The position numbers were made by a program, and so were the translations under genes. From positions 145,458-209,457 of the forward strand of contig JBBHKE010003562.1 in the NCBI GenBank assembly GCA_037447655.1: DNA of 64,000 bases, given 5' to 3'. Position 1 is the first letter of the stretch. Each line of letters begins with the position of its first letter. Positions 1-64,000 of this stretch are shown one piece after another. This DNA comes from Zygnema cylindricum. Its lineage: Eukaryota; Streptophyta; Zygnematophyceae; Zygnematales; Zygnemataceae. The notes under the pieces were generated by a model. The model was not told the DNA's origin and searched no databases. It saw nothing but the letters and a program-made list of their open reading frames with translations.

Positions 1-645
1 GTTCTCGGTCCGTCACAAGTGGCTTCGGGTAGAGGGGTCCACTATATGGTCACATTTACAGATGACTACTCGAGGTAAACCAAAGTTTACTTTATGCAAC
101 ATAAAAGTGAAGTGTTTACTCACTTCAAACACTACAAATCGTGGGCGGAAAAGCTTCATGGAGTTCCAATATTAGTGCTAAGATCGGACAACGGGGGAGA
201 ATACATATCGAAGAAATTCAAAGAATTTCTCCTTCAGGAAGGTATCAGTCACAATCTTACAGTTCCATATACACCGGAACAAAATGGTGTTTCTGAGAGA
301 TTAAATACAATAGTGAAAGAGAGTGCCCGGTCCATGCTTGCAGATAAAGGGCTAGATTTGAAATTTTGGGCTGAAGCACTTAACTGTACTGTTTATATTA
401 AAAATAGAATTGCTTCTAGGTCTGTTAGCACTACACCTTTAGAACTTTGGACAGGGGAAAAACCTGATATTAGTCAATTTACGATCTTTGGCAACAAGTG
501 TTTTTTTTTAGATACTTCACAGGATAGATACAAAATGGAACCTAAAGGCTTACCTGGGATTTTCATGGCGTATGATGATAATGCGAAAGGATATAGAGTT
601 TTTGTACTTGAGAAACAGAAAGTGATTGTTTATAGAAATATCTAG
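1..645 (+). pseudogene. Copia integrase core, D1 (broken)
   Basis: Integrase catalytic core that would join the element cDNA to host DNA in the nucleus. The frame enters from outside the window. A TFTDDYSR segment near 58-75 is followed by an in-frame TAA. An open stretch then runs from 94 to 645. The DDE residues are visible: the first Asp before the stop, Asp in RSDNGGE near 187, and Glu in GVSERLN near 295. The last two are separated by 35 residues, as expected for this family. The Copia-typical FWAEAL segment and the GYRVF end of the domain are also present. The linker after 645 is full of stops. Confidence 0.85.
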
Positions 646-895
646 ATTAAAGAAAAATAGGATTTGGTTCACTTGTTTAACTTGCTAGATCAACCGACAA
701 AGGAAAAGCATAAATATGTCATTTTCACCATACGCAGCGAGTCTCCTTTCAACCGACAAGTGGGACACCTTATCATTTAGTTCCTCTGGTGCCTTTACAG
801 GATGCTTCCCCACAAGCTACACCTCAGGTGGAAGGAATTACTACACATTGTGTACCAGATCTAGTTACGGTTCAAACTAAATAGCGAATCAGAGG

Positions 896-2561
896 TTGCC
901 GACAATCTCAGCCTCAGAATTTCTAGGGGGAAAGAGATCTAGCAGTCGTCTGCAAACAAGCTCTCACTTTGTTTTCTATGCAGCTACACAGGAGCCTCTA
1001 ACGATCAAGGAGGCCTTCTCATCACATGAGAGAAATCACTGGATCGAGGCGGCAAACGATGAAATGAAGTCCATTATGGAGGCACAAACATGGGAGCTGG
1101 TGGATCTTCCTCCGGGCACAAAAGCCATCTGCAGCAAATGGGTATTCAAGGTGAAGCTAAACCTGGACAACACCATCGAAAGGTATAAGGCCAGACTAGT
1201 GGTCAAGGGATATAATCAAAAAGAAGGTATTGACTTTGAGGAAACCTTCTCCCTAGTTGTTATATTTCCGAATTTGGCTAAGTTTAGCGGCTATACAGAA
1301 TATGGAAATACATCAAATGGATGTTAAAACTGCTTTCTTGCATGGAGAGTTAGAAGAAACAATTTACATGAAACAACATGAAATGTATGTTGCAAAAGGA
1401 AAGGAAGAATTAGTGTGTAAATTGTTGAAATCTTTGTATGGGCTAAAATAAGCCCCGCCTTAGTGGAATCTGAAGTTAGATGAGTTTTTGACTGGGTTAG
1501 GTTTCAAGAGAATTAGCTCAAATCATTTTGTATATGTTCTACTAGGAGAGGATGGGGTAATTTACATTGCTGTATATGTGGATGATTTATTATTAATGAG
1601 TAAGTCAATGGATGAAATAAATCGCATTTAAGCGGCTTTAAGGTCTAGGTTCGAGATGAAGGATCTTGGTGAGGCGAAATACATATTAGGAATATAGGTA
1701 GAAAGAGACGGAAATAAGAGGCTAATTATGTTGACTTAGAAAGAAGCAATAGGTAACATGCTATAAGGATCTGAAATGAAAGATGTGAAAGGATCCGTAA
1801 CTCCCATGGAATTTAGGCACAAATTGGAAGGAATTGATACAGATTCAGGCATAATTGTTAGTGAGAGTCTAGAGAGAGGGGAGGAAGAGTTTATGGCTTC
1901 AAAGCCATATAGACAGATAGTTGGAAGTCTTATATATTTTATGAATTGTACGAGACCCGACATGGAGCAACTGTGGGAGTCTTGACTATAAGTGGGCAGA
2001 ATCCTAAATGGGCAGATTGGGAAGCAGCGAAAAGAGTGTTGAGATATCTTGGAGGTACTCAAAATCTCAAGCATGTTCTCGGAGGAGGAAAGGTGAAAAT
2101 CCAGACGTGGAGCGATGCTAGCTATGGGGACATGCCAAGCTGGAAATCTACGACCCGCTTCGTTTTGAATATTGGAGATGGAACTTTTTGCTGGACTAGC
2201 AAATTACAAAAGGTTACAACTCAATCCACAATGGAGTCAGAATATATGGCAGCAGCTTCGGCCCTCAAGGAGCACTTATGGGTCGAGTCTATTTTACATG
2301 AACTTGGGTATATGCAAACTAGCCCTCAAGCTATCTGGTGTGACAACTAAGGTGCCATAACAATTACCTCTAACCCCACCTATCACTTTAAAAGCAAACA
2401 CATGGATGTTAGACTTCACTTTGTTAGAGAAAAAGTACTTACAAAAGTCGTTAAATTGTGTTATTTACCAAATGAGAAATTGGTGGCTGACATGTTAACA
2501 AAAGCTCTTCCTGCTCCTAAGTTACAGTTTTGCAGAAATGCTATAGGACTAAGTGAGTAAC
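896..2561 (+). pseudogene. Copia reverse transcriptase and RNase H, D1 (broken)
   Basis: Opens with the Copia RT start (WELVDLPPGTKAI..KWVFKVK) and then shifts frame between about 1260 and 1320. The next frame holds DVKTAFLHGELEE and SLYGLK. The polymerase motif YVDD is intact at 1575-1586, though several stops surround it. A further shift near 1980 leads into RNase H with TWSDASYG and AIWCDN. The region ends with the usual Copia tail (VADMLTKALPAPKL) at about 2560. Several stops fit a C-to-T change of a Gln codon (for example LK-stop-APP where relatives read LKQAP). Confidence 0.85.
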
Positions 2562-2576
2562 TAAGTCTAAAGATTT

Positions 2577-2583
2577 AGGGGAG
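2577..2583 (+). other. Polypurine tract of D1
   Basis: AGGGGAG lies directly before the TGTTGTAATT start of the 3' LTR. This purine run is where plus-strand DNA synthesis begins in LTR retrotransposons. The same AGGGGAG precedes the 3' LTRs of B1 and A. Confidence 0.7.
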
Positions 2584-3563
2584 TGTTGTAATTTATATTT
2601 TTCCCAGTAGTATACTGTAATACTTACCTTAATTAGTGTTACAGTAGCAAAAGGTACAGTAGAGTGTATCGTACTTTTGCAGGGACAAGTGTCGGCGAAA
2701 GAACATATGCAGGTTTTTCAGAGTAGGGCCGACAATCAGCCATACGTGTCAAAAAGTTGACGATGCGATTCACATGATCGGACGAACGGGATCTTTCCCG
2801 AGTATTCCGGAAACATATGGTACAACTCGACGGTACCATCGTTGATCGAATTTGTTCCAACGGACGCGATTCACCTGGGACCACAAGCGTGATTCACAAA
2901 AGACCACAAGCGTGATTCGCGTGGGACCACAAGTGATGAAGCACTCAGGTGCGTCGTACTACACGACTAGATTCGGCAGGACTTTAGTGGTTACCGCTGA
3001 CTAAGCATTTGGAACGTTTTGTGTATGGTTAGAACGTTTTCTGTACGATTCAATGTCTGTGAATAACATTAGTTTGTAGTTTAGTGTGATAAAAAATGGT
3101 GTTCTATTAATCAGGTTTTTAGAAAATAGTAATTAGGGTTTTTGAGGTACAATGACCTACAGGTAGGATGCTTCGTCATTAGTCAGGATAATAACCGTAG
3201 TAACGGTAACCCGAATTAGTGTAGATCAGCAGATACACACTGTGAGTATATAACTTAGGACTTAGCCAATTTTGTAGTATCCAGTTTTGGGAATATGATT
3301 TTCTAAGGGCAATTTTAGGGAAACTTCCAGACATCATATCTTATTGTTTAATATATCATTTGGGCTGCAATTTTGGGAATTGTCAGTTTACTGTATTGTG
3401 TATCAGTGGAATAAATTTGAAGCATATTGGCATTCTGGGTCATATTTTGTGTCAGTTCTAATTTGGCTGTTGAGTAGGTACTTTGATAGTTTCTGCTGTT
3501 TTTCATGTCTACTTCCACTACTTTTGCTGGTTCTCCGCCTACAACGGTGGTTGTAGAATAACA
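2584..3563 (+). repeat. 3' LTR of D1 (family D, 980 bp)
   Basis: Begins TGTTGT after the polypurine tract and ends ACA before the B1 LTR resumes. The related copies ending at 47090 and 29156 read ACAACA here, giving inverted ends TGTTGT/ACAACA. The last about 70 bases hold a short open frame starting ATG-Ser-Thr-Ser-Thr-Thr, also seen in those two copies and probably the N-terminus of D-family gag. Unlike families A-C, E and F, no initiator-tRNA-Met primer site follows, so the D primer is unknown to me. Confidence 0.75.
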
Positions 3564-3917
3564 CTTATACCTTTTTGTACAACAAAGTATTTTGATTGGT
3601 GCTTACTTCAATAGATAGAGTTTTAGAGAGAAATAGGACTTAGGAAAATTTGGAAAATAGGACCCTCTCTCCCATTGAGCTTTAGTACAAAAGGTTAAAT
3701 TTGACCCTGCATAACTTACTGCCCAGGGGAGCAAATTCAGAGATTCTTTTTGCTATAGACTCAAAAGAGTCTTCCCATTATAGGACTGAAATTGATTAGT
3801 GTTTTTTTCTGTTAGGGTGATAGCTATTGTTGCTGAAACACAAAGGGGTCAGGGGTTATCCTAGAGGCTTCGCGTGAGCTGCCTACTGTGAGGACCTATG
3901 GAGGTATGAGAGTAGCA
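3564..3917 (+). repeat. 3' part of the B1 5' LTR
   Basis: Corresponds to the last third of the B-family LTR and ends in CA before a degenerate primer site. It contains the block common to all A-F LTRs: a CTCTCTC/GAG-rich segment, CATAACTTACTGC, and a perfect small inverted repeat AGACTC-AAAA-GAGTCT at 3757-3772. Its last bases would hold the gag ATG (3899-3901). Confidence 0.75.
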
Positions 3918-4857
3918 CGTTATGGTCCCACCCTTTACGGTACCCATCTTCAATAGAATTGGCTTCATATATTGGTAAAGTATGATGACATGAGCTCTAT
4001 GTGAGAAAAGGTTTTGGGGAATAGTGAGTGGACGGGTGAGGCGTCTAGTCAGTCTTGGGTTCTCTCTTGGGTTTACAGGAAGTAGATTCACCAAAGATGC
4101 AACTCCATCTCCAATGGAGGAGACAAAAAAAAAGGGAGTTTGTGGATAAAAGAAAGGAGAAGGAGACAATCACAACAATAGCAACCAGTTGAACATTCAT
4201 GTCACCTATTTCGAAGAATGAGGAGAATGATACCGATACCTTAGGCTACAACAATATGGCGACAAAACACTTCATCCTCCACCATCTTACTCAAGGGCTT
4301 GCATCTCCTCATTTGGTAGGTAGAGAGGGCATGCGATCTTTGGGTGACTCTCATAGAGATGTACCGAAGTGGTACGATTCAGCAACAACAATTTGTTGAT
4401 CACAAAATTGACGCATATGTATACAACAAGGGGAAGATGTTGGATTTTTGTAATGAGCTCGCAAAACTTTTCATGGAGCTAGAGAGTGGTGGACAGGTTG
4501 AAACTGAAAAGATCAAGGTTAATTGCTTGCTTATGAAGTTACCAAATGAGTTCAAGAACATAGTCAACCGTGTGCAAGACTTGCTAGACTCAAGGTGGAT
4601 ATGTAATTCAGGTAGGGATGATTCTCGTTTAGGAGAACACGATTGAGATCCGAAGGGGAGGAAAGAGTGGGCAAGCCTTGGCAGTTGGGACCGATAGGAG
4701 GAACAATGATTCTAAGAAACCGGTCGGAAATTATGGAAGAGGGGGGCAGAAAAATTTGACCGATGAGTTTAGACCAAGTGTTCCTAAGGGTTTGTGTCAT
4801 TATTCTAATAAACCAAGGCACTATATGGCCAAGTGCACTAAGCTTACCGAACTTCGG
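3918..4857 (+). pseudogene. Gag of B1 (broken)
   Basis: Copia Gag, which would form the virus-like particle and bind element RNA. The primer site at 3918-3932 differs from the clean GGTTATGGGCCCACC form at two bases. Family landmarks are scattered over several frames: NMATKHFILHHLTQG near 4250, a KGKMLDFCNELAKLFMELES stretch near 4430-4490, and a damaged zinc knuckle CHYSNKPRHYMAKC near 4796, where the second Cys is Ser and the usual Gly is Arg. Many stops and shifts make a working protein impossible. Confidence 0.75.
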
Positions 4858-6078
4858 TTAAAGGAGGGGCAGATCGGTGGACCTCAAAGAAGAAAGAAAA
4901 AGGCTATTGTGACACAGGTAGATGAGAAGGAATCCAAGGACGAGGACGGTGAGCTCTTGCTCGATGAGGAGTTGGAGGCAAAGACGGAGGTCGAAATTCC
5001 TCGAAAGCATAAATGTGCTTTTGGAGGTATGAAAGGTGAAGGAAGTTTTATTGTGGATTTCTGTGCCTCCATGCACATTTGTAAAGATAAACACCTTTTC
5101 ACTAAGATGAGAAAGATTCCCACCGTAGAGATAGAGTTTGGGGATGGGAGGGTACTCACTACTACTATGGTAAGATCGGTAGATATGAAAGTCTAAGAGG
5201 AGGGAAAGAAATCCATAGTGACATTCTTTGATGTGTTGTTTATTCCGAAGAGGCATAAGAGGCTTAGACATGTGCATGTAGATAAGTTGAAAAAAATGAA
5301 AAAGATGGCAATAATGGAAGGAATTCAGTACGGAGAAAGTGAAAACATAAGTGACTGTAGTGGTTGTGCTCAAGGTAAGGCAAACAGGTTACCCATCCCA
5401 AAGGAAGCCACTTATAAAGGGGAAAAAGTGTTAGACTTGGTACACACTAATAATTGGGGACCAGTGAAAGAGCCCTCACCCGGTGGTAACTGATTTATGA
5501 TGACAATCACTAACTATTCGTCTCGATACTTTAGAGTGTATTTTTTAAAAAATAAATCACAAGCCCCACAAGTTTTTTAGGAATATAAGGCATGGAGTGA
5601 GAAACTCCATGAAGCCTCTATTAAGAGAGTAAGGAGTGATTATGGGGGAGAGTATACCTCCAATTAGTCTAAGGATTTTTTGAGAGAAGATGGAGTGCAA
5701 CACCAAAAGACAATTCCTGAAAATCCTAAGCAGAATGGTTTAGTAAAGAGGTTAAATATAACACTAAGTGATAATGCCAGGAGTATGCTCTCAGACAAGA
5801 AGATAGGAAAAAGATTTTGGGCCGAAGCTATGGATTGCGCAAATTATCTCAAGAACAGAGTTCTTTCTTCGGCAGTAAAAGGCCAAACTCCTTATGAGAG
5901 AAGGACCGGCCGAAAACTAGATGTTTCACACTTAAAGATTTTCGGTAGTCAAGTATTCAACCTAAACATAGATTTGTCAAATTGGAAGTGGGATCCAAAA
6001 GGAAAACCAAGATATCTGCTAGGATATCATGAAGATGTAAAAAGATATAGAGTCTATGATCTCAGAGAGAAGATATAA
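4858..6078 (+). pseudogene. Protease and integrase of B1 (broken, internally deleted)
   Basis: Protease remnant with the active site read as DFCAS (usual Copia form DSGAS or DTGAS), followed by HICKDK. Just after LFIPK the frame jumps to KRLRHVHVDKLKKM. Comparison with A and B3 shows that most of the GAG-pre-integrase segment is deleted near 5245-5260. The integrase zinc-finger end (CSGCAQGKA) is recognisable. In the core, RSDNGGE has become RSDYGGE. The catalytic Glu of the GVAERLN motif is Lys (GLVKRLN, near 5746), so the enzyme would be dead even without the stops. Confidence 0.8.
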
Positions 6079-6436
6079 TCCTAGTAAAGCATATAGTGGT
6101 CATGGATGAAAAGAAAGTTATAGATCCCTTTAAGCATACAAAGAGAGTCAAAATCAGATTTGAGTCAGAAAACTTGGATGACTTTGAGCTTCCTAACTAT
6201 CCTGGTTTTTGAGAAGATGATGATCTTGCAGGTACAAATCAAACCGTGGAGGATTCAGCTGTGGAACCCGTAGTGCCAACTCCAACCGAAGCGGAAGACG
6301 TGGTGGAAAAAGACCCGGAATTGAGGGATAGGGGAGAAGTCAAAAATGTTCGAAAGAATCCATGAGAGCCATCCATTCTGGCATCAGAGTTTGAGGGTGG
6401 AAGGAGAAGTGGCAAAAGACTACAAGAGAAACAAGT

Positions 6437-8064
6437 TAACAACAAGGTAACCAAAGTGTCTCATCCCGATGAACCCAAAACTTATGGTGAGGATATAAAA
6501 TGTCTTAAGAGGAACCGGTGGAAGACAGCCATTAATGAGAAGATGGCTTCAATTATGGCAGCCAATACGTGGGAGTCGGTGGACTGTCCCGCTAATAGGA
6601 AGCCAATTGGGTGTAACTAGGTATTCGAATTGAAACTTAACCCGGATAACACTATTAAGCCCTACAAGGCTTAGTTAGTGGCGAAGGGATTTACCGTGAA
6701 AGAGGGAGTTGACTACTACGAGACTTTTGCTCCGGTCGTCAAGTTTCCCTCTGTTTGGATACTTTTCAGTATGGCGGCAGCAGAAGACATGGAAGTGCAT
6801 CAGATAGACATCAAGACGGCCTTCCTACATAGAGAGTTAGAAGAGGAGATTTTTATGCGACAGCGTTAAGGCTTTGTGGAGCAAGGGGAGTAGAGCAAGG
6901 TATACCAATTGATCAAATCTTTGTATAGATTGAAACAAGCGCCCCACCAATGGAAAAAGAAGCTCGATGAGTTTGTTACACGTTTGTGATACATTCGGAT
7001 CAGCTCAGGTCACTCAATTTATTTGTTTGAAGATGAGGAAGAAATTAATTTTAATGCAATCTATATTGATGGTTTGCTTGTTTTAAGTAAATCTATGAAT
7101 AAAATGAATAAGTTGAAAAATGATCTAAAAGGAAGATTTCAGATAAAGGATATGGGAGAAGCACGGTAAATTTTTTGGGATTCAAGTAGAGAGAGACAAA
7201 GATAGAAAGATAATCAGATTAACTCAAAAGGAGGCCATTGGAAACATGTTAGAAAGATTCCAAATGGACAATGCTAATAGTCCTACCACTCCTATAAAAC
7301 TAAAGAAGGGAAGTGAGGGGAGTGTGGAAGTGAGAGTTATATTTTTGGATGATGAGGTAGGCCTTCATTATCAAGAGAAAAGATTTATGCAGACCATCCA
7401 TTATAGACAAGTATTAGGCAACCTAATATATTTCATGAATTGTACCCGTTTGGACATAGCCGCAGCTGTAGTAGTACTAAGTAGGAGTCTGAATGCTCCC
7501 ACTAAGAAAGATTGGGAGGCAGCTAAGAGAGTTGTTAGATATCTCATAGGGACTAGAGATTTATGGTTGCATTTGGGTGGGATCAATAATGACATCACCA
7601 CTTGGAGTGATGCCAGCTAAAGGGATGCTCCTATGACGAGATGCACGTCTAGGTATGTATTATATGTGGGTGATGGGGCTTACTGCTGGAGCAGCAAGCG
7701 ACAAAAGGTCATTGCTCAGTCCACCATAGAGGGTGAGTACATGGCCTTTTACTTTGCTGTAAAAGAATTAATGTGGGTCAAGTCCTTGCTTGGTGAACTT
7801 GGTCAACTTAAGAGTGGTGTTCAAAAGGTATTTTGTGACAATCAGGCAGCTATTGCCATTTTTGCGAATCCTAAACACCATTTTAAAGCAAAACATATGG
7901 ACATTAGACTTAGCTTCATTAGGGAAAAGGTAGAAGACAAAATAATCAGTTTAGAATATAGAACATATAGTGAAATGGTAGCAGATATGATGACCAAACC
8001 TGTGCCTTCCCCTAAGCTATTTTTTTGCAAGGAGAAGTGTTGTCTGAAATTAAAAGTTGACTAG
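6437..8064 (+). pseudogene. RT and RNase H of B1 (broken)
   Basis: RT landmarks are DYYETFAPVVKFPS, HQIDIKTAFLHRELEEEIFMRQ and the polymerase box, here YIDG rather than YVDD (second Asp lost, near 7065). RNase H follows from about 7246 with TTWSDAS, one in-frame TAA, then CTSRYVLYVGDGAYCWSSK, FCDNQAAIAI and the C-terminal MVADMMTKPVPSPKL. The last 143 codons (7633-8064) are uninterrupted. The stop at 8062-8064 directly precedes the polypurine tract. Confidence 0.82.
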
Positions 8065-8077
8065 AAAATAAGGGGAG

Positions 8078-9117
8078 TGTAGAAATTAATCGTTCATTTT
8101 AGTATTTTCTAGGTCTAAAATTAAATGCAGAAACAAAGCCAAGGCAATATGCCTTTAACTCCTCTCTTCAGCTCCCAAACTTGTCTCAGTTACTAAAGGT
8201 TGAAAAGGGAGCAGGAGGCATGGTTGCATGTGCTATCCAGAGAGAGACGGGCATATGTTTAAGAAGATTTACTAAAAGGGTACTTGATAGACCCAAGATT
8301 TGATCATGGTACCTAGCGTGTGTCAATCTAGCCGGTAGCGGTTAGCGTTATCCTACAAGTCTAGGATTGATGTTGAGACATATAGGGTTTGACAAATATA
8401 TAAATTGTGAAGCGTGAACTAATTTATTTAACTAAAACTATAGACGTCGCGCATGGATACAAGTTTGTAAAGTACGGAGTACGGTACTATTCCAAAACCG
8501 AAACTGCGCATTTTGTTTCGATAGCGTAACAAATATCGCGCAACGATTTATGATGGCTACAATTAAAACCCGGTTTTGATCGGACGGCCGCAAAGGATGC
8601 TGAGATCGCGAATAGGATTTTGGCGGTTTTTGGTCATCGCCACATCGATTGACACGTGGCACAACCACATTGGATTACGACATCTCTAGGGATTACACGA
8701 ATAAATCGAAATATGACATGTATCCAATGGTTGACCATGTTGTACAATGGCCGTACAAAAAGTACACAGACACCTGTACCTTTCTATACAAAACAATATT
8801 TTTATTGGTGCCGTCTTCAGTAGATGGAGTTTTAGAGAGAGATAGGAAAATTTGGTAGATAGAACCCTCTCTCTCAGAGAGCTTCTATACAAAAGGTCAA
8901 CTTTGACCCTCCATAACTTACTACTCAGGGAAGCAAATTCAGAGATTCTTTTTGTTATAGACTCACGGGTGTCTTGCCGTCATAGGGGTGAAAGTGGTCA
9001 AAGTTTTTGTGACCCAGGGTGGCATTATTCTTGTTGAAACACAAAGGGGTCTGGGTTATCCTAGAGGCTTCGTGTGAGTTGCCTACTCCGAGGATTTGTG
9101 GAGGTCTTAGAGCTGCA
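8078..9117 (+). repeat. 3' LTR of B1 (1040 bp)
   Basis: Starts TGTAGAAATTAATCG after AGGGGAG and ends CTGCA, with no primer site behind it, so this is the true outer end. It has the family blocks: a repeated GTAC-rich stretch near 8740-8780, a GGTCAACTTTGACC palindrome at 8895-8908, and the terminal gag start codon. The next five bases are TCCAT. Their partner cannot be checked because the 5' end lies outside the window. Confidence 0.85.
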
Positions 9118-9233
9118 TCCATCGCTATATCCACAAATATTTTGGTATTATAAAATAAATGATAATTACACAATATCCATCGTTATATCTATAACTATTT
9201 TGGTATTATAAAATAAATGATAATTACGCATAG
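9118..9233. repeat. Two 58-bp tandem units
   Basis: Two adjacent AT-rich units (9118-9175 and 9176-9233), both beginning TCCATCG and sharing TATTTTGGTATTATAAAATA, differ at about ten positions. A partial third unit may follow. The array starts exactly at the end of the B1 LTR. Confidence 0.8.
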
Positions 9234-9371
9234 TATTTATAACTATTTTCACCGCATTTCTTCGCGACAGCCTTTCCCATCTCCACGGATCACAAAACAT
9301 TTTGTAGTGTGGAATTTGAGGCGAACAACAAAATGTTCATCGAATTAGAGAGAAGGACGCGATAAAATTAA

Positions 9372-9992
9372 GTGTGGCCTTCCATTAGAGTAAATGTTGG
9401 GTTATTTACTAAAGGCCGTACCGTTTCGTATTAGTCCGTACCTTTTGTTTTTTTTCCAATGAAAACATCATTACGGAAAAAATTCCAAGGTTGTAGGCAT
9501 AAATGCCATTACACTTTTTATCGTAGACGCCATGTCACCAACCCTACAGTTTGTGACGACCGTGCACAAGGAGGAGACTTTGCATAGACTGAACGTGTAA
9601 AATAGGCCGCGTGGAAAAAGAAAACAAAAATCGATGACTGCGCGCTTTATATGCGTACACGTCGCATGGGCCACGTTCCTTCCGCCAAGTTGGCTGCAAA
9701 TCCGCCGAAATTATCCTGTCACGCTCCCACCATCAAAGTTTGCAGCCACCTTTTAGTCGTTGCGTTTTGAAATTTTGGATAGTTCATTATAATACCCTAC
9801 GTGCGAGTCATTAATTAGCTCCGCTGGTACACATATTGCCTCCGCTTGTTAAGCATCTAATATTAACCTACATGTTACCAACTAGAATCAACCATGCAAA
9901 TAAAATGTGATTTTTGATGCGACATAATGGAAGGCATGCCCTTCAGTAAAATTTTCCGTACGATTATTCAAACGCATAATGGAAGGCCACCC
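9372..9992. mobile_element. MITE-like element, 621 bp, TTAA-flanked
   Basis: Terminal inverted repeats of 16 bp (left GTGTGGCCTTCCATTA, right TAATGGAAGGCCACCC, one mismatch) lie between two copies of TTAA (9368-9371 and 9993-9996). A second inner copy of the end motif (AATGGAAGGCATGCCCTTC near 9926) is typical of subterminal repeats. No transposase-like frame is present, so it would be non-autonomous. A TTAA duplication fits piggyBac-type elements. If the true duplication is TAA, PIF/Harbinger (Tourist) is the alternative. Confidence 0.65.
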
Positions 9993-9996
9993 TTAA

Positions 9997-10430
9997 TATG
10001 AAATAAAATTTACTCAAAGTCAACGCAAAATAATTGACCGAATTCAAATATTTGATTATGATTTTTTAGATTCGTGCTATTTAAGGTTTTGCGGTTTAAT
10101 TTTTTTGGATTTTTTGAATTTTTCGGTTTTGGAATTGTAGGTGGTGGATGAGATAATAATTGAAGTTTGAAGATGAGCTGGCATGACGTAGCACTGGGTT
10201 GAAATGGGTATGACGTGGCACTGGGTTGAAATGAGCAAGACGCCAAACTGTAGCACATGCTAAGTTTATGGATGACTTAAGCAGAGTCGATTTTTCATGG
10301 AAACATAAGAATATTACCATTGAATGGCACTCATTTTTATAATTTTATCTACTCCATTGGGACATGCGCCGAGTGTGGCTTCGAACACATTTGATACGGA
10401 CTTCCGGCTTAATTCGCGTATAAGATAAAA
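9997..10430. other. AT-rich intergenic DNA with a 27-bp direct repeat
   Basis: No gene is visible. Two adjacent 27-bp copies at 10183-10209 and 10210-10236 share GCACTGGGTTGAAATG and differ at three positions. Oligo-T and oligo-A runs lie on both sides. This may be decayed non-element DNA, one of the few stretches here without clear retrotransposon similarity. Confidence 0.5.
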
Positions 10431-11638
10431 TATTGAAATATTCTAAACGGTGATTTGAAAGAAGAAGTGTTTGTGAAAGTACTGGAGGGTGTGACATCAC
10501 AAAAAGGAAAAGTTTGGCGTCTCAAGAAATCTCTCTAAGGATTGACAGCTCCGCGGACTTGGTAACTTCGGCTTCACAAAATACTAACGAAGTTTGGAGT
10601 TTTACGTACGGTTTGAGATTATGGAGTGTACACGAAAAAAGGAGGAACAAGTCAAGTGATTTTCTCCTTGTACATAGATGATTTCATCATGACTGCTGAT
10701 ATTCTTGATGAGGTTCCCTAGTTGAAGGCACAAACGCGGTTACATTTTTAAGTGACCAATCTTAGAGAAGTAAAGTATATCTTATGGATTGAGATGATCT
10801 GATTTGAGAACAACGATATTAAATTAAGTCAGGCGCAATACTGTCGTGAAATACTATCCTAATTTTCCATGTTTGATGCAAAACCGGTTACAATGCCTTT
10901 AGACTCTAGAACATAGATTTGTAAATTTGAGGAGGAATCGCATATAAGTGTCCCCTATCGTGAAGCGATTCGGAGCGTGATGTATCTCACTGTGGGTAGG
11001 CAGCTCGATATTTCGGCCGCCGTTTTTGTCGTAAGTCGATATTGTCAAACGCCTAAAAAAGCGCATAGGAAGGCTGTGAACTGGATATTGCGCTACCTAG
11101 CTGGTACAATTAACCTTGGCCTTCTATTTCACCCAAGAGATCCTTTAAAATGCATCAGATACGGTGATGCATATTGGGGTGGAGAATTTGATACTAGCAA
11201 ATCCACCTCATGTTAGGCTTTTATATGTGGTGGGGCGGCAATCTCGTGGAGCTCGCGTCTCTAGCCTATTGTTGCGTTAAGTTCAAATGAAGCAAAAAAC
11301 ATGGCCGCATGCCACACTTCCAAGGCTTCGATTTCAATCAAAGGAATTCTAACTTAGTTTAAATTTTAGGTTGGCTGTCTCACAATTTTTACAGACAGCA
11401 AGAGCTCTATACCAATCATGAAAAATCTTGTTATTCACGAGAAAACAAAACATATTAGCATTCAATGGAATTTAGTGTAGGACCTGGTAATGGCAAAACG
11501 AATTAAATTTATATACGTAACGACTTTGGAGTAAGCTGCCGACATGTTGACAAAAGCAGCCGTGTACGACGTACTATTGCGGGCAAGACCTAAGTTAGGT
11601 TTACAAGGACTAGGCGATTCCCAAATAGAGAAGGGGAT
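10431..11638 (+). pseudogene. RT and RNase H remnant of Copia lineage X
   Basis: A third Copia lineage, clearly different from A-D. Landmarks in changing frames are LNGDLKEEVFVK near 10445, LKKSLYGL, the polymerase box YIDDF near 10676, REVKYILWIE, PYREAIRSVMYL, and an RNase H stretch with KAVNWILRYLAGT, GDAYWGG and TDSKSSIPIMKN. It ends with AADMLTKA and GLQGLG before a purine run at 11630-11638. Stops are frequent. The 5' two thirds of the element are missing. Confidence 0.75.
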
Positions 11639-11820
11639 TGTTGGATTCAATTATAAGAATCAAAGGTCCTCGATTCTTTACTAATTTGTGTTCGTGAAAT
11701 ACAGACGCGATTCATGCTTCGCGTCCGCCAACGCATTCAATGTGCATGGCAAAGAGGCAATACAATTTGAAAGGTCAACCTTGCGGCAATCCTATCACAC
11801 TTTGGTTGTTCACAAATAGA
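11639..11820 (+). repeat. 5' part of a lineage-X LTR
   Basis: Starts TGTTGGATTCAATTATAAG after the purine tract AGAAGGGGA, a common plant Copia LTR start. It is cut after 182 bp by the outer end of B2. The last five bases before B2 are ATAGA. Confidence 0.6.
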
Positions 11821-12867
11821 TGTAACTTTGAGACCTCCATTGGCCCTCAAAGTAAGCAACTCACACGAAGCCTCTAGGATAACCTTGACCTCTTTGTGTT
11901 TCACCAAAAATAACTGCCACCTTGGCAGACAAAAACTCTGACCACCTTCACTTGTGTGAAGGCAAGACTCCTTTGAGTTTATAGCAAAAAGATTCTCTGA
12001 AAGTGCTCCCCTGAGCAGTAAGTTATAGAGGGTCAAAATTGACCTTTTGTACAAAAGCTCTCTCGGAGAGAGGGTCCTATCTACCAAATTTTTCTAATTC
12101 CTATCTCTCTCTAAAACTCTATCTTCTAAAGTACCGCACCAATCATAATTTGTGTCGTACAAAAAGGTATAGGTGCTGGTGTACTTTGTGTACGGCCATT
12201 TTACGACATGGAAAACAAGTGGACACATGTCATATTTGGATTCATTCCTGAAATCCCGAAGATGGTGCAATCCAATGTAATTGTGCCACGTGTCAATCGA
12301 GGAGGCGATGACCGTAAATCTTCGAAATTCTATTCTGCAATCTCGGTATCTTTCGCGGTTGTCTGATCAAAACCGAGTTTCAATCGTAGTCGTCGTAAAT
12401 ACTTGTGCGATATTTGTTTCGCTGGCAAAACAAAATGCATGATATCCATTTCGGAACGGTATCGTACTCCGTACTTTAAAAAATTGTATCTATGCATGTC
12501 GTATATAGTTTCAATTAAATGAATTAGTTCACGTCTTACTATTTAAATATTTATCAAACCCCGCGTACTTTAGCACTAGTCCTAGACTTGTAGAATAAAG
12601 CTAACCGCTACCGGCTAACTTGATGAACGGCAGTTACCAAGATCAAATCCTGGGTCCATAAAATATCTATTTAGTAAACTTACTAAAAACAACTCCTGTC
12701 TCTCTCTGGATAGCACAGGCAGCCATGGCTCTTGCTCCCTCTTCAACCTTCAGTGACTTTGACAAGTGTGGGAACTGAAGAGAGGAGTTAGAGGCAGATT
12801 GCCTTGGCTTCTTTTCTACTTTTCATTTTAGACCTAATAAATACTAAAACAACCATTAATTTTTACA
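11821..12867 (-). repeat. 3' LTR of B2 (1047 bp)
   Basis: Read on the minus strand it starts TGTAAAAATTAATGG after the purine tract at 12868-12884 and ends GTTACA at 11821. On the plus strand, 12583-12655 reads like a tRNA in sense direction: a D-arm-like stretch, then GATCAAATCC resembling a box B. Confidence 0.85.
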
Positions 12868-14650
12868 CTCCCATTATTTTCTACTCACTCTTAATTTCAA
12901 ACCACACTTCTCTTTGCAAAATATTAACTTAGGGGAAGGCACAGGTTTGGTCATCATATGTGCTACCATCTCGCTATTTGGTCTATACTCTAAACTGATT
13001 ATTTTTTTTCCTACCTTCTTTCTAACAAAGTTTTGTCTAATGTCCATGTGTATTTGTTTAAAATGATGTTTAGGATTGGCAGCAATAATGATTGCTGTGT
13101 GATTATCACAAAAAAAAAAAATGCACACCACTCTTATGGTGACAAAGCTCACCAAGCAAAGACTTGACCCACATCAATTCATTTACAATTGAGCAAGAGG
13201 CCATATACACAGCCTTCATGGTGGACTGAGCAATAACCTTTTGTTGTTTGCTACTCGAGCTACAAGCCCTATCACCCACATGTAATACATATTCAAAAGT
13301 ACATCTCCTCATTAGAGCATCACCATAATTGGCATCACTCCAAGTAGTGATGTCAATGTTCCCCCCACCCAAATGCAACCATAGATCTCAAATTCCTATA
13401 AAATATCTAATGACTCTCGTATCTACCTCCTAATCTCTTTCGTAGGATCATTTAGACTTCTACTCAGCACTCCTACAGCTGCAGCTAAATCTGACCAGGT
13501 AAAACTCATAAAAGATTACGCTTCCCACTACTTCCATGTAAGGAATAGTCTACATGAACTTCTATTCTTTATGACCTAATTCTTTGTTTAAGATTATGAC
13601 TCCTTCCACACTCCCCTCACTTCCCTTTTTTAACTCCATTGGAGTTGTACAACTAATAGCCTTATCCATCAGAAATTTTTCCAACATGTTCCTTGTTGCT
13701 TCTTTCTCAGTCATTCTTATAATCTTTCTTTCTCGACTTCCTTCTACTTGAATTCTCAAAATATATCTTGCCTCCCCCATATCTTTCATCTCAAATCTCC
13801 CCTTAAGATTGGTTTTCAATTTATTATTTTTGTCCATTGATTTACTTAAAATAAGCAAATCATCAACATAAATTGGAATAAAAATAACACCTTCCTCCTC
13901 TTCAAAAACATAGATTGGGAGATTTGAACTTATCCGGATATATTGTAGACCGGTAAAAAACTCATCAAGCTTCTTATTCCACTGTCATGGCGCCTGTTTC
14001 AAACCATAAAGACATTTAATCAGCATGCATACTTTAATCTCCTCTCCTTCCTCCAAAAATCCTTCGCGTTTTCGCATGAAGATCTCCTCTTCAAATTCTC
14101 CATGCAAAAAGGTTGTCTTAATGTCCATCTAGTGCACCTCCATGTCTTTTGCTGCTCCCAGACTAAGAAGTATGCAGACGTAGGGAAATCTGAGGACTGG
14201 GGCAAAGGTTTCCTCATAGTCAATTCCTTCTTTTGTGTAAATCCTTTTGCAACTAATTGGGCTTTGTAACGCTCAATGGTGTTATCCGGGTTCAGTTTTT
14301 ATTTGAAAACCCACTTCAAACTGATTGGATTTTCAGTTAAGTGGAAAATCCACCAGTTCCCAAGTATAGGTTGCCATAATTGGGGCCATCTCCTCATTGA
14401 TGGCTGTCTTCCACCAGTTTTTTTCTAAACAATTCATTGCCTCTCCATAATTCTGTGGTTCATCCAGATGAGATAGTTTTGTCACCTTGTTATTAACCTG
14501 GTATTTTTGCAACTTTTTGCTACTTCTCTTTCCTCCCTCAAAATTTGTTGCACGAAAAGATGGTTCGTGGGTTCTTTTGAACAATCTCGGCTTCTCCCTT
14601 GTCTCTTGACTCCGAATCAATTTCCACCACGTTTTTCGCTTCACGTAGAG
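12868..14650 (-). pseudogene. RT and RNase H of B2 (broken)
   Basis: From the high-coordinate side: the linker before RT (EGGKRSSKKLQKYQVNNKV), RT opening TINEE-type residues near 14390 and TYTWELVDFPLN. YVDD is intact at 13859-13870 (IYVDDLLILSKSM), then RFEMKDMGEARYIL. RNase H follows (GGNIDITTWSDANYGDALMRRC near 13300-13378), and DNHTAIIIAANPKHHFK near 13060. The MVAHMMTKPVPSPKL tail ends near 12900. Frameshifts lie near 13100, 13560 and 14220. A run of ten or more A residues at about 13111 causes one of them. Confidence 0.82.
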
Positions 14651-14859
14651 TTGTCACTAGAGTTTCAGCAGCCTAGTCTTTCTCGGTCTGATTTCTTCTT
14701 GTAAGAATGTCATCTTCCTTATAACCTGGATAGTTAAGAAGTTCAAATTCATCGGAATTTTCTGACTCAAATATGATTTTTATGGACTTTGTAATCTTGA
14801 AAGGATCCTCAGATTTTCCTTCATCCATAACTACTAGATGTTTTACCAAGAATATATCT

Positions 14860-15561
14860 TCCTTTTTTAGATCATAAACTCTGTATACTTTTTTATCCTC
14901 ATCATATCCTAATAAGTACCCTGGTTTCCTTTAGGATCTAGCTTGGAATAAGACCGATCTTTATGTAAACTGAACACTTGACTGCCAAAAACCTTTAAGT
15001 GAGATATGTCTGGTTTCCGGCCAGTCGATTTCTCATAAGGTGTTCAGCCTTTTACTGATGAATTATAAACTCTATTTTTGAGGTAATTGCACAATTCATT
15101 GCTTTGGCCCAAAACCTTTTTCCTATCCTCTTATCCGACAATATACTTCTAGCACTATCACTTAGTGTTCTATTTTATCATTGAGCTACCCCATTCTATT
15201 CCGAGTTTTTTGGAACTGTCTTTTGATGTTAGACACCATCTTCCCTAAAAAAGTCCTCAAGCAGGTTAGAAGTATACTCTCCACCATTGTCACTCTTTAC
15301 TCTTTTGATTTGGGTTTCATGGAGTTTTTTTACTCCATGCTTTATATTATCTAAAACATTCCTGAGCCTCTGACTTATTTTTTAAAAAATACAACCAGGA
15401 ATACCGAGACCAATCATCAATGATGTTCATCATAAGTGTTTTCCCTCAGGGTGAAGGCACTTTGGCCAGTCCCCAAATATCTGTGTGTACTAAATCTAAA
15501 ATCTTTTCTCCCTTATAGTTCTCAATATTCGGTAACCTATGTGCTTTACCTTGAGCACATC
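14860..15561 (-). pseudogene. Integrase of B2, 3' part (broken)
   Basis: Holds the integrase core up to the B3 insertion: the HTDIWGLAKVPS segment near 15455-15500, SDNGGEYTSN near 15285, and a decayed NGVA-type motif in which the catalytic Glu is lost to stops near 15180. The FWAKAMNC segment follows near 15100. The zinc-finger half of this domain continues at 26190 on the other side of B3. Confidence 0.75.
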
Positions 15562-16629
15562 TGTAGAAATTAATGGTCTTTTTATAGTATTTTCTAAGTC
15601 TAAATAGAAATATAAAAAGAAGCTGAGGCAGTCTACCTCTAACTTCTCTCTCCAACTCTCAAACTTGTCGCAGTCACTGAAAAATTCGAGAGGAAGCTAG
15701 AGCCATGGCTACCTAGGCTATCCAGAGGTTTACGGGATATAAATATTAATTTATTTACCATTAAGGGTTTATTTACTAAAAGAATATGTGATGCCTCTAG
15801 GATTTGATCGTGGTACCTGCCGGACGGTAAGGTGCCGGTAGCCGGTAGCCTTATCCGTTAAGTCTAGACCTAGTGTTATATACTATAGGGTTTGATATTT
15901 AATTAAACATTAACACGTCGGATTATTCATTTAACTGAAATTGTTTATAAGAGACATAGATCCATAAATATAAAACTACAGATTACAGTACGGATAAGAA
16001 ACGAATACCGCGCATTTATTTCTTTAGCGAAACCAATACCGCGTATGTATTAATTACGGCAACGATTAAATGTTAATTTAATCGAACAACCGGAATTAAA
16101 CGGCGAGATCGCATAAGAGGATTTCGATGGTTTTTGGTCATTGCCACATCGGATGATTCGTGGCGGAATTACATTGGATCGCGACATCTCCGAGGATTAA
16201 GGGAGCGAATCTGGATATACCACATGTCGACATTTAGGCCATATCGTACAGTGTTCGTACAGAAAGTACACTAGCAGTTGTACTTTTGTGCACGGAAGTG
16301 TAATCTGATTCGCTCTATACATCAGTAGATAGAGTGTGTGAGAGAGATAAGACTTAGAAAAATTAGGAGATAGGACCCACTCTCCCAGAGAGCTTCTGTA
16401 CAAAAGGTAAACTTTGACCCTCCATAACTTACTGCTCAGGGGAGAAAATTTAGAGATTCTTTTTTTTATCGACTCATAGGAGTCTTGTCTTTCCAAGGAT
16501 GAAGTTAGTCCGTGTTTTTTTCTGCCAAGGTGGCAGTTGTTTTTGTTGAAACACAAAGGGGTCAGGGTTATCCTAGAGGCTTCTTGGAAGCTGTCCACTC
16601 TGAGGACTTATGGAGGTCTCAAAGTTTCA
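15562..16629 (+). repeat. 5' LTR of B3 (1068 bp)
   Basis: TGTAGAAATTAATGG start, TTTCA end, with the degenerate primer site AGTTATGGGCCAACC at 16630-16644 directly behind it. An antisense tRNA-like block lies at about 15795-15875. The gag ATG is at 16610-16612, inside the LTR. Confidence 0.88.
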
Positions 16630-17590
16630 AGTTATGGGCCAACCCTCTAGGGTACAAATCTTTAATGGAACAGACTTCATATACTAGGAAAGTATGATGA
16701 TAGGAGATCTATGCGAAAAAAGGTTTTGGGGGATAGTGAGTTGACAATTGGGGCATCCATCAAGTCTTGGAATTCCTCCAGGGTTTGAAGGAAGCAGATT
16801 CACAAAGAAAGCAGGTCCATCTTCAACGGAGAAGACAAAGGAAGGAGAGGTGGTGGACAAAGGAGCGGACAAAGAGACGACCACACCAATATCAACTAGT
16901 TTAGCATTCATGTCACCTATTTTAAGGAACGAGGAGAATGATACTCAAACCTGGGATTTCAACAATATGGCCGCAAAGCACTTCATCCTACGCCATCTTA
17001 CTCAAGAACTTGTATTTCCTCATTTGCAGGTAGAAAGGGCATCCGATTTGTGGATGGCTCTCATAGAGATGCACCGAAGTGGTACGATTTAGCAATAACA
17101 GTTAGCTTATCAGAAAGTTAAAGAATATACATAGAAAGGGGGGAAAATGTTGAATTTTTGCAATGAGCTTGCTACACTCTTCATGGAGCTAGAGAGTGCG
17201 GGAAAAGATTTTAGTGAAAAAGAAAAGTTTAACTATTTAATGATGAAGTTACCTGATGAGTTCGAGAACATAGTCAACCATGTGCAGGATTTGCTAGACT
17301 CAAGGTGAATATGGAACTCAGTGGTAGGGATGATTCTTGTTCGGGATAATACGATTGAGATCCGAAGGGGAGGAAAGAGTGGCCAAGCCTTAGCAACTTC
17401 GACTAATTGGAGGAACAAGGATTCGCGGAAATCGGTCGGAAACTATGGGGGAAGGGAGCAGAAAAATCAGGCTGACGAGTTGGAACCAAGGGCTCCCAAA
17501 GGTTTATGTCATTTTTGTAAGAAACCGCGGCACTATATGGCGTAGTGCACTAAGCTAACCGAGCGTCGCTTTAAGGAGGGGCGGACCGGT
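16610..17590 (+). pseudogene. Gag of B3 (broken)
   Basis: Starts in the LTR and reads through the primer site (residues FQVMGQPSRV). Family landmarks follow: CEKRFWGIVS, SLGIPPGFEGSRF, a Thr/Lys/Glu-rich linker, FNNMAAKHFILRHLTQ, KGGKMLNFCNELATLFMELES, MMKLPDEFENIVN and NTIEIRRGGKSGQAL. The zinc knuckle at 17506-17550 reads CHFCKKPRHYMA-stop-C, so it is cut by a TAG and has Arg for the usual Gly before His. Other stops lie near 16675, 16738, 17088 and 17309. Confidence 0.82.
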
Positions 17591-18900
17591 GGTACCCCAA
17601 GAGGAAAGAAAAGGCCCTGGTGACACAGGTACATGAGATAGAATCCGAGGACGAGGACAATGAGCTCTTTTTGGATGAGGAGTTGTAGGCGAAAAACGAG
17701 GTCGAAATTCCACGAAGGCAGAAATGTGCTTACGGTGGATTGAAAGGTGAAGCAAGCTAGATTAAAGATTCATGTGCCTTCATGCACATGTGTAACGATA
17801 GGCAACTGTTCACTAAGATACGAAAGATTCCCATCGTAGAGATAGAGTACGGGGATGGGAGGATATTCACCACTGCTCTTGTAGGATCGGTAGATCTAAA
17901 AGTGTTAGTAGAAGGAAAGACATCCATAGTAACATTCTCCGATGTATTGTTTATTCCGGAGCTGAACAAAAACCTCATCTCTACATCCGTATTAGATGAT
18001 AAGGGTTTTTTTACTAGCATTAGGGAAGGAGTCTTTACTGCTAGTTTTGAGGAGGATGTCTATTTCATTGCTGACAAAGGAAGCCATGGGATTTTTAGGC
18101 TGATTTTATGTAATGAAACGAAGAAACTTTATTATGCTGGTGTTGATGATATTATGATGTGGCATAAGAGGCTTGGGCATGTAAATCTAGATTAGTTAAC
18201 AGAGATGAAAAAGATGGGAGTGGTGGAAGGGATTCAGTTCAGCGAGAGTGATAATATAAGTGATTGTAGTGAATGTGCTAAAGGTAAAGCACACAGATTA
18301 CCCTTTCCTAAAACAGCCACCTATAAGGGAGAAAAAATTATAGATCTAGTACACCCAGATATTTGGGGACCGGCTAAATTCCCCTCACTGGGGGGGAAGA
18401 GATTTATGATGACTATCACTGATGATTGGTCTCGGTATTCCCGAGTGTATTTTTTGAAAAACAAGTTCGAAGCTTAGGATTGTTTTAGACAATAAAAAGC
18501 ATGGAGCGAAAAACTCCATGAAACTCCAATCAAGAGAATAAGGAGTGACAATGGTGGAGAGTATACTTCTAACCAGTTTGAGGCTTTTTTCAAGGAAGAT
18601 GGGGTCCAACACCAAAAGACAGTTCCGAAAAACCCGGAACAGAATGGGGTAGCTGAAAGGTTAAATAGAACATTAAGTGATAGTGCTAAAATTATGTTGT
18701 CTGATAAGAAGATAGGAAAAAGTTTTTGGGCAGAAGCAATGAACTGTGCTTATTACCTCAAAAATATAGTTTTTACTTCAGGTATAAAAGATCAAACACC
18801 TTATGAGAGATGGAGAGGCCGAAAACCACACATATATCACTTAAAGGTTTTCGGCAGTCAAGTATTCAGTCTAGATACGGATCGGTCTAATTAGAAGCTA
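17591..18900 (+). pseudogene. Protease, GAG-pre-integrase and integrase of B3 (broken)
   Basis: Protease active site reads KDSCAFMHMC near 17770, with Cys where Copia proteases normally have Gly. A 137-codon open stretch from 17782 carries FGDG-like YGDGRIFTT, VDLKVLVEGKTSIVTFSDVLFIPELNKNL and the GAG-pre-integrase motif WHKRLGHVN. After a TAG at about 18193 the integrase runs with CSECAKGKAHRLPFP. The DDE set looks intact (HPDIWG Asp, RSDNGGE near 18545, GVAERLN near 18650). Stops lie near 18475, 18493 and 18893. Confidence 0.84.
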
Positions 18901-19735
18901 GATCCTAAAGGAAAACCGAGATACTTATTAGGATATGATGAGGATGTTAAAAGATATAGAGTTTATGATCAAAAAAAGGAAGATATAATCTTAGTAAAGC
19001 ATCTAGTAGTTATGGATGAAGAAAAGTCTGTAGATCCCCTCAAATATACAAAGTCAGTAAAAATCAGATTTGAGTCAGAAAATTCCGATGACTTTGAGCT
19101 TCCTAACTATCCAGGTTTTAGAGAAGATGACATTCTTGCAAGTACAAATCTGACCGAAAAGATTTCGGCTGTGGAAACTTCAGTGACAACTCTACACGAA
19201 GCGGATGACGTGGTGGAAATTGATTCGAAATCAAAGGACAGGGGAGAAGCCGAGTTTGTTCGAAAGAATCCACGAGAACCATCTATTCCAGCCTCAGATT
19301 TTGAGGGGGAGAGGAGAAGTAGCAAAAGATTGCAAGAATAATAGGTTAATAATAAGGTAACAAATTTATCTCATCAAGATGAACCTCAGACTTATAGAGA
19401 GGCGATGACTTGTCCAGAAAGGAATCGGTGGTAGACAACCATCAATGAGGAGATGGCCTCAATTATGGCAGCCGATACTTGGGAGCTGGTGGATTGTCCA
19501 CCTAACCGAAAACCGATCGGTTTTAAGTGGGTTTTCAAATTATACCTGAACCCAGATAACACAATCGAGCCCTACAAGGCCAGATTAGTGGCAAAGGGAT
19601 TTACACAAAATGAGGGAATTGACTACGAGGAAACCTTTGCCCTGGTCGTCAGATTTCCCTCTGTCCGCATTCTTCTTAGTTTGGTAGCAACGGAAGACAT
19701 GGAAGTGCACCAAATGGACATCAAGACAACCTTCT
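18901..19735 (+). pseudogene. Integrase C-terminus, linker and RT start of B3
   Basis: Continues with KPRYLLGYDEDVKRYRVYD, the acidic linker at 19012-19340 (ending FEGERRSSKRLQ) and the RT opening EEMASIMAADTWELVDCPP..KWVFKLYLNPDNTIEPYKARLVAKGF. It stops in the middle of MDIKTTFL at 19735, exactly where element C begins. Six to seven stops or shifts occur. The RT resumes at 23876. Confidence 0.85.
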
Positions 19736-20830
19736 TGTTGAAATTTATGTCAGTTCTAGGCATGTATTGGAAAAATAATAGAGTGTTGAAAAAAGGTAAT
19801 TAATAGTTCATTTCTATATTTTAGTTAGAATGTAAAGAGAGAGAAAAACAAGACCAAACGGAGGCCATGGCTGTTGCGTCATTTAGAAGGAGGTAGAATG
19901 AATTAGAAGGTATTTTACTTTATTTAGTAAAATAATGCCTCTAACCATATTTGAAACGGGGTCTGCAAATTAATATGTAGACCTACGCCTTATCCATTAA
20001 GGCACTAACGAAACGATACACGTGAAATGTTTCACGCATACATATTTATTGATCCATAGGACTAATTCGCAGGAGACTAACGAAAACGCGCATTAATCAA
20101 TTAATGCATTGAAGCGAATCGAAGTTGTGTAAATACAACTGATCGCACGACCACAATTACAGCCGCCACCCACAATAAGCTTTCGACGGCCTTTGGGGAT
20201 AGCCTCACGCGGTGGCACGTGGTGCAACATTATTTGATATCGGAGAAGATGGGAGGAGGAACCATGGCTCCCGATTTGGCAAATGTCACCTTTTAGACCA
20301 TGTCGTACAATGGCCATACAATAAGTACATCGCCCATCATACCTTTTTGTACTATATAGTGTTCCTATTGGACTAGGGTTTAGTAGTAGGTAGTCGTGAG
20401 TAGGCAGACCAAGACTTAGTGCTATTTAGGTACCTCTGTCTAAGAAAGCTTCTAACTATAAAGGTCATCTTTGACCAGCCATAACTTAATGCTCGGGTGA
20501 GCAAATTCAGTGATTCTTTTTGCTGCGGACTCAAGGGAGTCCAAGCTACACAGCGGTGTAGTCGGTCAGAGTTTTTGCATGCCAGGGTGGCACTTTTTCA
20601 GTGGTAAAGTCAAAGTGGGGATTATTGTCCAAAACACATATTTAAGCTTTGCATTCTGTGGTGGATCTGAGCACACAGAAAGTCTTATTACACAGGGGTG
20701 AAGCTATAATGGGTTTGTGATAGTCAAGGGGTCAGTCATTTGGGTTTATATCAACTTGGAGTCGGCACTATCTAGATAAGCTTCTTTTGGATCTGCGATT
20801 TCTGTGGGCAATGGAGCATTCAGAGTTTCA
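19736..20830 (+). repeat. 5' LTR of C (1095 bp)
   Basis: TGTTGAAATTTATG start and GTTTCA end. An antisense tRNA-like block lies at about 19937-20010 (plus strand CGCCTTATCCATTAAGGC). A perfect inverted repeat GGACTC-AAGG-GAGTCC is at 20527-20542, and GGTCATCTTTGACC is at 20463-20476. The gag ATG at 20811 lies in the last 20 bases. Confidence 0.9.
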
Positions 20831-22751
20831 GGTTATGGGCCCACCATCTAGGGTGCCTATGTTTGATGGAACAGGCTTCACTTATTGGGGATTTATGATG
20901 GAGGGATTGCTTTTCGAGAAGCACTTATGGGGAATTGTTTTGGGACAAGTGAGGTGTCTTCCAGCGGGCTTTGGAGGAACTCACTATGGAGAATCATTTG
21001 GGGCTGCCGAGAAAATCAACTGGAGTTCAGATGCAAAGGAAGGTGAAGGGAAAATCATTGCCATCGAAGGGGAAAAATGGGAGAAGGGAAATGGAACACC
21101 AATGGTTATGGTTGCTAAGCTCTTGACTATGGTTCCACTTGTAGGGATTAAAATTGAAAAAAATGACATAAAAATATGGGAATACAAAAACACTATAGCA
21201 AAGCATCTCATACTTAGAAACGTGTCTAAGTCCATACCTATCACTCTTATAAACTTAACGAAGTCTTCAGAGATATGGGAAGCAATAAGTCAGATTTATA
21301 AGAGCGAGACTATTCAGAGGCAGTAATTAGTTAAACAAAAAATATATGTCTATGTTTATAAAGGCGGTAGCATGATAGAGTTTTACAATGATATTGCTGC
21401 GCGATATGTTGAGCTTGCTAGTGCGGGATAAGTAGAATCAGAGGATAGGAAGATTAATACACTACTTATGAAACTCACAAATGAGTACGAAAACATCATT
21501 TGTCGTATGCAGGCAATGGATCGCTCCTCATGGACTTGAAGCTTAACCATGGGAATAATTCTTGTAAGGGAAAGCACTTTGGAGCTTCGTATGGGAAGTG
21601 ACTGGGTGAATGTATTTATAGCTAGTGGTGATTGGCGGAAGCGTGATGAGAGGAACGGTGGTGACGAGCGGAAGCGTGATGAGAGAAAGAAAGACAAAGG
21701 TAAACCTTATCGGAACTTTGGTGAAAAGAGAGGGAGAGGAAAAGAAAGGGGAGCTTTGAAAAAGGGTGTTTGCTTCTTTTGTCGGGAACCGGGTCATTAT
21801 ATGGAGGAGTGCCCTTGTTTGGAAGAACTTAGAAGTTGGAATGTGGATGAGGAGGAAGAAAGGGAAGAGCAGAAAGAGGATAAAGAAATCTTAGAGCTTC
21901 TCCACATTGGTAGAATGGAGAAGAGAGAAAAGTACACAGAAATTCCACGAAAGCAACAGTGTGCTTTTGGAGGTATAAGGGAAGTAAAGGGAAGGGAGGT
22001 ACTTAAAGGAGTTAGACATGATGTGGATGTCAAGGTGTATAGAAAGTCAGATCTAGAATCTATAATTGAAAAAGAGAAAAATAAAAATAATGAGGATAAT
22101 TTTAAAGATATTTTGGAAACAGAAAAATGGTCGGAAAGGGAGACTTCATCTAATTCCGAGGAAAGGGGAGAAGTAAATCTAGAGGGGGTTTTAAAAGATA
22201 GGGGAGAAGAGGAATATTTAATGAAATGTTTAGGGGAGGAGAAATATTTATTGGGAATAAAAGTAGAAAGTGATAGGGGAAAGAATTCCATGGGAGAGAG
22301 TGAGGAAAGTTCAAAAAATGGGGTAAGTATCATGGATAAAAATATGAGTATGGAAGACGTAGATCTTATGAGGAACTTAGTGGGGACACTAGTTTTTTGG
22401 GAAAATTTGGGTGGTAATGGATTTGACATCACTAATGGGAGGGATGGCATTTATGAAGGTGTGCTTGTAAAAGAGATAGCATCTGGGTGTGTGTTGCAAA
22501 TTGGAGATGGGGCTGGTTGTTTGAATTGCAAGAGGGAAATTGGATTTAGTGTGGATGGAAAAGAGATGAGGTGGATAAAATATTTTCTCGGATTTATGAA
22601 AAATGGCATGCAAAATTATATGTGTGATGTAATTATTATTTCGGTTCATCTAATATACTCCTTTAAATACGAGGGTATTCAATTAAAGTTTTATGAGGAG
22701 AAAAGAAAGAAGAAAAAGAAAAGAAAAAAAAATGTATTTAGAGGGAGTTAA
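20811..22751 (+). pseudogene. Gag-like protein of C with a compressed pol remnant
   Basis: One reading frame of about 647 codons broken only by TAA at 21324, TAA near 21429 and TGA near 21537. Compared with A and B3, all three stand where relatives have Gln or Trp, so each fits a single C-to-T or G-to-A change. The first part is Gag (FQVMGPPSRVPMFDGTGFTY, KGGSMIEFYND). From 21549 there are 400 uninterrupted codons with a charged linker and an intact zinc knuckle CFFCREPGHYMEEC near 21772-21814. These are followed by scraps of pol: IPRKQQCAFGGI before the protease site, LGIKVESDRGK from RT, and an RNase-H-like end (SGCVLQIGDGAGCLNCKR). The protease Asp, integrase DDE, YVDD and the RNase H SDAS motif are all missing. 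Confidence 0.85.
20831..20845 (+). other. Primer-binding site of C (perfect)
   Basis: GGTTATGGGCCCACC begins at the first base after the LTR. It is the complement of the anticodon stem-loop region of plant initiator tRNA-Met (GGTGGGCCCATAACC), the site type known for Drosophila copia half-tRNA priming. It also lies within the gag frame, encoding part of QVMGPP. Confidence 0.85.
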
Positions 22752-22774
22752 AAAGAAAGTAGACTAGAAAATAG

Positions 22775-23870
22775 TGTTGAAATATATGTATTTTCTAGGC
22801 ATGTATTGGAAAAATAAATAGAGTGTTGGACAAAGGTAATTAATAGTTCACTTCTATATTTTAGTTAGAATGTAAAGAGAGAGAAAAAAAGGACCAAAGG
22901 CAGGCCATGGCTGCTGCGTCATTTAGAAGGAGGTAGAATGAATTAGAAGGTATTTTACTAGTTTTAGTAAAATAATGCCTCTAGCCATATTTGAAACGGG
23001 GTCTGCAAATTAATATGTATACCTACGCCTTATCCATTAAGGCACTAACGAAACGATACACGTGAAATGTTTCACGCATACATATTTATTGATCCATAGG
23101 ACTAATTCGCAGGAGACTAACGAAAACGCGCATTAATCAATTAATGCATTGAAGCGAATCGAAGCCGTGTAAATACAACTGATCGGACGACCATCATTAT
23201 AGCCGCCACCCACAATTAGCTTTCGACGGCCTTTGGGGATAGCCTCATGCGGTGCCACGTGGCGCCACATTATTTGATATTGGAGAAGATGGGAGGAGAA
23301 ACCATGGCTCCCGATTTGGCAAATGTCACCTTTTAGACCATATCATATAATGGCCGTACAATAAGTACATCGCCCATCGTACCTTTTTGTACTATACAGT
23401 GTTCCCACCGGACTAGGGTTTAGTAGTAGGTAGTCGTGAGTAGGCAGACCAAGACTTAGTGATATTTAGGTACCTCTCTTTAAGAGAGCTTATAACTATA
23501 AAGGTCATATTTGACCAGCTATAACTTAATGCTCGGGTGAGCAAATTCAGTGTTTTTTTTTGTTGCGAACTCAGGGGAGTCCAAGCTATACAGGGGTGTA
23601 GGCGGTCAAAGTTTTTGCGTGCCAGGGTGGCACTTATTCAGTGGGAAAGTCAAAGTGGGGAATATTGTCCAAAACACATATTCTAACTTTGCATTCTGTG
23701 GTGGAACTTAGCACACAAAAAGTCTTATTACACAGGGGTGAAGCTATAATGGATTTGTGATTGTCAAGGGATCAGTCATTTGGGTTTATATCAACTTGGA
23801 GTCGGCACTATCTAGATAAGCTTCTTTTGAATCTACAATTTCTGTGGGCAATGGAGCACACAGAGTTTCA
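22775..23870 (+). repeat. 3' LTR of C (1096 bp)
   Basis: About 95 percent like the 5' LTR by eye. It starts TGTTGAAATATATG and ends TTTCA at 23870, followed by the duplicated CTTCT and B3 RT sequence. The tRNA-like antisense block is at about 22977-23050. Confidence 0.9.
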
Positions 23871-23875
23871 CTTCT

Positions 23876-25124
23876 TGCATGGAGAATTGGAAGAGGAGAT
23901 CTTCATGCAACAACCCGAAGGATTTGTGGAGGAAGGAGAGGAGAGTAAGGTATGCCGGCTGATTAAATCTCTTTATGGTTTGAAACAGGCGCCTCGACAG
24001 TGGAATAAGAAGCTTGATGAGTGTCTTACCTGTTTGGGATAAATCCGGATCAGCTCAAATCACTCAATCTATGTTTTTGAAGATGAGGAAGGTTTTATAT
24101 TAATTGCAAATTAATGTTGATGATTTGCTTGTTTTAAGTAAATCAATGGAAAAAATTAATGAATTGAAAACGGATCTTAAGGGGAGATTTGAAATGAAGA
24201 TATGGGGGACGCAAAATATATATTTTGGGAATTTAGGTTGAAAGAGACCGAAAAAGAAAGATTATAAGATTAACTCAAAAAGAAGCAATAGGGAACATGC
24301 TTGAAAAATTTCAAATGGATAAAGCTAATAGTTCTACAACTCCAATGAAGTTGAAGAAGGGAAGTGAGGGGAGTGAGGAATAAGGATTCCTATTCTTAGA
24401 AGAGGAATTATCTCTTGAAAAAACAGAAGTTTATGCAGACTATTCCTTACAAGCAAGTAGTGGGAAGTCTAATCTATTTTATCAATTGTACCCGGCTGGA
24501 TTTAGCTACAGCTGTAGGAGTGCTGAGTAGAAGTCTAAATGCTCCCAATAAGAGGGATTGGGAGGCAGCTAAGAGACTCCTTAAATTTTTGATAGGAACT
24601 AGGGATCTATGGTTGCATTTTGGTGGGGAGAATATTGACATCACTACTTGGAGTGATGCCAGTTATGGTGATGCTCCGATGAGAAGATGCACTTCTAGAT
24701 ATGTATTATATGTCGGTGATGGGGCTTGCTGTTGGAGTAGCAAACAGCAAAAAGTTATTGCTAAGTTCACCATCGAGGCTGAGTATATGGCCTCTTGCTC
24801 TGCTGTAAAAGAATTGATGTGGGTCAAGTCTTTCCTTGATGAGCTTGGTCACCTTAAGAGTGGCTTGCAGATTTTTTTTTGTGATAATCAGGTAGCAATC
24901 GCTATTTCTGCAAATCCTAAAAATCATTTTAAAGCGAAACACATGGACATTAGACTCTGCTTTGTTAGAGAGAAAGTAGAAAAAAAAAAAAAATCAGTTT
25001 AAGTACCGACCAGATAGTGAGATGGTAGCAGATATGATGACCAAACCTGTGCCTTCCCTTAAGCTAATTTTCTGCAAGGAGAAGTGTTGTCTGAAATTAA
25101 AGATTGACTAGAAAATAAGGGGAG
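23876..25124 (+). pseudogene. RT (second half) and RNase H of B3
   Basis: Resumes at HGELEEEIFMQQPEGFVEEGEESKVCRL, runs to NKKLDECLTCLG, then TAA. The polymerase box is reached only after a one-base insertion near 24107 and reads NVDD instead of YVDD. RNase H is nearly whole from 24415 to 25002 (TTWSDASYGDAPMRRC, EAEYMASCSAV, FCDNQVAIAIS) until a long A run near 24980 shifts the frame. MVADMMTKPVPS follows in the new frame. The purine tract AGGGGAG precedes the LTR. Confidence 0.87.
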
Positions 25125-26189
25125 TGTAGAAATTAATGGTTATTTTAAAGTTTTTCTAGGTCTAAATAGAAATATTGAAGGAAGCCGAGGCAGTCTACCT
25201 CTAACTTCTCTCTCCGACTCTCAAACTTGTCGCAGTCACTGAGAAATTGGAGAGGAAGCTAGAGCCATGGCTACCTTGGCTATCTAGAGGTTTAGGGGAT
25301 ATAAATATTAATTTATTTACCATTAGGGGTTTATTTACTAAAAGAATATGTGATGCCTCCAGAATTTTATTGTGGTACCTGCCGGACGGTAAGCTGCCGG
25401 TAGTCGGTAGCCTTATGTGTTTAGTCTACACCTAGTGTTACATACAATAGGGTTTGATATTTAATTAAACATTAACACGTAGGATTATTCATTTATTTGA
25501 AACTTTTTAAAGGAGACATAGATCCATTAATGTAAAAGTACGGATTACAGTACGGATAAGAAACAAACACCGCGCATTTATTTCTTTAATAAAACGAATA
25601 CCGCGCATGTATTTATTACAGCTATGATTAGATGTGAATTTAATCGGACGGCCGGAATTAAACGCCGAGATCGCGGAAGAGTATTTCGGCGGCTTTTGGT
25701 CATCGCCACATCGGATGACACGTGGTGGAATGACATTGGATCACGGCATCTCCAAGGATAAAAGGAGCGAATCTGGATATACCACGTGTTATCATTTAGG
25801 CCATGTCGTACAGTGTTCATACAGAAAAAACAGAACAGCTGTACTTTTGTGTACGGAAGTGTAATCTGATTCGCTCCGTACCTTAGTAGATTAAGGTCTG
25901 TGAGAGAGATAGAACTTAGAAAAATTAGGAGATAGGACCCTCTCTCCCAGAGAGCTTCTGTACAAAAGGTAAACTTTGACCCTTCATAACTTACTGCTCA
26001 GGGGAGCAAATTCATAGATTTTTTTTGCTATCGACTCAAGGGAGTCTTGCCTTCACAGATGTGAAGTTGGTTAGTGTTTTTCTGCCAGGGTGGCAGTTGT
26101 TCTTGTTGAAACACAAAGGGGTCAGGGTTATCCTAGGGGCTTCTTGGAAGCTATCTACTCTGAGGACTTATGGAGGTCTCAAAGTTTCA
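25125..26189 (+). repeat. 3' LTR of B3 (1065 bp)
   Basis: TGTAGAAATTAATGG start and GTTTCA end. It is followed directly by the duplicated ACATC and minus-strand B2 sequence, not by a primer site. This fixes the B-family LTR end as lying 20 bases past the gag ATG. Confidence 0.9.
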
Positions 26190-27836
26190 ACATCCACTAC
26201 AATCACTAAGAAACTCACTCTCACCAAACTGAATTCCTTCCACCACTCACATCTTTTTTATCTCTCTTAACTTTTATAGATTCACATGCCCAAGCCTCTT
26301 ATGCCACAACATTATATCTTTGACACCAGCATAATAAAGTTTCGTCTTTTCATTGCTTAAAATCAGTGTAAACATCCCTTAGCTACCTTTCTCAGCATTG
26401 ACATAAACTTCCTCCTCAAAACTAGCAGTTCATACTCCTTTCCTAGTGCTAATATCAAATCCTTTATCATTCAATATAGATGTAGAGATGAGGTTTTTTT
26501 TCAGCTCTGGAATAAACAATAGATCGGAGAATGTTACTATGGATGTCTTTCTTTCTCTTAACACTTTCACACCTACCGATCCTACAAGAGTAGCAGTGAC
26601 TATCCTCCCATCCTCTTACTCTATCTCTACGGTGGGAATCTTTCTTATCTTAGTGAACTGGTGTTTATCCTTGCACATGTGCACTGAGGCACCTGAATCT
26701 TTAATCCAGCTTGCTTCACCATTTAATCCACCAAAAGCACATTTCTACTTTCGTGGAATTTCGACTTTCGTATTTTGCCTCTAACTCCTCATCCAATAGG
26801 AGTTCATTGTCATTGTCCTCGGATCCGCCTTATGTACCTGTGTCACATGGGCCTTTTTCTTTCCTCTCGCAGGTCTTGTGGTTTGCCCCTCTTTTAACCG
26901 CAGCTCGGTTAACTTAGTGCACTCGCCATAAAATGCCTTGGTTTCTTACAAAGTTGACACAAACCCTTGGGAGCCCTCGGTCCAAATTTGTCGGTCTAAT
27001 TTTTCTACCTTCCCCCTTGATAAATTTCGACTAGTTTCCTAAAATCATTTATCCTCCAATTGGTCCCAGCTGCCAAGTCTTGCTCACTCTTGCCTCCCCT
27101 TTGGATCTCAATCGTATTCTCCCATACGAGAATCATCTGACCACAGAATTACATATCCACCTCGAGTCTAGCAAGTCTTGCACACGGTTGACTATGTTCT
27201 CGAACTCATCCGGTAACTTCATGAGCAAGTAGTTAACCTTTTCTTTTTCACTTTCTTATTTTCTTGCACTCTGTTGTTCCATGAAAAGTGTAGCAAGCTC
27301 ATTGCAAAAATCCAACATCGTCCCACCTTTGTATACATACGCATTAATTTTTCAATTAGCCAACTGCTGTTGCTGAATCGTACCACTTTGGTAAATCTTT
27401 ATATGAGCCACCCAATGATCAAATGCCCTCTCTTCGTGCAAATAAGGAGATGCAAGCCCTTAAGTAAGATGACGGAGGATAAAGTGCTTTGCCACCATAT
27501 TGTTGTATTCCGAAGTATTGGTATCATTCTCCTCGATCCGTGAAATAGGTGACAGGAATGCCGGATTGGTTGCTATTGGTGTTATCATATCCTTCTCCTT
27601 TCCTTTGTTAAACACCCCCCTTTCTTTTGCCTTCTTTATTGGAGATAGATATGCATCTCTGGTGAATCTACTTCCTCTAAAACCCTAGAGGAATGCAAGG
27701 ACTAGATAGACGCATCATGCGTCCACTCGTTATTCCCAAAAACCTTTTTTCACATAGAGCTATTGTCATCATTCTTTCCCAATATATGTAGCCAGTTCCA
27801 TTAAAGATAGGCACCTAAGAGGATGGGCTAATAACC
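26190..27836 (-). pseudogene. Gag, protease and GAG-pre-integrase of B2 (broken)
   Basis: Read from high to low coordinates: primer site at 27821-27836 with one extra base, gag with CEKRFWG-type and NMVAKHFILRHL-type residues near 27460-27500, LPDEFENIVNRVQDLLDSR near 27180-27220, and NTIEIQRGGKSEQDLAAG near 27070-27110. A zinc knuckle (CQLCKKPRHFMA, last Cys lost) lies near 26925-26965. The protease site DSGASVHMC near 26680-26700 keeps the canonical Gly. WHKRLGHVN lies near 26290. The gag ATG is at 27854-27856, inside the LTR. Stops and shifts are frequent in gag. Confidence 0.8.
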
Positions 27837-28885
27837 TACAACTCTGAGACCTCCATTGGCCCTCAGAGTAAGCAGCTCACAAGAAGCCAGTAGGATAACC
27901 GTGACCCCTTTTTGTTTTAGCAAAAGTAAATGCCTCTTTGGCAGACAAAAACTTTGGCCACCTCCACCCTTATGAACGCATGACTTTCTTGAGTTGTTAG
28001 CAAAAAAAATCTCTCAAATTTCTCCCTTGAGCAGTAAGTTATAGAGGGTCAAAAATGACCATTTGGATAGAAGCTCTATCTGAGAGAGGGTCCTACCTAC
28101 CAAATTTTTTTATGTCCTATCTCTCTCTAAAACTCTATCTACTGAAGTACGACACCAATCATAATACTGTGTTGTACAAAAAGGTACAGGTGTCGGTATA
28201 AGTTTTGTACCGCTATTGTATGACTTGGCTAACAAGTCGAAACATATCAAATTTGGATTCATTCTTGTAATCCCCAGAGATGCTGCAATCCAATGTAATT
28301 GTGCCACGTGTCAATCGATATAGCGGTGACCGCAAATATTTGAAATTTTATTTTGCGATCTCGGCATCCTTTGCGGCCGTCTGATCAAAACCGAGTTTCA
28401 ATTGTAGCCGTTGTAAATACTATCTCGATATTTGTTTTGTTGTCAAAACAAAATGTGCGGTATCCGTTTTGGAACCATACGGTACTCCATATTTTACCAA
28501 ACTGTATCCATGCATATCGTATATAGTTTCATTGAAATGAATTTGTTCATGTCTAACTGTTAAAATATTTATCAAACCGCGCATTCTTTAGCACTAGTCT
28601 AGAATTCTAGGATAAAGCTAGCCGCTACTAGCTAACTTGATGGACGACATGTACCAAGATCCAATCATGGGTCCGTAAAATACCTTTTTGGTAAACCTAC
28701 TAAAAAAAACTGCATGTCTCTTTGTGGATAACACACGCAGCCATGGCTCTAGCTCCCTCTTCATCTTTCAGTGACTGCAACAAGTGTGGGAACTGAAGAG
28801 AGGAGTTAGAGGCAGAATGTCTCAACTTCTTTTTTGCTTTTCAGTTTAGACTTATAAAATACTAAAAGAACCATTAATTTATACA
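27837..28885 (-). repeat. 5' LTR of B2 (1049 bp)
   Basis: On the minus strand it starts TGTATAAATTAATGG at 28885 and ends GTTGTA (CA mutated to TA) at 27837 before the degenerate primer site. It is visibly more diverged from its 3' partner than the B3 pair is, consistent with B2 being older. Confidence 0.85.
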
Positions 28886-29155
28886 ATAAGGTTTTTGGAA
28901 GGGAAAGGTAGCTTGAGTTAGCTCAAAGCTGTAGACTATGGCCGGCGCGTATATGCGTATACCTGGTCATCTTTAGTTGAGTAATTATGCTTAATTATTA
29001 CTTCAACTTTTGTTTGTTCGTTTTTTATGTAGAGGGTATTTAGTGGGAATGTGAGCATGGGAAAGACATCTCTGATTTTGTATTAAGGAGTGGAAAAGGC
29101 CTCTGGTGAGATATAATTTTTTTGTCGCATCTCTTTGTTATCTTTGTCTTGCTTT
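28886..29155 (-). other. Short internal fragment behind a minus-strand D-type LTR
   Basis: A 270-bp stretch between B2 and the D-type LTR. The minus strand continues the LTR's short frame (after VVEQQ) into KQDKDNKEMRQKN and then meets a stop. It could be the 5' end of a D internal region, but no Gag motif is strong enough to be sure. B2 ends the fragment. Confidence 0.4.
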
Positions 29156-29792
29156 TGTTGTTCTACAACCATTGTTGTAGAAGGGGAACCAGCAGTAGTA
29201 GTGGAAGTAGACATGAAAAAAGTAGAAACTATTAAGCACGAACTCAACAACTAACTTTGATCTAACACAAAATATGAATCAAAAGGCCAATATACCTCAA
29301 ATTTGCCACAATGATACAAAACACAATAAATTGACAATCCCACAAATTGCATCCCTAATGACCTAGTAAACCACAAGATATGACGTTTGGAAGTTTCCCA
29401 AAAACTGTCCATAAAATATCATAATCCCAAAACTGGATAATACAAAATTGTCTAAGTCATAAGTTATATACTCACAGTAAGTATCTACTGGTCACACTAA
29501 TTCTCGTGACCTAACTAAAGTACTTTCTTGACTTATGAAAAATTATCCAACCTGTAAGTTTCTGTACCGTGAGTACTTCCAAAATCCTAATTATTACTTT
29601 CCGAAAACTAACCAATGAAACACAATTTTCTAATGCGCTAAAGTACATTTTTTTTTTTCAAATATGTACATATAGTGGACCGTACAATAAATGTTTCTCG
29701 TGCTTAGTCAGCGGTGGTGGCTAAAGTCCAAACGACTGTGGTAGTGTCGTACGAACCACCTAAGTGCGTATGGTATGCTTCGTCACTTGTGG
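29156..29792 (-). repeat. Family D LTR, minus strand, 5'-truncated
   Basis: On the minus strand it ends GTAGAACAACA at 29156 and carries the D-typical short frame starting ATG-Ser-Thr-Ser-Thr-Thr-Thr. Its upstream part is missing: at 29792 it is cut by the start of the chimeric B/C LTR. Confidence 0.7.
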
Positions 29793-30832
29793 TGTAGAAA
29801 TTAATGGTTCATTTAGTATTTTTTAGGTTTAAAATGAAATAAAGAAAAGAAGGCGAGGCAGTCTGCCTCTAACTCTTATCTTCACTTGTCTGCCTCTAAC
29901 TCTAACACTTGTCGTAATCACTGAAGGTTGAAGAGGGAGCTAGAGCCATACGTGCCTGTGTTCACCAAAGAGAGACACAAAAGAGGTAATTAATAGTTCA
30001 ATTCTCTATTTTATTTATACTTTAAAGAGAGAGAGTCAGGATCAAAGGCAGGCCATGGCTGCCGCTATATTTAGAAAGTGGCGGATTTTGATGTAGAGAA
30101 TATTTTACCAAAATGTTGCCTAATTCCAAATTTGAACCTGCAACCTCTAGATTCTATAAAGCCGGTCACCTTAACCATTAAAGCGCTACGAAACGATACA
30201 AGTGACCGATTTCAAAGATATATAAACATTAACCCAACGGCTAATTAACACCTAACTAACGAAGAGGAAGAATTCATGCACGTACGCGAATCTCAACCGT
30301 GTAAAATATGTTTTGATCAGAAGACCAACATTTTAGCCGCCATCCGAAATGAGCATTTGGCGGCATTTGGAGATAGCGTCACGCGGTGCCATGTGGCGCC
30401 GCATTATTGGATGCCAGAGAAGATGGGTGGAGGAACCATGGCTCCCGATTTGAGAGGAGTTACCTTGTAGACTATGTCGTACAATGGACATACAATAAGT
30501 ATATCGCCAATTGTACCTTATTGTACTATATAGTGTTCTTATTAGAATAGGGTTTAGAAGTAGGTAGTCGTGAGTAGGCAGACTAAGACTTAGTGATATA
30601 TAGGTACCTCTCTCTAAGAGAGCTTGTAAATATCATCTTTGACCACCCATAACTTACTGCTTAGGGGAGCAAATTCTGAGATTCTTTTTGCCTTTATAAG
30701 ATTGAACGTGGTCACAGTTTTTGTTTATCAAGGTGTCAATTATTCTTGCTGAATCACAAAGGGGTCAAGGTTATTCTAGAGGCTTCGCGTGAGTTGCTTA
30801 CTCTGAGGACCTTTAGAGGTCTGAGAGTTGAA
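29793..30832 (+). repeat. Chimeric LTR: B start, C middle, B-like end
   Basis: The first about 190 bp match family B (TGTAGAAATTAATGG, CTCTAAC blocks). From about 29986 (GAGGTAATTAATAGTTCA) it matches family C, including the CACGCGGTG block and GGGTTTAGAAGTAGGTAG. From about 30650 it is again B-like (TGAATCACAAAGGGGTC). The antisense tRNA-like block of the C part is at about 30121-30190 and is the best preserved in the window. Confidence 0.7.
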
Positions 30833-32247
30833 GTTTATGGGCCCACCCTTTAGAGCACCCATCTTCAATGCTTTTGGCTTCATATATTGGTAAAGTATGA
30901 TGACAAGAGCTCTATGTGAGAAAAGGTTTTGGGGAATAGTAAGTGGAGTGGTGAGGCGTCCAATTAGTCTTCAGATCCCTCCAGGGTTTACAAGAAGGAG
31001 ATTCACCAGAGATGCAGATCCATCTCCAACAGAGGAGACAAAAGAAGGGGAGGTGGTGGACAAAGGAAAAGAGAAGGAGACAGTCACACTAATAGTAACC
31101 GGTTAAGCATTTATATCACCAATTCTGGAAAACGAGGAGAATGGTAGCGATACATAGGACTCAAAAAATATGGTTGCAAAACACTTCATCCTCCGCCATC
31201 TTACTCAAGGGCATGCATCTCCTCATTTGCAGGTAAAGAGGGCATGGGATCTTTGAGAGGCTCTTATACAGATGTACCAAAGTGGTACAATTCAAGAACA
31301 TCAGTTGGCTGATCCAAAAATTGACGCATATGCATACAAGGGGGGGAAGATGTTAGATTTTTGCAATGAGCTCGCAACACTTTTCATAGAGCTAAAGAGT
31401 GCTAGACAGGCTGAAACTGAAAAGATGAAGGTTAACTGGCAAATGAAGTTACCAGATGAGTTCAAGATCATAGTCAACCGTGTACAAGACTTCTTAGACT
31501 AAAGGTGGATATGGAATTTAGTGGTATGAATGATTCTCGTTCAGAAGAATACGATTAAGATCGGAAGGGGAGGAAAGAGTGGGCATGCCTTGGCTGTTGG
31601 GACCTATTGGACGAACAATGATTCTAGAAAACAAGTAGGAAATTATGGAGGGGGGAGGCAAAAAAATCAAACCGACGAGTTCGGACGATGGGCTCCCAAG
31701 TGTTTGTGCCACTTTGGTAAGAAACTAGGGCACTACATGGTGGAGTTCCTTAAGTAAACCAAGCTGATGTTAAAGGGGGTGCAGACAGGTGGACCCTCAA
31801 GAGGAAAGAAAAAGCTCCTTCTGACACAAGTACATGAGGCGGAATCCGAGGACAAGAACGATGAGCTCTTATTGGAAGAGGAGTTGGAGGTGAAAAACGA
31901 CGTCGAAGTTCCACAAAAGTAGATATTTGCTTTCGGTGGACTAAAAGGTGAAATAGACTAGATTGTAGATTTAAGTGCCTCTATACACATGTGTAAGGAT
32001 AAACACCTGTTCACTAAGATAACAAAGATTCCCACCGTATAGATAAAGTACACGGATTTAAGAATGTCACTACTACTCTTATAGGATCAATATAATTGAA
32101 AGTGTTAGTAGAAGAAAAGACATCCATAGTTACATTCACCAATGTATTGTTTATTCTTGAGCTGAACAAAAACCTCATCTCTACATCTGTATTAGATGAT
32201 AAGGGATTTCATACTCGCACTAGGAAAGGAGTCTTTACTACTAGTTT
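30833..32247 (+). pseudogene. Gag, protease and GAG-pre-integrase of BC (broken)
   Basis: Gag landmarks are CEKRFWGIVSGVVRRP, KHFILRHLTQG, KGGKMLDFCNELATLFIEL, MKLPDEFKIIVNRVQD and a damaged knuckle CHFGKKLGHYMVEF (two Cys lost) near 31707. The protease site is eroded to VDLSASIHMC near 31965. LNKNLISTSVLDDKGF near 32165 belongs to GAG-pre-integrase. Many stops. Confidence 0.78.
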
Positions 32248-33312
32248 TGGTAGAAATTGATGGTTCTTGTTAGCATTTTCTAGGCCTAAATTGAAACACA
32301 GAAAGAAGCCGTGGCAGTCTATCTCTAACATCTCTCTGCAACTCCCACACTTGTCGCAGTCACTGAGAAGTTAGAGAGGAAGCTAAGCCATGGCTACCTA
32401 GGCTATCTAGAGGTTTACGGGAAATATATTAGTTGATTTTACGCTACGTAGTTCATTTAATAAAAGGATAGATGTCGGAATCAAGATTTGATCTAAATAC
32501 CTGCCGAACGTTAAAAAACTGGTAGCCGCTAGACTTATCCGTTAAGTCTAGGACTAGTGATAGATGCTATAGGGTTTATTATTTATTTCAACATTACCAC
32601 GTATGATAATTCATTTAACTGCAACTGTTTACGGGATATATAGATCTAGTTATATAAAAGTACGGATTACGGTATATATAAGAAACGAGTACCGCGCATT
32701 TGTTTCTTTAACGAAACAAATATCGCGCAAGTATTTACGACGGCTACGATTGAAATCTGCATTCAATTAGACAGACAGGAAGAAAGCCGAGATCGCGGAA
32801 GAGAATCTGGGCGGTTTGTGGTCATCTCCACATCGGATGACACGTGGCAAAATTACGTTGTATCGCGGCATCTCCAGGGATTACGAGATTGAATCCACAT
32901 ATTACATGTGTCGAATTTTAGGCCATGTCGTACATTATCCCTATAGAAAGTACACTAGCAGCTGTACTTTTATGTACAAAAGTGTAATATGATTGGTTTC
33001 GTACATCAATAGATAGAGTTTGTGAGAGAGATATGACTTAGAAAAAATTGGTAGAGAGGACCCTCTCTACCAAAGAGCTTTTGCACAAAAGGTCAACTTT
33101 GACCCTCCAAAACTACCAGCTCAAGGGAGAAAATTTAGAGATTCTTTTTGCTATTGACTCAAGGGAGTCTTGTCCTCACAAAGGTGAAGGTAATCAGTGT
33201 TTTTATCTAAGGATGGTAGTTGTTCTTGCTGAAACACATAGGGGTCAGAGTTATCCTAGAGGCTTCTTGGAAGCTGTCCATTCTAAGGACATATGGTGGT
33301 CTCAAAGTTTCA
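32248..33312 (+). repeat. LTR of B4 (1065 bp)
   Basis: Starts TGGTAGAAATTGATGG (one extra G compared with TGTAGAAATT) and ends TTTCA. GGTCAACTTTGACC is at 33091-33104. The gag ATG (33293) lies 20 bases before its end. Confidence 0.82.
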
Positions 33313-33563
33313 GGTTATCGGCCCACCCTATAGGGTACCCATGTTTAATGGAACTGGCTTCATATACTGGGAAAGAATGATGACAGGAGCTCTATGCGAA
33401 AAAAGGTTTTGGGGGATAGTAAGTGGACGAGTGGGGCGTCCATCAAGTCTTGGAATCCCTCCAGGGTTTGGAAGAAGGAGATTCACAAGGAAAGCAGATC
33501 CATCTTCAACAAAAGAGACAAAGGAAAGAGAGGTGGTGGAGAGAGGAACAGAGAAGAGACGAC
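33293..33563 (+). pseudogene. N-terminal Gag of B4 (truncated by LTR E)
   Basis: Open from the ATG in the LTR through the primer site: VSKFQVIGPPYRVPMFNGTG, then YWERMMTGALCEKRFWGIVS, PSSLGIPPGFGRRRFTRKAD and the TKETKEREVVERG linker. The primer mismatch changes Met-Gly to Ile-Gly. About 90 codons remain before the insertion. This is the clearest view of a B-family Gag start. Confidence 0.82.
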
Positions 33564-34560
33564 TATTGAAATTAAAAGATTTTCTTATGTATTTTCTAGG
33601 TTTATAAGGTTATCTAAAATGAGGAAAGAAAAGCACAGGTAGCTTGCTCCTAACTTCTTTCTTTAGCCCTATACTTGTGTTAGTAACTAGAGGTTGAAAA
33701 AGAAGCTAGAACCATGGCTGCCTATGCTTCTCCTAGAGTTAGAAGGCAGTCCTTTGTTAAACTTACCAAAAAGGTTAACAGACCTTGGATTTGATCGTGG
33801 TAGCTATCGTCCGTCTGAATAGACCAGCGTCGTTATCATGTAGCCTAGCACCTGTGTCGAGGTTTATAGGGTACGATAGCTACTTAAAGATGTAAAAATA
33901 AGAAAGTTCATTTAACTGACGAACAGACTACAATCACATAGATATAGTTAGATAGAATCACATCTAAAAGTAGTGCTTGTATTTTAACGGCTATAAATTA
34001 AGACCGATATCAATCGGACAACGGAGGAAGAAGCCAACATCGCGGAATGCACAATTTGGCGGTTTGCGGTCCAAGCCACGTCGGGTGACACGTGGCAACA
34101 TAACATTGGATGGCGACATCTCTGGGACATACCATGGCGAACCCAGAAATGGCAAGCGTCATCGTAATGGCCATTTGGTATAATGGCTGTATAGAAAGTA
34201 CTCCGGGCCAAGTACCTTTCTGTACTGTACATTGAACTGATTCACTTTGTATTTCAGTAGTAGGGGGATAAGAGAGGGGTTCAAAACTTAGAAAATATTA
34301 GGTAGCAGCCTCTCTCCCAGAGCTCTTCTATATAAAAAGTCATCTTTGACCATTGATAATTTACTGCTCAAGGGAGCAAATTCAGTGATTCTTTTTGTGG
34401 CAAACTCAAGGAAGTCAGCTCTTCGAAGGGGTGCATTTGGTCATTCTATATTTTGTCATGTTGTCAGCAATATTCAGACAAAGCTTAAAGAACTGAGGTT
34501 ATCCTAGAGGCTTCTAGCAAGCTGCCTAATTTGAGTACCAATGGAGGTCTCAAAGTTGCA
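33564..34560 (+). repeat. LTR of family E (997 bp)
   Basis: Begins TATTGAAATTAAAAG (TG mutated to TA) inside the B4 gag and ends GTTGCA directly before a perfect primer site. Its overall plan matches A and B (CTCTCTCCCAGAG block, tRNA-like antisense block near 33785-33855), but the sequence is clearly separate. Confidence 0.78.
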
Positions 34561-34667
34561 GGTTATGGGCCCACCCTCTAGGGTGCCCATATTGAATGGG
34601 ACTGGGTTCATATACTGGGAGAGTATGTGTTGATTTGAGGCTGCAGGTGCCCTTGAAGAAGAAAAAA
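34561..34667 (+). other. Perfect primer site and 107-bp internal stub of E
   Basis: GGTTATGGGCCCACC at 34561-34575, then the gag start (SRVPILNGTGFIYWESM). The sequence changes near 34630 to unrelated bases and an A run. LTR F begins at 34668. The rest of E is missing. Confidence 0.75.
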
Positions 34668-35668
34668 TGTTGAAATAAGTAGTTTTTGTATTTTCTAGTT
34701 TAAAATAAATTAGCGGAAACATATATAAGAAATGATGGCAGCCTGCCTCCATCTCTTCTCTCTCTCCCCCATACTTGTTGTAGTCACTGAAAGAGAGAGA
34801 GAGCGATGGAGCCATGGCTGCCTCAGCTCCATAGGAAGGACTAAAGAGTGACTTAAGTCACTCTCAACAAAAGGTCGAGTCCGGCAGGACTCGAACCCCC
34901 GATCGGTAGAGCGCGGCGTAGCCGTTAGCTCTAACCAGTCTGTCGTAGAAGTCCGTTAGATTATATAGGGTTTCATTCATATATAAACTGTTGTATAGTA
35001 CCGAAATGATCTAACTGGAATATGAAACGAAACGAACATAGAACTTGTTAAGGTTTAGTGCGAAACGTCATTTCCCACGAAACAAATGAAACAGACACTT
35101 TTAACGGTCGACATTTAATGTCGGATTTAATCCGACGGCGCACGTCGTCGCCGAGATTGCGGAATGGTCACTTTGGATTTTATGGACGTGGCATGACGTG
35201 GCACCGCGTGGAAGGATGACATTCGGTCGCGGGAATTCCGGAGGAAGTACGGACAAGTGGAAAAATGACACGCGTCCACTCAAGAGCCTTGTCGTACACC
35301 GGCCGTACAGAAAGTACATCGGCCATAGTACCTTTCTGTACTTTACAGTAATACAATTGGTTCGTACTTTAGTAGATAGGGGTTGTGAGAGGGATTTAGG
35401 ACTTAGGAAATATTTGGTAGACTGACACCTCTCTCTAAGAGAGCTTTGTTTAAATTGGCATTTTTGCCGGCTCATAACTTATCGCCTGGTTGGCCGTTTT
35501 CAGTGATTCTTTTTGCTACGGACTCAGGGGAGTCTAGGCTACACAGGGGTGCAGTCAAATTCTCAGTTTGCCTTCTTGGGCAGAAGTGGTCGTGGCTTAA
35601 AGTGGGTTAGTTAAATACTATCTAGAGGCTTCCTGTATTCTGTAGTCCAATGGAGGACACAGAATTGC
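34668..35668 (+). repeat. LTR of family F (1001 bp to the gap)
   Basis: Starts TGTTGAAATAAGTAG after an A run and runs to GAATTGC at the N gap. Comparison with A shows that only the final A of the LTR is missing. Its antisense tRNA-like block (about 34874-34952) has a perfect pol III box B on the minus strand, GGTTCGAGTCC (plus strand 34888-34898). The primer site and internal region would start inside the gap. Confidence 0.82.
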
Positions 35669-35678
35669 NNNNNNNNNN
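35669..35678. other. Assembly gap (10 N)
   Basis: Ten Ns replace unknown sequence. The left side is the last base but one of an LTR and the right side is unrelated, so an element body of several kilobases may have collapsed here. Confidence 0.95.
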
Positions 35679-36426
35679 TCAAGTGCCAAGTAAGTGTGAA
35701 CCCTGTGCGGAGCAGTGAACTCTCTTTACGCACTCATACAGGAGGCACCTGCATGCCTTTAAGCCGTTCTGGTGCTCTTAAGCACTTCCGTCAAGATGCC
35801 ACGGTTTAGTAGATTAGCCTGCCCACTGTCGGCGGCGGTTGTTTATGACTGCTCCGCACTGATCTAGTGATAGTGTAATGCAACAGACTTGAAGCCACAT
35901 TTATAAACCATCTTGTCCACATTTATATACATCTAACATTCTAACACAACAAATACTGTGAGTATACCTGTGTACTAAAGGTATGTCATAAACAACATTC
36001 TCAACACTAAACAACTAATTCACTACAGACAAAATTTTGTTCTACCAAATATTTACACCTGTTCTACCAAATATTTACACCGAAGTTCAGACAACGTAAT
36101 GTGATAGTGATCTAGTCACGCCTCGTCAGTATTTGTTGGCGGCGGCTGTCACCCGTCCGATTAGATGATTTGGCACCGTAGAACTGCCTTCACGAATTCT
36201 CGTGGTCTTGCCGAATTTCCGTACGTCCACGGAGGACATACTCACGCATTTCTCTCAAGTGACGAGGCGTGTCCCAAGTGTGAATGAACCGTGAACTCCC
36301 AACTTCACTCTCACACTAATTTTGGTAAGTATTGAACCGAACTCAACCAAAAATAGCTTAAGTCCTGAACAACTCTCTCCTTCACAGCTGAGGCATAGAG
36401 AGGACTAAAGCTTTCTTAAAACAACA
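35679..36426 (-). repeat. Diverged D-like LTR fragment, minus strand
   Basis: No gene. On the minus strand the part from 36426 starts TGTTGTTTTAAGAAAG. It has D-family landmarks: AATACTTACCAAAATTAGTGTGAG near 36310-36335 and TAGTGAATTAGTTGTTTAGTG near 36005-36030. It ends a G-family LTR at 36427. The left 200 bp (35679-35880) are not clearly D-like and hold an inverted repeat: TGCGGAGCAGT at about 35714 and ACTGCTCCGCA at about 35849. Confidence 0.5.
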
Positions 36427-37662
36427 GCGCATTATTTTGTATGCACGCGCAGTTTAAAGTACGCGTGCGCGATTTCATGCATGCACGCGCAATTTAATGC
36501 ATGCACGCATGATTTTGGCACTCGTGCATATGTTTTGTTCGCACGTGTGATTTCACGCCGGCACATTTATTTTCACGTTTCATTGAAATGTACAATTTTA
36601 GTGCGAGATGTTTCGTTTCGTGCGCAGGTATTGCGATTTTGGAGTATTTCGTGCGGTATTGTAATTTTGTATTATTTCGTGCGGTATGCTTCGATTCAAG
36701 CGTATGCACGCAATTTTGGGAGTATCGATGTGAAATTTTGTTTGGTGGCGTATCGCAATTTCCGGGTAACGCGTCAATGCATCTATTTATTTAAGTCGCA
36801 AACCCATGTAGGTTCGCGCATGCATGTAGTTAGAGAGTGTTTTTACCCTCAAACGATGGATTTTGTCAGGCGTACGGCAGATGATGATGGCCGCCTATTG
36901 GCCAACATCTTAAGTAGGTCATGCATGTAAAGTAGGCTAGACATAGGCTAGTTTTACTTAGGCCTAGCATAGCTCCCACTTAGGCTAATTCTTAGACTTA
37001 GAGAATTTTAGCTTTTGGCCAAGAAGTTTCTCTTGGCAGCTGAGCTTTTTTCTTGCTCTCTCTCTCTCACCGATTGTTTACGTTTCTCTCTTTCTTTTGC
37101 TTGCTAGCTATAGAGGCTAGATAGGTTAAGGACATTTACCTTGTATTTCTGCCCACGTTCTTTGATCCACACGGCTCAAAGCCAATTCCGGAAAGTTTCC
37201 CTCCAACTTGTGTTATTTTTGGGAAGTGGTGGAGTGAAGTTCGTGTGGAAAGGCATCCTGATCCGGCTACGCCTTCTAGAGGCAGCGGATTGGTTTGGAG
37301 TGTTTGTGTTTGTCATGTTTGCATTTTGGTTGGGAGTGGAGAAGTGGATTCTGACCGGATTTTGGGGTTTTTCCTTGTTTTGGTTGAAATTGTTTATTTG
37401 CTTTGCTGCCTTTTCGAGATAACTCTTGTAGAGAATACGATAAAGACACGAGAGCCTATTGGCTACCTCGTGGCTATTACTGGGTCCATCTCACTCGAGG
37501 GGAGTATTCTTCTCTTTCTCTCTTTTAGTCATTTTCATCTTTACTCCTCATGGTGTAAATATTTTTTGTCTTTTTATATTTATGTCCGTTTGTATATATG
37601 TTTGTGAGCATGACTTTGTTGGTTGTGATGCATATTCGCTTTTTTGCCTCTCATGCATGACA
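36427..37662 (+). repeat. Family G LTR copy G1, 5'-truncated
   Basis: Matches 60360-61629 along most of its length and ends GCATGACA like G2. The first 350 bp hold TGCATGCACGCGC-type alternating purine/pyrimidine repeats. Later parts hold CCTCAAACGATGGATTTTG, CT-rich runs and GAACTCTTG-type blocks. Open frames of about 90-150 codons occur in it but do not look like proteins. Its 5' end is removed by the D-like LTR. It inserted into the RNase H region of D2. Confidence 0.78.
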
Positions 37663-38191
37663 GAACTCGAAATCTCAAGCTTGAACTCGGAGGAGGAGAG
37701 GTGAAAATACAGACGTGGAGCGACGCTAGCTATGGAGACATGCCAAACCGAAAATCCACAACCGGCTTTGTTCTAGAAATTGGAGATGGAACTTGTTGCT
37801 GGAGCAGCAAATTACAAAAGGTTACAGCTCAATCTACAATGGAGTTAGAGTATATGGCAACAAATTCCGCCCTCAAAGAGCTCCTATATGTCAAGTCCAT
37901 TTTACAGGAACTTGGCTATATGTAGACAGGTCCTCAGGCTATCTGGTGTGAGAACGAGGCAGCCATTACAATTGCCTCTAACCCCAACCATCACTTAAAG
38001 AGCAAACACATGTATGTCAAGCTTCATTTAAACAAAGAAAATGTGCTTGCATGAGTCATTAAATTTTATTATTTACTTGATGAAAAGATGTTTAATGACA
38101 TGTTTACTAAAGCTCTTCCTGCTCCTAAGTTGCATTTTTGCAGAAAGGCTATTGGGTTAAGTGAGTAACTGAGTCTAAAGATTTAAGGGAT
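37663..38191 (+). pseudogene. RNase H of D2 (5'-truncated, broken)
   Basis: Same family as D1: RNLKLELGGGEVKIQTWSDASYGDMPNRKSTTGFVLEIGDG, CCWSSKLQKVTAQSTMELEYM, ELLYVKSILQELGYM, then TAG. AIWCENEAAITIASNPNHHLKSKH follows in frame, then the tail with ALPAPKLHFCRKAIG. It ends at a weak purine tract (AAGGGAT) before the LTR. G1 cuts its 5' end. Confidence 0.82.
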
Positions 38192-38396
38192 TGTTAAAAT
38201 TGGAAATCTTTAGTTTAGTAGATGAGGTTGTGAGAGAAGACTTAGGACATAGAATATTTTCATCTAAGTTAGATGTAATACTTACCTCTAATAGTATGAC
38301 AGTAGAAGCTATACAGTAGAGTGTACTATACCTCTGCAGGGACACATATCGACATTTGAAGACAGTGCAGGTATTTCGGAATGGCGCCGACACCCA
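38192..38396 (+). repeat. D2 3' LTR, left piece
   Basis: Starts TGTTAAAATTGG and shows the D-family features AATACTTACCTCTAATAGT and TACCTCTGCAGGGACAC. It is cut at 38396 by the A element. The right piece lies at 46456-47090. Confidence 0.72.
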
Positions 38397-39421
38397 TGTT
38401 GAAATTTATAGATTTCTAGAGTATTTTCTAGGTTTAAATATGTTTTTATAAAAGGAAAGAAAAAGGACGGGCAGCCTGCCTCCACCTCCGCTCTCTAGCT
38501 CCCATACTTGTTGTAGTCACTAAAAGTAAGAGAGACAGGTTGATCCATGGCTGCCTTAGTTCAACAGACAGCTATTTTTACTAGGTTACTAAAAATATAC
38601 TTGACGGACCAGAGATTTGATTCCGGTACCTGCGGTTCGTCAAGTTAACCGGTAGCGGTCAGCTTTATCCTAATAGACTAGGACCAATGCTAAGTGCTAT
38701 GGTATGTGATAGATATATATTTAGTTTGCGTGAATAAAATTCATTTAACTAGAACTTTATACGGCGTACATAGATTCAGTTTTATAAAGTACATCGTACG
38801 ACGCTAATTCGAAACGGATACCACGCATTTTATTTCGACATCAGAACAAATGTCGCGCAAGTATTTATTACGGCTAAGATTGCGTTTCGCATAAAATCCA
38901 ACGGCGCACATCATCGCCGAAATCCCGGAGTGGTCACTTTGGCGTTTTGTGACGTGGCATGACCTGGAGCCGCGTGGAGAGATGACATTCGGTCATCAGA
39001 ATTCCGAGGAACGTACAGACAAGTGAAAAGCGGACACGCGTCCACTTAATAGCCTTGTCGTACATAGGCCGTACAAAAGGTACATCGGCAGTAGTACTTT
39101 TGTGTACGATACAGTAATCTGATTGGTCCGTACTTCAGTAGATAGGAGTTATTAGAGAGAATCAGGACTTAGAATATTTTGGTAGGTAGTCACCTCTCCC
39201 TTTGAGAGTTTGTACAAATTGGCATTTTTACTGCCTCATAACTTATCGGTTGGTTGGCCGTTTTCACTGATTCTTTTTGGGGAGTCCAGGCTGCACAGGG
39301 GTGCAGTCAAATTGTCAGTTTGCCTTCTTGGGCAGCAGTAGTCATGGCTTAAAGTGGGTTAGTTAAATACTATCTAGAGGCTTCCTGTATTCTGTAGTCC
39401 AATGGAGGACACAAAATTGCA
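38397..39421 (+). repeat. 5' LTR of A (1025 bp)
   Basis: TGTTGAAATTTATAG start, ATTGCA end. It contains the gag ATG (39402), GTAC-rich repeats near 39055-39090, and a tRNA-like antisense block near 38612-38695. The GGACTC..GAGTCC inverted repeat present in the 3' copy is lost here through a small deletion near 39278. Confidence 0.93.
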
Positions 39422-40330
39422 GGTTATGGGCCCACCCTCTAGGGTGCCCACCTTCAATGGATTTGGGTTCATCTATTGGGAAGCCATGATGATGGGAGCT
39501 TTGTGTGAAAAACGATTCTGGGGTATCGTCAGTGGACAAGTGAAACATCCACCTTCGGGAACTCCACCAGGACTTGGAGGAGTATGGTTTTTTGCAACAA
39601 CGGCTGTCTCAGCGGAGGAGGCCGATAATGGGGACAGCAGTGTGGCCGAAAAGGAGAAAGAGAAGGAGACACCCCTCAATCCTATTGCTTTAGTATCGGG
39701 AGCGGCGACCGTGAAGACCGTGGAGAACGATACTCAAATGTGGGAGGATGTAAACATGGCTGCCAAGAACTTCATTCTGAGGCACCTCACTCAAGGTTTG
39801 GCCACTCCTCATCTTCACATTTACAAGGCCGAGGAGTTGTGGGAGATTTTGGTGGAGATTTATAGAGCTGGAACTATTCAGGAGCTCCAGTTGGCTGAGC
39901 AAAAACTATTGAGTTACACTTACAAAGGAGGAAAGATGTTAGATTACTGTAATGATCTTTCTTGTTTGTATATGGAAATGGAAAGTGCCGGGTGGACAGG
40001 TAGAATGAAAATGAAAGTTAACACCCTTATCATGAAATTACCAGATGAGTTCGAAAACATAGTGTACCGAGTACAACGAATGTCTGATAGTTCATGGAAA
40101 TGGAACACAGTAGTCAGGATGATACTTGTGCAGGAAAGAACACAATGGAGATTAGGAGAGGAGGAAAGAGCATTCAAGCTCTAGCAGCAGGAGGGGATTG
40201 ATGGGGGAAGGACTCGAAGAAACCTTATAGAGGGGAAAGAGATCATTCTAGGGGACAGAGGCCTCCAAAGGGTCTTTGTCATTTTTGCAAAAAGGCGGGT
40301 CACTTTATTGAAGATTGTGTGAAGCTATCA
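39402..40330 (+). pseudogene. Gag of A (one shift, one stop)
   Basis: Structural Gag. It is open for 260 codons from the ATG in the LTR. An N-terminal LQVMGPPSRVPTFNG leads to IYWEAMMMGALCEKRFWGIVSGQ, an Ala/Glu/Lys linker, and NMAAKNFILRHLTQGLATPHL. KGGKMLDYCNDLSCLYMEME and LIMKLPDEFENIVYRVQ follow. A one-base loss near 40140 moves the rest into the next frame (IRRGGKSIQALAAGGD), with a TGA near 40199 where Trp is likely. The zinc knuckle CHFCKKAGHFIEDC (40277-40318) is intact and would bind element RNA. The start at 39402 is supported by its conservation in families B, C and E. Confidence 0.88.
39422..39436 (+). other. Primer-binding site of A (perfect)
   Basis: GGTTATGGGCCCACC directly after the LTR, in the gag frame at codons 7-12. 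It matches the complement of the plant initiator tRNA-Met anticodon arm over 15 bases. Confidence 0.87.
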
Positions 40331-41002
40331 GAGCTGAGGCTCCAAGAGAACCGTGGAGGGGGTTCTTCCGGAGGGAAGAAAAAGGCACTTGTGGTTACTA
40401 AAGTGTCGGGAGAAACCGAGGATGAGTCCTCTGAGGAGCATGGGGAACTTCTTCTTGACAAGAGTCTGGAGGAGAAGGATATTTCTCGGAGGCAGAAGTG
40501 TGCCCTTGGAGCAATCCGGGAAGCTCCACAGGAAGGATGGATCATCGACTCATGTGCATCCATGCATATGTGTCGTGATAGAGAACTCTTCACTAAGTTA
40601 AGAAAGATTCCTACTGTAGAGGAAGAGTATGGGGATGGGAGAGTGGTTACTACAGATCTAGTGGGATCAGTAGATCTGAAAGTCTTAGTGGAGGGTAAGA
40701 CTTCCATACTTACATTCTCAGATGTACTTTACATTCCTCAGCTGAGTAAAAATCTTGTCTCTACGTCTGTGTTAGATGACAAAGAGTTTGATACTTTCAC
40801 TAGAAAGGGAGTCTTTACAGCTAAGTATCGGGATGAAGTTTACTTTACAGCAGATAAAGGTAGCCAAGGGATGTTTAGGCTTAACTTGAGTAATGAAAAG
40901 AAGAATGCTTACTATGTTGGTGTTCCTAAGGTGATGATTTGGCATAAGCGGTTAGGCCATGTGCATTTTGATAGGTTAAGGGAAATGAAAAAGCTTGGGT
41001 AG
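40319..41002 (+). CDS. Protease and GAG-pre-integrase region of A
   Basis: 227 uninterrupted codons. An acidic linker is followed by IPR-type residues and the aspartic protease site, read DSCASMHMC at residues 77-85 (40547-40573). The Gly after Asp-Ser/Thr found in most retroviral-type proteases is Cys here, as also in B3 (DSCAF) and B1 (DFCAS). YGDGRVVTTDLVGSVDLKV and the GAG-pre-integrase motif WHKRLGHVHFDRL come later. The frame ends at a TAG caused by loss of one G near 41000, so protease and integrase are separated. The first Met is only the first in the open stretch. The real protein would come from a gag-pol fusion. Confidence 0.82.
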   Translation: MKLSELRLQENRGGGSSGGKKKALVVTKVSGETEDESSEEHGELLLDKSLEEKDISRRQKCALGAIREAPQEGWIIDSCASMHMCRDRELFTKLRKIPTVEEEYGDGRVVTTDLVGSVDLKVLVEGKTSILTFSDVLYIPQLSKNLVSTSVLDDKEFDTFTRKGVFTAKYRDEVYFTADKGSQGMFRLNLSNEKKNAYYVGVPKVMIWHKRLGHVHFDRLREMKKLG

Positions 41003-41889
41003 TAGATGGCATTCAATTTGGGGATAATGAAATAATAGATGATTGTAGTGGTTGTGCTCAAGGTAAGGCTCACAGACTTCCCTTTCCCAAAGCCGCCACA
41101 TATAGAGGTGAGAAAGTGTTAGATTTGGTCCACACAGACATTTGGGGACCTGCAAAAGTACCTTCGATTGGAGGAAAGAGGTTTATGATTACAATAACTG
41201 ATGATTGGTCTAGATACTCTAGAGTCTACTTTCTGAAAATTAAGGCTGAAACATCAACTTACTTCAAAGAATATAAAGCATGGAGTGAGAAATTGCATCA
41301 AACCCCTATTAAGAGGATAAGGAGTGATAATAGGGGGGAATATACCTCTAACCAGTTTGAGGAATATCTGAGAGATGAGGGAGTGCAACACCAGAAAACT
41401 CTACCATATAACCCGGAACAAAATGGGGTAGCTGAGAGGTTGAATAAAACACTAGGAGATAGTGCATGCAGTATGTTGGCAGACAAGAAAATAGGAAAGA
41501 GATTTTGGGCTGAGGCAATGAACTGTGCTAACTATATTAAAAATAGAGTGCTTACCTCAGCTGTAAGGGGAGTGACACCTTATGAGAGATGGGTTGGAAG
41601 GAAACCAGATATCTCACACCTTAAAGTATTTGGTAGCCAAGTTTACAGTCTTGACACGGATAGGAAAAACTGGAAACTAGATGCTAAGGGAAAACCTGGA
41701 TACTTTGTGGGATATGATGAGGATGTTAAGGGATATAGAGTCTATGACTTAGCAAAGAAAGATATCATTCTGGTCAAACACTTAGTTGTCATGGATGAAG
41801 GGAAGTCATTTGACCCCTTCAAATATAGAAAGAAGATAAGGATCAGATTTGAGTCTGAAAGTGAGGAGAACTCGGTCGTCCCCGAAAGG
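41003..41889 (+). pseudogene. Integrase of A, interrupted by solo LTR H
   Basis: Integrase with zinc-finger end CSGCAQGKAHRLPFPK and catalytic core. The DDE triad is complete: Asp in HTDIWG, Asp in RSDNRGE and Glu in GVAERLN, with 35 residues between the last two. The RSDNGGE box has Arg for one Gly. The C-terminal part has YFVGYDEDVKGYRVYDL and IRIRFESESEE. From 41116 the frame is open until LTR H starts at 41890. The 263-codon open stretch runs a few codons into H. Confidence 0.88.
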
Positions 41890-43197
41890 TGTTGTTGTTT
41901 GGTCTAAAATAGACCGCAGAAGCCACCCAAACTATCATGCAAAAAGCTAAGCAAAAATAGGTCGACGAACAATCATTTGAAATGCATCCTCCATTTAACA
42001 TACAACAACATTTGGGGTTTCATGGAATAATCAGCATAAATAAACCCTATGACAACATCTAAGGTTTGATGGAATAATCGACATAAACAAACCTTAGGAC
42101 AAATGCATAAACAATGCATATCAAACATATATAAAATAACATAAATAAATAATAGCAGACAAATGCATTACACATAAACAAAAGTAGAATCAAATAATCA
42201 TTATATCATTCAAAGTGCATAACCTAATCGGCAACCCTAAAAGTCTACATCTTCGGTCCCCACTTTACTAACCAGCATTGATTATTTATTCCTAACAAAG
42301 CTCATTCCTATATATACACTTGTGAGCTGTCAAAGAATCACTAAGTGTCAAAATAACCAACATAAATTACGTAACTGTCATTAAATCAAAGTAATCGTAA
42401 GCGTACACCTGAGAGTCAAGCAATCGTGAGCGTACACTTGTCTACAAGTACGATATCTTTCACACACAAATTAAACTGTCGAAACCCTAATTAACCACTT
42501 AAATATAAACGTCATAATAAACACTAATTTAATAATACAAATAAGACAAAACAATGTTGTTTCAAATATTTTGAAGTACACACAATCTCACAGAATCGTA
42601 TGCTGAGTAATGCTGAGTCATGCTGAGTCACTCAGCGAAACTCCTTGATTTTCGTCAAAGAATCCGGGACGTCCAAAATATGATTCTGGTGAATGACGCG
42701 ATTTCGCGTCCCCACTATTTGAAAAATAACGGCGGCCTATATCCACCATCCGTACCTCTTGCTCGACACCCTTGATGTCGCGCCGCGTGGTCTCAAAATC
42801 CACTTGATGAAGCGACGTCATGTTATCCAAATCTAGCCGTATCGTAACCGTGTCATTTGTACGAAATGCGACGTGTCACATGAAAGGTACGCGTCATTTG
42901 GGACAAATGCCGCCTGTCGCAAATAAAGTACAACAATCCAAATATGACGCTCCGTACCGTCGGCGTACAATTCAAATATTTTAAACATTTCATATCGGAT
43001 CGCTTCGCGATCCGCCGTACATTTTCAAATGTTTGTTCGCACCACTCACACGTCACTTTAATTTTGCTCGTACACTTACTCCCCAATCCGCAAATCCTTT
43101 CGAACCTCCACAGTATATCACGTAAATGCGTACGCACGAAACATCGCGTACGCACGAAACGCCGTGTTCGCACGAAAGTAACTTTTCAAAAACAACA
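41890..43197. repeat. Solo LTR H (1308 bp) inside A
   Basis: Ends TGTTGTTG..AACAACA, flanked by perfect AAAGG duplications (41885-41889 and 43198-43202). No coding match, so this is a solo LTR left by recombination. Near its right end TTTCGTGCGTACGC-like units recur on the minus strand, resembling the upstream repeats of family G and suggesting minus-strand orientation. TGAGTCATGCTGAGTCA-type repeats lie near 42600-42630. It is not closely related to any other LTR in the window. Confidence 0.87.
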
Positions 43198-43202
43198 AAA
43201 GG

Positions 43203-43789
43203 GACATGGGTGACACCGTGATTACAGATTCAGGGGAGATCGAAGATACAGGAGACTCACGGGAAACCTCGCATACTCCCATGGACTTCGAGGAGATAGA
43301 AGAAGCGGGACAAGAACGGGTTTCCATGGACAGGGGAGCCGATAAGACAATGAGGAGAAATCAAAGACTTCCATCCTTTCCAGCTTCGGAGTTTGAGGGA
43401 GGAAGGAGGAGCAGCAAACAAATACAGGAAAAATAAGCTGCTCATAAGGTAACTAAGCTATCTCACCCAGATGAGCCTTAGTCTTACTTAGAGGCAGTGA
43501 ATAGTCTAGAGAAAGAAAGATGGATTAGAGCCATAAATGATAAGATGGCTTCTATCATGGAAGCAAATTCTTGGGAACAAGCAGATTGCCCTCTAGACAG
43601 AAAACCTATTGGATGTAAATAGGTATTTAAACTTAAACCGAACCCAAATAATACAATTGAGAGGTATAAGGTTCGATTGGTAGCGAAGGGGTTCACCCAG
43701 AAAGAGGGGATTGACTATGAGGAGACCTTTGCATAGTTGTTCGATTCCCATCGGTAAGGATTCTCCCCAGTCTGGCCGCAGCGGAAGAC
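43203..43789 (+). pseudogene. Linker and RT start of A (broken)
   Basis: Resumes after H with an acidic linker ending FEGGRRSSKQIQEK, a TAA at 43435, TAG near 43481, then ERWIRAINDKMASIMEANSWEQADCPLDRKPIGCK. A TAG near 43620 stands where relatives have Trp (KWVFK). [20 protein letters not shown] precedes a frame change near 43735. The stops fit C-to-T or G-to-A changes of Gln and Trp codons. Confidence 0.85.
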
Positions 43790-45064
43790 ATGGAAATACA
43801 CCAGATGGACATTAAGACTGCTTTTCTTAATGGTGAGTTAGAGGAAGAAATTTTTATGAGGCAACCCGAGGGGTTTGTGGAAGAAGGAGAAGAAAGCAAA
43901 GTCTGCAGGCTCATAAAGTCCTTATATGGACTGAAACAGGCTCCCCGACAGTGGAATAAGAAACTAGATGAGTGTCTCACCGATCTGGGATACATCCGGA
44001 TCAGCTCTGACCATTCTATCTATATGTGTGAAGATGGGAATGGTGTCATTTTTATTGCAATTTATGTGGATGATCTGCTCGTGTTAAGTAAGTCTTTCGA
44101 GAATATCAATAGGCTAAAGAGAGATCTTAGGGGCAGATTTGATATGAAGGATTTAGGGGAGGCAAAATATATTTTGGGGATCCAAATGGAGAGAGATAGA
44201 GGGAAAAAGATTATCAAACTTACTCAGAAAGAAGCAATAGGTAATATGCTTGAGAAATTCCAGATGGATAATGCTAACAGTTGTACCACTCCTATGGACT
44301 TGAAAAAAGTAAGTGATGGGAGTGTAGAAGGAGGAGTGATAATCTTAGACGATCAGATGAGTCCAGAGGAGAGAGAGTTCATGAAGTCTATCCCTTATAG
44401 ACAGGTCGTAGGGAGCTTAATCTATTTTATGAACTGTACCCAGCCGAACATAGCGGCAGCAGTTGGAGTACTCAGTAGGAGTCTTAATGATCCTAGGAAG
44501 AGAGACTGGGAGGCAGCCAAGAGAGTCATGAGATATCTGGTTGGAACCAGAGAATTATGGTTGGATTTGGGAGGGGAGCACAGTGATATCACCACTTGGA
44601 GTGACGCCAGTTATGGGGATGCACCTATGAGAAGATGCACTTCTGGATATGTTTTGTATGTGGGGGAAGGTGCTTGCTGTTGGAGCAGTAAGCAACAAAA
44701 GGTGGTTGCTCAGTCTACTATGGAGGCTGAGTATATGTCGTCTTGTTCTGCTGTAAAAGAACTAATGTGGGTGAAATCATTGTTACAAGAACTGGGATTT
44801 ATGAAGGAGGGAGTGCATGAAATTTTTTGCGATAACCAAGCTGCAATTGCAATTGCAGCCAATCCAAAACACCATTTCAAAGCAAAACATATGGACATAA
44901 GATTGAGCTTCGTAAGAGAAAAAGTTGAAAATAAAATTTTAAATCTTGTGTATAGGCTTGATGAAGAAATGGTGGCTGACATGATGACCAAACCTGTGCC
45001 CTCTCCTAAACTAAAATATTGTCGGGAAAAATGCGGGTTGAAAGAAAAATTAAAATTAGACTAG
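43790..45064 (+). CDS. RT and RNase H of A (424 intact codons)
   Basis: The longest clean pol segment in the window. RT: MDIKTAFLNGELEEEIFM, SLYGLKQAPRQWNKKLD, polymerase box YVDD at residues 92-95, RFDMKDLGEAKYILGIQ. RNase H: TTWSDASYGDAPMRRC (Asp at 272), STMEAEYMSSCSAVKELMWVKS and FCDNQAAIAIAANPKHHFK. The C-terminal MVADMMTKPVPSPKL leads to a TAG just before the purine tract AGGGGAG (45071-45077). The first Met is not a natural start; the segment is the tail of gag-pol after the frameshift near 43735. All catalytic residues I can check are present. Confidence 0.9.
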   Translation: MEIHQMDIKTAFLNGELEEEIFMRQPEGFVEEGEESKVCRLIKSLYGLKQAPRQWNKKLDECLTDLGYIRISSDHSIYMCEDGNGVIFIAIYVDDLLVLSKSFENINRLKRDLRGRFDMKDLGEAKYILGIQMERDRGKKIIKLTQKEAIGNMLEKFQMDNANSCTTPMDLKKVSDGSVEGGVIILDDQMSPEEREFMKSIPYRQVVGSLIYFMNCTQPNIAAAVGVLSRSLNDPRKRDWEAAKRVMRYLVGTRELWLDLGGEHSDITTWSDASYGDAPMRRCTSGYVLYVGEGACCWSSKQQKVVAQSTMEAEYMSSCSAVKELMWVKSLLQELGFMKEGVHEIFCDNQAAIAIAANPKHHFKAKHMDIRLSFVREKVENKILNLVYRLDEEMVADMMTKPVPSPKLKYCREKCGLKEKLKLD

Positions 45065-45077
45065 AAAATAAGGGGAG

Positions 45078-46115
45078 TGTTGAAATTTATAGATTTCTAG
45101 AGTATTTTCTAGGTTTAAATATGTTTTTATAAAAGGAAAGAAAAAGGACGGGCAGCCTGCCTCCACCTCCGCTCTCTAGCTCCCATACATGTTGTAGTCA
45201 CTGAAGGTAAGAGAGAGAGGTTGATCCATAACTGCATTAGTTCAACAGACAGCTATTTTTAGTGGGTTACTAAAAATATACTTGACGGACCAGAGATTTG
45301 ATCCCAGTACCTGCGGTTCGTCAAGTTAATCGGTAGCGGTCAGCTTTATCCTAATAGACTAGGACCAATGCTAAGTGCTATGGTATGTGATAAATATATA
45401 TTTAGTTTGCGTGAATAAAATTCATTTAACTAGAACTGTATATGGCGTACATAGATTCAGTTTTATAAAGTACATCGTACGACGCTAATTCGAAACGGAT
45501 ACCACGCATTTTATTTCGACATCAGAACAAATGTCGCGCAAGTATTTATTACGGCTAAGATTGCGTTTTGCATAAAATCCAACGGCGCACATCATCGCCG
45601 AAATCCCGGAGTGGTCACTTTGGCGTTTTGTGACGTGGCATGACCTGGAGCCACGTGGAGAGATGACATTCGGTCATAAGAATTCCGAGGAACGTACGGA
45701 CGAGTGAAAAGCGGACACTCGTCCACTTAATAGCCTTGTCGTACATAGGCCGTACAAAAGGTACATCGGCAGTAGTACTTTTGTGTACGATACAGTAATC
45801 TGATTGGTCCGTACTTCAGTAGATAGGAGTTATTAGAGAGAATCAGGACTTCGAAAATTTTGGTAGGTAGTCACCTCTCCCTTTGAGAGTTTGTACAAAT
45901 TGGCATTTTTACTGCCTCATAACTTATCGTTTAGTTGGTCGTTTTCAGTGATTATTTTTGCTACGGACTCAGGGGAGTTCAGGCTGCACAGGGGTGCAGT
46001 CAAATTATCAGTTTGCCTTCTTGGGCAGCAGTGGTTGTGGCTTAAAGTGGGTTAGTTAAATACTATCTAGAGGCTTCCTGTATTCTGTAGTCCAATGGAG
46101 GACACAGAAATTGCA
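45078..46115 (+). repeat. 3' LTR of A (1038 bp)
   Basis: Nearly identical to 38397-39421. It keeps GGACTC-AGGG-GAGTTC (one G-T pair) near 45965. It ends ATTGCA and is followed by another primer site rather than host DNA. Confidence 0.93.
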
Positions 46116-46455
46116 GGTTATGGGTCCACCCTCTAGGGTGCCCACCTTCAATGGATCTGGGTTCATCTATTGGGAAGCCATGATGATGGGAGCTTTGTGT
46201 GAAAAACGATACTGGGGTATCGTCAGTGGACAAGTGAAACGTCCACCTTTGGGAACTCCACCAGGATTTGGAGTAAGGTTTTCTGCAACAACGGATGCCT
46301 CAGCGGAGGAGGCAGATGATGGGGACAGCAGTGTGGCCAAAAAGGAGAAAGGGAAGGAGACACCCCTCACTCCTATTGCCACAGTATCGGGAGCGGCGAC
46401 CGTGAAGACCGTGGAGAACGATACTCAAATGTGGGAGGATGTAAACATGACCGCA
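46096..46455 (+). pseudogene. Second Gag start (A', tandem remnant)
   Basis: Primer site GGTTATGGGTCCACC (46116-46130, one mismatch) and Gag to WEDVNMTA, colinear with A and about 95 percent alike at protein level (CEKRYWGIVSGQVKRPPLGTPPGF). The LTR ATG at 46096 is out of frame by one base (an extra A in the LTR end), so the usable start is the ATG inside the primer site. It is cut near 46455 by D2 LTR sequence. Confidence 0.85.
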
Positions 46456-47090
46456 ATGAAAGAGTGCGCCATACGCACTTAGGATGTTTCGTACCACTTT
46501 ACCGACAAACATTTGGACTGTTGTGAATAATGTTGACTAAGCGTTGACAACATTTATTGTAAGAACGATATCTATAAATTTTTGTGAAACAAATATTTGA
46601 AGTTTAGCACATTAGTAAATAGTGTTACACTATCCATTTAGCGGCAAGTAGCAAATAAAGTTTTGGGAAGTACTAAGAGTACAATGAAGTACGGATTGAA
46701 TAATTTGTCAAAACATAGAGCAGTACTTTAGAATAGTCACCAGAATTAGTATAGATTAGTAGATACTCACTGTGAGTAAAGAGTTTAGGACTTAGTCAAA
46801 ATTATGCATCCACTCTTTGGAATATAGTTTCTAAAGGTAGTTTATAAGAAACTTGCAGATATTATATCATATGGTTGACTAAGCCAATTGGTCTGAAACT
46901 TTGTGAGTTGTCAGATATTTGCATATTGTATCATTGTGCTGAATTTGAGGCAAGTTCGCCCTTTTGGTCAGATACTGTGTCATCTAAAAGTTGGTTGTTT
47001 GAGAAGGTATTTGATAGTTTTTGTTGCTATCATGTCTACTACTACCACTACTGCCTATTGTCCTCTTGCAACAGTGGTTATAGAACAACA
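46456..47090 (+). repeat. D2 3' LTR, right piece
   Basis: Continues family D from the GTACGCACTCAGG-like block to the end GAACAACA, including the ATG-Ser-Thr-Thr-Thr-Thr frame (47032). Together with 38192-38396 it makes 840 bp of a roughly 1-kb LTR. About 170 bp are missing at the junction with A. Confidence 0.68.
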
Positions 47091-48290
47091 ACATCACCTA
47101 CAACACGCGTTTGCACACTCATACCCCAAGCATAGTAGATATTTTTCTCAGGTGTGGATTTCAAATTTTTGAAAATTGCCTTGTCCTAGCACATGTGGGC
47201 TGACGCTCTTGTGTCCATTATTCATCCAGTGTCTTTTATACCCTCCATAGCTGCCACCATAGCAAATAAATCCTCTTCTTCCTCGTCATAGAATGTCAGT
47301 GACTCATCGTGGTAAGATGAAGATGCCGAGAAAAATGCATTTCCACGAGATATAGATCTTGTGAAGCCTTGATTAAACTTGCTCTGTTGCGCTATCCAGG
47401 TCTGTACAATCCTGTTTCGTTAGCTGGTCTGCACAATCTTGTTTCGCTAGCTCTCGTAAGCTTAAGACAGAACTTATATCTATGACCTTTTTCATTACAA
47501 TAAAAAGAAGCATTGAAAGAATGTCTATTTCCTCTCTGATTAAATTGTTTAAACTGATTCTGGTTTTGATTAAACCGTTTAAACTTATTCTGGTTCTATT
47601 TAAACTGACATCTCTGCTGATTAAATAAAGCCTCTTTGTCAAAGTCTGTGTTAAATGGCTCTACCTGCTTTTCTCCACTAAGAATTTTAGAATCAGTCTC
47701 CTATCAAATTAATAGGCAATTGTAACGTCCAACTAGCTTTATCTTTTTGTTTCACCCTATCAGACGATGTTTTCATAGTAATAGGAAGACCCCTCATTAG
47801 CAATGCAGCCTGCTAAAACTGAGGGAAAGATCCACCTGCACAAGCATGAGAGTCTATTAGAATTTGAAACTTGTTTCCATATTCGGCCATTATGGCACCC
47901 GTGAATTTATTGTCCCAAATTTGGCCAGCCAAAAATTGTTCTTCTTGGACATTAGCCATTTCATAATCATCTTTAAGCGACTTCAGATATCAATCGTTTT
48001 TTTCATTTTAATCCGAGCCATAGCCAATTCCTTCGAGATACAAAATTTTAAAATAGATCGAGCTTGCTAATTTTTCTTCGACCAATATGCATTTGTCTCT
48101 ACCAGTGAACCATCCAAAAAATCTAAAAGGTTTACATTTTTGAAGTGTGTTTCAACCATATCCGCCCAATAAACATATTTTTCCCCCAAGAAAATAGGGA
48201 TTCTTGATGACAGGCCCATAACTTTTACTAACCTCAAGTGACGACGCGGGTCCTTGTGGAATTATGCTACACTTTATTATCTTTCTGTTG
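47091..48290 (-). pseudogene. Gag and protease start of Copia K (minus strand, broken)
   Basis: Read from high to low: a diverged primer site AGTTATGGGCCTGTC (48209-48223), a gag start VMGLSSRIPIFLGEKYVYWADM, then ETHFKNVNLLDFLDGSL, FGNKFQ-type middle region and LLMRGLPITM. An Asn/Arg/Gln-rich stretch precedes a zinc knuckle CFYCNEKGHRYKFC near 47460-47505. The protease site is MDTRASAHMC near 47200 (Gly to Arg). Stops are frequent. D2 cuts it at 47091. A Gypsy integrase lies upstream of about 48290. By Gag type it resembles Dp more than A or B. Confidence 0.72.
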
Positions 48291-48770
48291 TCACACTATT
48301 TTACTGAGACTTAAAGCTTTCCAAAAATCAACACGAACTCCGTACCCTGATCCGTAAAATCCTCCGCGGAAGCCCCATAACGCACGAGAACATGCTTTTT
48401 AAAAGCAACGGTGGTTATTTTAGCAGTCTTGTGGGGAAGAGCAACCACCTTACCCAGTTGCTAAAAGTTTCAATAATTATCATGATGTATTGTTTCCCCT
48501 TTCAAGAGAGAGGAAACGGTCCCGCAAGATCCACGGACCAACGATAAAACAATCCCCTGATAGGCAATGGCTTTAGAGTCACCTGCCGATTAGAAAAAGA
48601 AGTGCGAAACTAATCGTATGTGGCGCATTTGTAAAGAATGGCCGCCACATCCGTTTGCATTCCGGACCACCAATAGATTGACTTTACCAAGCTCAAAGTG
48701 CGCTTGGTCCCATAATGTCTGAGCTCGACATGTATCTGCTCAATCAAGGACAAGCGCTCGGTTGGCCAAG
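48290..48770 (-). pseudogene. Integrase of Gypsy Y (broken, 3'-truncated)
   Basis: The zinc-binding end reads HVELRHYGTKRTLSLVKSIYWW..KCATYD near 48610-48735, with the last Cys replaced by Tyr. The core follows in changing frames: FYRWSVDLAGPFPLS (first catalytic Asp) near 48530-48560, YIMIIIETFSNWV, then TDQGTEF (second Asp) near 48325. The Glu region is missing because the element ends near 48290. Confidence 0.82.
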
Positions 48771-50664
48771 GGACATACCTATGAAAGCTCTCCGCCAATA
48801 ATCGAACTAAAGATCCACCGAGCCACATATAATTTTTGGCTCGTTTCTTTACTCGGTCTTCCTTCTCGGTTGTAGTATAGGGCCAAAAGGTTTGAAATGA
48901 GAGGAAGAGGATTAAAGGGCCGTCGCGCCACGGATTTGTGGTCGGCCGAGAATGTGGAATGGGGAATAGAAGAGAGACACTAGGTGATATAGAAACTAGC
49001 CGACATGGCTGGTACCTCGTCCTCGTCGAAATCTTACCGGACCCCGTTTCGATAGTCCGTGGTAGTGGGTTCCGAGGTATCCCGTTGGCATTCAAGCTTA
49101 GCAAATCGGGCCGATGGATGATCTCAACGTCGTATTCATGTATAATTAAAGCCCATCGAGCAAGCTTCCCTAAGAGCTTATCATTCGGCATCAACCAATG
49201 AAAGGGTTGATGGTCAGTTAGAAGTGTGAATGGCTTGCCGTAAAGATAATGTCGGAAATGCACAGTACCCCATAACGGGGCGAGACATTCACCCTCGTAA
49301 CTACTGTAATTAGATTCAGCTCGGTTATTGCTCTGGCTGGCGTATGCCACTACGTATTTCTCTCCATTCAACCTTCTTTGTGTTAAAATGGCCGCAATGC
49401 ATGGCTTTCAAAAATCGGTTTGTAAGTCTAAGGGAAGGATGTGGTTAGGAGGTCGAAGAATGAGAGCGCAAAATCGGTTTGTAAGCAAAAGCGAAGCTTG
49501 TGGTTAAGAGGTCCAAGAATGGGAGCGCTAGAAAAGGCGGTTTTTAGTTTTTGAAATGCTTCCACTTGGGTGTGTCCCCAAACAAAAGGTACTTCCTTTT
49601 TCAGAAAGCCATCAAGAGGAGAAGCAATCGTATTAAAATTTAGTACAAATTGGCGATTATAATTGGCTAGTCCAAGAAAAGCCCTCGGACTAATGAGTTG
49701 GGTGGGGGGCGATATTTCGATGAGTGCCTCTACCTTAGCTTCCAAGGGAGTGATGCCCTCAGTGGAAATAAAATGGCCGAGATAGGGCACTCCTTCCGCA
49801 CAGAAAGTACTCTTGGTTAGGTGACACTTCAGCCCGACTTTTTTTAATTTGGTAGAAACCCACTCAATGTGGAGAGCGTGCTCCTCCATGGTGGCGAAAG
49901 TGATGATCAAGTTATCAATGTAGCACAAAGCGAATTTACATCCACCTAGCACCAAATCCATGACTTTCTGGAACACAACTGGTGCATTCTTTAAGACCGA
50001 AGGGCATGACTGCCGATTCCAACCAGCTATCACTACCCCAAAACGCAGTTATATGATTACATTTTTCCTCAATTTCAATTTCGTTAACCTCTTGCCGCAA
50101 GTCAAGGATGCTGAAGACCATCCCACCCCTTTCAAGGTAAAATATTTCCTCCGCTAGAGGCATAAGGTGGCGGTCGTAAACTGTCCGGGCATTTAGCTCT
50201 CGATAGTCTCCACACATTCTTCGCTCTGTATAATTTCCGTGATAATCTTTCTTCCTATGCATGACTGTGTGGGCGACAAAGGTGGAGTCGGACCGATAAA
50301 TTAGACCAACTTCTTCCAATTCTGCGCATCTTTTGTCTATCATCTCCCATTCCATTTTAGAGAGATGGTGTTTCGGATTAAAGATAGGTCGCTCTTCTTC
50401 AAGATTGATTGACATTTCGTAAGTGGAATGTCGTCCAAGGTCATTGATAAAGTAAGAAAACGCGTTTATATGACGGGTGACTGTGTCACTTAATAGTTCA
50501 TGTTCCGCCGTTGTGAGACTAAAACCAAACTTCCACTTGGGAGTCTCAAGACTCTTGATGGTGAAAGCTTCCATGGCCTGAGCAAACACAATTTGCACAT
50601 CGGCTATAAGGTAGTTGCCTAACTCGTATCTTACCAGTGTGTTCTGTAGGCAGTTTACCAACTG
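48771..50664 (-). pseudogene. RT and RNase H of Gypsy Y (broken)
   Basis: RT starts near 50660: KWKFGFSLTTAEHELL, PIFNPKHHLSKMEWEMIDKRCAELEE, CGDYRELNARTVYDRHLMPL, then FSILDLRQ with the first catalytic Asp. AVMPFGLK follows before a frameshift near 50000. The second frame has NAPVVFQKVMDLVLGG, then the polymerase box read YIDN (49911-49922) instead of YIDD, so one metal-binding Asp is lost. LGHFISTEGITPLEAKVEAL and FLGLANYNRQFV (thumb) follow. RNase H (LQTDFA, then after a shift near 49430 SNYSSYEGECLAPLWG, LLTDHQPFHWLM) ends near 49080. Confidence 0.87.
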
Positions 50665-50899
50665 GTGCCAGCTGCAAGTGGGATATGCAGCCGTCCTATG
50701 TGGAACCGGCGAGACAGAAGAAAAATGGGTGGACTAGACAGCGGTATAGGCTGGAATTTTCCATGACATGTGACTACGATTAAGGAAATCGTAGATTGTG
50801 AATTCCGAAGGAGACGGTGTGCGAGATGGAAAAAGAAAAAACTGAACTGGATTACCTCAAAGGCCCAGGGAAAGAATATGTTGTAATGATGGTGTGCGG

Positions 50900-52300
50900 T
50901 GACGACGGCGATGGTTCTGTGTGTAGCGACCAGCTGCCAGACCCAGATCTAAAACAAATGACAAGGACTAAGGGTCCATGACTTTACCCAGCACTGTGCA
51001 CATCTATCGTTTTGTAAGGCGGAGGGGCGCAGTAGTGCCTAGAATAAAATGTACAAGATGATCCCTTTTTGTGGCCGTAGGCTCATTTAACTCCCCCGTG
51101 ATATTTTTTCGGAGCATGCCTGACCTGTATGCAAGTATGCGTGTGAATTAGGGTAAGACACTAAGTTGTTGATCGACTACTTTAATGGAATAGTTAAGAG
51201 GTTAATCTTGTATGACGCATGCTGACACTTGGTGAAAATGAAGTAAAGCGGTCTTAATGTCTATGGTGGGAGGTCTTAAAAACAAATTTGCCTCACAAAG
51301 ACTACCAACATCGATTAGGTTTGTCCATTTGGAGGGAACCCGATGTGCCACAGACCCATGCTGAGCGACATCAGTGATTAGAGGAGGTCCAATTAGGTGT
51401 TCAATACGCTTATGATCTGCCAAAACTATGGGCAGTGGGTCATTATAAGCGGCCACGTTCTCCAAAATGAATAGGACATGTCGGTCCATGGTTTGGAGAA
51501 AATGAAGGATCTTGAGAAGCTGAAAAAACAATTTCGTACAGGGATCCGCCAAACCAAAGCCTTTGCCGGCCCGAGACATGCTTTGACACTCCCACCCCCA
51601 AAAACAAGGTCTATCGGCCCGATATCTTATAAGTGGTGATTACTAAAAATGCGTATGTCTTGTGGAAGGGTCGTGTGCATATGTACGAAAGCACACTTTG
51701 GAAACAACTGTGGATATTGGGAATGTAAGAGATTGCAGTGATGCAACTGCGCCTTTCTAGCCATAACATCTATTTCCACTGCATAATAGTGACAAATGAA
51801 AACACCATTCTGTAAACACAACAGTAGGGAAGTACCGATCCAAGGAAATAGGTCTAAAATAACGACCCCGTCCGTATGAGGACTCAACTGTACAGGCATC
51901 CTATTAATAAAGAGGAACCCGGAAAGGTCGGTTGCTATTGGAGGTATAGGAGGAATAGGTGTTAATGGTATAGGTAATGTGGACTTATAGATATGGTCAA
52001 ATGTATGAGAATCGACAAGGAAACCCGGCTCCTCAAAGTGCTCGGGTAAGAAAAAATTATCCTGCAAGTTCTCTTCGGCCGATAGGGAAAGGAAAATTTC
52101 CTCCCCAATAAAGTTCTTTAAAAATGCGGAAAGAGTCGTAGCCGAATAAGCCATAGGGGTCAAAGGTCGGCACGCTGAAATGCGCTCCGGAAAGTGTGTC
52201 GGTCGATAAAAGAATGTTTGGTCGTGCATGTCCACGCCACCACAGACTCGGAATATAACGTCTTAGCCCACCAAACACTCATAATCGTTGCATATTGTGA
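50900..52300 (-). pseudogene. Cytosine-5 DNA methyltransferase domain in Gypsy Y
   Basis: Predicted to transfer methyl groups from S-adenosylmethionine to cytosine in DNA; it lies between protease and RT in the same pol region. An N-terminal extension (residues such as FLPEHFEEPGFLVD) precedes motif I, VVILDLFPWIGT at 51831-51866, where the usual middle Gly is Trp. Next is the Glu motif YYAVEIDVMAR near 51760-51790. The catalytic Cys lies in WECQSMSRAGKG (Glu-Cys-Gln at 51584-51592), reached after a frameshift in a G run near 51595. Motif VI is ILENV (51454-51468). QHGSVAHRV (51337-51363) resembles the DNMT3 segment VSAAHRARYFW. The C-terminal half has ELNEPTATKRDHLVHFILGTTAP and GKVMDP before it fades near 50985. 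Five or more stops and shifts. The order and spacing match the DNMT3/DRM-like group better than bacterial restriction methylases. Confidence 0.82.
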
Positions 52301-52329
52301 CAAACACCCTAACGGAAATTTCAACGGAC

Positions 52330-52707
52330 TCATTGTCGATTCTCGTCTGAAACCGAAAGATCAGCGGGTTCTTTGTGATTCTGAGGACCCGCTCTATGGT
52401 CCCAGCTGAGGTAACAAGGCGGTATTGTAAGCTTGTCTACTGTCAAACCAAGCTTGAGAGCAAATCCGGATCTGAGGATCATGGGTTTGGCCCCGGTGTC
52501 CATGAGAGGAAGAGAGGGGTGAAATCCGTTCACTGAAAATGATCCCCGTGAGTTATCAAAGAAACTTATATAGGGATCGAGATTACGACGCTCTTCCGTA
52601 GTAGCAGGCTGAGCTGTTGATTGACTACGATTCAACTGTAGATCCCTCAAAGCGGCTTTTGCTGCGACCTCATCAACGAGGGGAAGGGCTTTTGGTACGT
52701 CCTCCAT
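52330..52707 (-). CDS. Aspartic protease region of Gypsy Y
   Basis: 125 uninterrupted codons. After a Gln/Arg-rich start and SFFDNSRGSFSVNGFHPSLPLMDTGAKPMILRS, the active site is MDTGA (Asp near residue 69), as in retroviral-type proteases, followed by GLTVDKLT. The PR would cut the polyprotein inside the particle. Two in-frame changes separate it from Gag (upstream) and the methyltransferase (downstream). The Met is the first in the open stretch and need not be a start. Confidence 0.75.
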   Translation of the reverse strand: MEDVPKALPLVDEVAAKAALRDLQLNRSQSTAQPATTEERRNLDPYISFFDNSRGSFSVNGFHPSLPLMDTGAKPMILRSGFALKLGLTVDKLTIPPCYLSWDHRAGPQNHKEPADLSVSDENRQ

Positions 52708-52709
52708 AA

Positions 52710-53942
52710 TTGCTGAAAGAATATTTTATCGCTCTTTCACCCGATGAGCCTCATGAATGGTGCCATCCAATATGGTTAGCGCTTCCGCTGTTGTGGTGGA
52801 AGTCATTTCTGGTAGAGGAGGAAGAGACTCCTATGCAAATGAAAGTGGGACTCAAATTTTTTGTAATTTTCCCACTTGGTTATGGTCTACGCAACCCTTC
52901 TCATATATAGCCACCCGTTGTTGGACCGTGGAATCCCGAAGGGTTCGCCCAGCCAACGACGACATATGTACAAAGGTCTTAGCCATACCAGTAAATTGAG
53001 GTTTCATTTCCGCCATGAAAGCTGTGAATTGCTCTTTCATCACGGTTGCCATTGTGGCTTGAAACTCGGCCTTCTCTCTCTCTCTACTAGAGAACTTACG
53101 GGGGGCTTCCTCCTTCTCGGTCTCCTTAGGCGGAGTGACCGGTTTCGCAGAAGGGGTCGGAATACCCCCGTTCATAATCTAATTTTGATAAGTGAAATTT
53201 GGGTCCTAGATGTAGCACCGGTGGACATAATGTCCTTTTTGGTGGCAATGAGAGAAAGTGGCCGCCTTGTCAAGACACATGCGCTCATCGTGCCCGGTTT
53301 TACCACATTGGAAACACATTCGGTTTCCGAACTAACGGGTGGGGTTCCCATGGCTGGCGTCTTTTAGGGCCTATTGGAAGGCCAGGGGTTTTTGGGTGGA
53401 AGAGGAGATTGGTTAACCGGTTCCCTATGAGGAGGTTTGGACCACTCACGAGCTTCCCATCACGATGTCTGCATCTCATACTCTACCATATATTGAGCCG
53501 CTTGCTCAAATGTGAATGTAATTCTATACATCTTACTGAGGTGGTTTTGAATAAACCTCTTGGATGGACCTAGAAAATGTCCCACAAATTTCTCGATAGC
53601 CTACACATCGGACATAAGGTCCAGTAATGCCTCTCGCAGAGTTTACATACAAGCACGTAAGGTGAGAGCAATTTCACCCGACCTATGCTTGAGGTTCATC
53701 AACTCCTTGATCGGATCCAGATTTTGCATCCGTTACTCTTATTGAAGTATGTCAAACATGACTAGAGAGGGTTACGAAAAAGAATGGTTCCCCCCGCTCT
53801 AGCTTCGACCGCCACTCGGGCAGCCAGCGCATACTGACGAGGAACCTCAAGGATAGCTGGATACAAATCGTCCCCGTTGACATCTAATACCGCAAGTTTT
53901 GTGGCCTAGTATCGAATATTCACCTGGCCGAGGACTTCTAGT
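52710..53942 (-). pseudogene. Gag of Gypsy Y, C-terminal part with zinc knuckles (broken)
   Basis: From 53942: VLGQVNIRY, stop, TKLAVLDVNGDDLYPAILEVPRQYALAARVAVEARAGGT; then DPIKELMNLKHRSGEIALTLRACM..ALLDLMSDV, KFVGHFLGPSKRFIQNHLSKMYRITFTFEQAAQYMVEYE. Two zinc knuckles near 53205-53315 (CFQCGKTGHDERMC, then a damaged FSHCHQKGHYVHRC with the first Cys changed to Phe). A charged coiled segment KETEKEEAPRKFSSRER and a Met-rich stretch TMATVMKEQFTAFMAEMK come last. Several stops. Confidence 0.78.
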
Positions 53943-55232
53943 TATTGTGATTTGAAATATTTAGTACTCAGTAAATAGGTCAATGAGAGAGGGATTAGTA
54001 CTTACAATTATTTTTGGTATACACACTTTAGTACTGACCCCTAATAGTGTTAAAGTAGTATAAGGACAAAAGAGTCTACGGTACTTCTACAGTGACACGC
54101 GTCAGCAGATGAGGATTTTGCAGGTATTTCGAAATGGCGCCGACACTCACATACACATGTCTAACATCGAACGAGCGAATTCACAAAATCGAACAGATGA
54201 AGTTTGGACTGGACATCCGGTAAATTGACTGTACGGATTCAGTATGGAAAGTGGATTCGAATCGTGTCGACGTACAAGATTCGCGCGGGACCACAAGTGA
54301 CAAAGCCCGTCGTACGCACTCACGTGCTTTCTACCGCACAACAACAGTCCACTGGACTTATGTGAACCCTGTTGACTAAGCATCAATTTGAAATGGAACC
54401 ACGGCTAATGATTTGGACGCGTGTCGTCCAGCGCAAAGATCTACTTTACATCGTACGTTGATCCGTGAATTCGGAATTGACTATTACGGACGCTTACAGT
54501 AATTTGGACGGATTCGCCAATTGCTGACTAAGCAATTAGCACAATGAATGTACGACCACTATGTGTAAATATCTCAAACAACATTAATTTGTATGTAGTG
54601 AATTAGTTTTTAGTGTTACATTATTGAAATTGGATAAAAGTTACAATTAGGATTTTAGACCTACTTCCGGTATAGTACACGTACCGTTGACGTACGGTGA
54701 CTTTATTAAGCCACAGTACTTAGTTACACGTGTTGTACCTTGATTATTGCAAGGCTCAGTAGATAGCTATGTGAGTATAAAATGTAGGACTTAGTTTATT
54801 TTCAGCATCAGCTGAGTTTATCAAAGTAATGGCAGACTATTTTTCTGCATCTTTGACCTGTGAGTGTGATCACTCTGAGTGATATCTTGATATGAAACTT
54901 TGTGTGGATGTTCTATGATATATAAAATATATGTTTGTGTAATTTCATTGTGTTCTGTTGTTTTTGTAGAATTCTGTGAGAGATTTACTTTGTTAGTTTG
55001 ATAAGTTGTCAACTGTTTTTGGGAAACTCTGGAGCTTATATCTTTTGGATTCATTTGTGGATCAGGCTTTAACTTTTGGAGGTTATAGTTTCAAGTACAT
55101 TATGCATATTGGTGCAGTTTGAGGTGCTTTTGTATATTGTGGAGTAATCTGTGTTGTCTGAAACACAGCTGTTTTGGGATATACTGTGGGTGTTTACAGT
55201 GAGTAATCCATGGCTGAAATAGGTTATGGACA
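53943..55232 (+). repeat. 5' LTR of Dp (1290 bp)
   Basis: Starts TATTGTGATTTG (TG mutated to TA), ends GGACA. It shares short blocks with family D (GTAGTGAATTAGTTTTTAG, CGGTGACTTTATTAAG-like sites) and with A-F near the end. The gag ATG at 55210 lies in the last 23 bases, as in A-C. Confidence 0.88.
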
Positions 55233-56675
55233 AAAGGTTATGGGCCCACCCCCATGGCTACCCATATTTGATGGATCTAACTATCACTACTGGAATTGTG
55301 TGCTTGAGAGCTACTTCGAGATGATGGAGCTAATGGATGTGGTGGATGGAACCTTGGACGAAACATCAAGTGGATGGGAGAAGAAGAACCGTGAGTGTTT
55401 AAGGGTTATCAAAAAATCCTTGACAAAGAAACTGCTAATGACATACCTAAAGTTGAAAAGTGCAGCTGAACTATGGAAATGTCTAAAATGTAGGTATTTA
55501 AAGACTTCTTTGTATCACTGATTTAGTAGCGCCATTAAACTTTTTGGATATAAGTATGTAGGCGGAAGCATGGTGGAGTATTGTACTGGTATAAAAAGAT
55601 TATATTTGCATAAAATGCTTTGGCAGGAGGAAGCTTTACAGATGCACATCAAGTTGTCTTATTAATGAGAGGCTTACCGAGTGACTATAGAGATGCATCA
55701 AATATAATAACTAAAATTGATAAAAGGGATTGGAACTTAAGCCAAGCAATCCGTATAGTGTTAGATGAAGAAGATTGGAAAAAGTTTTTTGAAATGAATA
55801 TGAAGGTCTCTAAGTCTCAGTTTCAGAAAATTAAAAGTAATAGTGAGTCCAAAAACAAACTTAAGAATTGTTTTTACTGTAATGATTTTGGACATACATT
55901 CAAGCATTGTCCATCATATAAAAGTGCATGTGTTACAGGAATTTTTAGAGATGGATGGGACAGCAACAGAGTTTTACCCTCAACAAGGAGGGAACCAAGT
56001 GCTTTCATGAGTGAGGGACAAGCTTCAACAGATGACAAAAGGTCTACACCTTCAGTCGACAAATATGTTTACTTGCCAAGTGTTTATGTTTTTCAGAATA
56101 TGGTGAAAGAGGAAGGAAAGGGAAGATTTGCTGCCACGGAAAATAGAGTGGAGGAAGAAGTAAGAGAAAAGGTTTTGTCTACTGTCAATGTTTCCGATGA
56201 AAGATTGGTGAGTGACACAAACTTACAAAACGAAGGGGTCACTGAAATGGGAGAAGTTGAAAGAAGTGAATGGCATCCAAAATTGAAAGTGGAAGAAACT
56301 GAAAATAGTGTGGTCACCGAAGATAGTGTGGAGAAATAAGAGAGTGAAAAAGATTTGGTAGTTTTGACTCTCTCTTTTTATAGATTGGTGTGTGATAATT
56401 ATTTACAAGGAGATGAGAATCTTGAAGAAAGAGGAGTAAAAAGAAGTGAAGTACACTTAAAAATGAATGCAAAATATTCCTTAGATATAGAACATTCTGA
56501 ACTGAAAACAAAACTGAAAGAAAGACCGAGAAAAGATGATAAGAAAATTAAAGTAAGGAAGGAGAATGATGAGAGAGAAAATAGTGGATTGGCACAAGAT
56601 GGGAAAACACATATTGTAAATAGAAAGACTAATAGTGCCATTGAAGTGCAGAGGAATCAAAAAGAAAAACTTTAA
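55210..56675 (+). pseudogene. Gag-like protein of Dp
   Basis: First stretch 55210-55521: MAEIGYGQKVMGPPPWLPIF, then DGSNYHYWNCVLESYF, the Trp-rich N-terminal Gag box (DUF4219/UBN2 type), with GWEKKNRECLRVIKKSL. A stop and a frame change follow near 55520-55620. Then 55620-56675 is one frame with a single TAA (56337): DAHQVVLLMRGLPSDYRDASNIITKI, the zinc knuckle CFYCNDFGHTFKHC near 55869-55910, and a long Glu/Lys/Ser-rich tail without recognisable domains. The tail stays open for about 240 codons, which would be unusual for neutral decay. Confidence 0.8.
55236..55250 (+). other. Primer-binding site of Dp (perfect)
   Basis: GGTTATGGGCCCACC preceded by a 3-bp spacer AAA after the LTR end. It is inside gag (KVMGPP). 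Confidence 0.83.
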
Positions 56676-57204
56676 GATAATAACTCTACAGGGGAGTGGT
56701 AAAACTACAGAAAAATACCAAAAATTAGTGAGAAGGATCACACTCTCTAGAGGTAATGGGGAGGCGAATTATGGAAAAAGCACAAAGTCTATGAGGAGTG
56801 CGGAATGTAGTAAGAAAACAAGGAGAGGGTGCCGATTACGGAAGACCAACTGGAGAAACCAGCTCCACAAGCGACCACACAAAAGACCAAAAAAGCTTTT
56901 TTTGAGGTGGAAACATCGACACCTCCAAAGTGAAATATCATTATTGAAACGGGAGACAAATTGGAGTGGCTGAATGTCTGACAAAATCTTAGAGTTGCAA
57001 TAATATGTATGCTTAAAACTAACACATCCAAAAATAAGGAGGAGTGTTGTTTTTGTAAAGTTTTGGATGTTTAGTAGTGAAGGTTGTGAGAGGGAATTTC
57101 CGAACTTAGAATATTTTTCTTAGTCCATGCTTTAGTATGTACCTGAATTACAGTAGACAGTTTCGTAAACAGAGTGAAGTACTGAGTCTAAAGTTTTAGG
57201 GGAG
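56676..57204 (+). other. Non-coding 3' internal region of Dp
   Basis: No enzyme domain. At about 57046-57150 it holds a short piece resembling the start of a D-family LTR (GTGTTGTTTTTGTAAAG, GGTTGTGAGAGGGAATTT). The D-type internal end GAGTCTAAAGTTTTAGGGGAG follows at 57184-57204, serving as polypurine tract. Confidence 0.6.
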
Positions 57205-59480
57205 CGTTGTGACTTGAAAACATAGTTCAAAAGTAGGTGACCGTACGCCCATACAATATGCCTATTGTACGCAAAACATACAATATGCCCTTAAGACCCA
57301 TATTGTATTAGCCGCAAAATGAAATAAAATAGGGCCAGGGTTGAGTTGCACATCGATCGATAGAGAATTAAACGACATGTCTAAATTTTGAAAAAAAATC
57401 GGACAAAAACAAATATTTTTGTGAGTTTTGAGGGACTTTTTATTTAAACCGTCAGATTTGGACGATCGGACGGTCACTGAACAAAGTAGGCAATTTTAAA
57501 AAGATCACATGAAAATCCCATAACACAACTTACGAAAGGACAATCTGTCATATTAGCGTCTTCAATTTTGAGGGCCACACTAAATAAAGCCTTAAATTGA
57601 CCAACCAGGCAGTATGGGACGATAAAAAAAAAAAAATACCACACTGCCAAAAAAATTACCAAAACCTACAGACCAACCCCGTTCGCATTCACACGGTCAA
57701 AACGCGGTTGTCAGACGAATGTGTGTGAACGGGATTTTTTACGACTTGATTTTATTGACTTTTTATTCACATGCGTCCGCGGTTAATAAAACTAATTTAT
57801 TCTACATTTTAACTTAAAAAGGTACATTTATGTACGGTCTAACACTGACCGTACACCACTCTATTTAAGAGACAACGTACTTTCATTTTTTACAGTACTT
57901 GAAAAATAGCCCAAATTAGAGTAGTGAAAATTTTAGAGTAAACTATGCTATTTGAGAATTTTCCCGGTTTTTTTTTTCCCGGTTTTTTTTCCCACGGAAT
58001 GTCATCCTACACTGTCAGTTCGCTAAAAAATTTTGTCCGGCGGCGTGCGCTGTACATTCATCTTACGTCAGATTCGGACGTTCGTATAGGAGTGTGCACG
58101 ACGCACACACATACAGTATGCCTACGTTGCGAGAGTTTTGTGCAAAGTTTTGTGCACCTACCAAAGGCCTACAATAAAATGGCCTACTTTTGAACTATGC
58201 TTGAAAACTTTAATACTCAGTAAATAGGCCAATGAGAGAGGGATTAGTACTTATAATTATTTTTGGTATACACACTTTAGTACTGACCCCTAATAGTGTT
58301 AAAGTAGTTAAGGAAAAACGAGTGTACGGTACTTCTACAGTGACACGCGTCAGCAGATGAGGATTTTGCTGGTATTTCGGAATGTCGCCGACACTCACAT
58401 ACACATGTCTAACATCGAACGAGCGAATTCACAGAATCGAGCAGATGAAGTTTGGACTGGACATCCGGTAAATTGACTACACGGATTCAGTATGAAACGT
58501 AGATTCGAATCGTGTCGACAAACCCAATTCGCGCGGGACCACAAGTGACAAAGCCCGTCGTACGCACTCAGGTGCTTCGTACCGCACAACAACAGTCAGC
58601 TGAACTTATGTGAACCATGCTGACTAAGCATCAATTTGAAATGGAACCACAGCTAATGATTTGGACGCGTGTCGTCCATCGCGAAGATCTACTTTACATC
58701 GTACGACGATCCGTGAATTCGGAATTGACTATTACGGACGCTTACAGTAATTTGGACTGATTTGCCAATTGCTGACTAAGCAATCGGCACAATGTATGTA
58801 CGGCCACTATCTGTAAATATATGAAACAACATTAATTTGTATGTAGTGAATTAGTTTTTAGTGTTAGATTATTGAAATTGGATAAAAGTTACAATTAGGA
58901 TTTTAGACCTACTTCCGGTACAGTACACGTACCGTTGACGTACGGTGACTTTATTAAGCTACAGTACTTAGTTACACGTGTTGTAACTTGATCATTGCAA
59001 GGCTCAGTAGATAGCTATGTGAGTATAAAATGTAGGACTTAGTTTATTTTCAGCATCAGCTGAGTTTATCAAAGTAATGGCAGACTATATTTCTGCATCT
59101 TTGACCTGTGAGTGTGATCACTCTACGTGATATCTTGATATGAAACTTTGTGTGGATGTTCTATGATATATAAAATATATGTTTGTGCAGTTTCATTTTG
59201 TTGTGTTGTTTTTGTAGAATTCTATGAGAGATTTACTTTGTTAGTTTGATAAGTTGTCAGCTGTTTTTGGGAAACTCTGGAGCTCATATCCATTGGATTC
59301 ATTTGTGGATCAGGCTGTAACTTTGGGAGGTTATAGTGTCAAGTACATACTACATTTTGGTGTAGGTTGAGGTGCTTTTGTATATTGTGGAGCAATCCGT
59401 ATTGTCTGAAACAAAGTTGTTTTGGGGTAGTCTGTTGGTATTTTCCGTGAGTAATCCATGGCTGAAATAGGCTATGGACA
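57205..59480 (+). repeat. 3' LTR of Dp, split by a hAT-like MITE
   Basis: Starts CGTTGTGACTTG (TG mutated to CG), interrupted at 57220/58208, ends GGACA at 59480 followed by Gypsy gag. Over the shared 1.29 kb it is very close to the 5' LTR. Confidence 0.88.
57221..58199. mobile_element. hAT-like MITE, 979 bp
   Basis: Perfect 17-bp terminal inverted repeats (CATAGTTCAAAAGTAGG and its complement) and a perfect 8-bp target duplication CTTGAAAA (57213-57220, 58200-58207). An 8-bp duplication with CA-type ends is the hAT signature. No transposase frame; the inside has AATATGCCTATTGTACGC-type repeats near the left end and poly-pyrimidine runs near 57965-57990. Non-autonomous. It postdates Dp. Confidence 0.9.
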
Positions 59481-59850
59481 ACACTGTTAACCTCGCAAAG
59501 AGAGCAACGTACTCTGTCATCGCAAGAATGTCCTCGTACTTGCGAGTATAGAGAGTGAGGGCCAAACCACGGAGGTATCGTGCGAAAAGTGAAAATGCAA
59601 CTCGGAGGTCAAACCTATCCTTATATCTGAACGCTAGATCCCTCATTTCCGTGTCGTATAACATCCAAAAACCGGCAAGGCATCGGAATTCTTACAAACA
59701 CCTTAAATACTCTGGTGAGTATTAAAAGTGAACCAGACTTGTTTGGAGCAAGTTATATTTTTGCAGAGTACTCAAGAACGGGATCCCCCTTGGTTCCAAA
59801 TAATTGTACCTATAACTACCACTAAACACCCAAACAATAAAAATCCTTCT
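59481..59850 (-). pseudogene. Gag of Gypsy Y, N-terminal part
   Basis: Minus strand: LQKYNLLQTSLVHF, stop, YSPEYLRCL, then MLYDTEMRDLAFRYKDRFDLRVAFSLFARYLRGLALTLY and DILAMTEYVALFARLTV up to the Dp insertion. It continues on the far side at 53942. Upstream of about 59850 the similarity is lost; no LTR or primer site is evident before the B-type LTR at 59896. Confidence 0.72.
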
Positions 59851-59895
59851 AGTGCATGGGTTTCAGCGCTATGCCAGGCTATACCCATCTATAAG

Positions 59896-62071
59896 TGCAA
59901 TTCTGAGACCTCCATAGGTCCTCAAAAGGGGTAGCTCACACGAATCCCTTAGGAAAACCTTAATACCTTTGTGTTTCAGCAAGAATAACTGCAACCATGG
60001 CAGACAAATACCTTGACCACCTTAACCCTTGTGAAGGTAAGACTCTCCTGAGTCGATAACAAAAAGAATCTCTGAATTTTCTCCACTGAGCAGTAAGTAA
60101 TGAGTGGTGATATATGACCTTTTCTACAAGAGCTCTCTCGGAGAGAGGCGGATACTTACTATTTTTTCTAAGTCCTATCTCTCTCTCTAAACCCCCAATA
60201 CTAACGTACAACACTAATCAAAGTATTGTATCGTACAGAAAAGGTACGGGTGTCGGTGCACTTTCTGTACGTCCATCGTTCAACGTGGCTGTCATGCCGC
60301 ATCGTGCAGGTTGCTTGCGCGCAAGATATCATGCCCGCTCACGCGATATTCGGCCTCCGCGCATGATATAATGCACGCACGCCCGTTATTTTGCATGCAA
60401 TCGCAGTTTTTTGCATGCACGCGCAGTATTTTGCATGCAAACGTGATTTCCTGCGCGCAAGCTTGGTTTGCTTCGGGGTATATCGCCCATTCATTTGTTT
60501 GTGACGTGTACGCAATTAGCGTGCACGTTTCATTAAATAGTACTAATTTTGTGGGATATGTTTCATTTTGTGCGCAGGTATGTAATTTTTTAAGTATGGA
60601 CGCGAAGTATCGTTTTGGCGAGGCATCTCGATTTCCGAAAATATTTCGTGCGATATGTTTTGTTTCGTTCACATGCACGCAATTTTGGGAGTATCGACGC
60701 GAAGTATCGTTTGGCGCCAAATCGCGATTCTCGGTAGTTTCGGCGACGCTTTGATACCTTGTATTTATTTAAGTCGCGAACCCATGTAGGTTCACGCACA
60801 TGTAGTTAGGGAGGGTTTTTACCCTCGGACGATGGATTTTGTCACGCGTACGGCAGACATTGTTGGTCGCTTATTGGCCAACATCTAAATTAGTTTCATG
60901 CATGTAAAGTAGGCTAGACGTAGGCTAGTTTTGCTTAAGCCTAGCTTAGCTCCTATTTAGGCTAATTCTCTGACTTAGAGAATTTTAGCTTTTGGACAAG
61001 AATTTTCTCTTGGCGGCTGAGCTTCTTTCTTGCTCTCTCTCTCTCTCTCACCGATTGCTCACGTTTCTCTCTTTCTTTTGCTAGCTAGCATTAGAGGCTA
61101 GATAGGTTAAGGACATTTACCTTGTATTTCGGCACACGCTCTTTAATCCACACGGCTCAAAGCCAATTCCGGAAGGTTTCCCTCCAACTTGTGTTATTTT
61201 TGGGAAAGGTGGAGTGAAGTTCGTGTGGAGAGGCATCTAGATCCGGCTGCGACTTCTACGAGCAGCGGAACGGTTTGGAGTGTTTATGTTTGTTTTGTTC
61301 GCATTTCGGTTGGGAGTGGGGAAGTGGATTTTGACCGGTTTTGAGGTTTTTTCCTTGTTTTGGTTGAAATTATTTATTATTTTTGCTGCCTCTTCGAGAT
61401 AACTCTTGTAGAGAATACGATAAAGACACGACAGCCTAGTGGCTACCTCATGGCTTAGTAACACTTCACTCTAGGGGAGTATTCTTCCCCTTCTCTCTTT
61501 CACCTTTATTCCTTCTCATGGTGTACATTTTTTTTGTCTTTTCATATTTATAATCGTTCGTATATATGTTTGTGAGCATGACTTTGCTGTTGTGATGAAT
61601 GTTTGCTTGCTTGCCTCTCATGCATGACATGGCCAAAATGTCGACACATGCCATATCCGGATTTGTTCCTGTATTCTCCGGAGTAGCCCCAATCCAATGT
61701 TATCGCGCCACGTGTTACTTGACGTGGTGATGACAATAAAACGCCAAAAACACCTATTCCGCGATCTCGACGCATATCGTGGTCGTCTGATCAAAACCGG
61801 CTTTAATTGTAGCCGTTGAAAATAGATGCGCGGTATTTGATTCGCGGTCAAAACATATGCGCGATGTCCGTTTCGTACGGTACATAAAACCGTACTATAC
61901 TTGAACTATTTCTATATACTAGGAATTGATTGGTCTAGTTAACTGAATTCATCAACGTGTTAACATTTATATATTTGTCAAACCGTATAGGACTTAGCAC
62001 TGGTCTTAGACTAATAGGATAAAGCTACCGGCTACTGGCCACTTTGACGGGCGGCAAGTACCAAGATCAAT
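59896..62071 (-). repeat. B-type LTR fragment, minus strand, split by G2
   Basis: Two pieces, 59896-60290 and 61634-62071, are colinear with the B2 LTRs: a GACCTCCAT end with the gag ATG near 59911, a GTACGGGTGTCGGTGCAC block, and the tRNA-like block near 62000-62068. The minus-strand 3' end is at 59896 (TGCAATTC on plus). The 5' end is lost near 62071. Confidence 0.78.
60291..61629 (+). repeat. Complete solo LTR G2 (1339 bp)
   Basis: Perfect 8-bp inverted ends TGTCATGC..GCATGACA and a 4-bp target duplication TGGC (60287-60290, 61630-61633). Neighbouring B LTRs have an uninterrupted ACATGG/ACTTGGC at this site. The first 200 bp carry recurring GCATGCACGCGC-type units (60360-60470). No coding domain, so its internal region and superfamily are unknown. 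The second copy is G1. Confidence 0.85.
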
Positions 62072-62785
62072 GTCATGCATGGTTATATTTATTGCCTATG
62101 GAGGATTTTAGATTCTATTACTACTTCATAGGATGTGGTTTCGGATCAATTTTGGAGTTTGTCAATATTGAGCCGGCAAGGCACCAAAAGCCATTTTTGA
62201 GAGACGATTATGATCACAAAGATTATTGTTTTGTTCTGTAATCGAACGCCCTATTAAATTCTATATAGCATAGCTAATAGAACTTTATTTCACTTAATTT
62301 AGATAACTAGGCTACAAGATATCTGAGGTCAAAGTATTGTTTTGGTGCAGATTTTAGAAACTTTGACGTTCAATATCTTTTCAGCGGCTGGGTTAAACAT
62401 GCTGTATATTTTACTGAAATATATAACTTTTTATTACTTTTCTAATGAATGTTTATTTGGATTGATTGGATTGTAATTATTAGAGATATGTTAGAAACTT
62501 TGACGTTCAATACCTTTTCAACGGCTCGGCTACAGAAGCTTTATTGTATATTGATAGATAGAACTTTTTAATACCTTTGTAATTAATATTTGTTTTTGAT
62601 TGATCGAATGGATATTATTAGAGATATGGCAGTTTTTGTAAACTGCATTATATAGGTTAATTATTGACTTTTTGAAGTAATGATTGCTTTTGCCGATTGG
62701 AAATTAGTACAGGCTGTCCAACCGACTTTTCACAAGTCATAAGTTCTGAAATTTTCGGGAATTAAACATAGAATGAGTCCCGTAG
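62072..62785. other. AT-rich region with a 137-bp tandem duplication
   Basis: No recognised gene. Two units, 62357-62493 and 62494-about 62630, begin GAAACTTTGACGTTCAATA and end near AGAGATATG; by eye about three quarters of positions match. The left edge begins TGTCATGCATGG, echoing the G-family start, but no further G match follows. A 65-codon open frame at 62044-62241 has no match I know. Confidence 0.5.
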
Positions 62786-64000
62786 TGTCAGTTTTTGAAG
62801 CTAAGTATTAGTTCAAGACCGGAGGGGAAAAATATTGTCGGTTGCAAATGGGTCTACAAAATTAAGAGGAAGGCGGACGGGACCGTGGAGCGTTACAAAG
62901 CCCGTTTAGTCGCGAAGGGATATTCCCAAAAGGAGGGGATTGACTACAATGAAACTTTTGCACCGGTTGTGAAATTTTCAAGCTTAAGGAGTTTGGTCGC
63001 GATTGCCGCATTGGAGGGCATGAAGATGCATCAAATGGACGTGAAGACGGCGTTCCTCAATGGAGAGCTTGACGAGGAAATTTATATGGAGCAACCGGAA
63101 GGCATGGTGAAGAAGGGAGAGGAGGACCTTGTGTGCAAGTTAAAGAAGCCTCTCTATGGTCTTAAACAAGGACCACGGTGTTGGAATCACCGTATCGACG
63201 GTGAAATGAAAAAGGAAGGCTTTGAGAGATTTGAGACGGATAGAGCGGTGTATAAGCGTGGAGTAGGAAAATCTCTCACAATTGTGTCTATCTATGTGGA
63301 TGATGTGAACATCTTTGGTTATCTCGATGATGAAATTTTGAAAGTTAAAAGGTTTCTCAAAAGTAAGTTTGAAATGAGTGATTTAGGAGAAACTAATTAT
63401 TTGTTGGGAATTAAAGTGGATATTGATAAAGAGAAAGGCGAGGTGACCATGCACCAAGAGAAGTACGCGAGAGAAGTCCTCAAGCGATTTAATATGGAGA
63501 ATTGCAAGCCGGTGAGCACACCAATGGACACGGGGCTGAAGCTCACGAAAAATATGTGTCCAACGAACGAGGACGAAAGGGAGCAAATGAAGGAAGTACC
63601 GTATCGAGAAGCGGTCGGGAGCTTGATGTATTTGATGGTAGCAACGAGACCGGATTTGGCTGCGGCGGTTGGGAGTGTTTCCCAATTCATGGAGAATCCG
63701 GGAATTATACATTGGCAAGCCGTGAAAAGAATTTTGCGTTACCTCAAAGGAACGGTGAATTTCGGTTTAAAATTCAAGAGAGGAGAATCCGTAGAATTCA
63801 CCGGATATGTCGACTCAGATTGGGGAGGCGACGAAGACACACGGCGAAGCACGACCGGATATGTTTTTACATGCGGAGGCGCAGCAATAAGTTGGAGCTC
63901 CCGAAGACAAAGGACGGTTGCCCTATCGAGCACGGAAGCCGAATATATGGCAGCAACACACGCTACGAAGGAAGCCATATGGTTAAGGGCGTTCTTTAAA
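62786..64000 (+). CDS. RT and RNase H of Copia element Z, open to the window edge
   Basis: An uninterrupted frame of 405 codons leaving the window. Copia similarity starts abruptly near 62816 (RPEGKNIVGCKWVYKIKRKA). Then DYNETFAPVVKFSSLRSL, MDVKTAFLNGELDEEIYMEQPEG, the YVDD box at 63293-63304, and KFEMSDLGETNYLLGIK. Next are PYREAVGSLMYLMVATRPDLA, YVDSDWGGDEDTRRSTTGY and LSSTEAEYMAATHATKEAIW. All catalytic residues I can check are intact. It is a different lineage from A-D and has higher GC. Integrase, protease and gag are missing upstream, so this copy is 5'-truncated or rearranged; the true start cannot be given. Confidence 0.85.

Follow-up and report, generated by a model that had tools for sequence, protein, structure and literature searches.

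Transposons are normally silenced by cytosine methylation; it is therefore paradoxical that some of them carry a methyltransferase and preserve it. A 64,000-nucleotide stretch of Zygnema cylindricum DNA (here called the window) holds a Ty3/Gypsy retrotransposon, Y, in which a sequence-only reading recognized a cytosine-5 DNA methyltransferase (DNMT) and from which it proposed an element able to methylate its own DNA copy. Is this domain a genuine methyltransferase, does it belong to the element, and what could it do there?

A methyltransferase domain in a broken element

The motifs on which the reading relied, namely, motif I (DLFPWIGT), VEID, a Cys-Gln motif (GWECQSMSRAGKG), ILENV, and AHRV, lie on the minus strand in that order. 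The domain (51872-50923, minus strand) is split over two frames with the frameshift at motif IV, and the match of its C part to L023, a related copy in the same genome, covers motifs IX-X, absent from the earlier reading, down to position 50923. A frameshift-tolerant alignment of human DNMT3A with positions 52300-50600 of the minus strand scored 114, compared to a mean of 34 (standard deviation, 3.6; maximum, 49) for 300 dinucleotide shuffles, which excludes chance motif matches. When 148 slices of the window were compared with DNMT3A, the two slices containing the domain scored 114 and 107 and the next best scored 45.

The C5 methyltransferase profile search suggested by the sequence-only reading was run on a read-through of Y, in which an X marks both the stop and the frameshift; it matched Pfam PF00145 (E value of 5.4e-8; 33.1 bits, with a cutoff of 22), and the same read-through matched DNMT3A in the PDB at 6.3e-9. 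Left unjoined, the C part reached an E value of 0.14 in Pfam; its best PDB match had an E value of 0.45, and six of six PDB matches were C5 methyltransferases; the unjoined N part had no methyltransferase match in either collection. As the sole query, the broken domain retrieved nothing from viral contigs and nothing from among 5.8 billion proteins (890 candidates, with 1491 candidates in a second search).

The element had been placed at 48290..59850. Y does occupy this interval on the minus strand, as 59679-59494 plus 53941-48335, but the stretch between these parts is a different, plus-strand element lying inside the Y gag (Table 1). The repeats of this Copia-gag element (53952-55233 and 58201-59481) are 93% identical over 1282 bp by self-BLAST (K2P, 0.069), and Y gag residues 239 and 242, numbered by tblastn of the L023 open reading frame (ORF), border it.

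Table 1. Parts of element Y and the element inserted into it
Feature	Positions	Strand	Basis
Y gag fragment, residues 178-239 of L023 polyprotein	59494..59679	-	tblastn of L023 ORF, 69% identity; upstream of inserted element
Later insertion, Copia-gag element splitting Y gag	53952..59481	+	Self-BLAST, repeat comparison, Retrotran_gag_2 1.4e-6
Y gag C part, CCHC zinc knuckles, several frames	53209..53941	-	tblastn, L023 ORF residues 242-444 onward; knuckle by eye
Y aspartic protease and its C-terminal part, approximate limits	52183..52707	-	tblastn, L023 residues 448-743 and 749-1043
Y DNMT N part, motif I and VEID, as far as DLVFGG; stop at 51629	51555..51872	-	tblastn of L023 DNMT, 58% identity; DNMT3A alignment
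Y DNMT C part, ECQ (motif IV), ILENV, AHRV, motifs IX-X; 4 internal stops	50923..51603	-	tblastn of L023 DNMT, 59% identity
Y reverse transcriptase, two frames	49467..50541	-	Pfam RVT_1 1.3e-11; 67-70% identity to L023
Y RNase H	49063..49467	-	Pfam RT_RNaseH 3.4e-23; 82% identity to L023
Y integrase H2C2 and part of core	48335..48762	-	Pfam Integrase_H2C2 5.7e-11; tblastn

The order PR-RT-RNaseH-IN was recovered in Y by tblastn, with a truncated integrase; the protease carries MDTGA at about 52503, and its match to Pfam Asp_protease_2 (E value of 0.0058) is below the cutoff. Both ends of Y are lost and no long terminal repeats (LTRs) are found in it; since Y stops at 48335 (L023 residue 2105), it is without the end of the integrase core, the PHD finger, and the 3' LTR. 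Y is a dead, interrupted Ty3/Gypsy copy: it contains stops, its frame shifts at the catalytic motif, gag is split by 5.5 kb of inserted DNA, and the integrase is truncated.

The domain is part of the element

A search for intact copies elsewhere in the genome, as the sequence-only reading had proposed, found L023, in which Gag-PR-DNMT-RT-RNaseH-IN-PHD forms a single open frame of 2,395 codons and the direct LTRs of 931 bp are 100% identical. No target-site duplication of 4 to 5 bp was seen at L023, the one copy examined, and no repeats of at least 60 bp were present within the 10 kb of L014 or L027. The L023 and L014 ORFs both have the Pol order PR-RT-RNaseH-IN, with the integrase last and of the rve type, and no tyrosine recombinase domain is listed for them. 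Among the best 20 of 123 scored genomic matches, this DNMT was present in 19, with a protease upstream in 18 and a reverse transcriptase downstream in 15.

The claim that the methyltransferase belongs to the Gypsy element is borne out by this position between PR and RT in related genomic copies and by the single ORF of L023; the profile match is significant, and the domain is without boundaries of its own. It is hardly credible that the methyltransferase is a host pseudogene, or an insertion unrelated to the element, that came to lie in Y by chance: the sole point in favor is that the Y domain is unreadable without joins, while the same position recurs in the sampled loci, the frame is open in L023, and PR-DNMT fusions occur in other sources (e.g., P0056). 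Because related copies carry the domain at the same position, its independent insertion is refuted. Y and its relatives are a Ty3/Gypsy clade whose polyprotein carries a DNMT3-type domain between PR and RT; in complete members, a PHD finger follows the integrase.

Affinity to DNMT3

Against solved C5 methyltransferases, profile A1 scored 68 bits with DNMT3A, 33 with HaeIII, 31 with HhaI, and 28 with both DRM and DNMT2. The AlphaFold model of the element DNMT (pLDDT of 93; a first model, from 10 rows, reached 59) predicts a DNMT3 fold with motifs I to X unpermuted, and its fold matches to animal DNMT3A/3B show 20 to 26% identity. Together, sequence and model support a C5 methyltransferase closest to DNMT3. 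The DRM2-type plant methyltransferases are likewise DNMT3-related, but DRM identity was rejected because DRM is permuted and the element domain is not. In the tree, 34 element rows plus DNMT3A were split at 100/100 from 9 bacterial or viral-contig rows, HhaI, DNMT1, and DNMT2. A single group of element DNMTs that excluded DNMT3A was recovered in only 28% of bootstrap trees, and the place of DNMT3A, the single DNMT3 in the tree and on a long branch, is not fixed among the element rows. A bacterial or phage origin was also rejected: 12 viral-contig and 15 prokaryote loci match partly or weakly, and the 9 of these 27 placed in the tree all fall beyond a 100/100 branch. Because subfamily A, to which Y belongs, is without the catalytic Pro-Cys, Y is classed, from its sequence and fold, as DNMT3-related rather than as a proven DNMT3-type enzyme.

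An altered catalytic motif in subfamily A

The five subfamily A copies that were read (L023, L024, L012, L013, and Y) have ECQ instead of the catalytic PCQ, while subfamilies B and C retain the motif IV Pro-Cys (WPCQ). FAGWECQG occurs at 74 exact genomic sites, a count obtained with the Glu itself as part of the query, and its reversed control at none. The Glu codon is GAA at 52 sites and GAG at 22, within 20 different 23-mers; both codons and this diversity suggest that the Glu is held by selection. Among 60 related proteins, 55 have WPC, 3 have WEC, 1 has WQC, and 1 is without this stretch.

The observed/expected (o/e) CpG ratio is 0.83 to 0.93 in Y's subfamily, 0.73 in the window, and 0.63 to 0.72 in five B and C copies, although composition decides nothing here, because two DNMT-free Copia elements (0.59 and 0.84) span the same range. 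The Copia-rich window resembles what is described for Zygnema cf. cylindricum SAG 698-1a_XF (PMC11096116). A charophyte source, as the sequence-only reading had supposed, is likely, as a plant-type chromomethylase exon (L015) is present in the genome.

One possible, though rather unlikely, interpretation is that with the Pro of PCQ replaced by Glu, the subfamily A DNMT has ceased to be a normal methyltransferase and acts as a DNA-binding or partner subunit, similar to DNMT3L, perhaps with the PCQ enzymes of B and C. The recurrence of ECQ with both Glu codons, its rarity among the related proteins, and the undepleted CpG of the A copies all fit. However, the genomic ECQ sites were retrieved by the Glu itself, the predicted fold is complete, and the element DNMTs retain the catalytic Cys, the Glu of ENV, and the Arg of motif VIII, residues that a mere scaffold would not need.

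Selection, putative readthrough, and possible function

The DNMT is under purifying selection in related copies, with a within-family median dN/dS of 0.25 (28 of 42 pairs usable, not independent, and with values up to 0.75); subfamily A is represented by one pair, L023-L012, at 0.10. In subfamilies B and C, an in-frame UAG separates the protease from the DNMT, at a Gag-PR/DNMT-Pol boundary; in L049 the UAG follows the DNMT, and in subfamily A the open copies L023, L024, and L013 are without it. We tentatively propose that an LTR lineage retains under selection an ECQ DNMT3-type enzyme beside sister lineages with the normal motif, the dose being varied by a moving readthrough UAG. The ECQ protein may then serve as a partner subunit similar to DNMT3L, or it may be a methyltransferase whose chemistry is altered.

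For the clade as a whole, the best explanation, to which we give about an even chance, is as follows. Gag-PR would be translated first, and readthrough of the UAG, as its context suggests, would then add DNMT-RT-RH-IN. The protease would set the DNMT free inside the virus-like particle. Either in the particle or in the nucleus, the DNMT may methylate CG in the element's own new DNA, which would then resemble host chromatin; the C-terminal PHD finger could direct integration to a histone mark. Y would be a dead member of this clade. Self-methylation of element cDNA would be plausible; against the explanation stand the ECQ of Y's subfamily and its CpG o/e, which is no lower than that of the window. 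For Y itself, the proposed ability to methylate its own copy is unsupported: Y is broken, its subfamily has Glu for the catalytic-loop Pro, and the one Gypsy DNMT tested previously, that of KnitGypsy-Dnmt3, is described as giving no methylation in yeast, a result that its authors call inconclusive (PMC5890265).

Self-restraint, in which the DNMT would serve silencing or the host by methylating genomic copies of the element or lowering the transposition rate, is among the options in the Discussion of PMC5890265. We consider it improbable. The lower CpG o/e of the five B and C copies measured would agree with it, but the host chromomethylase could explain the CpG loss, and L023, with its identical LTRs, has been active recently.

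Relation to known elements

The captures in dinoflagellates and charophytes that the sequence-only reading attributed to de Mendoza and colleagues (2018) correspond to KnitGypsy-Dnmt3, SymbioDIRS-Dnmt3, and SymbioLINE-Dnmt (PMC5890265). A Gypsy-borne DNMT3 is already known, then, in KnitGypsy-Dnmt3 of Klebsormidium nitens, which we compared by published description rather than by sequence. It too is an LTR Gypsy element of a streptophyte alga, with an unpermuted, intronless, DNMT3-related domain in the Pol ORF and under purifying selection. In contrast to the elements here, the main text mentions neither a PHD finger nor a gag-pol stop codon, its key amino acids are reported as conserved (ECQ in Y's subfamily), its copies are reportedly fewer than those in Symbiodinium (449 UAG sites here), and its repeats are reportedly of DIRS-like form (PMC5890265), whereas the single copy examined here has plain direct LTRs. 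SymbioDIRS-Dnmt3 and SymbioLINE-Dnmt are likewise retrotransposon-borne DNMTs, of DNMT3 type in the DIRS element, but have a tyrosine-recombinase DIRS or a LINE backbone, whereas the present element is an LTR element with a DDE integrase (PMC5890265). Unlike animal DNMT3A/3B, no PWWP or ADD domain was found in the element, its PHD finger lies behind the integrase, and subfamily A has ECQ.

A profile of sister copies found 82 matches in public protein collections, 59 of them at E values of 1e-17 or below and one at 1.3e-9; the remaining 22, at 1.7e-7 or weaker, look like generic methylases. A protease tail is visible in six of the 59 strong relatives. Apparently new are the ECQ subfamily that includes Y, the PR/DNMT UAG in two other subfamilies, the C-terminal PHD finger, and these 59 relatives. 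The literature searched held one Gypsy example of a preserved methyltransferase; here, several subfamilies occur in one genome, with copies young enough for study and relatives in public collections. The question of function is made testable by two variables that occur naturally, namely, the motif (PCQ or ECQ) and the position of the UAG.

The methyltransferase of element Y

Element Y, a decayed Ty3/Gypsy retrotransposon on the minus strand, encodes in order a gag with zinc knuckles, protease (PR), cytosine-5 methyltransferase (DNMT), reverse transcriptase (RT), RNase H, and an incomplete integrase (IN). Two frames are needed to read its methyltransferase, which is interrupted by a stop at 51629 and shifts frame at motif IV. 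Unjoined, the pieces gave weak database matches on their own; therefore, a case built on Y and database matches alone would depend on the join. A frameshift-tolerant alignment, which picks the join blindly, was made with human DNMT3A (a query identical to PDB 5yx2_A). It scored 114 against 52300-50600, versus at most 49 for 300 dinucleotide shuffles; across 148 slices of the window, the two bearing the domain scored 114 and 107 and the rest 45 or less. The sister copies lift the doubt over the join. The methyltransferase that the sequence-only reading placed between PR and RT is real and an integral part of Y, and elements of its kind are known.

Intact relatives and the condition of Y

An open relative of Y in the same genome, L023 (contig C1344, 85514-95911), has a single frame of 2,395 codons that encodes DNMT (PF00145, 2e-11), RT, RNase H, H2C2, and rve and, at 1.5e-9, a PHD finger. 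Its protease was assigned by motif and homology, and the zinc knuckle falls under the Pfam cutoff. The flanking 931-bp LTRs are 100% identical and have TG...TA ends. No target-site duplication was seen at L023, the one copy examined. A primer-binding site usually starts with TGG; the sequence after the L023 5' LTR lacks this initial triplet.

Subfamily A comprises L023 and Y together with L012, L013, and L024. In subfamily B (L014 and its kin), a PR frame with a protease match below the cutoff is followed by an in-frame UAG, after which L014 has a 1,520-codon frame encoding DNMT, RT, RNase H, and IN, plus a PHD match under the cutoff. Subfamily C (L011, L019, and L026) is similar to subfamily B.

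Y itself is an old, dead copy, a fossil. Its DNA is 65 to 68% identical to that of L023 where alignable; the two methyltransferase pieces are 58 to 59% identical in translation. Because its repeats extend into the gag start, the Copia element lying within the gag of Y may not be a simple two-LTR element but a tandem or truncated copy. Y stops at 48335, within the integrase core; because a Copia-gag-like start adjoins the cut end, the 3' end of Y seems to have been lost through another insertion or rearrangement.

Features of Y and its surroundings in the window
Feature	Position	Strand	Remarks
Y gag residues 178-239 (L023 comparison)	59679-59494	minus	
Y gag residues 242-300 (L023 comparison)	53941-53765	minus	
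Copia-type gag element between the two Y gag pieces		plus	1,282-bp repeats, 93% identical
Stretch just past the cut end of Y	48240-48060	minus	Resembles a Copia gag start by eye (VMGLSSRIPIFLGEKYVYW)
Related Copia elements	1-46000 and 59896-64000		Densely nested
Pair of repeats	38397-39769 and 45078-46460		95% identical; enclose the next element
Element with long open frames	39402-45064		Appears to be a young Copia copy
Short repeats, both tandem and interspersed	60372-60712		TGCATGCACGC-rich
Matching segments	60524-61629 and 36574-37662		82% across 1.1 kb

DNMT loci across the genome

In the 352.8-Mb assembly (2,689 contigs), PF00145 gave 123 scored matches from 782 candidates, all above the cutoff. 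We sampled the 10-kb surroundings of the first 20 matches, the best-scoring sixth, and found the same DNMT as that of Y in 19. The exception, L015, is an exon of the host; its top PDB matches, at 102 bits versus 51 for animal DNMT1, include 4fsx, the maize chromomethylase ZMET2. Among the 19 loci, a protease match lies upstream of DNMT in all but L018, 15 have RT downstream in the same orientation (all except L009, L011, L025, and L026), and a PHD match is present in 11. Within the pairs L016/L017 and L027/L028, dN and dS of DNMT against other copies are identical; such pairs reflect recent copying or else contigs that are duplicated or allelic. For Zygnema cf. cylindricum SAG 698-1a_XF, a published description gives 359.8 Mb in 3,587 scaffolds, with 29.8% Copia and 5.9% Gypsy (PMC11096116). 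The Copia-rich window and the host chromomethylase are in keeping with this alga as a probable source.

For DNMT, w ranged from 0.08 to 0.75 with a median of 0.25 (15 of 19 copies; usable dS in 28 of 42 within-family pairs), in pairs that share sequences and so are not independent, that include some copies with stops, and of which only one falls in subfamily A (0.10) and two in C. For RT, w was 0.07 to 0.28 (8 of 10 pairs).

A UAG codon at the PR/DNMT boundary

In the sampled loci, 13 subfamily B and C boundaries were located, and 12 of them have UAG; L025 has UAA in its place, L017 has a second stop after the UAG, and the site was not found in L018 or L019. Genome-wide, TAGCAATTCCCNAT occurs 449 times and its reversed pattern 3 times; with the codon left free, there are 308 sites versus 9 reversed. 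Counted by eye among the roughly 100 free-codon matches listed, 11 have another codon, which is UAA in 2 of them and UGA in none. The boundary sequence UAG CAA, a putative readthrough site, resembles the leaky stop known from tobacco mosaic virus. L049, an element on GTDB contig CADCWO010000201.1, has its UAG after DNMT, not before it, and there the next two codons are CAA UCA.

The ECQ subfamily

Motif IV in subfamily A reads Glu-Cys-Gln (ECQ) instead of the usual Pro-Cys-Gln (PCQ). FAGWECQG is found at 74 genomic sites, with none in the reversed control, in 20 different codings (Glu codon GAA in 52 and GAG in 22). Sixty related public proteins (P0001 to P0060) divide into 55 with WPC, 3 with WEC, 1 with WQC, and 1 in which the stretch is missing; P0002, a WEC protein, joins subfamily A in the tree with support of 99/99.

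The CpG observed/expected ratio is 0.83 to 0.93 in five A copies and 0.63 to 0.72 in five B and C copies. For comparison, L049 has 0.78, the window as a whole 0.73, and two Copia elements 0.59 and 0.84. The values of the A, B, and C copies would be compatible with active PCQ and inactive ECQ enzymes, a pattern that is only a hint, given the two Copia figures and the differences in base composition.

Relatives in public collections and the literature

A search with a profile built from sister DNMT copies found 82 public proteins, including 59 at E <= 1e-17; they stem from genomes and metagenomes, for the most part JGI ones. P0056 combines protease matches (below the cutoff, E 2e-4) with a DNMT match, and a protease-tail motif lies upstream of DNMT in P0056, P0002, P0005, P0017, P0057, and P0058. 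L049 is an element of Y's kind on one contig, arranged as gag-PR-DNMT / UAG / RT-RNaseH-IN-PHD. An exact overlap of 127 bases between its ends makes the contig either circular or a collapsed repeat. This eukaryotic-type retrotransposon is filed under a cyanobacterial MAG, probably through contamination.

The sequence-only reading credits DNMT captures by retrotransposons to de Mendoza et al. (2018); that paper describes KnitGypsy-Dnmt3 and reports no activity in yeast, a result that its authors considered inconclusive (PMC5890265). Of two other papers, one discusses DNMT-bearing elements and states that land plants lack them (PMC6338049); the other, with reference to the 2018 work, mentions DNMT3 in DIRS and in LTR elements, the latter there called Copia (PMC12344493). 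Further reports of DNMT-bearing Gypsy elements were not found in literature represented mostly by titles and the starts of abstracts. Beyond this known kind, the apparent novelties are a subfamily in which ECQ is conserved, UAG at the PR/DNMT boundary, the PHD finger together with DNMT, and the spread of DNMT elements within one genome and across public collections.
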